64,000 nt of DNA from contig CP136063.1 in assembly GCA_032622095.1 (NCBI GenBank), positions 213,607,982-213,671,981 of the forward strand, written 5' to 3'. How positions within the stretch are numbered: the first letter of the stretch is position 1; each line of letters starts with the position of its first letter. The DNA is from Siphonodentalium dalli (taxonomy: Eukaryota > Mollusca > Scaphopoda > Gadilida > Siphonodentaliidae). Shown here piece by piece: positions 1-64,000 of the stretch. The notes beneath the pieces are model-generated. The model did not search any database and was not told where the DNA came from. It worked only from the letters and a program-made list of their open reading frames with translations. The position numbers were made by a program, and so were the translations under genes.

Positions 1-440
1 CCCCTCTCCCTTTCAGTGCACCCCTGACTCGAATGAGGCCACATTTGACAGATTTAAGCCACACAATTAGACTTCTCATACCATGGGAATGATTTTGTAT
101 AAGTGTGGTGGCAATCGGTGGCTAAACACATTCTTATCAAATTTAGTGCCCACCACCCCCCCCCCCCAATCTCATCCAAACGACAACAATTTGGCGTTGT
201 TAATCGCACAATTAGATTCCTTGTATCATGAAGAGGAATATATATCAATTTGGTGGAAATCGGCGCTAAAATTAGATTTATCAATTTTGGTGCCCCTCTC
301 CCCTTCCGTGCATCCCTGACTCGAACGACGCCACTTTTGACATATTTAAACCGCACCATTAGATTCTTCATATCATGGGGATAATTATATGTATGTTTCG
401 GCAATCGGCGACAACAAAAATCTGCCCCTCCCTCTTTTCT
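1..440. repeat. Diverged tandem repeat of about 146 bp, cut by the window edge
   Basis: Three successive blocks share the same order of words: a CCCCTCTCC-type start, a CACAATTAGA/CACCATTAGA word, a TATCATG word, a GGCAATCGG/GGAAATCGG word and a TTTGGTGCC word. The recurrence is near positions 60, 206 and 351. The units are clearly diverged, so the array is old. The open frames through it on both strands follow the repeat and show no recognisable protein. The left end lies outside the window. Confidence 0.7.
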
Positions 441-563
441 GCCCCTGACAACAACGGCGTCACTTTCGAAAATTCTAACCCCCACCATTATCTGTGTCGT
501 AAAAAGTTACCCCTAGTAGACCCCTTTGGTATCATCTAGATGATCCCCTGTGAATTTCTATAG

Positions 564-586
564 AACACAGACAGACAGACAGACAT
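564..586. repeat. (ACAG)n microsatellite
   Basis: Five consecutive ACAG/CAGA units follow the sequence GGTATCATCTAGATGATCCC. Short ACAG runs of this kind often sit near the 3' end of non-LTR retrotransposons, but no reverse transcriptase is visible next to it. Confidence 0.8.
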
Positions 587-762
587 TCGGAAATATAGAT
601 ATGCCATATTATATACCATTTGGAATACATGTAGGATGCTCTCTAACAATGTATTATCAACTTATCCGGTGCAATAAACTGTGAACATGTTGTCTGTGTT
701 GATTTGCCGATGTGTTCTTGTGCTTAAGTTTCGTCTGGGTTTGTTGCGCAAAGTGTATTATT

Positions 763-817
763 CAATGGAGGGGGAATAACTCTATATTTTACAGATAGAG
801 TTGTTCCCCTTCCATTG
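763..817. repeat. Hairpin of about 55 bp
   Basis: CAATGGAGGGGGAATAACTC at 763 is answered by an imperfect reverse complement ending CCCCTTCCATTG at 817, around a loop near 790. A related single arm (CTTCCCCTTCCATTG) occurs near 26040, so the arm belongs to a dispersed family. The rest of the stretch from 590 to 1440 shows no gene or recognisable element. Confidence 0.7.
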
Positions 818-1441
818 TAAACACATTTTTAGGTTGAACTCGGTTGCATTCTGGGAGCCATAACGGGGGATCTTTTTATGATTTCAGCTGTTTTCTATTA
901 ATCTATGGCATCTTCTGAGACACGGACGTTTCAAATGGTGATAAATTATATAATATTTTAATCATATTTTATGACATAGATTGTTATTAAAACCGTATAC
1001 AAAGGCACTATAAACAAGAAATTCAATTAATTGAGGAAAAACACCCACTGTCCTGAGTGGTATTAATAAACTATTGGAGGGTCATCGGAATGACAGTATA
1101 AAAGTCAATTCAACTATAGAATGAGTATATTTACCCCAGAAGTATAGTATAATGATAGTAACATAGTATGAATGTTATACCATTCACAAAACAGTGTGAG
1201 CTGAACGTTTGTTTATATAGAGCACGTAAATCGTGAGCGATAAGCAATTTTACACCTTGGCGATTTTTTAAGAGAGTGATTCGCGGTGATCCATTCAACA
1301 CCGAAATCTTGAGAGGCGAGGATTAGCAAATGATAAGAACCTTTATGTTTTAAACAACTTGGTGGCATTTCTAACCAACGTTCAGTTAGTGGGGGGTTTC
1401 ATCGGTGTTGAGTGTGTTGCTTATTGCATAGTATTTCCGTA

Positions 1442-1575
1442 ATGATTGTTTACATAACACACAGTACTAGTACTAACATCACAGTAACATGACAATAACA
1501 TGCAATATTTATGATTGTAATAAGAACAGAATTTGTCAATAAATTGATAATATTTCTGTTTATGGCAGTTCTAAC
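1442..1575 (+). repeat. Decayed partial copy of dispersed family A
   Basis: TTTACATAACA, then GACAATAACAT, then AAGAACAGAATTTGTC, then TTTCTGTTTATGGCAGTT occur in the same order and orientation as in the better copies at 5145, 11346 and 46390. The paired AACGCTCTTTAT words are not present here. It abuts a small hairpin (CGCAATATCC...GGAAATATTGCG, about 1575-1602). Confidence 0.5.
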
Positions 1576-1739
1576 GCAATATCCTTATTGGAAATATTGC
1601 GTTTTAGTCACATTACAGTACACGTACATAAACTCCTTACAATTCAAGTGGTGTAATCCATCTCCATGGTACAATAGTTGGAAAAAATATTGGATAATTC
1701 TACTATTTGCAGCAGGGTGATCTTATGAGGGAGATATTA

Positions 1740-1980
1740 ACTGCGCTTAAATGCAATAAGGATGTCATTGCGCTTTAGCGTAATAAGGAATGTATCATTG
1801 CGCTTAAATGCAATAAGAATATGCCTTATTAATATTGCACATGAATATCTTATTGTGTTTAAGCGCAATAAGGTATCACTAATTGCGCTTAAGCACAATA
1901 ACTTAAGGAATATTCTTATTGCGCTTAAGCTCAATGAGAAATATTTTTATTTCGCTGAAGAAGTTAAGTTAAGCACAATT
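1740..1980. repeat. Array of self-complementary ATTGCGCTTAAGCGCAATAAG units
   Basis: About seven variants of a roughly 21-bp word occur at irregular spacing near 1743, 1768, 1796, 1855, 1880, 1916 and 1965. Each is itself nearly palindromic (TTGCGCTTAAGCGCAA core). Because the unit is self-complementary, both strands carry similar open frames; these are by-products of the repeat and not genes. Confidence 0.75.
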
Positions 1981-2084
1981 AGAGATTTATATTCAAAATA
2001 CATGTTTTTGGAGCATAATTAGCCGGACCATTTTGGACGCCATCATGGAATTTAATTTGTTTGTTTAATTTTCACTCATATTTA

Positions 2085-2305
2085 TTAGTTATGTGAATGG
2101 AGTTATCATTAAACCTCACATCCTTATTTCGGTTATGTAGATGGAGTTATCATTAAACCTCACATCCTTATATTGGTTATGTAGATGGAGTTAACATTAG
2201 ACCTCACATCTTTATGGTTATGTGGATGGATTTATCATTAAACCTCACATCCATATATTGGTTAGGTTATGTAGATGGAGTTATCATTAAACCTCACATC
2301 AGTGT
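2085..2305. repeat. Minisatellite of about 44 bp, five copies
   Basis: Five units contain GGTTATGTAGATGGAG followed by TTATCATTAAACCTCACATC. The third unit has TAACATTAGACC and the fourth a shortened spacer. An open frame of 112 aa runs from here to 2552 on the plus strand, but its first third is this repeat and the rest (2310-2552) resembles nothing I know. Confidence 0.85.
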
Positions 2306-3169
2306 GTTGGGGTTTTTGGAACTTGACTTGGGACCTTTGAACGCAGTTCACCTCACAAATGCGAGTACACCTGATACACAAATTTCTTATGTGGCTGTGT
2401 TTTCACCAGAGTTTTTCTCGGATAAGGTGATTTTGAAGCCTGATTACATTTCGAAATGTTGTCAGTTTTGTATCGTCTGCAGCGGAACTCGGCATGTTGA
2501 AGCAAAAGTTACAAGGCATTGTATGATTTCGGCATTATTGAACAGAAGATAAATACAGAATACAAATTAGTATCAAATAGAACCGATATAAATTTGTAGA
2601 GCGATAACGACCAAAGTTGACATATAATGCATCTCAACTCTACTGTTGCAACAAGGCTACTAGTATAACATGGGGGGTCAGAATCTTAGTTATCTCTATA
2701 TAGTGCCAGAATAGTCAGTTATGAACCTCTATAGTGGTACAATGCAAATTAGAATCAAATGATAAAAATATGTATGTAACACAACTATACCGATGAAAAG
2801 AAAAATAATAATTTGGGCCGGGATTAGATGTTGGGTTGGTGATATGGAGGAAAAGTGGGTTCATACCGTTGAACTGACAAAAATTAGTTGAGCGATAGCG
2901 ACCAATGTTGCCATGTAATGATGTAATGCATCGCGACTGTACTGTAGCGGCAATGATATAAAATTGGGGGGGGGTCTGAAATTATCTCTATCTCTATAAA
3001 TGGCACCAGAATTATATAGAAAGCAATAGCAATCGATATACGTATACGATATAGTAATAGCATATATATACATGTAAGTATCAAATGATAAAATATGTAC
3101 GTAATGCGACTATACCATGAAAAAAGTAAATACATTGGGCCTGGATTAGAGGTTGGTGGGTTATTATAA

Positions 3170-3309
3170 GTTACAGGGCGAGTTGTTGCCGGATACGGTG
3201 TCATATGAGGCGAAGTGAGATTAATATCGGGCGAGGCGCTAGCCGAGCCCGATATTAATCTCGCTGAGCCTCATATGTCACCGTAGCCGGCAACAACGAG
3301 CCCTGTAAC
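3170..3309. mobile_element. Foldback (palindromic MITE-like) element, 140 bp
   Basis: GTTACAGGGCGAGTTGTTGCC at the left is the reverse complement of the right end, with one missing base. The inner arms carry TCATATGAGGC and GATTAATATCGGGC. The hinge is a short CG-rich stretch, GAGGCGCTAGCC. The whole element is essentially one hairpin and has no coding capacity. Its CG-rich loop with long AT/CG arms resembles the palindromes at 21457, 28818, 30594 and 46887. Confidence 0.8.
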
Positions 3310-3713
3310 GATTTTATCATGTCACCCACATATAATGTTTTCCGTGTGAGATTTTGAATTACTTATACGAAGTTCATTACCTGCTAGTAAGTAAATTTGT
3401 TGTCTATGGCTATTAACTTATGTAACGTCACAGTGACGCGTCATGGGCGTTGAACGTCAACGCATTGTGTCAATGGCTAATCACCAGAAGCAGGACAACA
3501 AACTTGAGTTTGATAGTTAATTTATGAATGTTTAGAATTTCTCAAATATATCACATGCAGGTTTTGGTATATGGTGCTATGTGTTTAAATAAACATAACT
3601 TGATTTCCGACATATATCCCTTTTCTTGGCGCCAAAATACACCGAAAATATACCCGAGGCGGCAGAGTTCCATGAAAAACAAAATGGCGGACATCGACCC
3701 CATATGGGAACCT

Positions 3714-3748
3714 AGCCCGTCCCATATGGATTCCATATGGGACGGGCT
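3714..3748. repeat. Perfect 35-bp hairpin
   Basis: AGCCCGTCCCATATGGA is followed by its reverse complement TCCATATGGGACGGGCT around a single central T. A related CCCATATGGG word also precedes it at about 3700. The surrounding sequence 3310-3850 shows no gene. Confidence 0.8.
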
Positions 3749-4289
3749 ACAAAGATGACGACCCCATGTCTCCTGATATGCTTCTACCAACGGAGCGTCC
3801 TCATTGGTCGATCCAACAAGGTGACATGATAAATGTGGATATGGGGTTCAAACCGATGAACCGATATAAATTAGTAGAGCAATAAAGACCAATGTTGACA
3901 CAAAATTCAAAGCGACTCCACTGTCGCGGGAAACTATAAAATGGGGGGGGGGGGTCTGAAATTATCTCCATTTCTATAGATGGTGCCATAATTGAAAGGA
4001 ATAGCAAATGATGTAAGTATATAGTGATATACCATAGAAATTAGTATCACATGATAACATATACACATAATGGCTAATGCGACTACACTGATGAAAAAAT
4101 AAATTGGGGGCGGGGGGGGTCTGCAGACTACTAGCATATGGGGGAAATATGGGTTGGTACCGATAGACTGAAATAAATTTGTCGAGTGATAATGACCAAT
4201 GTTGACGTATACGCGACTATATTGTCGCACAATTTGCCAAAAAGGCGAAAGATTAAGGAATATTACGAGACATGCATGTCATCACTGCA

Positions 4290-4490
4290 TGAAAAGCGAG
4301 ATTTATAAAATATAAATGTTGCATAAATTTAGGACCCTGAATTTATGCATGCATTTATACATACTAAATTCGCATTTATACAAAAATATAAATCTCGCAT
4401 TTATATTTTTAAATCTCGCATAAATGTTGCATAAATTTAGGACCCTGAATTTATGCATGCATTTATGCATATTAAATTCGCCTTTCTTGG
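4290..4490. repeat. Direct and inverted repeats built from ATTTATGCAT and AAATCTCGC words
   Basis: TTGCATAAATTTAGGACCCT plus the following GAATTTATGCATGCATTTAT occurs twice, near 4318 and 4425. GCGAGATTTATA and its complement TATAAATCTCGC flank the copies. The layout is direct duplication of a segment that already contains inverted words, as in decayed foldback elements. From 4490 to 5140 I see no gene or repeat. Confidence 0.65.
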
Positions 4491-5144
4491 AACAGTGCCG
4501 GGGTCAGTAGAGCTATTATGTCGCCAGTGAACATTTATAGCAATGTGGTAAACATTTGGTGTCATTTTAACACTATTGAGTCAAATTACATTCTGACAAC
4601 GTTTACCCACAAAAGGCCCATGCAGAAGATATTTTGCATCAGGTATCCTGACAAAACGCCATACATATAATGTACCGCTCTCATAATGCAGGCATTCAGT
4701 TATACCAAATCAGGTATCATACTAAATAAATCGAGAATTTTAATGTTGGCCCGGCGATGTACATATACCGAATAACTTATAGATGTCGTGCATTCATTTT
4801 GCTTATTACTGTAACTGGCCGCCGGTTTCATTCTGAGCCAATAATTTAATTATTACCATATGTCGACAGCAAGCATACATTGCGAGAACTCTATCAGATA
4901 ACAGAAGCCAGCGTCGGAGATATCGTCCTTTTCCTCTCAACACTGATACAGTGCAGACGTGTTTCATGAGGCATGAGGCAAGTATTTATATGGATTTGTT
5001 TTCGCATGTTCTGCATCGTCTGCAATGGGGGTATATTTGCTTGGGTTAGAACATGATCTCCACATCGTTTTTAAATTCCTTTTATAATTATAAATTTTAC
5101 CAAGGGTAAGTTAAAGGCACGTGAGGCCTTAGTTGTCGAAAATA

Positions 5145-5615
5145 TTCATATATGTTCCAATCACCGTAAACAGAAAAACATTAAAACGCATACAGTTTCG
5201 TTCATATATACCATGACCATCGCGTAAACAGCATGTTATCATAACGATTTACTATATTTTACCTAAGGAAGAGCCTGATTGTGTTACAGAAGACAGCACG
5301 ATGCTGCTGGCTAATCACTCACAAATGGTATAAACGCTCTTTATTCGTTCCATATCAGGAATTCACAAACAAAGAACGCTCTTTATGTTTACCATCATAA
5401 TATAAACAAACACCAGAAAAGTTACTTTTTATGCTTTTGTTTACATAACAATGGTCAAATATATGACAATAACATACTGTTTATGCGATATTTCGTATTT
5501 GTATACGGACAAAGTCTGTCTACATTTTGTTGTTCTTTCTGTTTGTGGCGGTTTTTGCCGGGTGGAAATATTTTCACATGATACCCACCGCCAAGGCCAA
5601 CCGTACCTTTAACAT
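5145..5615 (+). repeat. Dispersed family A, near-complete copy
   Basis: This copy matches, in order, those at 11346, 46390 and (inverted) 49215-49745. Shared words are ACCATGACCATCGCGTAAAC, AGAGCCTG, GTGTTACAGAAG, TAAACGCTCTTTATT, GAACGCTCTTTATGTTTACC, TTTACATAACAATGG, GACAATAACATACTG, AAGTCTGTCTA and TTCTGTTTGTGGCGGTTTTT, ending ACCCACCGCCAAGGCC. Two AACGCTCTTTAT motifs lie about 50 bp apart. It has no coding capacity and no obvious terminal inverted repeats, so its class is unknown. Confidence 0.75.
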
Positions 5616-5819
5616 ATATGTGAATATGAAATAAAGCTATTTCACAATTTATGTTTCAGATTCATTCTTTCATCGATTCGCATCAGTTTAATCGCGTAAA
5701 ATTGCAATTGTGGTCATGTTAGGGTGATACCATCCTTTGCTAGCATCACATATACATCCATTGTACAATATATCCATGATGTAATCCCGTTTTGAAGTTT
5801 TAATCGCGTAAAATAGTGA

Positions 5820-7144
5820 TCATTGAAGGGTGATCCTGCAATTCAGCATCAATTTGCATCTGCTGCATGTACATGCGGATTTGGTTTGCACCCAGTCGCT
5901 GAATTTTTGTACCATTTCTGTCCACTCGCGACGTACGTGCACGTTTGCATCAATCTGTTTCTCCGTTTCCGATACCACAGAAATATAGAATGGTGAATCT
6001 GGCGATAGCATGTTTATGAGACGTTTCTCCTTGAATATATAGCAAATATAAATAGGGTTCATTTATTCTGTTGTTGTTGTTTCATGTTACTTTGCTTTCA
6101 AACTCTATTATTAGTAACATGGTCGCACGTTCTTGTTTTTGTGTGGCGTTCTTTCTCAATAAATATGAACTGTTTCCGCTTTCATCGCGTTCAAGTTAAA
6201 CGACAACCCACAACACATGGTACTGGTCTCGGTTGCCTCTCATCCCACAGCGAGTGACAAATGTCAGCTGGAGTGTATTTAGCAATGACCTCAGAGCGCA
6301 TGAGCCCAATATATTCTTCTGATAAAGCTGATCAGTTTCTGTATGTGATAATCGTTCGGCATTGAGTGGTTTGTTACCCTTCCCAATTGAGTTCAAATAA
6401 TGTTGTTTTATTGGGCCTTGAACAATAGTTAGTATAGCTGAAATTGCTACTCTCATCGGTGTTTTGTGATAAAGGTACCCAGGTTCTGAAAATAATGATA
6501 AAGTTACCCATGTTGGTAAACATCGAGATAAAGGTACCCAGGTTCATCTGCGGTCGATGATGTACTTTTGTGTTACACTGCAGGACAACATATCAATGGT
6601 CAGTTGATACACTTCATCGGGACTACATCCTTTCATTTAGAGCAGTTCAAACAATTTAAATATGAAAGCAACTGCTTAGAGTCAAACGAATTCCCAACAA
6701 AGACATTTAAATCTCGTTTAGTTTGAGATGCAATGAACCTGGGGATCTTCATCACGATTTTTCCAAATCTGGGTACCTTTATCACAAAAACTGGCGAGAG
6801 TGACACATTCAGCGTTAGTACAACGAGCTTTTCTCTTATATCTACTAATGCTGGAGTAGAGCGCAATTAGTGTGATGGGTTCCTATTCTTCACGACCTCG
6901 CCGTGTACACAGACACAAGGAAGTGCCATATGTACTCACAGAGATTTCCAGGCTCGAGTACCGCAAATTCTAATGTAAAATTATATTTGACCTTCAAGAA
7001 CTTCTGGAATAATCGAAAATACAACATGTTTTTCTTTGCTGTGTTCTGATTTTCATTAACGGCCATAGAGTTAGTCAACTGTTCATCATCCATCAATTTG
7101 AATCTCACGTAGAATTCGAAAATTCGAAACATTCTCGGTGGCAC
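5820..7144 (-). pseudogene. Crypton-type tyrosine recombinase remnant, broken
   Basis: Read on the minus strand, three frames in order look like pieces of a Crypton/ZMYM-KCTD1-type (DUF3504) recombinase-fold protein. The piece at 7144-6890 has ENQNTAKKN...FRLFQKFLK, like the N-terminal helical block. The piece around 6740-6633 has TKRDLNVFVGNSFDS. The piece at 6456-6196 has GKGNKPLNAERL, then LGSCALRSLLNT, then GMRGNRDQYH, matching the family pattern G-x-G-x-x-P...LLNT...G-L-R-G. A fourth frame at 6062-5820 may be the decayed C-terminus (WTEMVQKFSDWV, two CxxC-like cysteines). The pieces lie in different frames and are separated by short repeats, so the gene is dead. The family call rests on motif memory and was not searched. 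Confidence 0.55.
6464..6795. repeat. Copies of GATAAAGGTACCCAGGTT, direct and inverted
   Basis: TGTGATAAAGGTACCCAGGT at about 6469 and 6528 are direct copies. A degenerate one (GATAAAGTTACCCATGTT) lies between them. An inverted copy (AAATCTGGGTACCTTTATCA) lies near 6762-6787. They split the Crypton remnant, so a small inverted-repeat element probably inserted into it. Confidence 0.55.
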
Positions 7145-8770
7145 CCGTAGTCACCGAATACCATAATATATGTCCGCTTCCAAAATTTGACTCGCGACTC
7201 CCGAGTTTGGGATAAAACAGTCCGTCAATGCTTGGAGTAGGATAACCTCTGGGAGTAGGATAACATCGTAGCTTCCGGGAGTGGGAATACGATTTTTATT
7301 TTGGCAGAACAAGTTACTGAAAATATAATAAATAACTGTATCCTATATATACAATATCAACAACTGGACTTCAAATTCCCTTCATATGACGTTAATAGAA
7401 ACTATGCACAACTCGTTTTACTGACAACAAATATGATTATCACATTACTATAAACAGTTTAAGGGACACATAATCGTCGCAAAAATGTGTTGAAATATAG
7501 CTCAATAATCCGAAACGCGCAATATTTAGGTTTTGTAGCTGTACTTCAAGGTGAATGCAACTGAATGTTGCCACTTCGCAAGTTGACTTCGTTCCTGTGA
7601 CAGCAATGGCCACAGTAATGTTTTAATTTCATTTGGACACGCCTGAGTAAATTGGTGGACACATGTATGTATATCTGTTTTCGAGATTGTTGTCTACGTT
7701 CGTGGCTTTTTGCATGCCAGCTTGGTGTAGTAGTGTGCTAAATTTAGCACGATACTTTACAAGTATAGTGGTGTGCTAAATTTAGCAAAACAACAGCAAA
7801 ATATAGAACACAGCTGTCGACAATCATAAGGACTCATTTCTTGGTCAAATGAAATATATGTATATTTAAGTATGCAAACAGATTATGCTAATGATTGTGG
7901 GTTGTGGGAGAGGATTGGCAACCCTAACAAATCTTCCCGGGTATCATCACAATGACCCAAACTCAAAACTCCTTATGCCCATGACGGTACGCTAATGAAC
8001 TCGATTAATGGATCATATCCAGCGTATGGTAATTATCCAATTGCACTGATGAATGATTGTTGGCCAGCGATTAATGGATCTCCAGCGAAAGAACAACATT
8101 TGTATCGTGTGAGTTGATGCTAGATAACGATCTGATAGATTACACTCAGATAACGTTTGGGAATTCTGGGGCGTTTGTTAGTACGACCCATTGGTCTAAT
8201 TATATGTCCATCTATAATGCAATATTCGCCATATTTGGGAGGGTGTGTGATTGATTCAGAAGTTAAGGCAATCGGGGTGTCTGGACATCGGATGTGAACG
8301 TTCGTTTGAGGTTGGTGGGTCCTCCAGTTTGCCAAATACAAAAAGACATACATTTCTGCAATGTGGTATCGCCCCCGGAGTCATTATCGATTAGAGTGAC
8401 ATTCACATGGAATTCACATATGTATATAACATTTATAAATTGTATGCTACGTGTAAAGAATCGGACTTTGTAACATCGACATAGTCCTGCCACGTATGTA
8501 ATGGGTCTAAGGGGAGTAATACAAAACTTGCTCGCGACTCGCGAGTTTTGGATAAACAGGATAAACCTGTATATTACCCTAGTCAATCCTATATAAAGAC
8601 TTTAGAGACTGAGATCAGTGAAATGTTGCTAACAGCTAGATCAGTCTGCATAAGGACTGGTGTCCAATGTTGTGCCACGATCTCGTAGACTTCGCGATGG
8701 CGACTATCACAATCCGCTAGAGGAATACCGTGTTCGTAACGTAACTTTTACAAGTATAACCTTCATCTAC
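7145..8770. other. No gene recognised; two copies of a GTGTGCTAAATTTAGCAC hairpin
   Basis: Two copies of the palindromic word GTGTGCTAAATTTAGCA lie at about 7733 and 7771. Near 8120-8400 on the minus strand, two overlapping frames carry protein-like stretches (THPPKYGEYCIIDGHI in one, VNVTLIDNDSGGDTT in the other). This could be a frameshifted exon relic, but I recognise no family. Nothing else is supported here. Confidence 0.4.
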
Positions 8771-8772
8771 AT

Positions 8773-9225
8773 ATTTGAATTTTGAGACAATGCAAATTTT
8801 TGAAATTGGGTGGGATACGAACCCCGGCCCGACGGCGAGCGCGCCTTGCGACTCAAAGTCCGACGTCAATACCACACGGCCACCGAAGCAACCCCAAAAA
8901 AAGGAAGCTCGAATGGCCGCTGTATTCCGACGTCGCACTTAGGACACTATATTCACATTTTTAAGGTCTCTTTATATATATGGATATATGAGGTTCGGCA
9001 CAGCGGCAATGTTATATATTTTATGCCTCCGAAACATGGCTGTGAATATAGTGTCCTAAGTGCGACGTCGGAATACAGTGGCCATTCGAGTTCCCTTTTT
9101 TTGGGGTTGCTTCGGTGGCCGTGTGGTATTGACGTCGGACTTTGAGTCGCAAGGCGCGCTCGCCGTCGGGCCGGGGTTCGTATCCCACCCAATTTCAAAA
9201 ATTTGCATTGTCTCAAAATTCAAAT
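8773..9225. mobile_element. Inverted pair of a tRNA-like (SINE-head) segment
   Basis: About 185 bp at 8773-8958 is repeated in reverse complement at 9040-9225 around an 80-bp spacer. Each arm contains a segment that, read outward (plus strand in the right arm, about 9105-9190), resembles a class II tRNA: an A-box-like GGTGGCCGTGTGGTATTGAC, a GC-rich variable-arm region, and a B-box-like GGGGTTCGTATCCC. The anticodon stem does not pair properly, so this is tRNA-derived and not a functional tRNA gene. A second inverted pair (8986-9032 against about 9290-9345, GAGGTTCGGCACAGCGGC) overlaps the spacer. The whole forms a nested foldback structure. Confidence 0.65.
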
Positions 9226-9349
9226 TTGCCGCTCAAAATAGGCGCCTGGTGTGTTGTATAGTCCCAAGCATGTTCTAAGAGCAATGCTCGCCATGTTTCG
9301 GAGGCATAAAATATATAACATTGCCGCTGTGCCGAACCTCATATATTCA

Positions 9350-11340
9350 TCTACATATATTGGAACAACTTATCTCCAGGTTATACGAAGGTATATTGAA
9401 TCGTCAAATTGGTATTATTTTGTTTTCGTAAAAAGTTGTCTCATGATACACATAATTATGTAGAACGACAATTGCATTCAAGTAAGCATTTTGTTCATGA
9501 GTCGCACAATTCATGCAAGCGAGTTACAAACATTGATGACATCTGAGTACGAACATTAGTGTTCCTATATTATATTTCGATAATCGCCAACAGTATTTCG
9601 CGTATGCTTCCGATCAACTTGTTATGATTTTGTTATGATTTTGACGTCAGAATAATCCGTATTTTATCAACTGTTAGCGACAATATTACATCTAATTATT
9701 CGCTTGTTGCCGCAATATATATCAGCCATGCAATAGCCATTGTTAATGTGCCAATTTGAATATCTGTCAACCGGTAATTGTTGTGTAAAATTACAATTTT
9801 CGATACTACGTGACAGATATTGTACATTTGTGGCAAACGACAATATATTGGGTATGCGTTGTGTTTGATGTTTTGGTGTACTAATGTTCTAAGCCGTAGA
9901 ACGTGTTGCTATACCATTCAATCTGACAGTGTATAACGAAGATCTGAAAGTGTGCGTTGTGAGGGGTAGTACTCCCAATTTAGTGTACGTTATCCCGAAA
10001 ACTCGCACATTATCTGCTTATAAATAACTTGTTTTAGGCAGATAAACTGCTTAGAATCGCGACTCATTTTTAGTCGATACTTTTGCTGAAAATGAGAGCA
10101 TTTTAGTTACATTGTCAACTCATAATGAGGCGATTCTAAGCAGATTGTGTGCGGACAATGTTACACATAAGCCAATTCACGACTTTTCAGGGGTACTCTC
10201 TTTAACCAGTGTAAGTTTTGTGTGAGCCCTGTGTGTATTGGGCCGTGTCATTATGTATCTCGTTATACAGATGTGAGACATAATTATGTATATATACATA
10301 TGTTTTAGACTTCATTGTTTCATGAGTTGGGCTAATATCGAGTAGAAACTTATTTCTGATGCGAATTATAAACAATATACAAGATCAATGTTTTACATGT
10401 GTATGGTGCGAAAATGATGTAACACATCGCTCAAGGTCTTCCATGCGGAATGGGACGCAGTCCATTAGATCATTTCGCCAATTCCTCATGCTGCTTTGTT
10501 CTGTGAAGTGGATTTCCTCAAAACTATATGTCTATGTTGCACTTTATCGACTCATCACGGATAGATATTTTTCAATCTTTTATTGCAAAAACAATCATAA
10601 TGAGAAAAGTGATCAATAAAAAGGTAAAATGTAGTTATAAATATAGACAAGAAGTTCCTCGAATTCTCACACACATCTCTCAATGCACACTCTTCCCTTG
10701 CTAACTAATTTCACTCACTCTCATAAGCCTACAGAATAAATATAAACTTGTGAGAATATTTATATAAATGATATTTTTTTGCAAAAGTATTCTTTTTTGT
10801 CGAGGTTTCTGGTGTACTATGATATCTGACGACTGCTGATTCCGCGAATCGTGCTGTTCTTTCGCCTTCTGTAAGCTCTGATTTTATTGAGCGCTAAATT
10901 TGCAAAGAGGTCTGATATCAGGAAGATTCACACCCCGATTTGTCTATTTTAAATTAATTGGCAGTTTTTCGTTGTCCACTGGGGAGGGACCTGGGTACAC
11001 CAAGCGGACCATGGTTCGGCCCGGTGTTAGAACAATTTGAAATCTGAACACGAAAATTGCATCTAGACTGCATGGCCTAAAGCTTCAAATTGTTGGATAT
11101 ATCTTTCTAAATTGACCCCCAGGAACATTTACAACTGATTACAGTCCAATATTTTGACAAAAAAGTAGCAAAATATGCAAATGTTGGTATAAAAACAACA
11201 ATTCTCCACTAACAATTTGTTGGAAAATAAAACTATGAGAACAGTTTCAACCTGTTGCCAATCGTTGCTGTGAAAGTTCCAATTAATGTAGTGTGAAATG
11301 TCCTGCCCACACCACTGTCGCCACGTATCAGCAGCCACGT
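9350..11340. other. No gene recognised; one inverted repeat at 10047-10146
   Basis: CTGCTTAGAATCGC at 10047-10060 is answered by GCGATTCTAAGCAG at about 10130-10143, forming a roughly 100-bp foldback next to GACTCATTTT words. The rest is AT-rich with many stops in all frames and no recognisable repeat. Confidence 0.5.
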
Positions 11341-11345
11341 GCACG

Positions 11346-11701
11346 TGTTACAGAATTTGTGCTTCTGTTTACATAAAGCAGCTCAATTCTATTGGTTAAT
11401 CACACACAAATTATATAAACGCTCTTTATTATTTCCATATCAGGAAAACAGTAACAAATGACGCTCTTTATGTTTACCATATCCGGATCTAAACAAAAGC
11501 CAGGTTCTGTAACGTGTTTTGCTTCTGTTTGCATAACAAAGGAAAAACATTTGACAATAACATACTGTTTATGCCATATTTCTGATTGGTATAAGAACAA
11601 GTTTGTCTATATTTTACTATTCTTTCTGTTTATGGCGGTTTTTGACGGAGGTGAATATTTTAACAGCATACCCACCGCCAACACCGCCCGTCATTTTAAA
11701 T
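11346..11701 (+). repeat. Dispersed family A, second copy
   Basis: Starts at GTGTTACAGAA and runs through TATAAACGCTCTTTATTATT, ACGCTCTTTATGTTTACC, GACAATAACATACTGTTTAT, TTCTGTTTATGGCGGTTTTT and ACCCACCGCCAAC. It is closest to the 46390 copy, sharing TTCTATTGGTTAATCACACA and the ATATCCGGATCTAAACAAAA stretch. The 83-aa plus-strand frame across it is a by-product of the repeat. Confidence 0.75.
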
Positions 11702-12408
11702 GCTTGTAACATATAGATATAGCTTATTGCAACAACACAGAGGTACATAAATACTCATATGAACATTTATGTTCTTTGCTTGCTGCACATGGTGCTGGAT
11801 TTATAATTTGCTTTCGGGAATTAAGAACCGACACTACTATCGGATACGAGACGTTTTTAAAATAGTTATGTCAGTATTGAATTCGCTCATCGTGGTGCGC
11901 GAGGGTATGTCGATAAATACCTGAATTAACGTTCTACGACCATTATATATCACAGACAGACGCCTTGAAATAATACAAAATGCAACTTCGAACGCGATGA
12001 TTTGGCCCCAATAAATATTGCGATATTTATTTTCATTGCCATTCTGGAATCGGAAACGGAATAACTCGCGACTTCAGAAAAGGTATGTTGCGTTAACCTA
12101 ACATGAAACATTTAAAATAATTCGCGCATTGCTTTTTCTTTGTTTTAGTCGTCATCACTATGTAGTATACATGAAGAAGCAAAGAACGAAGACAGCTGTT
12201 GATGTTCATCCTGTGGTCTAAATGTGAAATTTTTCGCGACAAATGATTAAACAATTCGAACGGCACAAACGAAACGATCTTAAGATCGAGTTATCGAAAA
12301 ATATAAGAAACACAAGTCAAAACAGGTGTTTTCAACGCTACGACGTCGTGTGTATGTCGAGGATTGTTTTCGGAAATCTTCAACGACTGTATGTTTTGAG
12401 CAGCCAAT

Positions 12409-12694
12409 GCGCGCACGATTGGACAGCGAAAGGTACTTAATCGGGATTCACGATTATGTAGCCGGTGATATGCAATCGCAGTAACACGTGCCACGCGATA
12501 TTAGGATTGATGTGTGGATTATTGGCGAAATAACGGAGATATTTGAAGAAGTGTTTGTTTTAAGAGCGTGTTTTTAAAGAGCGGATATATTTGAAGAAGT
12601 TTGTTTAAAGAATGTGTTTTAAGAGCGATATATTATAAATAGCTATATATCGTGAACCCCGATTAAGTATTTCGTTCTATCTAACTGCGTGCAT
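12409..12694. mobile_element. MITE-like element with ACGATT(A)GA(T/C)AGCGAAA termini
   Basis: The left end GCGCACGATTGGACAGCGAA plus AGGTACTTAATCGGG is answered at the right by CCCCGATTAAGTATTTCGTT and CTATCTAACTGCGTGC. Internal words GAAGAAGTGTTT, AAGAGCG and GAAGAAGTTTGTTT recur. A second copy of the same family lies at 20313-20727. It has no coding capacity. Confidence 0.65.
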
Positions 12695-13216
12695 ATTAGG
12701 TGATTTTGAGATACCTGTCCTCCTACCGAAGCCATGTCCGTTTATTGAAACGGGTTGTGTGAACTCTTAGTTTCATAATACATATGTATATCTAATATAC
12801 AACAAAAACACAAATCACATCAATGCAGTCTTTATGATCAGCATGTTCTATAGGACTGTCGAATTGCAAACAGAGTCGCAGTGAATGTCCACATTTGTAT
12901 AGCAAAATCCTAGCACAATTTTATAAATTAGTCTCTGATATCGTATCATCTGTCATACGTCTATGATACATGTACTTGATCATGATCATGGGTCCAAATA
13001 CTCCACGAATTGTAGTAACATTGGAGCTTCAAATACGTTGGCTGTTCCATTCCATTCTCATCTTACTCATTAAGTGAAAAAGTATGTTCTCAAACCTTTA
13101 TTTTTGTCTCTATTTGAAGTTTCCAAGTATGACAACCGGTTGCTGTACACAAGCCACATGTGAGTTGAAGCATACTAGTTGTCTTAGGTTATAAATATCA
13201 CGTAAATATTTGTAAA

Positions 13217-13440
13217 CTTATGTCAAATCAACACACACTGGTCTTTATTTGAAGCTTCTCGGGTTCAAATTGCCATATGTTTAGTATATATAACTGAATT
13301 AACTTCTCCGAACTATGAAACATACGTGTGACTTATGTCAAATCAACACACACTGGTCTTTATTTGAAGCTTCTCGGGTTCAAATTGCCATTTGTTGAGT
13401 ATATATAACTGAATTAACTTCTCCGAACTATGAGACATAC
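13217..13440. repeat. Tandem duplication, unit about 114 bp, two copies
   Basis: ACTTATGTCAAATCAACACA followed by CACTGGTCTTTATTTGAAGC occurs at about 13217 and 13331. The two copies differ at only a few positions, so this is a recent duplication. A more diverged CTATTTGAAGTTTCC word precedes it near 13111. Confidence 0.85.
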
Positions 13441-13725
13441 ATGTTGAACCGTTTCAAACTTAATCAACAGTCCAACAAACCGCGGCTGCCAAACATTACA
13501 ACAATAATATAATATTGGGCTGAAAATTTTGTTTTAATATCGTGCAATCCATTTGCATGAAAGTTCTATCACACCAAGGGTCTGGTTTGCCTTGGAAATA
13601 ACCGAATTCACTTGGACCGAGATAAATCTACGAACTGAACCCGTTGGTTCATCTGAGATAGTGCATGTTGGTGAATATGACCACAGACGTCATCTGTTCG
13701 CCAAGTCAAAAAGTATCTAAATATA

Positions 13726-13958
13726 TCACAGTTCACAAACATATCTGTGGAGGTTCGACGAAGAAGTGGTGTCACAGTCATAATCGTTCATGTCAGCGGC
13801 GTTGCTGATGAATCGTGTGACAGTCATGCAATATTGATTTCCACTGTAGTTATCTATTATCGCACCCGCAGTCAGCCATAGCGGATCACCATTTCTGTTC
13901 TTCCAATCAACCCAGTTCGATTCGCTCGTCCCGTCAACATAAAGTACTATGTTGGTAC
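13726..13958 (-). CDS. C-type lectin-like domain, C-terminal half (terminal exon)
   Basis: Read on the minus strand, this follows a TTTTGCAG acceptor (13966-13959) and runs open in phase 1 to a TGA at 13728-13726, giving 76 residues. It has the late landmarks of a C-type lectin-like domain: NWVDWKNRNGDPLW (β2-loop region), YCMTV (third conserved Cys), NDYDC (the W-N-D-x-x-C motif with the Trp lost but N and D kept), and YVCEL (final Cys) just before the stop. The EPN/QPD calcium and sugar-specificity motif is not present, so calcium-dependent sugar binding is doubtful. The start phase fits the donor at 26414 exactly (G|GT). Inferred to be the last exon of a secreted protein whose other exons are at 26414-26587 and 53266-53611. 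Confidence 0.75.
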
Positions 13959-14336
13959 CTGCAAAATATACATGTAAGATGTACTAAACCACGGAGTTAT
14001 CGCAAAATCGGTTGAATGTGGGTTTATACTGTATCACCACAATACGAATTTCAACCCGTCATTCTGGAACGTGCCTACATATATACTCTGGTGTTTCACC
14101 CACCAACTTTGATCAACATGCTAGGCTGTTATGTTGAAATATTCAGGCCTGGCCATAATTTGGTACGAAATGGGTTGTTATAAAAGTCGAATTTTGTCCC
14201 AGTATTGGCCAATTGTGTTGACTTAATTGACCATCAGTTGCAAAACAAATGTTAGGTTGTATTAGATTGGAAATGTCCCACATATCGAGCTACCAGTTGA
14301 GCAACTATAACCCAAGTTCAGAGAGTAGTTGGAATT

Positions 14337-15650
14337 TCACCTGGAAGTTGGGAGCTTGATCTGGTTCAAGGGGTGTGCTTGAGCATTGGTGAAAATTGAA
14401 AGTTGGTTACTCCAGCGGAGAACCTCCAGCCACATCATTGTCGTCATTGAATACGATTTTATTCGGTGACACACCCACGGTTGTATATCTTGATTAGCCT
14501 GTCCCGTGCACACAGAGCCGAATGAATAGCGTACTTTGTTCACATCCATCAATTCTGCGTTCATAACAATAAGTTTAGTCGTATCCATGGACGTGACTAC
14601 ATGAACTTTGTTGTGGGAAGTATTCAACTTAGAATATCCGACTGCTCGCACTCCATTGTTGGCCGGTATTCCCAACTTTATTCATTGAATCCCTTGAGTT
14701 TTTGCTTCCCAACTGGTACCTTAAATTGGTTTGAAATCACGATTGAACTCGCTCAACGCATGCATTTCAATAAAACAATTTTAATCAAAATTGCCTGCAC
14801 ACAGTGGCAAGTATTCGTATAAATGAAATAGAGTGACTCTCGTTGGCGAAAACATTCTCGTTTGTGTATCAGTGACGTGTTCAAATGTCAAAGAGTCCAT
14901 ACGTCCTGTTTTTCGAACTTGCATACCGATGTAATGTTGTTGAGTATGTATGAGGGTATCACCCCCCTTTTTTCGGTACGCGGGATTCAGGGTGTTTTGA
15001 AGCCGTACGCGGGATTCATACCCCGGAATTAACTGGTATTCGTGTTCAAGCAAAACATCTTGGACGCAGGTTCTAGTTATCTGTATGAATGAGTGGGTAG
15101 AATAGCTTCTTGTGCATATTCGTCCACCATGCCATCATAAAGTATCATTAATCGTATCATAACGGCCTCATAACGCCCATAATACTCTACTCCAATATCA
15201 TGTCAGGTATAATGGATCATAATGTGTCTATGTAACTTCTGCTTGTATCTGTCTGATATTAAAACAGTCAAATTGTATATCATTTATCGCATATTATTTC
15301 TTAACATGTATTCAGGATTCACCCCCCCCCCCCAAATTGACTGGTATTCACGATTCAGGGGGAGGGGTGATACCCTCATGTAATGTTGTTGAGTATGCAT
15401 TGACGGTAATAGTTTCAGTATGAATTCTTCATATTGTGTGAAGTGGCTGACTCGTAAATTAACCGTTTGATGCCGAGGGATAACAATTGCATACACAAGG
15501 TTGATTTTTGTTGTTTCCCGAATTTTGGGATCTACCCCCTCTGTATGTAATTTATATCCATCCATTTGTTGACACATACCCACACCAGCCCACCACTGTT
15601 TATTCACAATTTGGTCCACATGCATGTAATTGTCCGCCTTCTAATCCGAC
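14337..15650 (-). pseudogene. Decayed second C-type lectin-like domain, disrupted by an insertion
   Basis: On the minus strand, 15625-15400 reads NKQWWAGVGMCQQMDGYKL, then QYEEFILKLLPSMHTQQHY. After the inserted element (14949-15378) the frame resumes with YIGMQVRKTGRMDSL at about 14930-14880. This is the α1-Cys-α2-W/YIGL order of a C-type lectin-like domain. A later block at about 14600-14430 reads LIVMNAELMDV, then FGSVCTGQANQDIQPWVCHR, resembling the last two conserved cysteines. Frames shift between the blocks and no clean donor or acceptor set joins them, so I call it a pseudogene. It lies on the same strand as the intact lectin exon just downstream, suggesting local duplication. Confidence 0.5.
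14949..15378. mobile_element. 430-bp inverted-repeat insert with 19-bp flanking duplication
   Basis: The left end TATGAGGGTATCACCCC and the right end GGGGTGATACCCTCA are inverted. A degenerate second layer (GGATTCAGG, CTGGTATTC) repeats inside. The flanks TGTAATGTTGTTGAGTATG at 14930-14948 and 15379-15397 are identical over 19 bp and were evidently duplicated, because removing the insert and one copy restores the reading frame across the lectin-like domain. A 19-bp duplication is longer than that of classical cut-and-paste transposons. Confidence 0.7.
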
Positions 15651-15659
15651 CTTGTATTT

Positions 15660-16195
15660 TAATTAACCGCATATATAATTATTTACTTCCTGTCTAATTT
15701 GAAACAAGTATGAAAATTTTACCAATTTTCTAAGCAAGTTCGACTTCAAAATCGATACGGTTAGCAACAAATTGATTAATCGAAATCGAATAACTACTCG
15801 CCAGATAATCCATCAGATCTAAGATGATCAGTTGTCAATGGGTTAATATTTATTTGGCCGCATACGGTAATGCATACATTTGTAAGCATATTAAATGCTT
15901 GAAGAATTTCCAAACAATTACAATTTAAAGGTGAACAACGTGTTAGAGCAGACATTGTCGGCACCTAATATTTATTCAATTGTTTACCGTTACCTGACAA
16001 ACGGCGTAACCAACAGCTTATCGGCATCTCTTGTGATATATATCGTCAAAAGAAGAGTCATAACCTAGCAATTACCCGCTTTGTGGATTGTCCAGTGAGG
16101 AAAATCGTGTAAGTTACTCACACTCTTCAACATGTCGATTATCCTACCAAAAAGCTTACGCTGGATAAGTGCACTGTGAGGATTTCTCGATCTAG
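15660..16195. other. No gene or repeat recognised
   Basis: AT-rich sequence with frequent stops in every frame. It could hold the upstream part of the decayed lectin-like gene on the minus strand, but no convincing exon is visible. Confidence 0.4.
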
Positions 16196-16196
16196 T

Positions 16197-16598
16197 CTTA
16201 ACCCTTTACCCAACAGAAGGGCCCTGTGCCAATGCATTCTCTTATATATGCGAGTCGACCATAGGTCGCCTCGCATATATAAGAGAATGCATTGGCTTAA
16301 CACATTAAAAATTATAAAATTGTCAAAGAATGTAAGAAAAAATGGTAAAATGTGTTAAAAAAAGATTTTTTTTAGGCCAATGCATTCTCTTATATATGCG
16401 AGGCGACCTATGGTCGACTCGCATATATAAGAGAATGCATTGGCACAGGGCATAACTGTAACTATCACAATGTGGTCAAGGAGCCGATTCCAATGATATC
16501 CATATTTGTATGGTTCTATTGAGACAGACCGAAGATATTTTAGGCTGTTGAAGCTTTATTTGGCCGGTTTTGGCCGGTTTGTTGGGTAAAGGGTTAAG
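16197..16598. mobile_element. MITE-like element with two nested 67-bp palindromes
   Basis: The outer inverted ends are CTTAACCCTTTACCCAACA (16197-16215) and TGTTGGGTAAAGGGTTAAG (16580-16598). Inside, an almost perfect palindrome starting CCAATGCATTCTCTTATATA occupies 16229-16295 and recurs at 16377-16443 in reverse order, flanked by GCCCTGTGCC and GGCACAGGGC. The element is therefore a palindrome of palindromes. It contains AT-rich filler but no open frame of note. Confidence 0.8.
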
Positions 16599-16948
16599 TG
16601 CAGACTCTTAAATAAAGCAATTGATTTAGGTACTCAATAATACATATAGCCCCTATAGTACCAAACAGCATGGTAATATATGCCTGTAGAACCTGTATAA
16701 TGCTGTAGAACCAGTAGATGATAGGTTCCACAGAGAAACAAACTGATTGGGTGAGACCGTCACGTGTGTCGATGTCGAGTGCATATGCTCAAACTAAAGT
16801 GAACAAAATGGCCGCTCATCGACTCGCTTTCATATATATATATCGTGTAAAGTACCTTATAACAACGGCACAACACCCGCTTGCATCTTTTATTTAAAGG
16901 GGAATTCGGCCTCGACTTACAGGTACACTTTTGAAGTTTTAGTATGGC

Positions 16949-17269
16949 CTAAAATGAAACAATTTGCCGGTTGCTAAACACCGAAGGCGTGAAAATTGAA
17001 AGATAAATAGCTTTTATTTTGGCCAAATTTGCCGAAATTGGATCAAATAAGTTACTACCTGTACCGTAGATGTTCTGGAATAATGTCAACACTGTTTGAT
17101 TTTGGGTCTGACTGTGAATCGGAGAAGCTGCTAAACCACAAAAACCTGTCGATGTTGATATTTTCGATTTGCTAATTCGACTGTCACTGTTCACAACGTT
17201 CCAAGCCAACGCTGTTGGTGTTACACTTGGTACTGACACGAGAATAATTCCCAAAAGCTTTGATGTCAA
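16949..17269 (-). CDS. Unassigned reading frame with a signal-peptide-like start
   Basis: A 106-aa frame on the minus strand begins MTSKLLGIILVSVPSVTP, which looks like a secretion signal, then continues with a Ser/Thr/Gln-rich stretch (SRISKSKISTSTG). A GTACAG|GTAGT donor-like site at about 17062 would leave phase 1, the same phase as the lectin exons. It could be an alternative first exon of the lectin gene, or chance. No domain is recognised after the hydrophobic start. Confidence 0.25.
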   Translation of the reverse strand: MTSKLLGIILVSVPSVTPTALAWNVVNSDSRISKSKISTSTGFCGLAASPIHSQTQNQTVLTLFQNIYGTGSNLFDPISANLAKIKAIYLSIFTPSVFSNRQIVSF

Positions 17270-17449
17270 CCACTAGTGATTAATACATGACACTATCAAC
17301 AACACAACAACGTGAGAAAGTTTAGTCAGAATTAGTGTGTCGAAATTCTCTTCTTCGGAATTAGTTATCGCGAACTGATGTGTGGACACTTGTCTCATGA
17401 TATTGATACATAATATTTCATCGAAAAATATGTGTGGCCATGTCTACGA

Positions 17450-17990
17450 GTTGAGAACCAAAATCATTGTCCAGTTTCGGAGTCTGCTGAACATTGTTTT
17501 GAATGTTTCTGCGGAGTCTGCGACGAACTGATAGGCCTGCTGATTTATAGTGTTGTGATGTATTCATGGACTGGTTGTAAGGTTGTAGGCCGTTAACGAC
17601 CGCGGTTGTACCGCCATTGAACGACAGTCAAGTGGTATCACCGCGATTGATATTTGTCTTATACGGCATAATATATCGCCCAGTTATGGAGTCTGCTATT
17701 CATTTGATCGAAATGCCGGTGACGCTGTGGTAATGTTGTGATATACGTATGGAATGACGGATAATCTCGGAGACACGGATCCAATTCTGGGACACACATT
17801 ATCACCGAATCCGTCACAAACTTTTATTAGAAGTTGACTGTGGTCACTCTGACGTACTACAGCTATGCTCTAATTAATCGTCCCATTTAACAAGGTTGTA
17901 GGGCGTCAATGACACCGGTTATACCATACCACCATTCAACCACAGTCAAGTGGTTGACATGTGGCAACCGCGAGTAATCTTACTACGGTA
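17450..17990. repeat. Diverged direct duplication of about 315 bp spacing
   Basis: AAGGTTGTAGG, then CGTTAACGACCGCGGTTGTA (or its variant), then CCGCCATTGAACGACAGTCA (or variant) occurs near 17580 and again near 17890 with many substitutions. CAGTTTCGGAGTCTGCT and CAGTTATGGAGTCTGCT (about 17473 and 17683) form a further repeat pair. No coding frame is maintained. Confidence 0.55.
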
Positions 17991-18231
17991 CTAGTAATAA
18001 TATTTTGCGACCACTATTCATTTTTTACTTGGCCACCTAACACCAAGTCCAGCTTTTTGTGAGCGCCATGCACCGTGTTAACACAAAACAATATTTCAAT
18101 TAATAATTTGTTTACGGTTTAATCAACATTCGAAGATGGTCACAGAAATATGGCCCATTATTTTAGACATTCAGGCACATTTTACTCCACATGCAGGGAA
18201 CAGGCCGGGGATATCCTGGAATCCCTTAAAT

Positions 18232-18342
18232 AAGTACATAAACACGATCAAGGTTTTATTCTAATAAAAGTAATATAATTTGGTTTATTTCATTTTGCGA
18301 CATGATCTGAAAGAACCTTGATCGGGGTTTTGTACTTAATTC
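18232..18342. repeat. Foldback with GATCAAGGTT ends
   Basis: GTACATAAACACGATCAAGG at about 18233 is matched in reverse complement by CCTTGATCGGGGTTTTGTAC at about 18315-18340. It is a short inverted-repeat element with an AT-rich loop. Confidence 0.6.
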
Positions 18343-18429
18343 GATGTCAAACGCCGTGGCATCATTTGGAATCTAACATGCCACATTGTTAAATTTGCCG
18401 TCGGACATTTTTCGTAATATCGAGTGCTT

Positions 18430-18690
18430 GGTACCTGGGCATGTTCTCCACATATTACCTATATATTTGGTTCTCTGGAGAACCAAATATCTAGGTAGTA
18501 TGCATAGTACCTAAATGTTTGGTACCCCAGAGTACCCAATCAGGTATTCCATAGTATCTGCCTTGATATTAGGTACACCAGAGTACCAACAGTTTGGTAA
18601 TTCAGAGCACACACAATATTTGGTACTTCAGAGTACCAACAATTTGGTACCCCAGAGTACCAACAATTAGGTACTCCCCACGGAACAAAT
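18430..18690. repeat. Array of palindromic GGTAC / AGAGTACC words
   Basis: About ten copies of words such as TTGGTACCCCAGAGTACC and ATTTGGTACTTCAGAGTACC occur on alternating strands between 18430 and 18690, many of them self-complementary around GGTACC or CAGAG. The unit spacing is roughly 25-40 bp. The array ends beside the 36-bp minisatellite. Confidence 0.75.
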
Positions 18691-18765
18691 TCAGAACCTA
18701 CGTATGTACTCTAGATCTGGAGCAGATGTTGTTTTAAGAGTGCATGGGCCTATCAGTGCTCTAAC

Positions 18766-18918
18766 TCGGCGTGCATCACTAAGCATACCCGACGCCATCT
18801 GAGTATATGCATCACTAAGCATACCCGACGCCATCTGAGTATATGCATCACTAAGCATACCCGACGCCATCTGAGTATATGCATCACTAAGCATACCCGA
18901 TGCGATCTGAGTATATGC
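18766..18918 (-). repeat. 36-bp minisatellite, four copies, open in frame on the minus strand
   Basis: GCATCACTAAGCATACCCGA plus CGCCATCTGAGTATAT repeats four times. The first three copies are nearly identical and the last has two changes (GATGCGATCT). Thirty-six is a multiple of three, and on the minus strand the frame stays open as AYTQMASGMLSD repeated four times inside an 84-aa frame (18945-18691). Its start MSPQMINQ and end have no recognised relatives, so coding status is undecided. Confidence 0.75.
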
Positions 18919-18949
18919 AATTTGGTTTATCATCTGGGGCGACATTCTC

Positions 18950-19490
18950 CAGTAAATACAAAAGTTTCATTTAGTTTCATTGCAACTTAATTTACCTGAT
19001 TGTCTTAACTAAAAAATGACGCAGAATGCCAAAAAGAGAGTCAACATATAATACTTATGTTATGTCAACCAGTTAGTTTATATTTAAAAAAACAAAAAAC
19101 AAGACACTGAACAAGATTTACAAAAACTCTAATAGCTGCTATGATACACTATGGCTGGTATTGTGTGTTCTTTTAATAGGATAACAATGTTGATCAACCT
19201 ATTTATTGCTATAAATGGACAAGCTATGATGTTGTCCTGGTATAATCTTACAATAGCACCGAATGTTGAACGTTATTTATTTGAATTTCGAGGAAATATG
19301 TTGCCTTTGGAGTTCCATTGCTTGTGAACGATTAATGTAATCTATATAACTCATTTCGTCAATGTTACCATCTTTTCTCCCACCGCAGCATAAGTTGCAT
19401 GTGAAGCTGACTTACTATATTGTTCAGCTCAATAGTAGAATATTATGCAACTAAAATATTATTTGTATCAATATATGCGTGAGAAAACGA
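18950..19490. other. No gene or repeat recognised
   Basis: AT-rich, with homopolymer runs near 19086 and no long frame on either strand. Confidence 0.4.
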
Positions 19491-19494
19491 AGAA

Positions 19495-19800
19495 ACATTG
19501 ACGAAATTAGTTCTATGTACAGCATTTTCATCGAAGTTAGGTCCAGACCTAATACACTGGACGAGTTTTGTAAATTCTGCTATACACTGGGGACTCGTTG
19601 TAGATCCTATTTGTTACATGATCCAAAACCTCGACAAAACATACTTAAATCAACAAATGGGACGCGAAACTAACATCGGCTTCTATAAGGCATGCGATGA
19701 CGTTTCACGTAACTATATGCGTTGTTTGCCCGCGTAAAGACATAGTCCAAGATATAAATAAAGACTCTTTGGCGTACTTAATGGCCTATATTTAATACCA
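19495..19800 (+). repeat. Dispersed family B, plus copy
   Basis: Words GTCCAGACCTAATACACTGG, GACGAGTTTTGTAAATTC, CACTGGGGACTCGTTGTAGA, CATGATCCAAAA, TCAACAAATGGGACGCGAAA, AACATCGGCTTCTATAA, GGCATGCGATGAC and AATAAAGACTCTTTGGCGTA recur, inverted and in the same order, at 52045-52375. The two overlapping reading frames across it (64 and 79 aa) follow the repeat and look like nothing known. Confidence 0.7.
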
Positions 19801-20312
19801 TAACTTTTCAAACGCTTCGTTCATTATAGTTTGTATATGTATCTTGATAAAAGGCAATCGCTCGTTGTGCAATTTTTTTCGGTTCACATAAAAACACCGA
19901 CCCCCTTTCAACATCAGTGTATTGTTAATTTTGCTAATGTCATCACATTTCAGAGGGTGAATGCTTAATTTCTAGTCAACATAAAAGAATAAAACACCTG
20001 CAATATGTTTTAAACTAAAACTAAGAGTTAAGTAAGCAATATGTCTTCAATATCTCCGTTCCCATCGAAATTTAGAAACAATCAACGTTTTTGTTTTGTT
20101 AAGAATCTCCGGGTGTAGAAGTGTTTTGTTAATTTGAAACAACATACTCTAAAATGTTCCGACAATATTGCATATATTAAAATGAAATATATAAGAGGGA
20201 TTGATCGCGAACCTCTAATTGCAAACACAAGACGATATCCGACACAACGGTCCGGCGATTCATGTGATGGCAGACAATCTTGCACATCGATAAAGATTGA
20301 TCACATCAACTA

Positions 20313-20727
20313 ATACGCACACGATTAGATAGCGAAATATACTTAATCGGGTTTCACGATTAGATAGCGATTGATATTTAATCTCAGTAACAGGTCCCAC
20401 GCGAGGTTATAGGATTATTAGCGAAATAACGAAGTGTTTTAAAAGAGCCTTCCCCTAACCTCCCGCAAACCCAGCCACCCAATGCAATAATTTGACTTAT
20501 GTCAAACAAAATTGTATCAATTGTGGTTTTGTAAATTCGCCTTACGAATATTCGTTATTTCGTCAAAGTGTGTTATAGATAAAGATGCCATCCTTCATAT
20601 TAACTCAGAATACTCATTTCGAAATGTAATCCTAACATGGCATGTCACATGTACTACTTTTGTATATCAGTCGCTATCTAATCGCCAACCCAGATTGAGT
20701 ATCTTTCGCTATCTAATCGTGTGTATT
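20313..20727. mobile_element. MITE-like element, ACGATTAGATAGCGAAA termini
   Basis: ACGCACACGATTAGATAGCG at the left end is inverted at the right (TCGCTATCTAATCGTGTGTA). A second GATTAGATAGCG and TCGCTATCTAATCG pair lies just inside. TTAATCGGGTTTCACGATTA and GAAATAACGAAGTGTTTTAA match the relative at 12409-12694. No open frame is conserved. Confidence 0.75.
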
Positions 20728-21456
20728 TTATAGATGGATCACATATATACCTTTTGCCAACACGTCTGGCTATCACTTACATCGTTAACCGTTGGAGGCT
20801 GAGAGCGTCTGGAATTTGAAACTCTCAATCTAGACCTCACTAATATCAGCCAAACTTCAAGTGTTCCACGAATTTAATGTGATTGACGTAATAACATATT
20901 AATTTATCTAATATTTTCTATGAAATTCCATGATAAAATTGGCGATAACGAATTGGCGATAAAATTATTTGTATCGCTACTGCAGTTGCGATACAAGGCG
21001 CACATGGCATTATCCTCAGGTTCAAAATCATGAATGAACTGACGTCAAATAAATCGCGTGAAAAATCAAAACAAAATTCTAACGTTTTTGTACTATATAA
21101 AAATAGTTCTTAGGTTTTGACATTAGTTGTTGCCTCCCATCATAGGTATTATGGTATAACATATCATAATGTAACTGACATGTAGTTTTTGAGTATTTAT
21201 TATTCAATTATATAAACCAAACATGAGATTTTGTCCATTGAATTCAATTTCCGTTAGACGTATTCGCATTAACGTGAAGGTTGGTAAATTTAGCATTTCG
21301 AGCTGATCGGTGACACATAAATGTACAGGTTGTGAGAATTTACTCAAGAAAGCTAATCGTGGGACACAAATCCAACTATTTTGACATTTAAAAAATTCCT
21401 GTTTTGTGTGATGGATTCTGTCACACCAATGGTAGGAATACGTATTATATATACAC
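20728..21456. other. No gene or repeat recognised
   Basis: Apart from a short repeated GGCGATAA word near 20940-20960 there is no pattern I can assign. Confidence 0.4.
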
Positions 21457-21596
21457 AATGTGTTTGTACCGATTCATGTATCGCGACTCGGCCCATTTTC
21501 GTGGCCACATAGCGAATTGGCGACCAATGTCGCCTCGGCGCTATATGGCCACGAAAACTAGCCGAGTCGCGATAAATGAATTGATACAAACACATT
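21457..21596. mobile_element. Palindromic foldback element, 140 bp
   Basis: AATGTGTTTGTACCGATTCA at the left is the reverse complement (with small mismatches) of TGAATTGATACAAACACATT at the right. The inner arms CGCGACTCGG, TTTTCGTGGCCA and CGAATTGGCGACC lead to a short CG-rich hinge. Open frames on both strands across it have similar starts because the sequence is self-complementary. Confidence 0.85.
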
Positions 21597-21599
21597 GTT

Positions 21600-22390
21600 T
21601 ACAAGAAAACCAATGTCAGAAATGGTAACGTGCTCAAGATCATATATTATATACACATGATTATAATTATAGAATATAAAATATATTGGTTTCACAAAAT
21701 GACCAACTCATAATTCCGTTAAACAACTAATCCTTCAAATTATTACAACAACTATATACGTCTTTTCACTGAAGGTTTCTCATGCATCTCACCAGAATTC
21801 CCAACTACACCTTTTATCGTACTCGGTATCCGGGTCGCAGTTCGACTTTTAATCCGTCTCAAAAATTCCCATTTCTATAAATAAAACGCCCATGGCCCAT
21901 GTATACCAAGAATCAGCGAAATATTATACACGCGGAGCGCGAAATAAAACATGTATCGCGTGTGCCGCGATCAGTTGAGTAATATATATCTAGAACAAAT
22001 CATATAATTAACACATAGTAGACGAGAGTACCAAGTTTTCTCTACGAGTGGAATTGTTATTTTAACCATATATACAAATTTAAAGGGATCCAGGCACTCG
22101 CAGTTGACATAAATAAACAAAATATATCAGTCTGTAAAACCATCACCACGAAGAAGAACATGGGAAAATATATAAACGTTGTTCTTATATTCATTATTGA
22201 TAGTTTTCCAATAAAACAATTTCGCATGTTGAAACTAATTGAACTGTGATTCAACGGTAATTCAACGGTAATTCAATTGTTATAGCAATACATTCCATAA
22301 TGGGAGAGGAGTTATGCAAAAGTAGATTGCATATGTCCTCCAATGCCAATGTGTATTTTAATATAATTATGATGTAAACTTCCTCGATTA
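21600..22390. other. No gene recognised upstream of the LINE
   Basis: AT-rich. CGGTAATTCAACGGTAATTC at about 22254 is a short direct repeat. No 5' part of the adjacent LINE is visible, consistent with 5' truncation. Confidence 0.45.
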
Positions 22391-22394
22391 TTTA

Positions 22395-24420
22395 ACGAAT
22401 AGACAAAGCAACGAGCTAAATATTACGCCCACCACAATCCAAGAGGTTATTTTAACTTGCTACTCAATAAATGGAAAAACCAGCAGTGACTTCAATGGAA
22501 TATCTACAAAACTGATGAAGGAAACCATATTTTCTGTAGCACCAGCATTAAAGCATATATTCAACTTGTCGTTCAAACAAGGTCATGTTCCCAACACAAT
22601 GAAAATAGCTAAAGTTGTACCGATACCGAAAAATAGTGACAAGGGGGATATAAACAATTATCGTCCAATAAGCATTCTTCCCGCATGTTCTAAACTACTC
22701 GAAAAACTCATGCAAAAACGTTTAGTTGATTTTCTTAATGAATCGGACATCTTATTTAAACATCAGTACGGATTTCCCCAAACCATTCAACTTTTCATCC
22801 CATCATTCATCTACTGGATCATGTTGTAAAAAATAACGACAAGCCCACGAAAGATTCCACCGTAGCCCTTTTTCTTGATCTGTCCAAAGCTTTTGACACA
22901 ATAAACCACGAAATCTTACTTACAAAAATTGAACATTATGGAACTAGAGGCATGGCAAACAACTGGTTTCGAATCTATCTCAATGAGAGACGACAATACG
23001 TAGAATTCAATGGAAGCAAGTCAAATCTCCTAAAAACATCATGTGGTGTTCCTCAGTGATCCTTACTCTGGCCCATAATTTTTCTCCTCTACGTGAACGA
23101 TATGTCAAATGCAACTACTATATATCTCTTATCATATGCCGACGATACAACCCTTATGGCCAGTGGACAACATGAAGCGTTAATCCAAAGTTATGTCAAT
23201 AACGAATTAAGAAATCTATCTGACTGGTGTTGCTGCAACAAACTAGCCATCAATGCTAACAAAAGCAATTATATGCTCTTGCATCCACAAAACAATGACA
23301 AAAAATGGAATACAATTAAAATATATCTCAATGGAGCCGAACTTCTACGGATAGGGAACATGCGGAGCGAATCGTCTGCCAAATTTTTAGGTATCCATAT
23401 AGATGAAAACCTGACCTTTAATAAACACATTTATATTGTATGCTCAAAAATGGCACATGCAATTTATTGCATTAATAAAGTTAAACATTTTCTCCCGAGC
23501 AAGGCTCTCAAAACATTATACTTCGCCCTAATTCAAAGCCACTTAGTTTATGGCATCCAAATATGGGGACATGTACCAGCAGTGAAGAAACTATATTTAT
23601 TACAAAAACGAGCCATGAGAATTATATGTAACAAAAAATATAGAAGTCACACCGATCCTCTTTTCAAACAAGAAAACATTTTTAAAATAGATGATTTACA
23701 TAAATTACATGCATCCATTTTCATGCATGATTGGTACTACGATCGCTTACCAGTGTCTTGTTCTGGTATGTATGACAAGAGAGCAGAACCAAATAGACGC
23801 AACCTAATCCTATAGTACAAAAACAATTCAGGACCATCTCTTTTTCTAAAGTTCTCCCATACCATTCATTCCCCTTTATGTGGAATTCCCTTGAAAGTAA
23901 ATATACCTCTAAACAATCAAGACATGTGTTCCGAAAACGATTGAAAACGGATATCATTAATACCTATCCAGCTAGCGTGCGATGCAAAAACCGAAGATGC
24001 CCTGATTGCACAAACGATACATAATTTTCTGATAACAAAAAACAAAACAAAACATTCCCAAAACCTCACTCACATTATTCCTACTCGGTTCCACTCACAA
24101 CCGTATAGTATAGTATTCATTCATTATATCGACCAAGTAGGTGCCCATACATATGAACCACTTTTCGTACCATCGCCCTAACAACGCCTATATATATAAA
24201 AAACAGTCTGCACACGATAAACGTAACCTAAAAACAATCAAATTAATTCGGCCATCTTCATCATATAATCTGTCACCACATCCAGGGGTGATAGGAAGAC
24301 AGTCAGTCATGACTATATCACCCCTAGCAATATACATGTATAGTCTATCAATATTATATTTATTTGTAATTGTACTTTCCATGTGTGTATATTGTAAATA
24401 AAATTATCCTATCCTATCCT
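22395..24420 (+). pseudogene. 5'-truncated non-LTR retrotransposon (LINE) with broken reverse transcriptase
   Basis: The reverse transcriptase domain starts inside the frame near 22400. Visible landmarks are NYRPISILPACSKLLEK (RT motif), HQYGF, FLDLSKAFDTINHEIL (first catalytic Asp), CGVPQ (which is followed by a stop at 23057-23059 where the family has GS), and SYADDTTLMASG (FADD/YADD catalytic box). A frameshift near 22790 and another near 23815 break the frame further. The C-terminal part ends with WNSLESK-like sequence and CKNRRCPDC, then a stop. About 400 bp of 3' UTR ends in ATCCTATCCTATCC, a short tandem tail typical of CR1/Jockey-like LINEs. The copy cannot make its own protein. Confidence 0.9.
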
Positions 24421-24439
24421 TTAAAATAGACCAAAACAA

Positions 24440-25340
24440 TAAACACCTTTCAATCCAAAGATAGTTATATTTTACCTGAAAAAAAATGGTCCAAACCTGA
24501 AAAGTGAATTTTTGCCAATATTTATGTTAAGTTTTTGAGAGAGAAAGTCCAATATTTTTGACGATGTCAGTGGTGACAATAGTAACAATTAACCATGGTG
24601 CATCAGACATGTTAGTATTCAATGTATAGAATGCAGAATAGCCAATTTTATACATCAACCACAACGTGTAAGCGATTGCAGGACACGCTGGTGTAATATT
24701 TACCATTTTCCATATTATGGCGGCAATATTGGCAGCCATTTTGAGCCAAAGTAAGAATTTTGGTTCCAGTGATTTGGAATTTTCACATTACAAAGTTCTG
24801 TTCATTTCTTGTTGAAATATGACTAGAATCCCAAATGTGATTTTTTGTTAAATTTTATACCGCATTCTGTAAAATCGAATTTGTGAGGGATAGGAAGGGG
24901 GTACGACCCCAATAATTGCATATTTAATTGCTCCAATGATCCGTTAATATACAAAACACAAAATAAAGTTGCATTACTCAACTAGTTCCAAATAGCATGA
25001 ATTGATCTAGAAGATATTTGTGAAAAAATGTCATATTTTCAACTTCCGGCGGCCATTTTGGCGCCCATCTTGGATGGTGAGTTTCAATTTCGGCCCAAAA
25101 AAGTGTCAATATGTCTTAGCTTCAAGAAAATATATACACTTGTGTACATTTTACTAGATTTTATAATTTGCATAAAACTGACTTATGGTCGTGTCTGAAA
25201 AACGGCGGCCATGATGGACGCCATCTTGTCTGGAGTCTAAAAGGCCACTTTTTTTCTTGTTAACATTGCTTAAAAGTTTAAGGACATAATAAGGAACAAA
25301 ATGAGTGGGGTGAAGTTAAGTCCCAGTGGGGGGGGGGGTG
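24440..25340 (+). repeat. Dispersed family G (GGCGGCCATTTTGGC-rich), plus copy
   Basis: TTTTATACATCAACCACAAC, GCGATTGCAGG, TTGGCAGCCATTTTGAGCCA, TTCATTTCTTGTTGAAATAT, GACTAGAATCC and TCTAGAAGATATTTGTGAAA recur in order near 59200-59600, and inverted near 55850-56210. The copy begins directly after the LINE tail. It contains no gene. The 24421-25340 stretch is wholly accounted for by it. Confidence 0.7.
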
Positions 25341-26413
25341 CAAGGGTACCCCTATTAGCTCCCGGACTAATAATGCTCTTTACATAACAATGGTTTTTAC
25401 ATGCGAATTCTCCCATGTTAGTAATATAATAGTTGCTTTGCAGACTTTTATTTTATTTCGCATGAATCCACGTCAAATGCGTTGAGGAGTCATTGAAACA
25501 TTTACACTGGCAGTACACATTTTACCCACAGTAGGAAGATTTTTTATCCACAGTAGGATGTAAAGCTGAACCAAATAGCCATATATTCGCTCTGTTCGTC
25601 TCGGAAAACACCTTATTTATCAAACAATGTTTCGCCTCAGATTGACAAGGAAACACAATCATTTTCTTTTCGGAGTTGTACATTTAAAAACGTTCTGTGT
25701 CAGTCTGTTTCGGATAAAATAATGTTTGTAACATATATATGAGTGGAGAATTGAAAAAAGCTGTTCAATTTCTAGATCATGAGATAGCGCCAGGTTTCTT
25801 CAGAGTATTAAATGCCCAATTATTTTTCGAATGGACAGATCACATTATATACAACATAAATGTATTCCATATTATACCCCATTTGGGAACGGAACCAAAA
25901 AGTTATATATACCGGAATACGGAACAGCTGTGGCATAGACGTGTCGACCAAGTGACAGCGATTATCATATTCACACCAAGACGTCCACCGTTATTTACCT
26001 CATACTGCATCATAATTCACAACTAAGCGATAGAGTTCTTCCCCTTCCATTGAGAATAACAGACCGGGAGTACATATTTAAATTAAGCACAGAACACACA
26101 TCGGTACCTTAACAAAACAAAATGTTCACAGTGTATTCAACCGGATAGGTTGATAATGCAATGTTTTGCATGGATCTTCATCTTTCGAATGTTCTATAAA
26201 ATGTGATATGGGGATTCGAAAATTAAGTCGGCCTTAAGAATGTATGTTAGCATGTTTCTTATTTACAGACCTAAATAGTTTGATCGCCGAAACGTGATGA
26301 AATGAGAAATTGTTATTTCAAATTAGAGGGATGTAGATTATGTGTTCCTTTACTGTTGATTCACAACAAGGGTGTGCTCTCACCCCATACATAAGACGAG
26401 TAACAATATTCAC
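25341..26413. other. No gene recognised
   Basis: A 95-aa frame (25739-26026, plus) contains NINVFHIIPHLGTEP but resembles nothing I know and has no splice or start context. An AATAATGCTCTTTACATAAC word at about 25370 is a mutated relative of the family A motif. Confidence 0.4.
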
Positions 26414-26587
26414 CTGCAGACTCGATGTGATTGAGCAACCAATCGTACATCTCTTGGTTCCTGACCTCGAGCAGATGTCCTCGTTCACATTCACACAAGG
26501 TTTTGCTCTGTCGCCAGGTTTGTGTGTTATTTATTGCAATTCTGTACCACATGTCAAACTGACTGTTGTATGTATAGTCTGTAATCT
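26414..26587 (-). CDS. C-type lectin-like domain, N-terminal half (internal exon)
   Basis: On the minus strand a GCATTCCAG acceptor (ending 26588) opens a 174-bp exon that ends at TCTGCAG|GTGAAT, with the donor at 26413-26412. Both ends are phase 1, so it is a clean cassette. It encodes MWYRIAINNTQTWRQSKTL, then LCECERGHLLEV, then YDWLLNHI, the expected β1, Trp, first conserved Cys, HL and α2 of a C-type lectin-like domain. The C-terminal half follows at 13726-13958 after a 12.5-kb intron and joins in frame. The incoming phase (G|AG) also fits the donor of the PAN exon at 53266. Confidence 0.75.
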
Positions 26588-26589
26588 CT

Positions 26590-27359
26590 GGAATGCAACA
26601 TTGTAAAATACACTGGTTACACATTCATAAACAATACCATATGCATACCAGATTTTCATATTTATATGCAATATAAGCCCACGTAATCTATTTTGCGGGA
26701 TCCAGAAACTATATATACACAACACTAACTACTTTCAGTGTATGTCATTCCTATACATACATAAAGCTTAAGTTACCATGCGGTCGGTTGTTTGGTACAC
26801 GTGGTTAACGCTCACCCGTAAATGTATAAATATAAATGTGTGTTTAGATACCTACGTGCGGACAACACGTATGGAATATCTGCTACTATGCAAGCACTCC
26901 ATTGTGTGAGTCCACGTGCAGATATTCTACAGTTACTCAAAGACTACAAAACTATAACGGCCGAATTCTTATCCCTGGTCTTGACCAGGTTTTACGTAAA
27001 CTATTGTCTAGACCAGGCACAAACCACGGTAAGTAAGACCCTGAGTAAGCCGGAAATATTGGTCCGAATTGGTCCGTATTCTCGTCTTTTAAAAAACCCA
27101 GGTTTACGAAACACCAAGGTTTGCCTTCTTATTTTCATTCAAGCCTGTGTCAGATCTGTTCATATGTATCACTGTGTGGTAACTTATGAGTTTTGGTTAC
27201 GAGTTATAGGTAATTTGTTTGATTTGAACCGTATACTTCCATATAAGCAAATATGATAAGTTGTGTATTGCTATATGGCGTGCAGAGGGAAGATTCCAAT
27301 GATGCTTGAACTTGACAAAATGTATAATAATCTATATTTCTGTGTTAGAGGGTGTGACT
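26590..27359. other. No gene recognised, long frame judged fortuitous
   Basis: A 144-aa plus-strand frame (26822-27256) has no recognisable domain, no clear splice context and uneven composition. GAATATCTGCTAC and CGTGCAGATATTC near 26875-26925 form a small inverted pair. Confidence 0.4.
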
Positions 27360-27560
27360 AATTGTTGCCCAGGACCGCCCGGGATATTCCGAGAGAGCTC
27401 GGGCGCCCATATGGGCACATGGACGCCTTTTCACGACTTTATAAGGTAGAGGCATACTACATGAAGGCAACCTAAAAAATTGTCTCCCTCATTTGTCTAC
27501 GGTCGGTGTTATTAACACCGTAAATGCCGATATTGGTTAAGAGAGCCCGGGTGTATTCGT
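27360..27560. repeat. Single unit related to the arms of the 54.5-61.1 kb element
   Basis: GCCCAGGACCGCCCGGGATA, GAGAGCTCGGGCGCCCATAT, AAATGCCGATATTGGTTAAG and GAGAGCCCGGG match the CCCGGGC-rich, AAATGCCGATATTG-bearing unit repeated in the arms at 54630-55620 and 60480-61010. It is an isolated copy about 200 bp long. Confidence 0.6.
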
Positions 27561-27984
27561 GTTATTTCGGACAGAATATTTTATGCTGCGTAGTAGTGGA
27601 ATGCCACCTGAGTGTGACATTCAACTATTGACTGGCTGGCGCATCCACAACGGTCGATGGTATTAACGGATCTCGTGTCCAAAATTGGGATATGCGGGGT
27701 TAATAAAACCGGGCGTAAACGTTGAAACCATGATTGTGCGGTTTGACTTCCAGAATAGCGTCTTCCCCTATCCGAAATCCAGTCCCACACCCCATTTGCA
27801 ACATCGACTGACTTGTGCCTCATTTAAGAAAGAAATCCCTTCGAAAGGGATGGTGTCTATTTCTTGGCGAATTTTGAGTCTCAATTTCTCCTTTTTATTA
27901 ATTCGTGGTTGGTTATCTCTTTTCTACAAGTGTGGATCACAGCGGTACATTGACAGTTTGGTTTTCTGTGTGTAGTGGTTGTTG

Positions 27985-28209
27985 TTAATAGCCATGATGG
28001 TAATTACATGCGCCATGATAATGATAAAATCCAGGTGGAGCTGATGTGTGCACATCATTGGCCATGGACTGCTGATACCAATTTGAATAATGTGGACTGT
28101 ACCATGGATCGATGGGATATGGCAAACCTGGTGGATGATAACCTGGGGTTTTGATTTGGCCATGGACTATACCTGTAGGCGCGTAAGGTGATGGGTATAT
28201 ATTGTGTGG
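27985..28209 (-). CDS. Possible Pro/Tyr/His-rich terminal exon
   Basis: One minus-strand frame reads YPSPYAPTG, then KTPGYHPPGLPYPIDPWYS, then APPGFYHYHG, ending in a TAA at 27987-27985. This is strongly biased to Pro, Tyr, His and Gly in one frame only. A CCTACAG|GTATAG acceptor-like site lies near 28177, and a stop closes the frame upstream at 28210. Because its stop lies before the lectin exons, it cannot be an internal exon of the lectin protein unless it is an alternative end. It could instead be the last exon of another gene. I do not recognise the protein. Confidence 0.35.
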   Translation of the reverse strand, partial: PHNIYPSPYAPTGIVHGQIKTPGYHPPGLPYPIDPWYSPHYSNWYQQSMANDVHTSAPPGFYHYHGACNYHHGY

Positions 28210-28817
28210 TTAGCCATAGCTGATATCGATTCAAGCCAGACATAGGAGTTTGAACTTGTGAGCTGTGACCTTGAAAAACTCTGGACACTTACTTGTACCC
28301 GAACCTAAATATACCAGGCGTAACACGTTTATCAATTAATTTATCGCAAATGATTATCGAGCCTGATCAAGCAGGGGTCAATTACAAGGCACGAAGATAC
28401 TTAATTCCAAGCGTATCGTGGGTATGATAGGCAAATCAATTGATTAGTATACTAGAAGTAGTGCATTACTACAAGTGTTTCACCCTCTAAACTTCTGAAA
28501 ACGTGACTGATGTATTTCTAATTAAACTATATTAATTTAAATCAATACACAAGGAAAAAAACAAAAGTTTAATATTCCAACAAGCAACTTGAGCAGCTAT
28601 CTTATGAATAATAAATAATATATACTACAAATTCAATAGGATTGATTGAACATAAACCGAGGTTCCAAAAACCATTCCAAGCAAATTTTAATCAGGAAAA
28701 TACACAGCATTGCTCAGAAAACGTATCCAATGTTGTTAGGAGAAAAAATAATGGAAATAAATATACTTATTCTCATACACTGCACATGGAAATTATTGCA
28801 CAGATAATACATAGAGG
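28210..28817. other. No gene or repeat recognised
   Basis: AT-rich sequence. A CAA|GTAAGTG donor-like site on the minus strand near 28300 is the only signal seen. Confidence 0.35.
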
Positions 28818-28943
28818 ATATCCACACTTTTTCAGTGGATATGGGTTATATCTCATGAGTGATGACAAAACATTGAATTTCCACTAGTGGTTTTGTCACC
28901 ACGAATGAGATTTAACCCATATCGACTGAAAAAGTGTGGATAT
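28818..28943. mobile_element. Palindromic foldback element, 126 bp
   Basis: ATATCCACACTTTTTCAGTG and GGATATGGGTTATATCTCAT on the left are inverted in ATGAGATTTAACCCATATCG and ACTGAAAAAGTGTGGATAT on the right. The inner loop contains TTTTGTCA and TGACAAAA. There is no coding capacity. Confidence 0.85.
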
Positions 28944-30593
28944 TCTGTTTATTAAATACTTTAGTTACTTGCCTATGGCCCCCAACGAATGTCAATACAT
29001 CAGAAATTTCAAGCTGATATCACTCAATAGTGGGATATCACTTATATCTCACTGCTAAAACCTTATAATTCATGGGCAAGTATATAATAAATAACTTATA
29101 CTATTTAATACAAAGCAATTAATTGAATACTATGCATATTTGACATCAGATAGAACAAGTAGTTTCATGCTCATTTGGCAAGAATTTCCTTTCAGTTGAA
29201 TACTGGTTGAGATGATGTCATTAATATACATATACTGGAAGCTGTCCGATTTAGTATATGAGCTGTTGAACTGTTATATGGAATTTTATCAAATTACTGT
29301 CCAACGTTTAACTCTCGATATGATTATATCTGTATTTGTGATGAACATGTAGTTTTATGCTGCTTTTTATCCACATTCAATTTAAACGAGTGACTCGCGT
29401 TAATTCATTCAATGTCAAGAGGATAAAAATCATGTTGCGTTGTTATTGAGAGTTGTGGATGTCCAATATAAACTCAGATATCTGACACCAGGTAGAACAA
29501 GTAGATTCAGGCCGACGTCAAATCCCATCCTCGTCAATGAAACAATTGTAGGAATATGTAATATATTTAGCATAGTTTATTAGTTGTCATTAATGTCACA
29601 ATGCATGGTTATTCAAGATGTCAGCTAATATATGTGTGTCGTTTTCGTTGTTCGGTTCTGTTCTCCCATTTAGGTAGATGTGTGTGCGTCACTTCATCGG
29701 GTGGACTTTAACCGGATAACAGGTACTCAATCAGATATATATTATTCATTTTTTTGAAAGTCACAACTGGAGCTGATCGCAAGGATCAATTTTCAGACGA
29801 TGTGCTGAATGATATCAGGTAGGATGCATTGGTGCGATCATTAGGTCGATGAGTTGTTATCAATAAAAGACTATCGCGTTTCAAAGTCAGCGATTGATGC
29901 AGCGCGGTTTAATATATTGAGTATTCCCAATTCTAGCATAATAAAAAAAAAACACTCGTTGCAAATGAGCCGCGCCGTCACCGCGGACTGGCGTTTATCG
30001 AAAACATGAAAACTGCCTACCAGTGGTACGTGCAATATTAACACGTAATACAATTCTATAAACTACCTGTTCTGCGACGACGGTCAGGTAAAACTTCCTT
30101 CATATAGGAGGAAACCTTTTTTTTCGTAACTCATTAAAGCCCCAGCTCATATGTTCGGATATTCATCTGTATAAACACTATATTATGCTATATGACTATG
30201 AATACATATTTTCTTAAAATGACTTCACATGCAGAATCGATAGTCGTGTAACTTTCTTATAAATCATGGTATAAGCATGAAGTATATAAACAAAAAACGT
30301 TAATCATCCAGTTAACAACTGCATTTATATCCCACACACTGATTAAGAAACTTCGAGTTATAAATTTGCATGAGATAATTACTCGTTTACATTTCTACAC
30401 TGACTGAATTTGAATTGTGTTCAATGTGATTATTAATTTACGATCTAAGTCCGGCGAAGGTTAAGGCTATAGAATGTTACTACACTATCTTAAAAATTAG
30501 TATCTTTGTGTTACTGACCACAGCTCATAACACAGCTCATAATCAACTCACTGTCTTAACGCTTGACGCTCATGTCTACTTGTTAAGTTATAG
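28944..30593. other. No gene recognised; weak repeated words
   Basis: CATCAGATAGAACAAGTAGT near 29143 and CACCAGGTAGAACAAGTAGA near 29487 are spaced about 345 bp apart, with ATATCAGGTAGGATGCATTG near 29813 as a third diverged copy. This suggests a decayed repeat. No exon is visible on either strand. Confidence 0.4.
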
Positions 30594-30691
30594 ATAGACA
30601 TCGAGTTGGTATTGGATATGCGGGAGAAACAACACCGTTGAGTGTCGTAGGGGTTGTTTCTCCCGCATATCCAATACCACGGAGGTGTCTA
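30594..30691. mobile_element. Palindromic foldback element, about 98 bp
   Basis: GTTGGTATTGGATATGCGGG plus AGAAACAAC is mirrored by GTTGTTTCTCCCGCATATCC plus AATACCAC, with outer words ATAGACATCG and GAGGTGTCTAT. The hinge is CACCGTTGAGTGTCGTAGGG. Confidence 0.85.
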
Positions 30692-32490
30692 TTCGCGAGC
30701 CCCAAGCATGATATTATCTTTGTCGGCGATTAGCTTACCCCACGCTTTAATATAATTAATTAACACGTTGTTGGCGGGTGCATTTGCCCATTATATATCT
30801 CCAATCAGCTCCTCATTCCCATATCAGCACGGGTGAGAAGAGTGCATTTTGCCAGTATCATAGGCTGAGTATAACGCAGTTACAGTATGCACACGTCACA
30901 AAATACTACCCGGCGTACTTTGCACTTGTTTGCTATTTTTTCTCCAAAATGTGGACCGAACACACACGAACGAACGGGAACATGAATGTGACATTGGTTG
31001 AAAACGTGACGCGACCACACTCCGTATTCGAAATGGGGACTTAAAGTTAGACTTAGCATTCTAGATAAGTAATGTTTGACTGATTCTGCATGTGTACTTG
31101 TGTGATATTTTCGTCTAAACTTTCTGTGTCGACGTTATCTAAATGGATATTACATAGATATATTATGTTATCAGCATGGCGTCCGTTTTATAAGCGAAAT
31201 AAAAACCACAAGCGCCCGGAGGTAAATGAAGATCGGCCGATGATCCAACTGATGTTTTCTGTTAATATTTGAATAAAAAATAATAGAAATTCTTTGGAGG
31301 AGCCGTTTTCGTATTACTGCTTATCGGGTTTATCTATTCCATGAATTGGAAGTTGGATTTGCAAGCAGTTCTTGACCAATGTAAGTTATCGAATGAGGTT
31401 TATTTACTGTAAATATATAGTAGTCGTTGCCTGTGTAAATCGATCTTCAATTTCCGCATTTTGACTTGCAAATTCATAAAATTTTATGAAATTCCATGTA
31501 ATGAACGTAACTATTCCACTTAAGTTTGAATGTGGCGTACTCGGCATTACAAACTGATTTGGATTATCAACATTTAAATATTTGGCATGATGTGTCGCCT
31601 CCCCGCATTTTACATCGATACGTCCCTGCATTTGCTTGTTGTAAGAAACTTGGTGCGACGCTTATAAGTGGACCAATCTTTTGATTGAATGCTCGGGAGT
31701 GCATAGTTGGTCAATCAATGAGTGTTGCGGGAATACAATGCCTATATATAGGCATATGTTATTTTAATCACGACATACCGTTTCGCAGCACAAGCGATGA
31801 CATAAAGAGCTTTGCAGTAAATAACGGTCGGTCACCGGACCTCAATGGATAACTTACATTGACGTTATTATGTATTTTCTAAACTGATACGTCTGTGTGT
31901 TTGTGTGTAAGACCCCCCCCCCCCCCCCTTCCCACCCCAGCTCCACCATATTGGTCGCGACGAATCGAGTGTCTGAGTTATTGTCTCAACAATTGGATAT
32001 TTGTAATATCCAACAGTTGGATATCCGTAATATCCAATTGTTACACACAGATATCCAACGCTTGTGCCAATTACACATCAATACAACAAGCCCATTGTGT
32101 CTATTCGTCAGGATAGACACCTGCTACAAACAATGGATGACGTCACGGAAATGTTCTAACTATCAATTATATCACGCACTGCGAATACAAACTCTTTCGC
32201 TTATCAAGCAAACGCGCAAAAGTATCAAAACTGAATAATATGCAATATGATTTGTCATTTTATCCACTTTGAGAATTTTGTGCAATCCAAGAAGACAAAG
32301 ATGGCGTCCATGGTGGCAGTTGTTATCGAAAAATTCATGAATTCCTGTCGTTGGTGCACCAACTTAACGAAATTAGTAATAAAATAAAATACACACAAAC
32401 AATGCTAAGTCGTAAACCATATCGGTGGAATGTATCTCCCAAAATATACACAATCGAATGAAATTTACAATTTGTGGACAATTCAATAGC
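30692..32490. other. No gene recognised; poly-C run and a hairpin
   Basis: A run of about 17 C lies at 31912-31928. A hairpin of about 55 bp (AACAATTGGATATTTGTAAT...TATCCAATTGTT) lies at 31988-32042, built from two ATATCCAAC-type inner repeats. Frames across the poly-C (31895-32238) and a 75-aa minus frame at 31404-31631 show no known domain. Confidence 0.45.
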
Positions 32491-32492
32491 TA

Positions 32493-33009
32493 TATCAGAG
32501 TGCAGAATACAACGTGTGCGGTCGGCGGTTGGTCTGACACTTCGACCTACATCAATTAAGCCTATCTTAACACGTTACTTATAAAAATATTAATCTAATA
32601 ACACCAGTATTTCTACCTGTCTATAATTCTATATACCAGAAACTAATTCAGAAATTAGCCACATACATACCTTTATAATTATATTGTTAGCTTTTCTGCA
32701 AGCCAAGTAAATTTACTTCAGTTCAGTGGGTCATTTCCACCCATATAAAATATATGTTGTAGGGTAATCGAGTTACAATACAATATTCTCTCGTTCCTAC
32801 AACATATCTTTTCTTTTTACTTTCTATACAGATATGTACAATTTTCTATATTATTTACTTTTACTTATATTTCTAAATTCATCATTACTAAAAGAGACTT
32901 AACTATCTTAAACTCTTATTTAAATTCTACTTATTTGCAGTCTCTCATTTATTATTAAATACGTTACATTTTCATTAAATCAAGTTAATACATAAAGTAC
33001 AATCTATTT
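32493..33009 (+). repeat. 5' LTR of the LTR retrotransposon
   Basis: The 517-bp segment from TATCAGAGTGCAGAATACAA to CATAAAGTACAATCTATTT is repeated at 36402-36869 and continues at 45869-45912 after a nested insertion. The copies differ at scattered sites (for example CTACATCAAT against CTACGTCAAT). ATATATGTTGTAGGGTAATC and CATCTTTTCTTTTTACTTTC words lie inside. The exact first base is uncertain because no clear target duplication is visible and the terminal dinucleotides are not TG/CA. Confidence 0.8.
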
Positions 33010-33016
33010 CTGCTCA

Positions 33017-34023
33017 AAACTTGTCTCCGTCTTGTGTGAACTTTTCCAGATAACCAGACACAAGACAATTGCATACTACCCAATGTCTAATGCAGTTTGT
33101 GAGAGAGTTAATTATACAATTGCACAATCTTTGCGGACATACATCAACCAGAAACAAACGAACTGGCCAGAACTATTTCCAAGTGTGATTATGGGATTAC
33201 GAAAATCACCATCTGCCACGACAGGATTTTCGCCATATCGTATGATTTTTGGAGAAGAGATGACTTTACCGATTGAAACGGAACTAACTCCTCGAGATCC
33301 CATTCACAAAACTGATAAAGAGCATCTTTCGGATATAATTTCGGATCTTAAGATAACAGACAAAATCTCGGAGGATAGAGTTAAAGCAGCCCAGCTAAAG
33401 CAAAATAATTCATATGACAAGAAAGCTAAGGAACCTCAATTATCTATAGGAAATCAAGTACTTTTGCGAAACAGTCAAGTGCCGAAAGGACTAGCCAGCA
33501 AATAATACAAGAAATGGACAGGTCAATTTTATATATCGCAAATGCGACCAAATGACACATACAGTCTACGATGGGTTACAACTCATAAACCATGGACATC
33601 AAGAGTTCACGCCAACCGTTTGAAACTTTACAACGATCCATTAAATCGACAGTATCAACCCGTGGAAATTGATCAAGAAATAATTGACAATATTCCTGAC
33701 AACATGACTTCTGACTGCGATCAACCAAATTCTTCTTCGCCGATCATACCAGATGACGGCACAGCTCAATCTTCCGATGAAGCATAACAGATTGAACGAT
33801 TAACAGGTGTCAAGACTATTAACAGAGTTAAACATTATCGCATCAAATTGAAAAATTACACCCAAACGACGTGGGAACCTGCTTCAAATAGACCTCCAAA
33901 CGTAATTAGAAAATATCACATTCGTCACACCATAACAGGCAAAACTCGCAAACGGAATAAAAGGTCATATTTCCAGAGACCAAATACTACGACATCGCTT
34001 CAAGATGTTAATCAAGATGCATA
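33017..34023 (+). pseudogene. 3' end of Gypsy-like pol: integrase C-terminus with chromodomain
   Basis: One frame runs from just after the 5' LTR to a TAA at 34021-34023, interrupted by two stops (33503-33505 and 33785-33787). It contains YYPMSNAVCERVN with the glutamate of the D,D-35-E triad, then TNWPELFPSVIMGLRKSP and TTGFSPYRMIFGEEM, then a GPY/F-like segment (KKWTGQFYI, HANRLKLYND), then a chromodomain-like end (YRIKLKNYTQTTWEPASN). Protease, reverse transcriptase, RNase H and the first two integrase catalytic aspartates are absent, because the remnant abuts the LTR directly. The element is internally deleted and cannot transpose by itself. Confidence 0.85.
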
Positions 34024-34156
34024 ATACTCACATGGATAACACAATCCACTGCAATTGCAATCGCTTTTAATCACACTCAGATAGCAATGCCTATGTTTCA
34101 GTATCTCGTGACTTATATTCAATAATGCTATCGATGCCATCCACGCCAATAATGAA

Positions 34157-36049
34157 ATGCTAAATACCATTCAACTGACGGTGGACGAAGACCTCAATAA
34201 GCTACGGGCAGAAAATGAACTTATAACGACTTTATCTATAAAGCAATTACGTCGTTTTTCTCAATTTGAGATAGATATAACAAAACTTTATATCGGCCGA
34301 ACAAACTTATTAAGAGGACAAGTAATTCCACTAGCAATTCCATGGAAACATTTGCATTCAACAAGTATGTACATAAATAACCAATTAACTACTTATCGCC
34401 CAGGCATATATTTAATTCATAATAATGCACGGTTATCTTATAAATTAACTAATTTTCATGTTGTTCGTAACAATCATCATGTATATACCACTTAAAAATT
34501 TCCAACAACAAACATGCCTCATCCATTATCACTTTACAAAATAACAACATATGCCATGCCAATAAACAACAAAACCTCACATGCATCGCGACTAACTGAC
34601 TTACCACAATTCATAGCATTAACACATGACTCAAGCTCATACCTTGAACTCAACACAAATGACATACGCACATGCCATTATGAGACACAACGTTTACAGA
34701 CATGCAACATCGATGTCGTTTACCACAGTTCAAACTTCTCTATTTGCACTATCGCACTTCTAAACAACGACATCGCACAAGTTAATTCTACTTGCACTTT
34801 TCGATTTTATACACATGTTGTCACACCAAACATTCAGCAATTAAACAAAACGCATATCCTACTCACCAACATATCACACATTCAAGCATCATGCACGCAC
34901 GCACGATACCAACTACACGATTTCAGGTTGCACATTTTGCGTAATACAAAAGCCTTGTCATTGCACACTCTCGACAAGCGACAATAAATCACATATACCT
35001 GCAATACATCAATCATGCAATCAACACAGCACAGCACAATCAACATTACATCCAGTTAATCTTGCTATGCTTCAGCAATTTTTCGACTCACAAACATTAA
35101 CAAATATTTCTGCCAGTACATTGTTTACAGAATCACCAGACATTACACTCCCAGCATTTAATTTATACAAGCACAATTTCTCCACATTCTTGGCCAACGA
35201 CAACGCCATGCATCTGAATCTCAAAACAGTGGTGCAAAATGCCAAGGACGACATACTTATATATAGTTCCTTAGCGGAACCAATTCTTAGCGGCGAACTG
35301 CTAACAGATAAAGGCACAAACCTAAGTTTTCTTCTTAGCGTTGTTGCCACATCTATTTCGGTCTTAGCAATGTTTTCCATCCTCGTCCTTTACAGAAAGT
35401 TTAAAGTTTGGTCTGCTGCACTGTTGTTGTTAGGCCACGCACAGACAAGTCACACTATGCCTATTTTCCACTACAGTACACCAGCACCATTCATAAGCAC
35501 CACTGAGCCATTTACATTGTCTATGAACAGTTTAACCCTTACGATCATTAATACTGCCATTATCTTCCTGTTGGGGCTTTCGCTTTTAATAGCAGTCTGT
35601 AATGCAATTTCCCGCCAGTCAGGATCAAAAGTAATCATGAAAATCACAAACGGTACAATTGCTTTGGCTCTCCCAATTTTCAAGCTACCATGTTCTGCCA
35701 AACACTGTGATTTTCAATTCCAAAACTTTCACTCGGAACCAAAATTATCTTTCACCTGCTGGCCTAAACTTCAGGTTACTTGGGACAATTTGGAAATAGT
35801 CTCAAAAGTTACTCCGGAAATTCAACTTACACCCATAAACACTTTATGGCTTAACCATATTCAAGCTCTTAACGCACGTCGTATTTTAAGCGGCGATTAT
35901 TGTGTATATCTTTGGGTGTATAACCAAGGTTTTCTAATCTTTTTGCATACTTCTTCACCTGCGTCCAATAGCGAAGTCGCTCCATCAGCACCAAAATGTA
36001 TTTCACCTATTTATCCACTCATTGACCAGGACAGTCAAATATGTTAGAA
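34157..36049 (+). pseudogene. Env-like region of the LTR element, broken into three frames
   Basis: Three successive open stretches lie downstream of pol: 34157-34495 and 34514-34987 in the same frame separated by a stop, then 35067-36049 in another frame. The middle one has paired cysteines and NSTC/NKT/NIS-type N-glycosylation sites. The last has a membrane-spanning stretch followed by a short basic segment (about residues 90-125) and a second hydrophobic stretch (about 155-180), as in a class I or baculovirus-F-like envelope protein. Position, membrane segments and glycosylation sites support 'env'. I cannot name the family. The stops and frame change make it non-functional. Confidence 0.6.
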
Positions 36050-36401
36050 TATACAATTTATTGTTATGCCTATTACTCATAGATATGTCAGTTTGTGTTT
36101 TTCTAGTTTACTATATCTGTGGTCAGTATATTTAGGATATATGTAATAAACTTTGAAAATCTGAACATTCCCCGCTATCATCAATTCAATTCTTGGAAAA
36201 TCTATCAGCAAAGAAGAGGACATCCATGAACGCTCTTTAGCAACAATAGATCTACATTTCACCCTTCTTCGAGCTATGTCCAGGAACATATACCACAACG
36301 CTCTTTATCAACGACAGCTCTACATCATCTTTATTCGAACGATGTCCATGAGGACATGTTAAGCCTCTGTGACATCGGCTTTAACCCTCTGCCGGGGAAA
36401 T

Positions 36402-36869
36402 TATCAGAGTGCAGAATACAACGTGTGCGGTCGGCGGTTGGTCTGACACTTCGACCTACGTCAATTAAGCCTATCGTAACACGTTACTTATATAAATATT
36501 AATCTAATAACACCAGTATTTCTACCTGTCAATAATTCTTATACCAGAAACTAATTCAGAAATTAGCCACATACATACCTTCATATATTGTTAGCTTTTC
36601 TGCAAGCCAAGTAAATTTACTTCAGTTCATTGTGTCATTTCCACCCATATAAAATATATGTTGTAGGGTAATCGAGTTACAATACAATATTCTCTCGTTC
36701 CTACAACATATCTTTTCTTTTTACTTTCTATACAGGTATGTACAATTTTCTATATTATTTACTTTTACTTATATTTCTAAATTCATCATTACTAAAAGAG
36801 ACTTAACAATCTTAAACTCTTATTTAAATTCTACTTATTTGCAGTATCTCACTTATTATTAAATACGTT
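36402..36869 (+). repeat. 3' LTR of the LTR retrotransposon, first part
   Basis: Begins TATCAGAGTGCAG after a purine-rich GGGGAAA word and follows the 5' LTR to TATTAAATACGTT, where the 9-kb palindromic element is inserted. The remaining 44 bp are at 45869-45912. Upstream, at about 36228 and 36296, two AACGCTCTTTA words resemble the family A motif. Confidence 0.85.
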
Positions 36870-37110
36870 AGAAGAATAGCCGTCTCGTTACCCCCACATC
36901 TAAAAATAGAATTTGTGGGTCTAAAATTGGTTGTACTAAAATATTCCCAAAATATCAAAACCCCAAAAAAATTTCAAAACTTCCAAAATTTATTTTTTCC
37001 AAAAAATTTCAAAAACCCAAAAACAAAAAATTTCAAAATCCCCAAATTTCAAAAAACGAAAAAATTTCAAAACCCTCAAAATTATTTCTCTAAAAAAACA
37101 GTTTAAATAA
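36870..37110. repeat. Left terminal inverted repeat and CAAAA-rich tract
   Basis: Starts AGAAGAATAGCC, then CATCTAAAAATAGAATTTGT, GGTCTAAAATTGGTTGTACT and AAAATATTCCCAAAA, followed by a TTTCAAAA/CCCAAAA low-complexity tract. The mirrored version ends at 45862. The open frame through it (36915-37106) is low-complexity and not a gene. Confidence 0.85.
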
Positions 37111-38091
37111 AAAATTTATAACGAGTTTTCGGTTTCTGATAATCTCGATATTAAAAAATGTCGAATGTTTATTAAAATTATTTGCGTGTAATATCTTTCG
37201 TTATTTTTTTTGTTCAAATATTTTTCATGAAATTATTAATCGATGTTTAGAAATAGCTTTATTGGACATTGTGACCATCGATATGAATGCATACATTCCA
37301 GTGTTTATCGGACGCAGTTCATACATATATAATTGTCATACCTGAAAATAGACACCATTACTCTTACATAAATAATAAAGAGCGTTTATTCTTAACTTCT
37401 CTATCCCAGATGAAGTTATTGAGTATATGACAGGTGTGTATTATCGTGAATTATTGGAAGTATTGAGATGTACTATCTTGAATCACGAGTGGACGAAAAG
37501 GGTAATGTGAAATTACAACCCCCAGAATGAATTGTCATATTCGATGGAACATATTATGTACAAGTAATCACACACGACATTGTGGGTAACAATGTGTCTT
37601 TCACACCTTGCTTTACCAAATGAATTCTATTATATTCCCGTTCACAGTTATATGCCATTCAGAAAACATATCGATTTAATGTCTGAGCAGTATTAGTTGT
37701 TTAACGGGTTAGTATCAATTAAGGTTGATAAACTGTGTCATTGTTAGCATTAACACGATAATTAGTTATCCAAAAAATGCATACATAATACGTCCAGGTC
37801 ACTCAATGATAGAAATTGCTTCGGTGTCATTGTTATAACAACATTACGTAATAACCACTTATCGCCCCACATTCATACTTACGCTTTGGACATTTTATCA
37901 GTTTATCACGTGATCACTAAATGTGGCAATCGGGTATCCTCCGATGCCTGCAATATATTATTTATAATAATTGGACTCATTGATCTCACGTGAATAATAC
38001 TCTTAGTTGTTCCAATAAAATAGTTATCAAATTCGATCACCAATAGATTTGACTGTGGAATGTAATGACCTTTAACTTATTTATCGATCTA
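37111..38091. repeat. Left arm, non-coding subterminal segment
   Basis: No convincing gene. It contains AATAATAAAGAGCGTTTATTC at 37372, the dispersed AATAAAGAGCGTT motif, and GTGTATTATCGTGAATTATT at about 37436, a copy of the sequence just upstream of the zinc-finger genes. Repeat R1 (37875-38098: ACATTTTATCAGTTTATCAC, GTGATCACTAAATGTGGCAA) recurs at 39226-39440. Confidence 0.65.
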
Positions 38092-38385
38092 AAGGGACAC
38101 TCATTATGAATGAATGTTAACAATACAAGCGCACGAATGAAGAGCGTTGAACATATACGAAATTACTACACGAATGAATTGAACCTTGAAATTTATATTT
38201 CACATCTTACCAACAACAGCTACAGACATAATCATAGTATTATACTGTCTTGCATGTACACACGCTATGACATCATTAAAGGTGGACAATCCACTCACGG
38301 TGTGACAACAGATACGGACATAGGCATAGTGTTATACAGTCTTCTATGTACCCACGCTATGACACCATTAACGTACATTGGATGT
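38092..38385. repeat. Left arm repeat R2 (first copy)
   Basis: AAGGGACACTCATTATGAAT, GCACGAATGAAGAGCGTTGA, ATTTCACATCTTACCAACAA and GGTGTGACAACAGATACGGA occur here, again at 39838-40115, and in shortened form at 39600-39770. Right-arm mirrors are at 42868-43165, 43225-43400 and 44345-44640. A frame of 85-92 aa is open in the longer copies, but the short copies do not preserve it. I treat this as a repeat, not a gene. Confidence 0.7.
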
Positions 38386-38415
38386 TAGGTCTATGACTCT
38401 TGAGTATGCACCAAT

Positions 38416-38846
38416 CAATGAGCAAATGAGCAAAAAAATGAGCAAATGAGCAAAAAAATGAGCAAATGAGCAAGAAAATGAGCAAATGAGCAAGAAAATG
38501 AGCAAATGAGCAAGAAAATGAGCAAATGAGCAATAAAAATGAGCAAATGAGCAAAAAAATGAGCAAATGAGCAATAAAAATGAGCAAATGAGCAAAAAAA
38601 TGAGCAAATGAGCAAAAAAATGAGCAAATGAGCAAGAAAATGAGCAAATGAGCAAGAAAATGAGCAAATGAGCAAGAAAATGAGCAATAAAAATGAGCAA
38701 ATGAGCAAGAAAATGAGCAAATGAGCAAGAAAATGAGCAAATGAGCAAGAAAATGAGCAAATGAGCAATAAAAATGAGCAAATGAGCAAAAAAATGAGCA
38801 AATGAGCAAATGAGCAAAAAAATGAGCAAATGAGCAAAAAAATGAG
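38416..38846. repeat. (ATGAGCAAATGAGCAARAAA)n minisatellite, left arm
   Basis: About 430 bp of ATGAGCAAATGAGCAAAAAA and variants (AAGAAA, AATAAAA). All three minus-strand frames are open because the unit lacks stops on that strand, giving Leu/Ile/Cys/Ser/Phe-rich frames of about 150 aa that are by-products. The mirrored array at 44150-44315 is only about 165 bp. Confidence 0.95.
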
Positions 38847-40200
38847 ATGTAACATTATATCACTGTTATTGTATCAATTGATAGGTTCAGACAAGTTCGA
38901 TGTTTAGAAAAGAAAAGTTACCTATAATTCTGCTGTGGTTAAGCAGTCCATTATTTAGGGCATACCTGTATGTAGGCCTATCAGTGGATGAATAGTCTGC
39001 CGGAGAAGTACTGTGTTGACAGGTCTTGTCGGTAAGAGAGTCAAACGAGAAGTGAAGCCTCGGCTATTAAAACATAGTAATGCGATAGCGAACATCAAAC
39101 GAGTCTGCGCACGCATATCTGTCAAAAGGATACAATAGCAGTCATTGGTCAATTTATCCCCGGTGTCAGCTCAGTACCCAATCAGGACGAAGCCGAAGGT
39201 CAACTCATTTTTTTTGCTCATTATAGTACGTCACTTGGACATTTTATCAGTTTATCACGTGATCACTAAATGTGGCAATCGGGTATCCACCGATGCCTGC
39301 AATTTATTATTTATAATAATTGGACTCATTGATCTCACGTAAATAATACTCTTAGTTGTTCCAATAAAATAGTTATCAAATTCGATCACCAATAGATTTG
39401 ACTGTGGAATATAATGACCTTTAACTTATTTATCGATCTATGTTAGAACATGGTCTTAACAAAAAACTTGACCATAACAAAAATTACCTTACATTTATGC
39501 ATGAATCTAATTAGACCATACGTAAATATTGTCAGCTTATCGTCTGATGAGCAAATCCGATGTTTATCAAAAATAGTACAACTTCCAGTTGGTAATTACT
39601 CTTACGAATGAAGAGCGTTGAACATATACGAAATTACTACACGAATGAACTGAAATTTATATTTTCACATCTTACCAACAACAGATACAGACATAGTCAT
39701 AGTGTTATACTATCTTACATGTACCCATGCTATGACATCATTCGAAGGGGCAATACACTCAAGGAGTTAAAGTGACACGAAACAAGGGACGTGATGTAAT
39801 ATTGGTGTTTGAATCTTAAAGGAACACAAGACACTCTAAAGGGACACTCATTATGAATGAATGTTAACAATACAAGCGCACGAATGAAGAGCGTTGAACA
39901 TATACAAAATTACTACACGAATGAATTGAACCTTGAAATTTATATTTCACATCTTACCAACAACAGCTACAGGCATTATCATAGGGTTATACTGTCTTGC
40001 ATATACACACGCTATGACATCATTAAAGGCGGACAATCCACTCACGGTGTGACAACAGATACAGACATAGGCATAGTGTTATACAGTCTTCTATGTACCA
40101 ATGCTATGACATAATTAAAGGGGGATAATACACGCACGGTGTGGAATGTTAAAGTGACACGCGGTATAGATATATAACGAAGACGAGAATAGCATGTTGA
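38847..40200. repeat. Left arm, second R1/R2 block
   Basis: Unique spacer 38847-39225, then R1 (39226-39440), then a unique stretch with AATCTAATTAGACCATACG, then a shortened R2 (39600-39770) and a full R2 (39838-40115). The order is mirrored in the right arm at 42790-44145. No gene is supported. Confidence 0.65.
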
Positions 40201-40205
40201 TGAAG

Positions 40206-40211
40206 TTTATT
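40206..40211 (-). terminator. Polyadenylation signal AATAAA of the left zinc-finger gene
   Basis: AATAAA on the minus strand begins 6 bp past the TAA stop of the 189-aa gene. The mirror in the right arm is at 42743-42748. Such tight packing of stop and signal is typical of compact viral or mobile-element genes. Confidence 0.7.
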
Positions 40212-40216
40212 GAAAT

Positions 40217-40786
40217 TTAATCATTGTCTGAATCTTCGACCGTTAGATTTACTTCTAAGAGTTTCTTGAATTTTCTCATCGCTTCATCTGCAGCCCATTC
40301 ATTATTATATCCGTGTTTGGTCAGTTTGACCATTTTCTTCATGATCATGGTATGTATGCGTGATGTTTTCAATCGATACTGGTATTCTATTAATCGTCTA
40401 TAACTTTTGAGAAACAGAGCAAACTCTGTGTCGATGGTATCCTCTTTTCCCGACATGCTCTCATCTCCCGAAATGCTCTCTTCTTCTTTCACATCATTGG
40501 TGACGCGTTTCATCATACTTTTGAATGTGTCCATCTCGTTGACACATCGCGCAGCTTTCTTAAGACCGAATACCGTTCTACTACCGACGACATTACCATC
40601 TTCTGAATCTGATAGCGTTCCCCGTTCATCTTCATCTGAATCTAGACCCGCTTCGTCAGATTCATCGGTATCTTCTCCGAATAGAGTTGGTTTTGTCTCG
40701 GACATAACTCCGTGTTTAATCTGTTTATGTCTTTGTAGATTGTAGTTCGTCGATAAAATAATGCCACATAAATCACACCCGTGCAT
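40217..40786 (-). CDS. C2H2 zinc-finger protein, 189 aa, left-arm copy
   Basis: Starts MHGCDLCGIIL and has one classical C2H2 finger at residues 4-25 (C-x2-C-x12-H-x4-H, CDLC...HKQIKH). Next comes an acidic Asp/Glu/Ser-rich middle (residues about 37-65) and a second acidic stretch (about 100-118), then a helical, Lys/Arg-rich C-terminus (LKSYRRLIEYQYRLK, KMVKLTKHGYNNEWAADEAM). The acidic-plus-helical layout suggests a DNA-binding or regulatory factor (inference). The right-arm copy encodes an identical protein and I see one synonymous change (CTA/CTC near 40680). It sits downstream of the 105-aa gene in the same orientation. No named family is recognised. Confidence 0.85.
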   Translation of the reverse strand: MHGCDLCGIILSTNYNLQRHKQIKHGVMSETKPTLFGEDTDESDEAGLDSDEDERGTLSDSEDGNVVGSRTVFGLKKAARCVNEMDTFKSMMKRVTNDVKEEESISGDESMSGKEDTIDTEFALFLKSYRRLIEYQYRLKTSRIHTMIMKKMVKLTKHGYNNEWAADEAMRKFKKLLEVNLTVEDSDND

Positions 40787-40967
40787 TATCGCGAATTATT
40801 GGAAGAACCATCACTCTTATAAGTAGTGATAAAAAGAGAGAATAAGGTGTGGTATACAACCATCGCGCTAAGAGTACGTTCGTCCCGGGGCTAGGGTATA
40901 GATATTTGACCGCCGGTGATTCAATTAATGCCAATTTATCAGTATGGTACTCTATGTATTCATTCAT
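40773..40967 (-). CDS. Small ORF between the two arm genes, left arm only
   Basis: A 64-aa frame begins MNEYIEYHTDKLALI, 7 bp after the stop of the 105-aa gene, and overlaps the start of the zinc-finger gene. Most of it is absent from the right arm because of a deletion of about 200 bp. With no recognised motif it may be a remnant or spurious, but its placement in a tightly packed block is noted. Confidence 0.35.
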   Translation of the reverse strand: MNEYIEYHTDKLALIESPAVKYLYPSPGTNVLLARWLYTTPYSLFLSLLIRVMVLPIIRDNARV

Positions 40968-40974
40968 GATTTGG

Positions 40975-41292
40975 CTAATCGTATGACACTGGTCTTTTCA
41001 TTTTCTTCTTATTATTAGACAAACCTCCAACTCTCTTGTTCGTTTGTTTGGACGCTTTACGTGTGTTTGTCAACTTATTTGCTGCAACTTCGGCCTTAGC
41101 CATTTCAATCGCTTGAGCGAGGGGTGTCACCACGTTAATATGTGGTTTTAGAACGTCTTCTTCACTATCACTATTTTTAGTTCTGTCAATAAAGTATCGA
41201 CCCTGATTATCTGGTATTAACTTCCCATCAACCATATCTCTGAAATGTTTTCTCCACATTTCAAGATCTGCTGGAATATACGGGATCGACAT
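40975..41292 (-). CDS. Conserved arm gene, 105 aa, left-arm copy
   Basis: Starts MSIPYIPADLEMWRKHFRDM and ends in a Lys/Asn/Arg-rich tail (TNKRVGGLSNNKKKMKRP). It lies about 60 bp downstream of a TATA-like box (41355-41362), close to the palindrome centre, facing outward. The basic tail and compact size would suit a nucleic-acid-binding or virion-core-type protein, but I do not recognise the family with certainty and claim no function. The right-arm copy keeps the first 97 residues and has a changed tail. Confidence 0.8.
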   Translation of the reverse strand: MSIPYIPADLEMWRKHFRDMVDGKLIPDNQGRYFIDRTKNSDSEEDVLKPHINVVTPLAQAIEMAKAEVAANKLTNTRKASKQTNKRVGGLSNNKKKMKRPVSYD

Positions 41293-41354
41293 GTTTCTTC
41301 AAAATGTACAAGTCACTCTTTTTTCTGCATTTTATTTTAGAAAGTTTATCGCCT

Positions 41355-41362
41355 CTTATAAA
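41355..41362 (-). promoter_or_regulatory. TATA-like box of the left-arm gene block
   Basis: TTTATAAG on the minus strand, in the context ATATTTATAAGAGGCGATAA, lies 63 bp upstream of the ATG at 41292. The mirrored box lies at 41776-41783, 63 bp before the ATG at 41846. The equal spacing on both arms simply follows from the palindrome. Confidence 0.5.
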
Positions 41363-41775
41363 TATCGATTATTGCATCTAAAAATAGAATCTTTGGGTCT
41401 AAAATTGGTTGTACTAAAATATTCCCAAAAACCCAAAACTTCAAAAATATTCCCAAAAACCCAAAACTTCAAAAATTTCAAAAACTTCAAAAAACTTCAA
41501 AAATTTCAAAAACTTCAAAAATAAAACCCCGCCGGCGGCGGCGGCATTGCGGTATTTTACTGCGGCGGCGGTGCCGCCGCCGCCGCCGCCGGGGTCCGCC
41601 ACCGGCGGGGTCTTATTTTTGAAGTTTTTTGAAGTTTTTGAAATTTTTGAAATTTTTGAAGTTTTTTGAAATTTTTGAAGTTTTTTGAAGTTTTTGAAGT
41701 TTTGGGTTTTTGGGAATATTTTAGTACAACCAATTTTAGACCCAAAGATTCTATTTTTAGATGCAATAATCGATT
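41363..41775. repeat. Centre of the palindrome: internal copies of the terminal sequence and a GC hairpin
   Basis: From both sides the centre is approached through GCATCTAAAAATAGAATCTT, GGTCTAAAATTGGTTGTACT and CCCAAAAACCCAAAACTTC, the same sequence as the outer ends at 36898 and 45830. The middle (41526-41612) is a GCC/GGC-rich hairpin (CCCCGCCGGCGGCGG...CCGGCGGGG). It looks like two element ends fused head to head, with the GC block as the hinge. The two open frames across it are low-complexity. Confidence 0.8.
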
Positions 41776-41783
41776 TTTATAAG
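41776..41783 (+). promoter_or_regulatory. TATA-like box of the right-arm gene block
   Basis: TTTATAAG in CGATTTTTATAAGAGGCG lies 63 bp upstream of the ATG at 41846. The left arm has ATATTTATAAG at the mirrored place. Confidence 0.5.
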
Positions 41784-41845
41784 AGGCGATAAACTTTCTA
41801 AAATAAAATGCAGAAAAAAGAGTGACTTGTACATTTTGAAGAAAC

Positions 41846-42181
41846 ATGTCGATCCCGTATATTCCAGCAGATCTTGAAATGTGGAGAAAACATTTCAGAG
41901 ATATGGTTGATGGGAAGTTAATACCAGATAATCAGGGTCGATACTTTATTGACAGAACTAAAAATAGTGATAGTGAAGAAGACGTTCTAAAACCACATAT
42001 TAACGTGGTGACACCCCTCGCTCAAGCGATTGAAATGGCTAAGGCCGAAGTTGCAGCAAATAAGTTGACAAACACACGTAAAGCGTCCAAACAAACCAAC
42101 AAGAGAGTTGGAGGTTTGTCTAATAATAAGAAGAAAATGGTGATGGTTCTTCCAATAATTCGCGATAATGCACGGGTGTGA
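41846..42181 (+). CDS. Conserved arm gene, 111 aa, right-arm copy with altered tail
   Basis: Identical to the left-arm protein through NNKKKM, then reads VMVLPIIRDNARV to a TGA at 42179-42181. The altered end arises from a deletion of about 200 bp whose left edge lies right after AAGAAAAT. The new stop overlaps the start of the zinc-finger gene (42168), so the two genes now overlap by 14 bp. The tail swap removes the KRPVSYD end found on the left. Confidence 0.75.
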   Translation: MSIPYIPADLEMWRKHFRDMVDGKLIPDNQGRYFIDRTKNSDSEEDVLKPHINVVTPLAQAIEMAKAEVAANKLTNTRKASKQTNKRVGGLSNNKKKMVMVLPIIRDNARV

Positions 42182-42737
42182 TTTATGTGGCATTATTTTA
42201 TCGACGAACTACAATCTACAAAGACATAAACAGATTAAACACGGAGTTATGTCCGAGACAAAACCAACTCTCTTCGGAGAAGATACCGATGAATCTGACG
42301 AAGCGGGTCTAGATTCAGATGAAGATGAACGGGGAACGCTATCAGATTCAGAAGATGGTAATGTCGTCGGTAGTAGAACGGTATTCGGTCTTAAGAAAGC
42401 TGCGCGATGTGTCAACGAGATGGACACATTCAAAAGTATGATGAAACGCGTCACCAATGATGTGAAAGAAGAAGAGAGCATTTCGGGAGATGAGAGCATG
42501 TCGGGAAAAGAGGATACCATCGACACAGAGTTTGCTCTGTTTCTCAAAAGTTATAGACGATTAATAGAATACCAGTATCGATTGAAAACATCACGCATAC
42601 ATACCATGATCATGAAGAAAATGGTCAAACTGACCAAACACGGATATAATAATGAATGGGCTGCAGATGAAGCGATGAGAAAATTCAAGAAACTCTTAGA
42701 AGTAAATCTAACGGTCGAAGATTCAGACAATGATTAA
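42168..42737 (+). CDS. C2H2 zinc-finger protein, 189 aa, right-arm copy
   Basis: Same protein as the left-arm copy at 40217-40786: C2H2 finger near the N-terminus, two acidic stretches, and a basic helical C-terminus ending VNLTVEDSDND. The TAA at 42735-42737 is followed by AATAAA at 42743-42748. The ATG follows CCAATAATTCGCGATA directly, a word that recurs at 37436 and 45275. A possible regulatory role within the element is inference. Confidence 0.85.
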   Translation: MHGCDLCGIILSTNYNLQRHKQIKHGVMSETKPTLFGEDTDESDEAGLDSDEDERGTLSDSEDGNVVGSRTVFGLKKAARCVNEMDTFKSMMKRVTNDVKEEESISGDESMSGKEDTIDTEFALFLKSYRRLIEYQYRLKTSRIHTMIMKKMVKLTKHGYNNEWAADEAMRKFKKLLEVNLTVEDSDND

Positions 42738-42742
42738 ATTTC

Positions 42743-42748
42743 AATAAA
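42743..42748 (+). terminator. Polyadenylation signal AATAAA of the right zinc-finger gene
   Basis: AATAAA 5 bp past the stop codon, mirrored at 40206-40211. Confidence 0.7.
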
Positions 42749-42789
42749 CTTCATCAACATGTTATTCTCGTCTTCGTTATATATCTATA

Positions 42790-44145
42790 AGTGGGGAGGG
42801 GGTTTCACCAATATTACATCACGTCCCTTACCGCGTGTCACTTTAACATTCCACACCGTGCGTGTATTATCCCCCTTTAATTATGTCATAGCATTGGTAC
42901 ATAGAAGACTGTATAACACTATGCCTATGTCTGTATCTGTTGTCACACCGTGAGTGGATTGTCCGCCTTTAATGATGTCATAGCGTGTGTATATGCAAGA
43001 CAGTATAACCCTATGATAATGCCTGTAGCTGTTGTTGGTAAGATGTGAAATATAAATTTCAAGGTTCAATTCATTCGTGTAGTAATTTTGTATATGTTCA
43101 ACGCTCTTCATTCGTGCGCTTGTATTGTTAACATTCATTCATAATGAGTGTCCCTTTAGAGTGTCTTGTGTTCCTTTAAGATTCAAACACCAATATTACA
43201 TCACGTCCCTTGTTTCGTGTCACTTTAACTCCTTGAGTGTATTGCCCCTTCGAATGATGTCATAGCATGGGTACATGTAAGATAGTATAACACTATGACT
43301 ATGTCTGTATCTGTTGTTGGTAAGATGTGAAAATATAAATTTCAGTTCATTCGTGTAGTAATTTCGTATATGTCAACGCTCTTCATTCGTAAGAGTAATT
43401 ACCAACTGGAAGTTGTACTATTTTTGATAAACATCGGATTTGCTCATCAGACGATAAGCTGACAATATTTACGTATGGTCTAATTAGATTCATGCATAAA
43501 TGTAAGGTAATTTTTGTTATGGTCAAGTTTTTTGTTAAGACCATGTTCTAACATAGATCGATAAATAAGTTAAAGGTCATTATATTCCACAGTCAAATCT
43601 ATTGGTGATCGAATTTGATAACTATTTTATTGGAACAACTAAGAGTATTATTTACGTGAGATCAATGAGTCCAATTATTATAAATAATAAATTGCAGGCA
43701 TCGGTGGATACCCGATTGCCACATTTAGTGATCACGTGATAAACTGATAAAATGTCCAAGTGACGTACTATAATGAGCAAAAAAAATGAGTTGACCTTCG
43801 GCTTCGTCCCGATTGGGTACTGAGCTGACACCGGGGATAAATTGACCAATGACTGCTATTGTATCCTTTTGACAGATATGCGTGCGCAGACTCGTTTGAT
43901 GTTCGCTATCGCATTACTATGTTTTAATAGCCGAGGCTTCACTTCTCGTTTGACTCTCTTACCGACAAGACCTGTCTACACAGTACTTCTCCGGCAGACT
44001 ATTCATCCACTGATAGGCCTACATACAGGTATGCCCTAAATAATGGACTGCTTAACCACAGCAGAATTATAGGTAACTTTTCTTTTCTAAACATCGAACT
44101 TGTCTGAACCTATCAATTGATACAATAACAGTGATATAATGTTAC
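42790..44145. repeat. Right arm, R1/R2 repeat block
   Basis: Mirror of 38847-40200: full R2 (42868-43165), shortened R2 (43225-43400), R1 (43554-43768) and the unique spacer (43770-44145). The sequence is very close to the left arm, with scattered single-base differences (for example TCCCGATTGG against TCAGGACGAA at the start of the spacer). Confidence 0.7.
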
Positions 44146-44149
44146 ATCT

Positions 44150-44315
44150 CATTTTTTTGCTCATTTGCTCATTTTTTTGCTCATTTGCTCATTTTTTTGC
44201 TTATTTGCTCATTTTTTTGCTCATTTGCTCATTTTCTTGCTCATTTGCTCATTTTCTTGCTCATTTGCTCATTTTTTTGCTCATTTGCTCATTTTTTTTG
44301 CTCATTTGCTCATTG
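44150..44315. repeat. (TTTTTTGCTCATTTGCTCAT)n minisatellite, right arm
   Basis: About 165 bp, eight units, against about 430 bp in the left arm. The open plus-strand frames across it are by-products of the repeat. Confidence 0.95.
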
Positions 44316-44344
44316 ATTGGTGCATACTCAAGAGTCATAGACCT

Positions 44345-45862
44345 AACATCCAATGTACGTTAATGGTGTCATAGCGTGGGTACATAGAAGACTGTATAAC
44401 ACTATGCCTATGTCCGTATCTGTTGTCACACCGTGAGTGGATTGTCCACCTTTAATGATGTCATAGCGTGTGTACATGCAAGACAGTATAATACTATGAT
44501 TATGTCTGTAGATGTTGTTGGTAAGATGTGAAATATAAATTTCAAGGTTCAATTCATTCGTGTAGTAATTTCGTATATGTTCAACGCTCTTCATTCGTGC
44601 GCTTGTATTGTTAACATTCATTCATAATGAGTGTCCCTTTAGATCGATAAATAAGTTAAAGGTCATTACATTCCACAGTCAAATCTATTGGTGATCGAAT
44701 TTGATAACTATTTTATTGGAACAACTAAGAGTATTATTCACGTGAGATCAATGAGTCCAATTATTATAAATAATATATTGCAGGCATCGGAGGATACCCG
44801 ATTGCCACATTTAGTGATCACGTGATAAACTGATAAAATGTCCAAAGCGTAAGTATGAATGTGGGGCGATAAGTGGTTATTACGTAATGTTGTTATAACA
44901 ATGACACCGAAGCAATTTCTATCATTGAGTGACCTGGACGTATTATGTATGCATTTTTTGGATAACTAATTATCGTGTTAATGCTAACAATGACACAGTT
45001 TATCAACCTTAATTGATACTAACCCGTTAAACAACTAATACTGCTCAGACATTAAATCGATATGTTTTCTGAATGGCATATAACTGTGAACGGGAATATA
45101 ATAGAATTCATTTGGTAAAGCAAGGTGTGAAAGACACATTGTTACCCACAATGTCGTGTGTGATTACTTGTACATAATATGTTCCATCGAATATGACAAT
45201 TCATTCTGGGGGTTGTAATTTCACATTACCCTTTTCGTCCACTCGTGATTCAAGATAGTACATCTCAATACGTCCAATAATTCACGATAATACACACCTG
45301 TCATATACTCAATAACTTCATCTGGGATAGAGAAGTTAAGAATAAACGCTCTTTATTATTTATGTAAGAGTAATGGTGTCTATTTTCAGGTATGACAATT
45401 ATATATGTATGAACTGCGTCCGATAAACACTGGAATGTATGCATTCATATCGATGGTCACAATGTCCAATAAAGCTATTTCTAAACATCGATTAATAATT
45501 TCATGAAAAATATTTGAACAAAAAAAAATAACGAAAGATATTACACGCAAATAATTTTAATAAACATTCGACATTTTTTAACATCGAGATTATCAGAAAC
45601 CGAAAACTCGTTATAAATTTTTTATTTAAACTGTTTTTTTAGAGAAATAATTTTGAGGGTTTTGAAATTTTTTCTTTTTTTGAAATTTGAGGATTTTGAA
45701 ATTTTTTGTTTTTGGGTTTTTGAAATTTTTTGGAAAAAATAAATTTTGGAAGTTTTTAATTTTTATTTGGGTTTTGATATTTTGGGAATATTTTAGTACA
45801 ACCAATTTTAGACCCACAAATTCTATTTTTAGATGTGGGGGTAACGAGACGGCTATTCTTCT
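44345..45862. repeat. Right arm, terminal segment and right terminal inverted repeat
   Basis: R2 (44345-44640), R1 (44641-44850), the non-coding subterminal segment with AACGCTCTTTATTATTTATG at about 45346, the TTTTGAAATTTT low-complexity tract, and the final CTATTCTTCT. It closely mirrors 36870-38385. Confidence 0.8.
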
Positions 45863-45868
45863 TACGTT

Positions 45869-45912
45869 ACATTTTCATTAAATCAAGTTAACACATAAAG
45901 TACAATCTATTT
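45869..45912 (+). repeat. 3' LTR of the LTR retrotransposon, last part
   Basis: ACATTTTCATTAAATCAAGT through CAATCTATTT continues the LTR interrupted at 36869. The two parts total about 512 bp, the length of the 5' LTR. Confidence 0.8.
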
Positions 45913-46289
45913 TATCAGACACCATTTAAATATGTCTATAACATTAATGTATACCTACGCCTTGTCAACATTACTATCACAAGTCTATTGAATGTCTATT
46001 ACATGTCAATCACAATGTCTATTTTAATTTACTATAATTATTATTAATGCTAGTTTTGACAATTCAATATTCTCTCTTTCCTACAACATATCTTTTCTTT
46101 TTACTTTCTATACAGCCCTGGACCCCTAATGTGGAACGTGACGAGTATTCCCCTTTAATTCAAGTCCGCTCTCACAGCTATTCCCGTAAGACCGAACTAG
46201 CTCTCCAATTAAGCGAGGAAGACCGATGTCAAAGTTTAAAGGAGACTTTTGATAAGAGATATACGAATTATCTCGAATGTATCTCATGA
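45913..46289 (+). other. Second LTR-like segment followed by a short open frame
   Basis: The sequence right after the 3' LTR starts TATCAG, the same six bases as the LTR start. At about 46060-46115, AATATTCTCTCTTTCCTACA plus ACATATCTTTTCTTTTTACT and TTCTATACAG repeats an internal LTR block almost exactly. After TATACAG (which has the form of a splice acceptor) an open frame reads PWTPNVERDEYSPLIQVRSH to a TGA at 46287-46289, about 57 codons. It could be an exon-like leader of a related element or a host exon. The product is not recognised. Confidence 0.4.
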
Positions 46290-46389
46290 GAGAACAAGCG
46301 AATCCATCTGTCTCCCTCTCATCAATTTTCGACAATTACTAAAATCATCATTATCATGATATTGTCGTCAAGACGTACGATGGTGTACG

Positions 46390-46765
46390 TAAACAAGAGC
46401 CTGCTCGTGTTACAGAAGTTGTGCTTCTGTTTACATAACACAGCGCAATTCTATTGGTTAATCACACACAAATGATATAAACGCTCTTTATTATTTCTAT
46501 ATCAGGAAAACAGTAACAAATAACGCTCGTTATGTTTACCATATCTGGATCTAAACAAAACGCAGGTAACGTAGCGTTGTTTTGCTTTTATTTACATAAC
46601 AAAGGGAAAACAGATGACAATAACATACTGTTTGTGCCATATTTCTGATTGGTGTAAGAACAAAGTCTGTCTATATTTTACTATTCTTTCTGTTTATGGC
46701 GGTTTTTGACGGAGGTGAATATTTTAACAGCATACCCACCGCCAACGCCGACCGTATCTTTAAAC
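46390..46765 (+). repeat. Dispersed family A, third copy
   Basis: AAGAGCCTGCTCGTGTTACA, TATAAACGCTCTTTATTATT, AACGCTCGTTATGTTTACC (second motif mutated), GACAATAACATACTGTTTGT, TTCTGTTTATGGCGGTTTTT and ACCCACCGCCAACGCC. It is closest to the 11346 copy. Confidence 0.75.
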
Positions 46766-46886
46766 CAAGCGAATGCAGGATCTCATGCATGCAACTGTTA
46801 TATCTAGACTTTTTGGCCTCACAGAAACAGAAAAATAACGCATCTTTATCTGTGCTGTTTATCTTGAACCGTGATATATATACACA

Positions 46887-47023
46887 CAGAACGACGCGAT
46901 GTGCAAATGGGTTTGTCGATACGGCACGAGTGCTGTCGCGGAAGGATAGAACGAGGGGCGCTTCCTTTCGTGACAGCACGAGTGCCGTATCAACAACCCC
47001 ATTTAAACATCGTGTCGTTCTAT
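46887..47023. mobile_element. Palindromic foldback element, about 137 bp
   Basis: AGAACGACGCGATGTGCAAA on the left mirrors TTTAAACATCGTGTCGTTCT on the right. The inner arms ATACGGCACGAGTGCTGTCG and CGTGACAGCACGAGTGCCGT are nearly perfect. The hinge is an AGGATAGAACGAGGGGCGC-type segment. Confidence 0.85.
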
Positions 47024-47334
47024 GTTTATTACACGATTCGCGTCCTAGAATCCGTGCATTAAAAATACAGACTTAGAAGGTTTATATTTAGGCACATATA
47101 GGGCGTGTTTTGTTTTGTGTGATGATGCTTTTATTTTATAGTTCCGGTTTCATGGTTGAGGCGAACGTCATGTACGTCATTTTACGTCAACGAGATTTCA
47201 TCCCAGAGATTTGAAACTTCAGAATATTGTTGCCCATATATTGAAGGTATGCAACATGTATATAGATGACGGAAAAATTTATTTTTTGACGGAGTTATTT
47301 ACTCTTTTGGACTTAAGAAAATTCCAATTTTCAG

Positions 47335-47575
47335 TATTTTCAAGTTCAGGAATAACTTCATTCACGGAGGATATACTTTCAATCAACGCAGATTAAATTT
47401 ATGGTATGTTATTTTGCAATCAGCAAACCTGCACTTTTAACTCGTATATTTACTGAACACATCTACTGTCCGTTGCTTTATAAGGCGGGAAATATAACAT
47501 ACCATAAATTTAGTCTGCGTTGATTGAAAGTTTATCCGCCGTGAATGAAGTTGTTCCTGAACTGGAAAATATGGA
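47335..47575. mobile_element. Inverted-repeat element with long arms (about 85 bp each)
   Basis: AGTTCAGGAATAACTTCATT through TAAATTTATGGTATGTTATT on the left is inverted on the right (AATATAACATACCATAAATT through AATGAAGTTGTTCCTGAACT). The spacer is about 75 bp. A 61-aa frame on the left arm is a by-product. Confidence 0.75.
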
Positions 47576-48175
47576 ACCGTGCTTCATGCAACATATGAAC
47601 CAAATTGACACGTTGATGTGCTGTGAGTGCAATCCAATGGCATTCCAGTTTTACCAGGATGGATATGGATATTGATAGACACACGGATTCATTTGGTGTT
47701 GTTGCACTTATTTAATAAATAATATGTATGTTTAAAATTTGTTCATTTTACTTGCTCCAAAATCCCTGTGATGGCAAACTGATTAATACGCAGAAGAAAA
47801 AAACCTAAGTTGACAGGGCGCTGAGATATGAGTGATAATATACAGGGCACATATGTTCTGATGGTAAATATAGTAACAATTTAAAAATAGAAAATTAGAT
47901 AGAAATGCCGTTTGAGCCACAACCTTTTACCTATGTCCTATGGCCTCTGCCCATTGATCCCCTACGTCATGACATCTGATATATACCTACTGACCTTTGC
48001 TACTGAAAAGTAACATATGGGATTCTCCCTCAATATTAATTTTAGTTGTGTGGTGCAAACTTACATGATACAGCGGTGGAGCCACATTTGGGCCTAGCAG
48101 AATTACATCACCGCAGAATAGTTTTCTTAAAAGTTTGTACACGTACAATAACTAAAGCTCCCTATCATTTGTGAA
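47576..48175. other. No gene or repeat recognised
   Basis: AT-rich, no long frame, no repeat seen. Confidence 0.4.
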
Positions 48176-48179
48176 TGTT

Positions 48180-48560
48180 TTTTTTTGGGGTTTTGCCAGG
48201 TTCTGCTAACATTTTTGGGGAAAAAACTGTATGTGCGATATAGAATTTTTTTACGGAATTGAATTCGTCTTATCGTTCCGAGTATTTTGATAGGTCACAC
48301 GACCTATAACGGATTAAAAAATTTTGTTCGGTATTTTGGGGTTCAGCTAACATTTTTTTGTTTTGCATATTCGGATTCGTCTTTTCGTTCCGAGTATTTT
48401 GATAGGTCACACGACACATATCGGGTTTAAAAAAAATTATGTTTTTTTGGGTTCTGCAGGTTCTGCTAGCATTTTTGGGGGAAATTGTATCTGCAATATA
48501 GAAATTTTTTACGGTATTGAACTCGTCTTCCGAGTCTTTTGACATATCACGCGGGCCAAA
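48180..48560. repeat. Tandem repeat of about 110-120 bp, three copies, with poly-T
   Basis: GGTTCTGCTAACATTTTTGG (or variants), TGCGATATAGAA, TTGAATTCGTCTTATCGTTC and CGAGTATTTTGATAGGTCAC recur near 48195, 48350 and 48465 with decay. Long T and A runs follow (48566-48720). The 97-aa minus-strand frame across it is a by-product. Confidence 0.7.
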
Positions 48561-48719
48561 CAAATTTTTTTTATTTTTTTTTTAAACCAAAAAAAAAAAA
48601 AACTCCCAAAAAATCATTTTTTTTTCCCCCAATTTTTTTTATATATTCAGACATACACCTCTGGAACGTAGATTGAACGCAAAACTAAAAAAACTAATTT
48701 TTCATCACAAAATTGAACA

Positions 48720-49200
48720 AAAACCTCCAAAATCATATTTTTCCATCACAAAAACCTAAAAAAAAACTAATTTTTCATTACAAAATTCGGGTTCATACAT
48801 ACCATATAATATTTTCCCAAAATCCAGGATACAACTATTCACGAATACCTCGATCGGCGGTAATCTTGTAGGAGAAACCACATTTTAGAACATATGAATA
48901 AAACCTGAACATATACGTAAACAATATAGGAGCTAGGGGATCTAAATAAAATGGCAGCCATCTCAAAACATTTTTATGCTCCGTTGGGACATACGGTTAG
49001 TGGCAGCTATATCAGTTAGGGTTAGATAGCAGCTATATGAGCTAGGGTTAGTTTAGCATTAGGGTTAGGGTTCGAGTTAGGGTTAGATACCAGCCATCTT
49101 GGAATCTGGGACCAAAACCTTTAGCCTATTACCTTCGGCTTATGGCCGTTGACCTTTATGACCTTTGACATATCGGCGGCCATCTTGGAATATGATGCCA
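48720..49200. repeat. AT-rich stretch and interspersed TTAGGG words
   Basis: Between 49010 and 49090, GGGTTAG and TTAGGG words occur about six times, interspersed with GATAGCAGCTATATGAGCTA. TTAGGG is the common animal telomere repeat, but the copies are irregular. A GCCATCTTGGAA word occurs at about 49092 and 49180. Confidence 0.6.
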
Positions 49201-49214
49201 AAACCTTTGACCTT

Positions 49215-49745
49215 CCCATTTTTTTTATTTCTTTAAAGACACGGTTGGTCTTGGCGGTAGGTATCCTGTGAAAATATCTCCACCCGTCAAAAACCGACAC
49301 AAACAGAAAGAACATCAAAATGTAGATAGACTTTGTCCGTATACAAATAAGAAAAAATCGCATAAACAGTATGTTGTGGTCATATGTTTGACCATTGTTA
49401 TGTAAACAAAAGCATAAATAGTTACTTTTCTGGTGTTTGTTTATATTATGATGGTAATATAAAGAGCGTTCTTTGTTGGTGAATACCTGATATGGAACTA
49501 ATAAAGAGCGTTTATGCCATCTGTGTGTGATTAACCAGTAGCATTGTGCTGTCTTCTGTAACACAATCAGGCTCTTGCTTAGGTAATATATAGTAGGTCT
49601 TTTTTCATCAACAGCTATTGATGATATGTTTTCACAACGTAACATGCTGTTTACGCGATGGTCATGGTATATATGAACGGAACTGTATGCGTTTTAATGT
49701 TTTTCTGTTTACGGTGTTTGGAACAAATATGAATATTTTCGACAA
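49215..49745 (-). repeat. Dispersed family A, inverted near-complete copy
   Basis: The reverse complement of the 5145 copy along its whole length: ACGGTTGGTCTTGGCGGTAG, GGTCATATGTTTGACCATTG, AAAGAGCGTTCTTTG, ATAAAGAGCGTTTATGCC, CTGTCTTCTGTAACACAATC and GTTTACGCGATGGTCATGGT. The 174-aa minus-strand frame (49121-49645) is a by-product. A further fragment, ATCAACAGCTATGGATGATA, lies near 50820. Confidence 0.75.
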
Positions 49746-50049
49746 TTAATGCCGCACATGCCTTTAACAAAGCGGCATCGATTTGCCACGTTTTCGGTGG
49801 ACACTGTGGTCGGCTGAACTTTTATTTTGTACATCAATGCCATCGTCGAGAACCTTATATGTAGTATAGAATGACGATGCATCGATATACTTAACAGTAG
49901 AAGACCCTAACTTAGCGGCATACCAAATTAATTCAGTTTAGAAATAATTACTAAATGGTCCGGACAATGGATAGTGAAATTCAGTGCTCATATAAAACAA
50001 GATCCATGATTATGTCACGAAAAGACAAACAGCTGACATATAAACCTTT

Positions 50050-50690
50050 AATAATATCTATAGTTACAAACAACTTGGTATCATTTGTAACAATATAGGT
50101 AGCAGGAGCGACTATATAACTGAAGTTAAAAGGAGAGCGACACAAAAAGTAGCGCTAACGAGGAAGTATACATTTGTCATATACAGGAGAATCCTCGAAG
50201 GAATTTATTTTGTATATATACGCCCTATTTTAGATTATGCTTCTCCTGACTAGGTCGCCTGCGCTAAGGGTGAAAGGGATACTTGAAAACGTACAGTACT
50301 GGGCAGCAAGAAGAGTCAATGGAGCCACGAGACTTTGTAACAACACAGATATCCTTATGAAAGCAGGTTGGGGAACATTGTCAGAGCGTCGAAAAATTAT
50401 GCCAGTTTTATAAAATGTTTTTTTTAAATGACACCACCATACCTCTATACATTAGTCCCAGGATCAACAGAGAATATGCATGGATATCAATACTCACCGA
50501 GGATAACTCACGCCCATCGCAAGTTCATCACCGTAGGCTTCGCATTGGGTGTAGTTTTCTTAATCAAGATTTGTGCGAAAATCACTCAAGATCAAATCAG
50601 ATGTGGAACATTAGAAACTGCGTCTCATTTTATATTACATTGTCCGATATACCGGAAACAACGAAACGAATGTTTCTCTTGAACATTTAG
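50050..50690 (+). pseudogene. Fragment of a second LINE reverse transcriptase, C-terminal end
   Basis: Pieces in different frames read FVYIRPILDYASP (the YRSYIRPILEYASP region after the RT palm), then LENVQYWAARRVNGAT, then a knuckle CGTLETASHFILHCP (C-x7-H-x4-C type) near 50600-50650. This is the C-terminal region of a CR1/Jockey-type LINE protein. No 5' part, catalytic YADD or 3' tail is seen. Confidence 0.75.
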
Positions 50691-51584
50691 AAATTTGACT
50701 ACCGATTCTGCCCTGAAGGAGCAACTACAAAAAGCTTAAATGAAAACATATCTACCTTTAATATATTTCAGAAATGTATAACTATGACAGAACGTTTTTT
50801 TTACAAATAAAATAACAAATCAACAGCTATGGATGATATGTTTTCACAAACCCAATATTTATATAATCTACTTAAGAGAAACCCACCCAAATTTGATAAT
50901 ATCGTTTTCTGAAATGCACAACCTTTAACATACCTAACAAACCAATCATGTGGCCTTTTTTATCTAACATCCACAAGAAATGGTTTGAGATAATTGAAGT
51001 ATCTCTCCACCATAATGAACTATTCTGATCAAAACGCCCTGAAAATCCACTAAACGACAAGACAAGTACCCGATACATTGTGACGAGATTCAATTTGTGA
51101 TTATTGTTAAAATGAAATTGAAGCTGAATTGCTATATCCTCTCTGAAACCAAAAAAAAAACCTTGATTCTCTCTCACTTTGACCCATCTTCCTGTCGGAA
51201 GACAATATTGTTATTACTGCATTGGCACAACCCCCTCGCTCACAGATGTGTTCCCGCCCGATCACTGTCACACTCCCACAATTACCTCAATAAGTCCGCG
51301 ATTTCTCATGGAATTAACGCCAAATCCTGAAATAAGTGTTCAGCCTCTCCGAGCACAAGATGCAATTTGAAACTCAATGTGCAATACAGTGACGAACTGT
51401 TTCCTTTAACATTACCATGCACGTACTACTATTCACGATCGAGATGACAAACTTTCATATCAGTTACGCTTAACTGTCTGGTGAGCCCGCATACTCGGGC
51501 CAATCAATTTAAGTGTGTAATTTGCCAGGGGCAGGGAGGGAGAGGGGCATCAAAATCTATAAGAATGCCGATTTCCACAAATTT
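50691..51584. other. No gene recognised
   Basis: Frames up to 101 aa on both strands have no recognised domain. Neighbouring repeats do not extend here. Confidence 0.4.
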
Positions 51585-51780
51585 GTATATAACTAGCAGG
51601 GTTACCCGACGGTCCCCAGGTTAAAATGATGTGGAACAATCCTTTTGGGGAAATGTTTATAGGAATATAGAGTACACTTGCTCAAAGTAGTCATTGTCGC
51701 CCGAAACGAAAAAATATATATGAATGTTTTTTCAACAAACATCTAAGCTTCCGGGTGATACCGAACATATGGGAATAATG
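51585..51780 (+). repeat. Repeat with TACTAGCAG...GTTACCCGACGGTCCCCAGG start
   Basis: ATAACTAGCAGGGTTACCCG, CCCAGGTTAAAATGATGTGG, AACAATCCTTTTGGGGAAAT and ACTTGCTCAAAGTAGTCATT correspond to the copy at 52500-52640 (ATTACTAGCAAGCTTACTTG, CCCAGGTTAAAAAAGTGATC, AACACTCCGTTTGTGGAAAT, CTTGCTCAAAATATCTATTA). The TACTAG...CCCGGGTTAAA pattern resembles 3' portions of some non-LTR elements (inference). Confidence 0.6.
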
Positions 51781-52044
51781 TAATGGTAGCCCTACGTTTC
51801 CTTAAAGACTGTGAAACATGTTTTATTACATGATCCTACTCTTATTCCATTCAATAAACCCATTCTATGAATTGTGATATTAAACGTTCGTTTAATAACA
51901 GGAAATAGTGCCACGTGACACTTGACTTCCGAATTGTCGTATGTTTACATTCCGTACGCTACGTCTCCAAATACTATGGCTTCCAATATTTTCCCTACAA
52001 ACTATAATGAATGAACAGTTAGAAAAGTTAGGTCATTAAATATA

Positions 52045-52375
52045 CGCCATTAAATATGACAAATAGTCTTTATTTATCTGGGACTATTTCTTTACCCAGG
52101 CAAATAAAGCATAGTTACGCGAAAGTCATCGCATGCTTTATAGAAGCCGATGTTAGTTTCGCGTCCCATTTGTTGATATAAGTATGTTTTGTCAACATTT
52201 TTGGATCATGTAATAAATAGAATCTACAACTCGTCCCCAGTTTATAGCGGAATTTATAAAACTCGTCCAGTAAATTAGGTCTGGACCTCGCCAAAGGCTT
52301 GGTCCAGCCCTAATTTACTAGACTCGTTTTGTAAATTCCGCTATAGTAAACTGGGGACTCGTTGAAGATCCTCTA
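52045..52375 (-). repeat. Dispersed family B, inverted copy
   Basis: The inverted counterpart of 19495-19800, with a palindromic interior (GTCCAGTAAATTAGGTCTGG ... AGCCCTAATTTACTAGAC) around 52265-52320. AAGCCGATGTTAGTTTCGCG and GTCCCATTTGTTGATATAAG match the plus copy's complement. Confidence 0.7.
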
Positions 52376-52499
52376 TATAAGCAATATACTTATCATACCA
52401 AATGGTAAACTAGAACAATCCTTACCTACCCTTCTTCGAAGATAATGTTATATTATTTAGGCCTACGATAAACGACGACAATCTTATTTTTCCCCATGA

Positions 52500-52680
52500 A
52501 ATTTATATATTACTAGCAAGCTTACTTGGCGTTGCCCAGGTTAAAAAAGTGATCTGAAACACTCCGTTTGTGGAAATTTCATTGGTTGAAGAGTACTCTT
52601 GCTCAAAATATCTATTATGCCCTGATACATTTCGGAGGACTATTATTACCAGCATGTCCGTCCGTCAGGTGACACCATGG
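52500..52680 (+). repeat. Second copy of the TACTAGCA...CCCAGGTTAAA repeat
   Basis: See the copy at 51585-51780. A G-run with GGGCGGGTC follows at 52680. Beyond it (52690-53265) frames on both strands are open over about 80-100 codons, but I recognise no domain. Confidence 0.6.
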
Positions 52681-53265
52681 GGGGGGGGCGGGTCAGGAGA
52701 GATTACAGCCCCTGTCGGGAAGGGTTTCCCCCATCCTCGTCGGGTAAAATCTGCAATGGTAAACCCAGTAGCTTTCGGGAATCTATAGCCCGCCCCCTGT
52801 CGATGATCATAACCCCATGCGTTGGGGGAATCCTGGCGCCACATATGCCGACCATAACCGTTACCGATCCGTGTAGTATATTGTACTCTGTCAGAAAATA
52901 CCATATTAGTCTCACCCAATTTATTTTCATTGACATGAGGACATTTTTCACATCTACCAGTTTCGTTCCACCGTTACAGTGATTTTGACAAACTAGTATC
53001 TTTTGCTCTGTCCCGATTGGAACTCCAGATAAAATTAAATAATATTTGTTCTAGTTTCTTCACGAAACTGTTGTCATGGCAATGCGACATAGGTTCATAT
53101 TGGACGTATTTGATTCCGAAATAAAAGCACCTTATAACAAGCTCACATCTGGAAAGTTGATTTAGGTTCACATGGAGCGTAATTCAGATTCAAATACTGC
53201 CGATATGTGCTTATTTTTGCTTTTGAAATAAATTCAATATGAGCTTATTTTCATGCGATACTTAC

Positions 53266-53611
53266 CTTCAAATTCCCTAAACACACCGTGTGACGTCATA
53301 GTTGGATCGAGTACGCCGTCTGACAAGTAGCACTCCTTTTTCTGCTTATCGTACGAAAACTCTTTGCAGGAACCGTCACATAGCACAGCACATTCAATCC
53401 TCGAGCGAGCCATCTTCACTCGAGTTGTTAAACACCCAATTGGCATATCGCTAACAATCACGAATCTTCTGCTGAACAAATTCGCATTACATACTTGTAT
53501 GGTTGCCAATATGACTGCCAATATAACAGCGAAAGTTGCCAAGCACAATGTCATAATGTTAGAATGACATACGATCCAAGTCGGGCTTGTGTTTTTGCGT
53601 AACTGACACAA
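53266..53611 (-). CDS. First exon: signal peptide plus PAN/apple domain
   Basis: On the minus strand an ATG-initiated frame runs to GAATTTGAAG|GTAAGT (donor at 53265-53264), leaving phase 1. Two starts are possible: 53611 (MCQLRKNT) or, better placed for secretion, 53554 (MTLCLATFAVILAVILATI, a clear signal peptide). The rest has the cysteine pattern of a PAN/apple domain: GCLTT, SRIECAVLCDGSCKEFSYD, and KKECYLSD. PAN domains bind proteins or sugars outside the cell. The phase matches the lectin exon at 26414, giving a predicted protein of about 231 aa (start at 53554). The 26.7-kb intron between holds the LTR element and the giant palindrome. Confidence 0.7.
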
Positions 53612-53649
53612 GGCAGAGCTAACTCAATTGGCGTCGCATTTTCCGCACA

Positions 53650-53765
53650 CCGAGCCATATCGACCGATATAGCGAGTAATCAATTGGTTCCGAGAATTAC
53701 GTTAAATAATTCACGAGGCGAGAGACGTCGGTAAAAAACGAGTGCGCGCCTCGATATATATATAT
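53650..53765. repeat. Solo end of the 54.5-61.1 kb element family
   Basis: TAATCAATTGGTTCCGAGAA, TTACGTTAAATAATTCACGA and GGCGAGAGACGTCGGTAAAA match the left end at about 54508-54570 and the inverted right end at about 61010-61075. It ends in a TATATATATATG run. Confidence 0.7.
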
Positions 53766-53887
53766 GTATTTATTACAGTCATATGTGCGATTTCCATCGA
53801 AAAACGACATTAATTAAAAATTGTAACGTAACTAGTGAATTATCTCATTTCTCGTGACGTCTTTGACGTTATGTTGCTTATTGATTA

Positions 53888-54385
53888 AGGGCTTGTTACA
53901 CGAGACAACCCGGTCTGCCGGGACAACTCGATCACGCTGTTATATTAGCCGAGACAACTCGGTTAACCGGGACAACTCGGTTTGACGTACACGCAACTAG
54001 CTAACCATCTAGCTGTCAATCACGAGTCACGACATCAGTCCCTAACACCGGCACGCCAGAAACTGAGGGGCTTGGTTTGTCACGAAACGTCACTTACATG
54101 ACGCGAACATACTATTGGCTAACGTCATATCAAGTCACAACGAATCGTGTTACGTTCCAGACTTTCATCCCGGCTAGCCGGGATGACTCGCTGTTACGTG
54201 AGCCGAGTTGTCCCGCTAACCGAGTTGTCCCGGCACGGCGGGACGGGACAACTCGATTGCCGAGTTGACCCGGCTCAATTAACAGCACACCATAATTTTA
54301 GTGAGCAAGCACATTAGACCGGGCCACTCTGCGAACCGAGTTGTCCCGGCTAGCCGAGTTGTTCCGGCTCATGTGACAAGCCCCT
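53888..54385. mobile_element. MITE-like element built from CCGAGTTGTCCCGGCTAGCC words
   Basis: The ends AGGGCTTGTTACACGAGACA and ATGTGACAAGCCCCT are inverted. Inside, GACAACTCGG and its complement CCGAGTTGTC occur about ten times, often paired with GCTAGCC or GGTTAACCGG, so the element folds on itself in many registers. Flanking bases are TTA and ATA, so the duplication is at most TA. No gene. Confidence 0.75.
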
Positions 54386-54629
54386 ATAAGACTAAATTTT
54401 CGATGGTTGATCTTTCTCCACATCGGGACTTTCATGCATTAATTATGGGTGTATTAATCATATCTTGCGAACCAAATTGATGTAGAAGCGTAAGAAATAG
54501 AGAATAATCAATTAGTTCCGAGAATTACGTTAAATAATTCACTCGAGGCGAGAGACGTTTAGGTAAGAAACTCGTGTGCTAACGTCTACTCGTTTCTTAC
54601 CGACATCTCTCGGTGTGACTAATTACTGC

Positions 54630-55620
54630 CCGGGCATGCCCGGACACGCACCGGCAAGCCCGGGCAAGTCCGTGCAGGCCCGGGCGGCCTCATGAGCCCA
54701 TGGGAAGTATAATATGGTGTCTTATGGTAGTAGGATACATACAAAGCATAGGTTGTGAAAATTGACTTGCTGTGTCAACCGCCGGATGGTTTATTAACCC
54801 CTTAAATGCCGATATTGACTAAAAGATCCCGGGAGATTGACTCGCCGTCTCGTTCACGACCAAGTTAATTAATCCCTTAAATGACGATATGGTCCAGAAG
54901 AACACGTGCGAGCCAGTGTAAGCCCGGGCAGGCCCGGGCGGCCCAATGGACACGCGGACACTATAATATGATGGCTCGTGGTAGTACGATACATACAAAG
55001 CATAGGTTGTAAACGATTACTTGCTATGTCGTCCACCACCGGCTTTATTAACCATTTAAATGCCGATATTGGTTAAAAGAACCCGAGAGAGCCCGGACAG
55101 ACCCAGAAACTAGACCAGACTATACATATATTGATGAATAATTGTAGTCAGACACCTATTAAATGTAAACGGTGAAGATTGACTCACCGTCTCATTCAAG
55201 ACCAGGTTCACTAACCCCTTAAATGACGATATGGGCCAGATGAGGGTACGGGAGAGCTCGGACAGCTCCATGGACCCACATACCGTATACTACGATGCCT
55301 TATGGTGGTATAGTATACACACTAAGAATATATTGTGAAAATTGACGGCAAGTACATGTTCACAGCATATGCATCCCATTAGCATAATGCATCATGGTAT
55401 TTTATCCACGGGTCCATGGGGCCGCCCGCGCTCGCCCGAGATCTCTCGTGATGTTCTAACCTATACCGCCATTTAATGGGTTAATGAACCCGCACACGAA
55501 CGAGATGGCGATGTCAGTCTTCACCGTTTAAATTTTGCAAGTGCATCACTACCATTAGTCATCAACATAGAGTGTGATCAGCTATCTGGGTCCACCCAGG
55601 CTCTCACCGAGTCCCGGGTT
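54630..55620. repeat. Left arm: about 253-bp satellite units
   Basis: ACATACAAAGCATAGGTTGT recurs at about 54738 and 54991, with a decayed later unit near 55310. TTAACCCCTTAAATG and CGATATTGACTAAAAGATCC words appear four times. A part in the opposite orientation follows near 55380-55620. Dense GCCCGGGCAGGCCCGGGC runs occur near 54640-54690 and 54915-54945. Confidence 0.65.
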
Positions 55621-55849
55621 CTTTTAGTGGAGTAGATTAAGTTCAGTTTTCAGGGCAATTGTTCAAATTGTGAATAAAGCATGAAAGTTTGCCCATGTGT
55701 ACACATTCACTAACTTATTGAAATTAGAAATTTCACTTTAATTTTCCGAATTTAAAGAGCGTTTCGTGATTATATAATTTATTAAATGTCGCAATTAATC
55801 TTACCATGAAATATGCGATTTAAAATTAGACATATACAGTAATTATGAC

Positions 55850-56210
55850 TCTGCTAGATAACATGCCACATGTTCATGGTAAAATTGGAACTCCACGTTC
55901 AAGATGGCCGTCAAAATGGCAGCTGAAAGAGGACAATTTGGCGTTTTTTCACCAATATCTTCTAGATCAGTTTCTTTTGTGTGTAACTGGTTCGGAAATG
56001 TGACTTTATTTTGTATTTTTCATATTAACTGATCATGGAAGCAATTAAATATGCCATTCGTGGGATCCAAGTCCGTTCCGATCCCTCAATAATTCGATGT
56101 TTAAAGAACTTGGTGTGAAATTTCACCAAGAATCACCGTTAGGATTCTAGTCACATTTTAAGAATAAATTGACAGAACTGTGCACATGAAGTGAGGTATA
56201 CCATTGATTA
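55850..56210 (-). repeat. Family G, inverted copy
   Basis: AAGATGGCCGTCAAAATGGC, TCACCAATATCTTCTAGATC, TGTAACTGGTTCGGAAATGT, GGATTCTAGTCACATTTTAA and TTGACAGAACTGTGCACA are the complement of the block at 59330-59620 and of the plus copy at 24700-25060. Confidence 0.7.
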
Positions 56211-57423
56211 TGAATATCTCAACTCAACGGAACATATTGTCACATGTTATTGGGCCAGAGTATAGGCTTATAATTATGCCCCTCTCAGTTAATTTTCAGA
56301 TTGCTGCTCATTTCCGTTCAAACCATGGCCAGAATCCGATAAGAAGTTTTCGGCAAAATTACATTTTGCATCATTTAAAATAGAATCGTCATGCCCCAAA
56401 ATAGAACATTAGTTGATTAAAGAAATTATTTGGTCAAAAAACAAATTTTCTATTATCGTGATAATACTAATTATATATGTCTAACAGACCCATTTCGCCA
56501 AGAAAATTGAAAATCGAGCAGGTAATATTTTTATTATTATGATATAAAAAAATATCGGAAGTATCCGAAGTGTAAGTCACGTGACTGATTGGTGCGATCA
56601 CATGAATACAATGCGGTCACATGGCCGATCAGCTGCATCGACGCGATTAGTTTACCTGATTTACTTACCGGTGACAGCGGTGGGCGGAGCTTGAAATAAT
56701 TCCGCCAATCGCGTAACGAGTTGATAAATTACATATTACATATCGCAGTCTCCGATTAATGACCTTTATACAATAAATGGCCATCATTGAATAAAACTGT
56801 TTGAATGTGCTTATTATGAACTGGATTTGCTAGAATGTTAGATTATATAACGAATAATGATGGCTAAAATGTACTTTGAAGCGATAAAAGTCGTGTGAAA
56901 TGAGATTAATTTATGCAGAAATGCAATGAGCGGAATATAGTGCGAAACTAAATTGAACTGTTTCTGAAAGAATACAAGTTGGGACTTCTAGCTTCTTCTC
57001 CGTTGTATTGTACAAATTTCGGAAACTGTTTATACACTAGTGCATCCCGTTGTGCGCTATATGAGTACAATTAATCACAAACGGGGTGTGATTAAAAGGT
57101 GGCGGTTATTATTCTAGTATACATGTATAATGATGGCTCATATTCGTCATAATAATGTTCATCTGTTTCTTCACACGAAGCGTTTGCTAAAAATCCTTCC
57201 AGTCAAGATAGTACGTAAACAAAAGAATTAACTTGAATACACAACAGGCTGTCGAAATTACAATAATTATTAGTTAGGCACTTTGGCGTAACGGCATTTT
57301 TTTTAATTGATGGCTAGCCGGGAATTGTTTTTGTGTTTGTTTGTTTTTATTTTCGTTTTATTTTACGTTTTGGTGGCAGATATTGACTTTCAAGAGAGGA
57401 AGCTTTTAATTGTTGTTAGCCCA
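56211..57423. other. No gene recognised
   Basis: AT-rich. GTGCGATCACATG and GCGGTCACATGG words near 56590-56625 form a loose repeat. No long frame. Confidence 0.4.
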
Positions 57424-57896
57424 GTGGGGGGTCGGAAACAATTTGCAGGCACGTATACTGATTTTTTACTTTCAACCCTTGTTGTGACCCACCCACTGCC
57501 GCGTCCAATTTTGTTTCCGTTTTCGGCAGTTTTTTCCGACCATTTTTGGACACCACCCCCTTTTAACACTGAAACAGAGATTTGCGGGGGGAATTCACTG
57601 TAAACAGCTCTATATGAATTTATGTGGATACTATTAGTCATGGGTGTTAACATTGACATGTAAATAGGAACAAGTCATTTTGGGGTCATTCGGTCAAAAA
57701 AAACATGTCTGATCATCATGAAATTTTTCATTTATGACATATAGATGTATTTTAAGCGAAACTCATTGCAAAAACAGTAAAAAAGACTTGCAGGAAAAAT
57801 ATTTTTGAGTTGCGGAAAAAATTGCTTGTTGGTCCTATCGACCGCCCACCCACCCCGGCATACGTGCCCGGAAAAAAAATCCACCCCGCCCCCCTG
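57424..57896. mobile_element. MITE-like element F, first copy
   Basis: The left end GGGGGGTCGGAAACAATTTG, CAGGCACGTAT and the right end CATACGTGCCCGGAAAAAAA, CCACCCCGCCCCCC are imperfectly inverted. GGAATTCACTGTAAACAGCT, TTGACATGTAAATAGGAACA and CCGTTTTCGGCAGTTTTTTC are shared with the opposite-facing copy at 59612-60163. Frames on both strands are by-products. Confidence 0.7.
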
Positions 57897-57924
57897 GTTA
57901 GCCTAGAGAAAATCCAATGATTCA

Positions 57925-58100
57925 CTCCAATAAAGAGCGTCCATACTTTCGTCGTGGCAGACAATAAAGAGCGTTCTCATTTATGAACGTGATCTATTTC
58001 GAGGTGTCATGGGCGATTTTGTATGCGGTATTGTGACATTTAAATATAAAGAGCGCCCATGTTTCCGTCTTCCAAAAGCGGTAGACAGTAAAGAGCGTTC
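57925..58100. repeat. Four spaced AATAAAGAGCG motifs
   Basis: CCAATAAAGAGCGTCCATAC, ACAATAAAGAGCGTTCTCAT, ATATAAAGAGCGCCCATGTT and CAGTAAAGAGCGTTCTAAAA at about 57929, 57963, 58046 and 58088. CGTCGTGGCAGACAATAAAG and GCGGTAGACAGTAAAGAGCG suggest two units of two motifs each. Confidence 0.8.
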
Positions 58101-59199
58101 TAAAATACGAACTATGTTGTCTTTTTTTAGGTATTAAATCATGGTGACCTGAATGTGGGATGGTGGCATTCAAATATATGAATGATTGAGAATTTGGTAA
58201 TAACTTACAAAGAACAACAAATGAAACACCTGATAGATAGTTCCGACCAGTGTTTTTATAACAACTGTGAGCTTCTTATGACAAAGTTGATGTGATCGTC
58301 TGCTGCCATTACCACTCACTAGGGGTCCCAATTTGTAGTGCAAACAATTTCGCCGGTTGACACTGCATGATGAATAGTCGCTGATCGACTATAACATTTA
58401 GCCCTATATTAATATTGATTCATCAAACCAAACATTCGACGGATTGTTATTAATGGCTGCAAAAACGCGCTACTATATAACTTTATTAATATAAGTATTA
58501 TATGGTCTGCTATACAATAATGACATCCAAAGTGAAGCACGCTATCTTGATTTACAGAAACAACTCATCGCATAGTGATGTATCTATGTATACACCGCAC
58601 GCGCACAAACACATATATTCCGCATTTTGGTATCGGCATAATAAACTCCGGCTCCGAATCTGTGTTTTTAATTTTTTCTTCCACAACACGTCATCCGTAG
58701 TTTAGTCACGTAAATATCCGAATATCGGTTATGGTATTATTTATTATTTGTTTCGGCTTCTTTGTTATATCCGATCGGAATGGGACTTGGGCCATTTTAA
58801 TCGCAACAGTGAATGCTTTCCGATTGCTTTTGTAGTTTCTAGGCCGAATAAATCTATTAAGTAGCAATGTAGCATGTTTAATAACAAAGTGAATCACAAT
58901 TTGCTACCTTTACAGAAGAGTAGAGAATAATGTTCGGTTTATATGTGAAAATATCCAACTTTTCTATAAAATTTGTGGACATTTTGGAAGCGATCTTGAG
59001 TATTTTTTTTCTAAAAACACCTCAATGTGACTGAATGTGATGCATTTAAGACGGATCAAATCATAAAAAAACAAAGATAGTTCCAAATATTCCAAGCCTG
59101 ATAAGTTAGAATTTTGAGAGAAAATACTAATATTTTGGTAATTTAATCGTAGCACTTAACCAAGATGCATAATCAAAGTATTTAATGTATTTACGACAT
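58101..59199. other. No gene recognised
   Basis: AT-rich interior of the composite element, with no long frame and no repeat seen. Confidence 0.4.
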
Positions 59200-60240
59200 A
59201 ATAATCAATTTTATATATCAACCACAACTTTTTTACAAGCGATTGTATTCTATTTTGGCCGCCATTTTGGCAGCCATTTTTAGCCAAAGTGACAATTTTG
59301 ATTCCTTTGGGTTAATATAGTCAAAAGTAATGGTATGCATCACTTACATTGTGCAGTTCTGCTCATTTCTTGTTGAAATGTGACTAGGATAAAATTTATG
59401 ATTTTTTGTGAAATTTTATACTGAATTCATTAAAAATCGATTTTTAAGGATTTGAAGGGGATGGAACCCCATGGATAACATATTTCATTGCTACAATGAT
59501 CAGTTATCATGAACATCACAAAATAAAGTCAAATTCTCAACCAGTTCCAAACATCTGAAACTGATATAGAATATATTGGTGAAAAAATGTCATTTTTTCC
59601 ACTTACGGCCAGGGGGGGGGGGGGGTGAAAAAAATATTTCCGGCACATATGCCGGGGTGGGTGGGTGGTCAAAGCCACCATCAAGCAATTTTTTCCACAA
59701 CTAAACAACAAAATTCCTGCTTGTTTTTTATTGTTTTGGCAATGAGTTGGGCTTCAAAACCACTTTGAATGAGAGAAATAATGTAATTCTAACTGGTAAA
59801 CTGACTGCAGGCAGTTATCGTGTTGTATTTTGTTGCAAATTTTGAAATCCAAGATGGCCGCTGGCAGCCATGTTTTTTTGGCCGAATGACCTCAAAATGA
59901 CTCATTCCTATTTACATGTCCATGTTAACATCCATGATAAATAGTATGCACAGAAATTCATATACAGCTGTTTACAGTGAATTTCCCCCGCAATCTCTGT
60001 TTTAGTGTTAAAAGGGGGGGGTGGGTGTCAAAAAATGGTCAGAAAAAACTGCGAAAACGGAAAAAAAAATTGGCGGTGGGGGTGGGTGGGTACAAAAAAA
60101 TGATCGAAAGGGAAAAAATGCCATACGTGCCTGAAATTGTTTTCCGACCCCCCCCCCCCCTCCCTGCTTACGGCTGCCAGTTTGAGGGCCATCTTGGACG
60201 GGGGTTCCAATTTTGGTCTAAAATGTTTCATTATATCTAG
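59200..60240 (+). repeat. Family G, plus copy, split by MITE F
   Basis: TTTTATATATCAACCACAAC, TTTGGCAGCCATTTTTAGCC, CTCATTTCTTGTTGAAATGT and GACTAGGATAAAATTTATGA match the copy at 24440-25340. Element F (59612-60163) interrupts it after CCACTTACGG. The remainder GCTGCCAGTTTGAGGGCCAT, CTTGGACGGGGGTTCCAATT resumes after it. Confidence 0.7.
59612..60163. mobile_element. MITE-like element F, second copy
   Basis: Faces opposite to the 57424 copy and carries GTGAATTTCCCCCGCAATCT, TCCTATTTACATGTCCATGT and AAATTGTTTTCCGACCCCCC. Its long G and C runs at both ends (59612-59625, 60149-60162) form the inverted termini. It is inserted into family G. Confidence 0.7.
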
Positions 60241-60479
60241 CAGTCATACTTACTGTATATGCCTAATTTTTAATTGCATATTCTATGGTAAGAGTAATTG
60301 CGACATTTAGTAAATTATGTAATTATGAAACGCTATTAAAATTCGGGAAATCCCTTAAAAAGAGGGGTTAAAGTGATATTTCAGCGTGGTTCCACACCTA
60401 ATATCAATTAGTATGTGCATATGTACATATGTGCAAAATTTCATACTTTAGTCATAAAGTGAACACTTTTGTTACTAAT

Positions 60480-61010
60480 CTATTTCACTATTTAGCCAAT
60501 ATCGGAATTTAAAAGGTTAATAAAACCGGCGGTGATGGATGACACAGCAAATAAACGTTCGCAACCTATACTTAGTATGTATCCCACTACCATAAAGCAT
60601 CATATTATGTTGTCCATGGGCCATGGGGCTGCTCGGGCTTGTCCGGGCTCTCTTGTGTTCTTCTTGTGCATATCGTCATTTAAAGGGTTAATGCAGCCGG
60701 CCGTGGACGAGATGGCGAGTCAATCTTCACAGTATACCTTTAGTAAGTGCATCGCTACCAATAGTCATCAATATATAATCTGACCGGGTCCATGTGTGCC
60801 CTATCTCTCCCGGGTTCTTTTAGTCAATATCGGTATTTAAACACGCCGGTGGATGACACAGCAAGTCAGTTTTCATAATATATTGTTATTTGGTATCCTA
60901 CTTTCATAATCCATCACATTACATAGTTCGCGGGCCCATGGGGCTGCCCGGGCCCACCCGGGCTTGCCCGGGCGTGTCCGGGCGTGTATGGGCTTGTCCG
61001 GGCAGTAATT
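60480..61010. repeat. Right arm: inverted satellite units of the composite element
   Basis: CCGGCGGTGATGGATGACAC, CAACCTATACTTAGTATGTA, TCCCACTACCATAAAGCATC, GGGTTAATGCAGCCGGCCGT and GCCCGGGCTTGTCCGGG blocks are the complement of the left arm units. Three partial units are present. Confidence 0.65.
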
Positions 61011-61182
61011 AGTCACACACACATCTCTTGCCTCTCGTGAATTATTTAACGTAACTCTCGGAACCAATTGATTACTCTCTATTTCTTACACGTGGGTCGC
61101 ACATACTCTAAATCACGTTGGGTAAAATAATACCAAAATTGGGAAAACTGTGTTCCCAACACAATGGTTCATATAGCACTGC

Positions 61183-61580
61183 GCTCCGTGGTCCAGTGGT
61201 TAGCGTGTCGGAATTGTATTCGCTGTAAACACATCAATATAGGTTCGCAGCGCGTCGCCTGTCATTGAGTTTCCACATGTCAGTGGCTTGGCGAATGTCG
61301 GATTGCTCGCTGTTTCAAAACCCGCGCCAGGTTGTGACCCTTGAGCAAGGTCGCTCGTACTGTGTCGACTTCGCATCGCTCATGCGTTAAACGAGTACCA
61401 GTCAGCTTGTCATACTGATGAGTATCAGAGCATGTTCTGATCAAACTAGAGCAGCGCCTGCTATGGCTGCAGCCGGTTCATTGGTTGGCTAGTGCAAATG
61501 ACTGGTTTAATATTGTACGAAGCGCGTTAGAGCAAGACATTGGATAATCGTTATATAAAACTGGTCATTATTATTATTAC
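61183..61580 (+). mobile_element. tRNA-derived SINE
   Basis: Starts with a tRNA-like GCTCCGTGGTCCAGTGGTTA, GCGTGTCGG (A-box region) and AGGTTCGCAGC (B-box, about 61241-61251). A body with GTTGTGACCCTTGAGCAAGG and GAAGCGCGTTAGAGCAAGAC follows, and it ends TCATTATTATTATTAC. The cloverleaf is not complete (anticodon arm poor), so it is not a functional tRNA. An RNA polymerase III internal promoter is expected. Confidence 0.75.
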
Positions 61581-61589
61581 TACGCGAAC

Positions 61590-62171
61590 GTTTAGTAACT
61601 TTCTACTTTTTGCTGGGTAAAACATGATACCCAGTTTGGGCTTATTTTACCCATTGTTGGCCAATGATTTTACTCAATGTAGGATCGTATTTTTTTAAGT
61701 TAAATATATTTAAGTAATAATTAATTACTGGCCTCGATGTATTCATGGGCTGTAAGGAACCGAGATTGTGCTGATGACCCCGACGCCGTTATGCGGAGGT
61801 TGTATGCACATACAGAGGTTCTATTCAACCCGTGAATACAGATGAGAGCAGTAGGTGCTGAATTACCATCGTCTCAATCAAACAATTGGTCATTGCCTTC
61901 TCAACACCCATTAAAACTGCTCACAATGACTGTCGCCAAAGTCAATTGAATTTTTGTCACAAGTGTCAGACATCCCGCGTCGAATGCATCCATAACTCTG
62001 ATATATACGTCAGTGTCAGTGACCATACATGGTCGCAGATGCAATTTCGCAGGAATTGCGTTGTGCTGTTCCAGAATGGCAGATCAAGCATTTTGGAGGA
62101 AGTGGATTCCAAACCATGTTCAGACCGATGCGCTTCTAAACTCTTGGTGAAAGGGTTTCCATTTGAACGAT
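61590..62171. other. No gene recognised; a Cys-rich frame is noted
   Basis: A plus frame at 61886-62200 has FCHKCQTSRVEC and a later CSDRC, but its end runs into the SINE and no splice context is convincing. GCTGGGTAAAACATGATACC near 61613 partly repeats GTTGGGTAAAATAATACCAA near 61110. Confidence 0.35.
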
Positions 62172-62395
62172 GTCCCAGTAGCCGAGGGCGAGGTGGTTAG
62201 GCCGTGTATAAAATCTTCACAGGGGTGGGCTACACAAGGTTGGCGTGAGTTCGAACCCCAGCATGGGCGAAAATCGGGACCTATTTACAAGTCTGGTCTG
62301 GTTGGAGGAATATCTCAAATTTGTTTATTTATAGCGCCCGCTCTCCCGCGGCGAAGCCGCGGAAGCGAAGCGACCAGGGTATACGTATGCGAATA
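62172..62395 (+). mobile_element. Second tRNA-derived SINE
   Basis: AGTAGCCGAGGGCGAGGTGG, TTAGGCCGTG (A-box region of a Ser/Leu-type tRNA) and GTGAGTTCGAACCCCAGC (B-box, about 62246-62263) head the element. After a short body comes a GC hairpin TCCCGCGGCGAAGCCGCGG at 62344-62362. The head is a different type from the SINE at 61183, so two SINE families are present. Confidence 0.7.
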
Positions 62396-63000
62396 TGAGA
62401 TATACTAATCGACTTTTTCGGCCAATCTAAACATAGATAAAATTACTTATAATAGGATAATTTATTCATAACTGAAGGGTCAGCGGGGTTCACAAAATTA
62501 TTTTTGGCGACGGCCGCCATTTTGTATCGATTAGTTCCACCTCGCTACAGCAACAATTAGTGTGATTGATCAAGTGCCCAAGTGCAAATACAATTGCAAA
62601 TATAAATATATTTTTTCGGCATATGTCAATTATACTCAATTATATAGGCATACCATGCTTCAAAGGCCAAAAAAATTACGATTGTAAATAAAACAAAACC
62701 ATTATTAAAAAAAAACGTAGAATTGCATAAAAAAAATTGTTTACATTTTTTATAAAATTATTAAAAATATTTGGCCCCAAAGCCATTTCTCTATATCCAA
62801 ATTAACATTTAGAGTTTGACTTCGATTTTCTAACGGTATTCTCTCCTAAAAGTTTGATTGAACATTCCCAAAGTTAAAAGCCAACAAACCGAACCTATTA
62901 TCTCGATTTTTAAATCAGAATAAATAATATTGCAGAAAATGGAACGAACGAAAGGTACCGGCTCATAACATGAGGGAGGCAAATATAGTTCCAGTAATCT
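62396..63000. other. No gene recognised
   Basis: AT-rich with A and T runs near 62700-62760; one GCCGCCATTTTG word near 62512 is shared with family G. Confidence 0.4.
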
Positions 63001-63400
63001 ATATATTTTTGGGTCATTAGATTCACTAGTTTCATAAGACCAAACAGTTATATGATTATAATAATTTAAAATGGATGTAATTTATTTGCATTTTCTACAT
63101 TTCTATTTACAATGAGCGAATGAGGTTCAAATTTTGAATTTTAGATCAGTACGCACAAATAAGACAGAAAACAGAATCAACGAACGGCACCTGCTCGTCA
63201 CATTGGATAGGAAAATGTAGTACCCAGTATTGTAGGTATTTGGGTCATTAGATTCACTATTTGCATAAAACAAAATAATTATATGTTTATAATTATCGGC
63301 AATGGATGTAATTTCTTTGCATATCCTGCATTTCTATTTACAGCAAGCGAATAAGGTTCAAATTTTGAATTTTAGATCACTGCGCATAAATAAAAAGGTC
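63000..63400. repeat. Tandem duplication, unit about 235 bp
   Basis: TTTGGGTCATTAGATTCACT, AATGGATGTAATTTATTTGC, ACATTTCTATTTACA and GGTTCAAATTTTGAATTTTA occur at about 63008-63150 and again at about 63239-63385 with moderate divergence. Confidence 0.8.
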
Positions 63401-63544
63401 CGAACAGAAAATAAAAATTCATGAATGAATGCGCCATATATGGGCATACGCTATGACCATAAGTGGAATCTCTCGTGCGTTGACGTGTTACGTCACGTAG
63501 TTTCGTCGGCTAATTCCTTCGAGTTCGACGAGGGCCCCAGAGCC

Positions 63545-63592
63545 AAACTATCTATCTATCTATCAAACAACAACAACTATCTATCTATCTGT
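63545..63592. repeat. (CTAT)n microsatellite
   Basis: CTATCTATCTATCTATC, then CAAACAACAACAA, then CTATCTATCTATCTG. Nothing else is recognised to the end of the window (63600-64000). Confidence 0.85.
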
Positions 63593-64000
63593 TTATTCCA
63601 ATCGAAGTTTGTGAGTATCTTTTACAGCAAAATCTTATCAAATTATGTAATTATGAGTTTCCAAAAATTAGATAATTCGAAGTTTTAATTAATCGCAGTA
63701 TTCCCACGAACAGTGAAACACGGTACACTAGATCCATTTGACTAACGCCGTTAGTAACGGTACACCCGCTTTCGCAACTCACTCACTCGAATCACTGACC
63801 TCCGAGTCTTTGACTTTGACGATGGACTCATGAGTCACTCGTCTTTACAACTTCAAGAGTGACAAGACAATGATTGAATTGGTGGCCTAATGTATATCAT
63901 ATGCGATGGCTGGTACCACAATCTTAATTCTAATTATTGCAACTATGGATTGGAACCAATTTTCTAATGGATATGACTTATGAATATTAGGTCAACATGA

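What the first reader, a model, noticed from the sequence alone, without database searches (positions are those of the whole stretch)
36870..45862. A 9-kb element that is almost entirely one giant palindrome, with Polinton-like ends
Seen: left and right halves are inverted copies along their full length. The termini are AGAAGAATAG...CTATTCTTCT and a 6-bp duplication TACGTT flanks the element. Known: Polinton/Maverick elements make 6-bp duplications and begin 5'-AG. Inference: this is a non-autonomous relative, or a distinct class, that carries accessory genes in duplicated arms with no polymerase, integrase or capsid gene.
Basis: partly seen in the sequence, partly recalled or inferred. Interest (0 to 1): 0.9.

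Follow-up and report, generated by a model that had tools for sequence, protein, structure and literature searches.

The report
Giant palindromic satellite of a Polinton
A 9-kb mobile DNA that is almost a mirror image of itself occurs in many copies in one large eukaryotic genome, lacks its own copying and inserting genes, and probably borrows them from virus-like Polinton elements that share its ends.

Summary
36870-45862 is an inverted pair of about 4.5-kb arms with AGAAGAATAG...CTATTCTTCT ends and a 6-bp duplication. It interrupts one copy of an LTR-like repeat; the other copy keeps the empty site. It belongs to a family: exact 6-bp duplications flank 25 of 28 elements examined, and 16 of these are palindromic. 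The same genome holds 16-18 kb Polintons with the same 20-bp tips. Three of the ten seen enclose scored PolB matches, and one of these also has an rve integrase. The palindrome's outer 1 kb is their TIR (97-98% without gaps), and its ORF B is a Polinton gene (81% aa). It is therefore a non-autonomous Polinton derivative, most likely copied and inserted in trans (inferred). New: left and right arms of one element are each other's closest relatives in 8 of 8 elements, and both tips carry the same variable 6-bp box in 26 of 26. Arms are re-copied or converted in concert. A second palindrome family carries a distant relative of ORF A. New variant of a known kind.

The parts
36870..45862 (.). palindromic element, 8993 bp
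   Evidence: inverted arms, termini, empty site
36864..36869 (+). target site duplication TACGTT, left
45863..45868 (+). target site duplication TACGTT, right
36870..37883 (+). left TIR, arm 1-1014, homologous to TIRs of resident Polintons
   Evidence: 86-94% with gaps; 97.2-97.9% without gaps over arm 261-1000
44848..45862 (-). right TIR, mirror of the left
38846..38911 (+). 65-bp block (arm 1977-2042) that matches the inner part of the Polinton TIR; mirror at about 44083-44148
   Evidence: all four Polinton ends compared; mirror
38417..38846 (+). satellite of ATGAGCAA-like units, left arm (longer than the right)
44148..44314 (-). satellite, right arm
40217..40786 (-). ORF A, 189 aa, weak C2H2 finger, left arm
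   Evidence: zf-C2H2 E 0.0031, below cut-off
42168..42737 (+). ORF A, right arm
40975..41292 (-). ORF B, 105 aa, left arm; homologue of a Polinton gene
41846..42181 (+). ORF B, right arm; C-terminus differs because 184 bp present in the left arm are absent here
41375..41519 (+). inner copy of subterminal TIR sequence, left of the centre
41617..41763 (-). inner copy of subterminal TIR sequence, right of the centre
41531..41607 (.). GC-rich core, not mirrored; variable between copies
36402..36869 (+). left part of the interrupted LTR-like repeat (continues at 45863-45912)
32493..33009 (+). uninterrupted copy of the same repeat (empty site)

Best explanation
It is a non-autonomous palindromic derivative of a Polinton (Maverick), in effect a satellite of resident Polintons. 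Shown: it shares tips, 6-bp duplications and TIR with 16-18 kb elements of the same genome, of which three seen enclose PolB and one of these also an integrase; it carries two divergent copies of a Polinton gene (ORF B) and of a zinc-finger gene (ORF A); relatives are spread over all nine contigs; and the two arms of an element are each other's closest relatives. Inferred: Polinton PolB starts protein-primed copying at the shared ends (AGAAGA would permit jump-back), Polinton integrase inserts the linear product with a 6-bp stagger, and a displaced strand folds into one long hairpin in which the arms are matched to each other. Also inferred: it arose by template switching during such replication, followed by rearrangement, since ORF B is reversed and joined to a TIR tip at the centre. 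I put the non-autonomous Polinton part at about 0.9 and hairpin replication as the cause of matched arms at about 0.5.
For: Empty site. Tip pattern 236 sites, control 0; 44 facing pairs among the first 100 sites listed, 30 of 4.9-11.4 kb and 10 of 16.0-18.2 kb, three of the ten with PolB. Exact 6-bp duplications in 25 of 28 elements. TIR of the window within the range of Polinton TIRs: 97.2-97.9% against 97.7-98.6% without gaps. ORF B homologue in the Polinton C1:147.77, 81% over 84 columns, dN/dS 0.29. rve and chromo domains in the same Polinton. Arms sisters in 8 of 8 elements, ultrafast bootstrap 93-100. Same base 14 and 6-bp box at both tips in 26 of 26, 16 combinations.
Against: No transposition or replication was observed. 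The arm beyond the TIR does not follow either Polinton end, so a simple fold-back is not the origin. ORF A was not found in the Polinton pieces read. In the middle arm segment identity within elements (99.3-100%) overlaps that between elements (98.6-99.9%). In one of two Polintons the two TIRs are not each other's closest, so matching is not general beyond the tips. Within palindromes pN/pS is 0.57 (ORF A), 0.51 and 0.17 (ORF B, two lengths) on 13, 9 and 5 variants, too few to show selection. Three of 28 elements lack an exact duplication, and one of the 25 exact ones lies in a G run.
Confidence: 0.65

Rival explanations
1. A Polinton-mobilised element as above, but the arms stay alike through ordinary arm-to-arm gene conversion in the chromosome after insertion, not through hairpin replication.
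For: Arms as sisters fit conversion equally well; in one of two Polintons, whose TIRs lie about 14 kb apart, the TIRs are not sisters, as expected if conversion needs close arms.
Against: The 6-bp box agrees at both tips in 26 of 26 elements, the ten long Polintons included, which points to copying of ends during replication. The window copy keeps unmatched indels of 41-184 bp.
Confidence: 0.25
2. A distinct autonomous class in which ORF A or ORF B acts as the mobility protein.
For: ORF A and ORF B are the only sizeable non-satellite ORFs seen, and none of 150 scored ORF B frames but one has a stop.
Against: Same tips, TIR and duplication size as PolB-bearing elements; ORF B is itself a Polinton gene; ORF A shows only a weak C2H2 finger.
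Confidence: 0.04
3. A silencing locus: the inverted arms give double-stranded RNA against Polintons (like Mu killer in maize, recalled).
For: Arms contain Polinton TIR and ORF B sequence.
Against: Both ORFs read outward from the centre, so their transcripts need not cross it; the shared coding stretch is only 82% identical in DNA; dispersal with 6-bp duplications needs no such role.
Confidence: 0.04
4. Assembly or fold-back read artefact.
For: Palindromes are hard to assemble, and raw reads were not available here.
Against: Different flanks that together match an uninterrupted repeat copy; 16 palindromic copies at different places with their own duplications.
Confidence: 0.02

Closest known systems
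Polinton/Maverick elements (PMC8097293: passages, and section 7)
   Same: 6-bp duplications, repeated end motif, TIR, and the resident 16-18 kb copies have PolB, rve integrase and a weak Peptidase_C5 match
   Different: Half the length, no PolB, integrase or capsid gene seen, almost entirely palindromic; end motif AGAAGA is neither (AG)3, (AGT)2 nor (AC)3A reported there for vertebrates
Foldback-like elements such as Galileo (PMC3573991: passages)
   Same: First copies of Galileo consisted only of long TIRs; an autonomous relative was found later
   Different: [quoted passage not shown] here the relative is a Polinton, and the arms carry genes
Deletion derivative of the kalilo linear plasmid that forms hairpin and duplex DNA (title in a reference list only)
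   Same: Protein-primed replicon giving a short derivative that forms hairpins
   Different: Mitochondrial plasmid; here chromosomal, many copies, rearranged arms with ORFs
Copy-back or snap-back defective virus genomes (recalled)
   Same: Palindromic, short, dependent on a helper, both ends identical
   Different: Here integrated in many copies, with composite arms

Membership tests
Polinton/Maverick (as element kin) | 6-bp target site duplication | tested here: met
   25 of 28 exact; window TACGTT with empty site
Polinton/Maverick (as element kin) | TIR shared with PolB-bearing Polintons | tested here: met
Polinton/Maverick (as element kin) | short repeat at the very end (5'-AG start) | tested here: met
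   AGAAGA at all 26 tip pairs tabulated, selected by that tip; repeat motif described in PMC8097293
Polinton/Maverick, autonomous | protein-primed PolB, rve integrase, capsid genes, protease, ATPase in the element | tested here: not met
   none among the ORFs of the window element
Non-autonomous Polinton derivative | autonomous partner with the same ends in the same genome | tested here: met
Non-autonomous Polinton derivative | mobilisation by the partner's proteins | not testable with these tools
   needs in-vitro or in-vivo assay
Galileo / P-superfamily Foldback | P-type transposase in an autonomous relative | not tested
   no P-transposase search was run; the relatives found carry rve integrase and 6-bp duplications
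Copy-back defective genome | arm is a colinear copy of one end of the helper genome | tested here: not met
   beyond the TIR the arm does not match either Polinton end, and ORF B is reversed

The most novel reading that the evidence does not exclude
The palindromes are a long-lived satellite lineage of Polintons, comparable to a virophage of a transposon. They replicate as self-annealing hairpins on a borrowed protein-primed polymerase, match one arm to the other in each cycle, and have split into at least two families that both keep a zinc-finger gene and, in one, a Polinton gene from the capsid region, possibly to be packaged or to control the helper.
Probability: 0.35. Interest if true: 0.85.

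Novelty: new variant of a known kind. Interest (0 to 1): 0.74.

Why it matters
A genome with many PolB frames that look open (the best-scoring 69 of 1596 candidates) and palindromic dependants with matched arms makes Polinton replication and helper dependence testable: each insertion records how its ends and arms were copied. It also shows that palindromes of 5-11 kb can be spread in numbers by a virus-like transposon. Among the papers listed by my searches (titles and abstract starts of the 25, 4, 20, 20, 16, 3 and 15 listed, out of 44, 4, 32, 30, 16, 4 and 55 that held the terms) none announces palindromic Polintons. The original Polinton and Maverick papers and Repbase were not available to me.

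Tried and rejected
No relative of ORF A, ORF B or the second family's ORF was found among 5.8 billion proteins and none of ORF A or ORF B in IMG/VR; these searches need shared short words, so distant kin could be missed. Two degenerate motif scans of IMG/VR gave 3 and 26 stretches; tblastn of ORFs A and B against all 29 found only matches of 10-27 residues around the searched motif, so I dropped them. Rfam and tRNA scans of the window were empty. PHROGs gave one weak match for ORF B (E 0.011-0.017); PDB sequence searches gave nothing credible for ORF B or the protease-like ORF.

A plain fold-back of a Polinton end was my first model and fails in that form. A genome-wide ORF A search was asked for many times and never answered.

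Not examined: 833 of 983 ORF B candidates and 1527 of 1596 PolB candidates were not scored; 136 of 236 tip sites were not listed. Flanks were looked at for 28 elements chosen by me, not at random. No structure prediction was run.
Full report
What is there. Window 36870-45862 (8993 bp) consists of two inverted arms around a GC-rich core at about 41531-41607. Arm against arm, 4250 ungapped columns hold 57 mismatches, most of them in the AT-rich and GC-rich centre; larger indels are 141, 122, 184 and 41 bp. From outside in, each arm holds about 1 kb that proves to be a Polinton TIR, further repeats with an ATGAGCAA-like satellite, a 65-bp block that matches the inner part of that TIR, ORF A (189 aa; zf-C2H2 E 0.0031, below cut-off), ORF B (105 aa in the left arm), and a second copy of subterminal TIR sequence next to the centre. 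Both ORFs read outward.

Proof of insertion. The flanks, joined with one TACGTT, match the uninterrupted repeat copy 32493-33009 at 500 of 517 columns, with 5 gap columns and 12 substitutions. Between the two repeat copies lie frames that I read by eye as a gypsy-type integrase fragment and an env-position ORF; Pfam gave no hit for them. I take the repeat pair for LTRs of a deleted retrotransposon. The palindrome looks younger than that pair: 6 differences in 2101 arm columns (two segments) against 12 in the repeat.

A family. The window's genome is held as 2.23 Gb in 9 contigs. The outer 1.5 kb has 53 matches from the 40 of 2839 candidates scored, mostly in facing pairs. ORF B has 150 matches from the 150 of 983 candidates scored, 97-100% identical; one has a stop. 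The best were scored, so intactness is biased upward. Of 58 neighbouring ORF B pairs under 6 kb apart, 57 are divergent, as a palindrome centre demands; 34 copies had no scored neighbour, the window's left copy among them.

Ends. The tip pattern occurs 117 times forward and 119 times reverse, the control none. The 100 sites listed give 44 facing pairs and 12 single sites: 30 pairs of 4.9-11.4 kb, 2 of 13-15 kb, 10 of 16.0-18.2 kb, 2 of 27-30 kb. Exact 6-bp duplications: 5 of 6 in the first set (window included), 9 of 10 further short elements, 9 of 10 long ones, 2 of 2 with a variant tip AGAAGAATAGG: 25 of 28. Two misses differ at one base (C9:20.31, C1:170.04); C2:55.9 has none; one exact case (C4:66.0) lies in a G run and says little. 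Of the 10 further short elements 8 are mirrored at 2.3-2.6 kb from the ends at 99.6-100%, two of them over only 104 and 117 bp; C1:75.96 fits only with an offset; C4:88.59 is not mirrored at its midpoint. With the window and seven others read in full 16 elements are palindromic.

The helper. PF03175 has 149 matches from 69 of 1596 candidates scored, mostly in frames of about 950 or about 1310 codons, one match with a stop. Three of the ten 16-18 kb pairs enclose such a PolB; the others may simply not have been scored. In one of them, C1:147772161-147788362, the pieces read also show a P-loop ATPase (AAA_22 1.8e-4, Pox_A32 2.5e-3, all below cut-off), an integrase (rve 3.3e-15, Chromo 8.1e-8), two 145-aa ORFs, an 86-codon ORF B homologue, and then a capsid-like frame. 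In C3:191326827-191343192 a 148-aa ORF matches Peptidase_C5 weakly (E 5.9e-4, 20.0 bits, cut-off 21.3). Capsid names rest on motifs I recall; Pfam gave no hit. Vertebrate Mavericks have integrase, minor capsid, PW, major capsid, protease in one module (PMC8097293, section 7); ORF B lies where PW would, which is position only.

Relation of the two. The outer 1014 bp match four TIRs of two Polintons at 86-94% with gaps, and at 97.2-97.9% without gaps over arm 261-1000; Polinton TIRs among themselves give 97.7-98.6%. ORF B with upstream DNA matches the Polinton at 82% over 472 columns, the protein at 81% over 84; dN 0.10, dS 0.36. Within palindromes variants are few: pN/pS 0.57, 0.51 and 0.17 on 13, 9 and 5 variants, no proof of selection. 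In the arm ORF B is reversed and, just beyond the shared stretch, joined to the inner TIR-like copy. So this is a rearranged derivative, not a simple fold-back. ORF A was not found in the Polinton pieces read, about 12 kb from three copies with some overlap; the genome-wide search never ran.

Concerted arms. For eight elements, TIR-segment identity within an element is 99.3-100%, between elements 96.8-99.6% (mean 98.2); in the middle segment 99.3-100% against 98.6-99.9% (mean 99.5), which overlaps. The tree of both segments pairs left and right arm of the same element in 8 of 8, ultrafast bootstrap 93-100, SH-aLRT 89-99. Base 14 and the 6-bp box after CTCGTT vary between elements (16 combinations, 11 boxes) but agree at both ends in 26 of 26. 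In one of two Polintons the TIRs are not each other's closest. So tips are copied together in both kinds, and whole arms in the palindromes. Hairpin replication or conversion after insertion can both do this.

A second family. C1:170.04, C2:10.53 and C2:67.27 share tips and symmetry but not the arm interior at 2.3-2.6 kb. C2:67.27 carries there a 175-aa C2H2-type ORF, 22% identical to ORF A, pairwise BLASTP E 1e-8. Two diverged palindrome families with related outward-reading genes suggest a lasting lineage; independent uptake is not excluded.

Mechanism. Shown: insertion with 6-bp duplication, shared ends, TIR and gene, helper genes in the same genome, matched arms. Inferred: joining by the Polinton integrase, priming by PolB with jump-back on AGAAGA (proposed for Maverick end motifs, PMC8097293 passage), hairpin form, origin by template switching. 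A precedent for hairpins is a kalilo plasmid derivative, of which I saw the title only.

Verdict. New here are the helper in the same genome, the abundance, the matched arms and tips, and the second family.

Noticed in passing
36890-36895 and 45837-45842; tips of 26 elements: A variable 6-bp box follows CTCGTT in the tip: 11 boxes among 26 elements, always the same at both ends of one element. Its length equals that of the target duplication; it may be a fossil duplication carried along inside the end.
   Followed up: partly
41531-41607 and centres in L042, L056, L058, L063, L069, L080: The core between the arms is a variable (CGG)n-rich spacer; in L069 no GC-rich core is present.
   Followed up: partly
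L053 (C4:186390200-186400150): A stretch with a Polinton-type ORF B region (85% over 468 columns) close to palindrome arm pieces, perhaps an intermediate or a nested insertion.
   Followed up: no
C2:129500643-129513867 and C2:129568818-129581769: Two copies about 68 kb apart with the same match values, probably a segmental duplication.
   Followed up: no
G000, all nine contigs: Two PolB classes, frames of about 950 and about 1310 codons, many without stops among those scored: at least two Polinton lineages.
   Followed up: no
32493-36869: LTR-like repeats enclosing only a 3' integrase-like part and an env-position ORF, perhaps a deleted gypsy-type element.
   Followed up: partly
5110-5612, 11340-11700, 46402-46764, 49233-49768: A dispersed repeat family of about 0.35-0.5 kb in the window.
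   Followed up: no
8770-9228, 16221-16451, 47335-47571, 52213-52378: Small self-complementary stretches, MITE-like.
   Followed up: no
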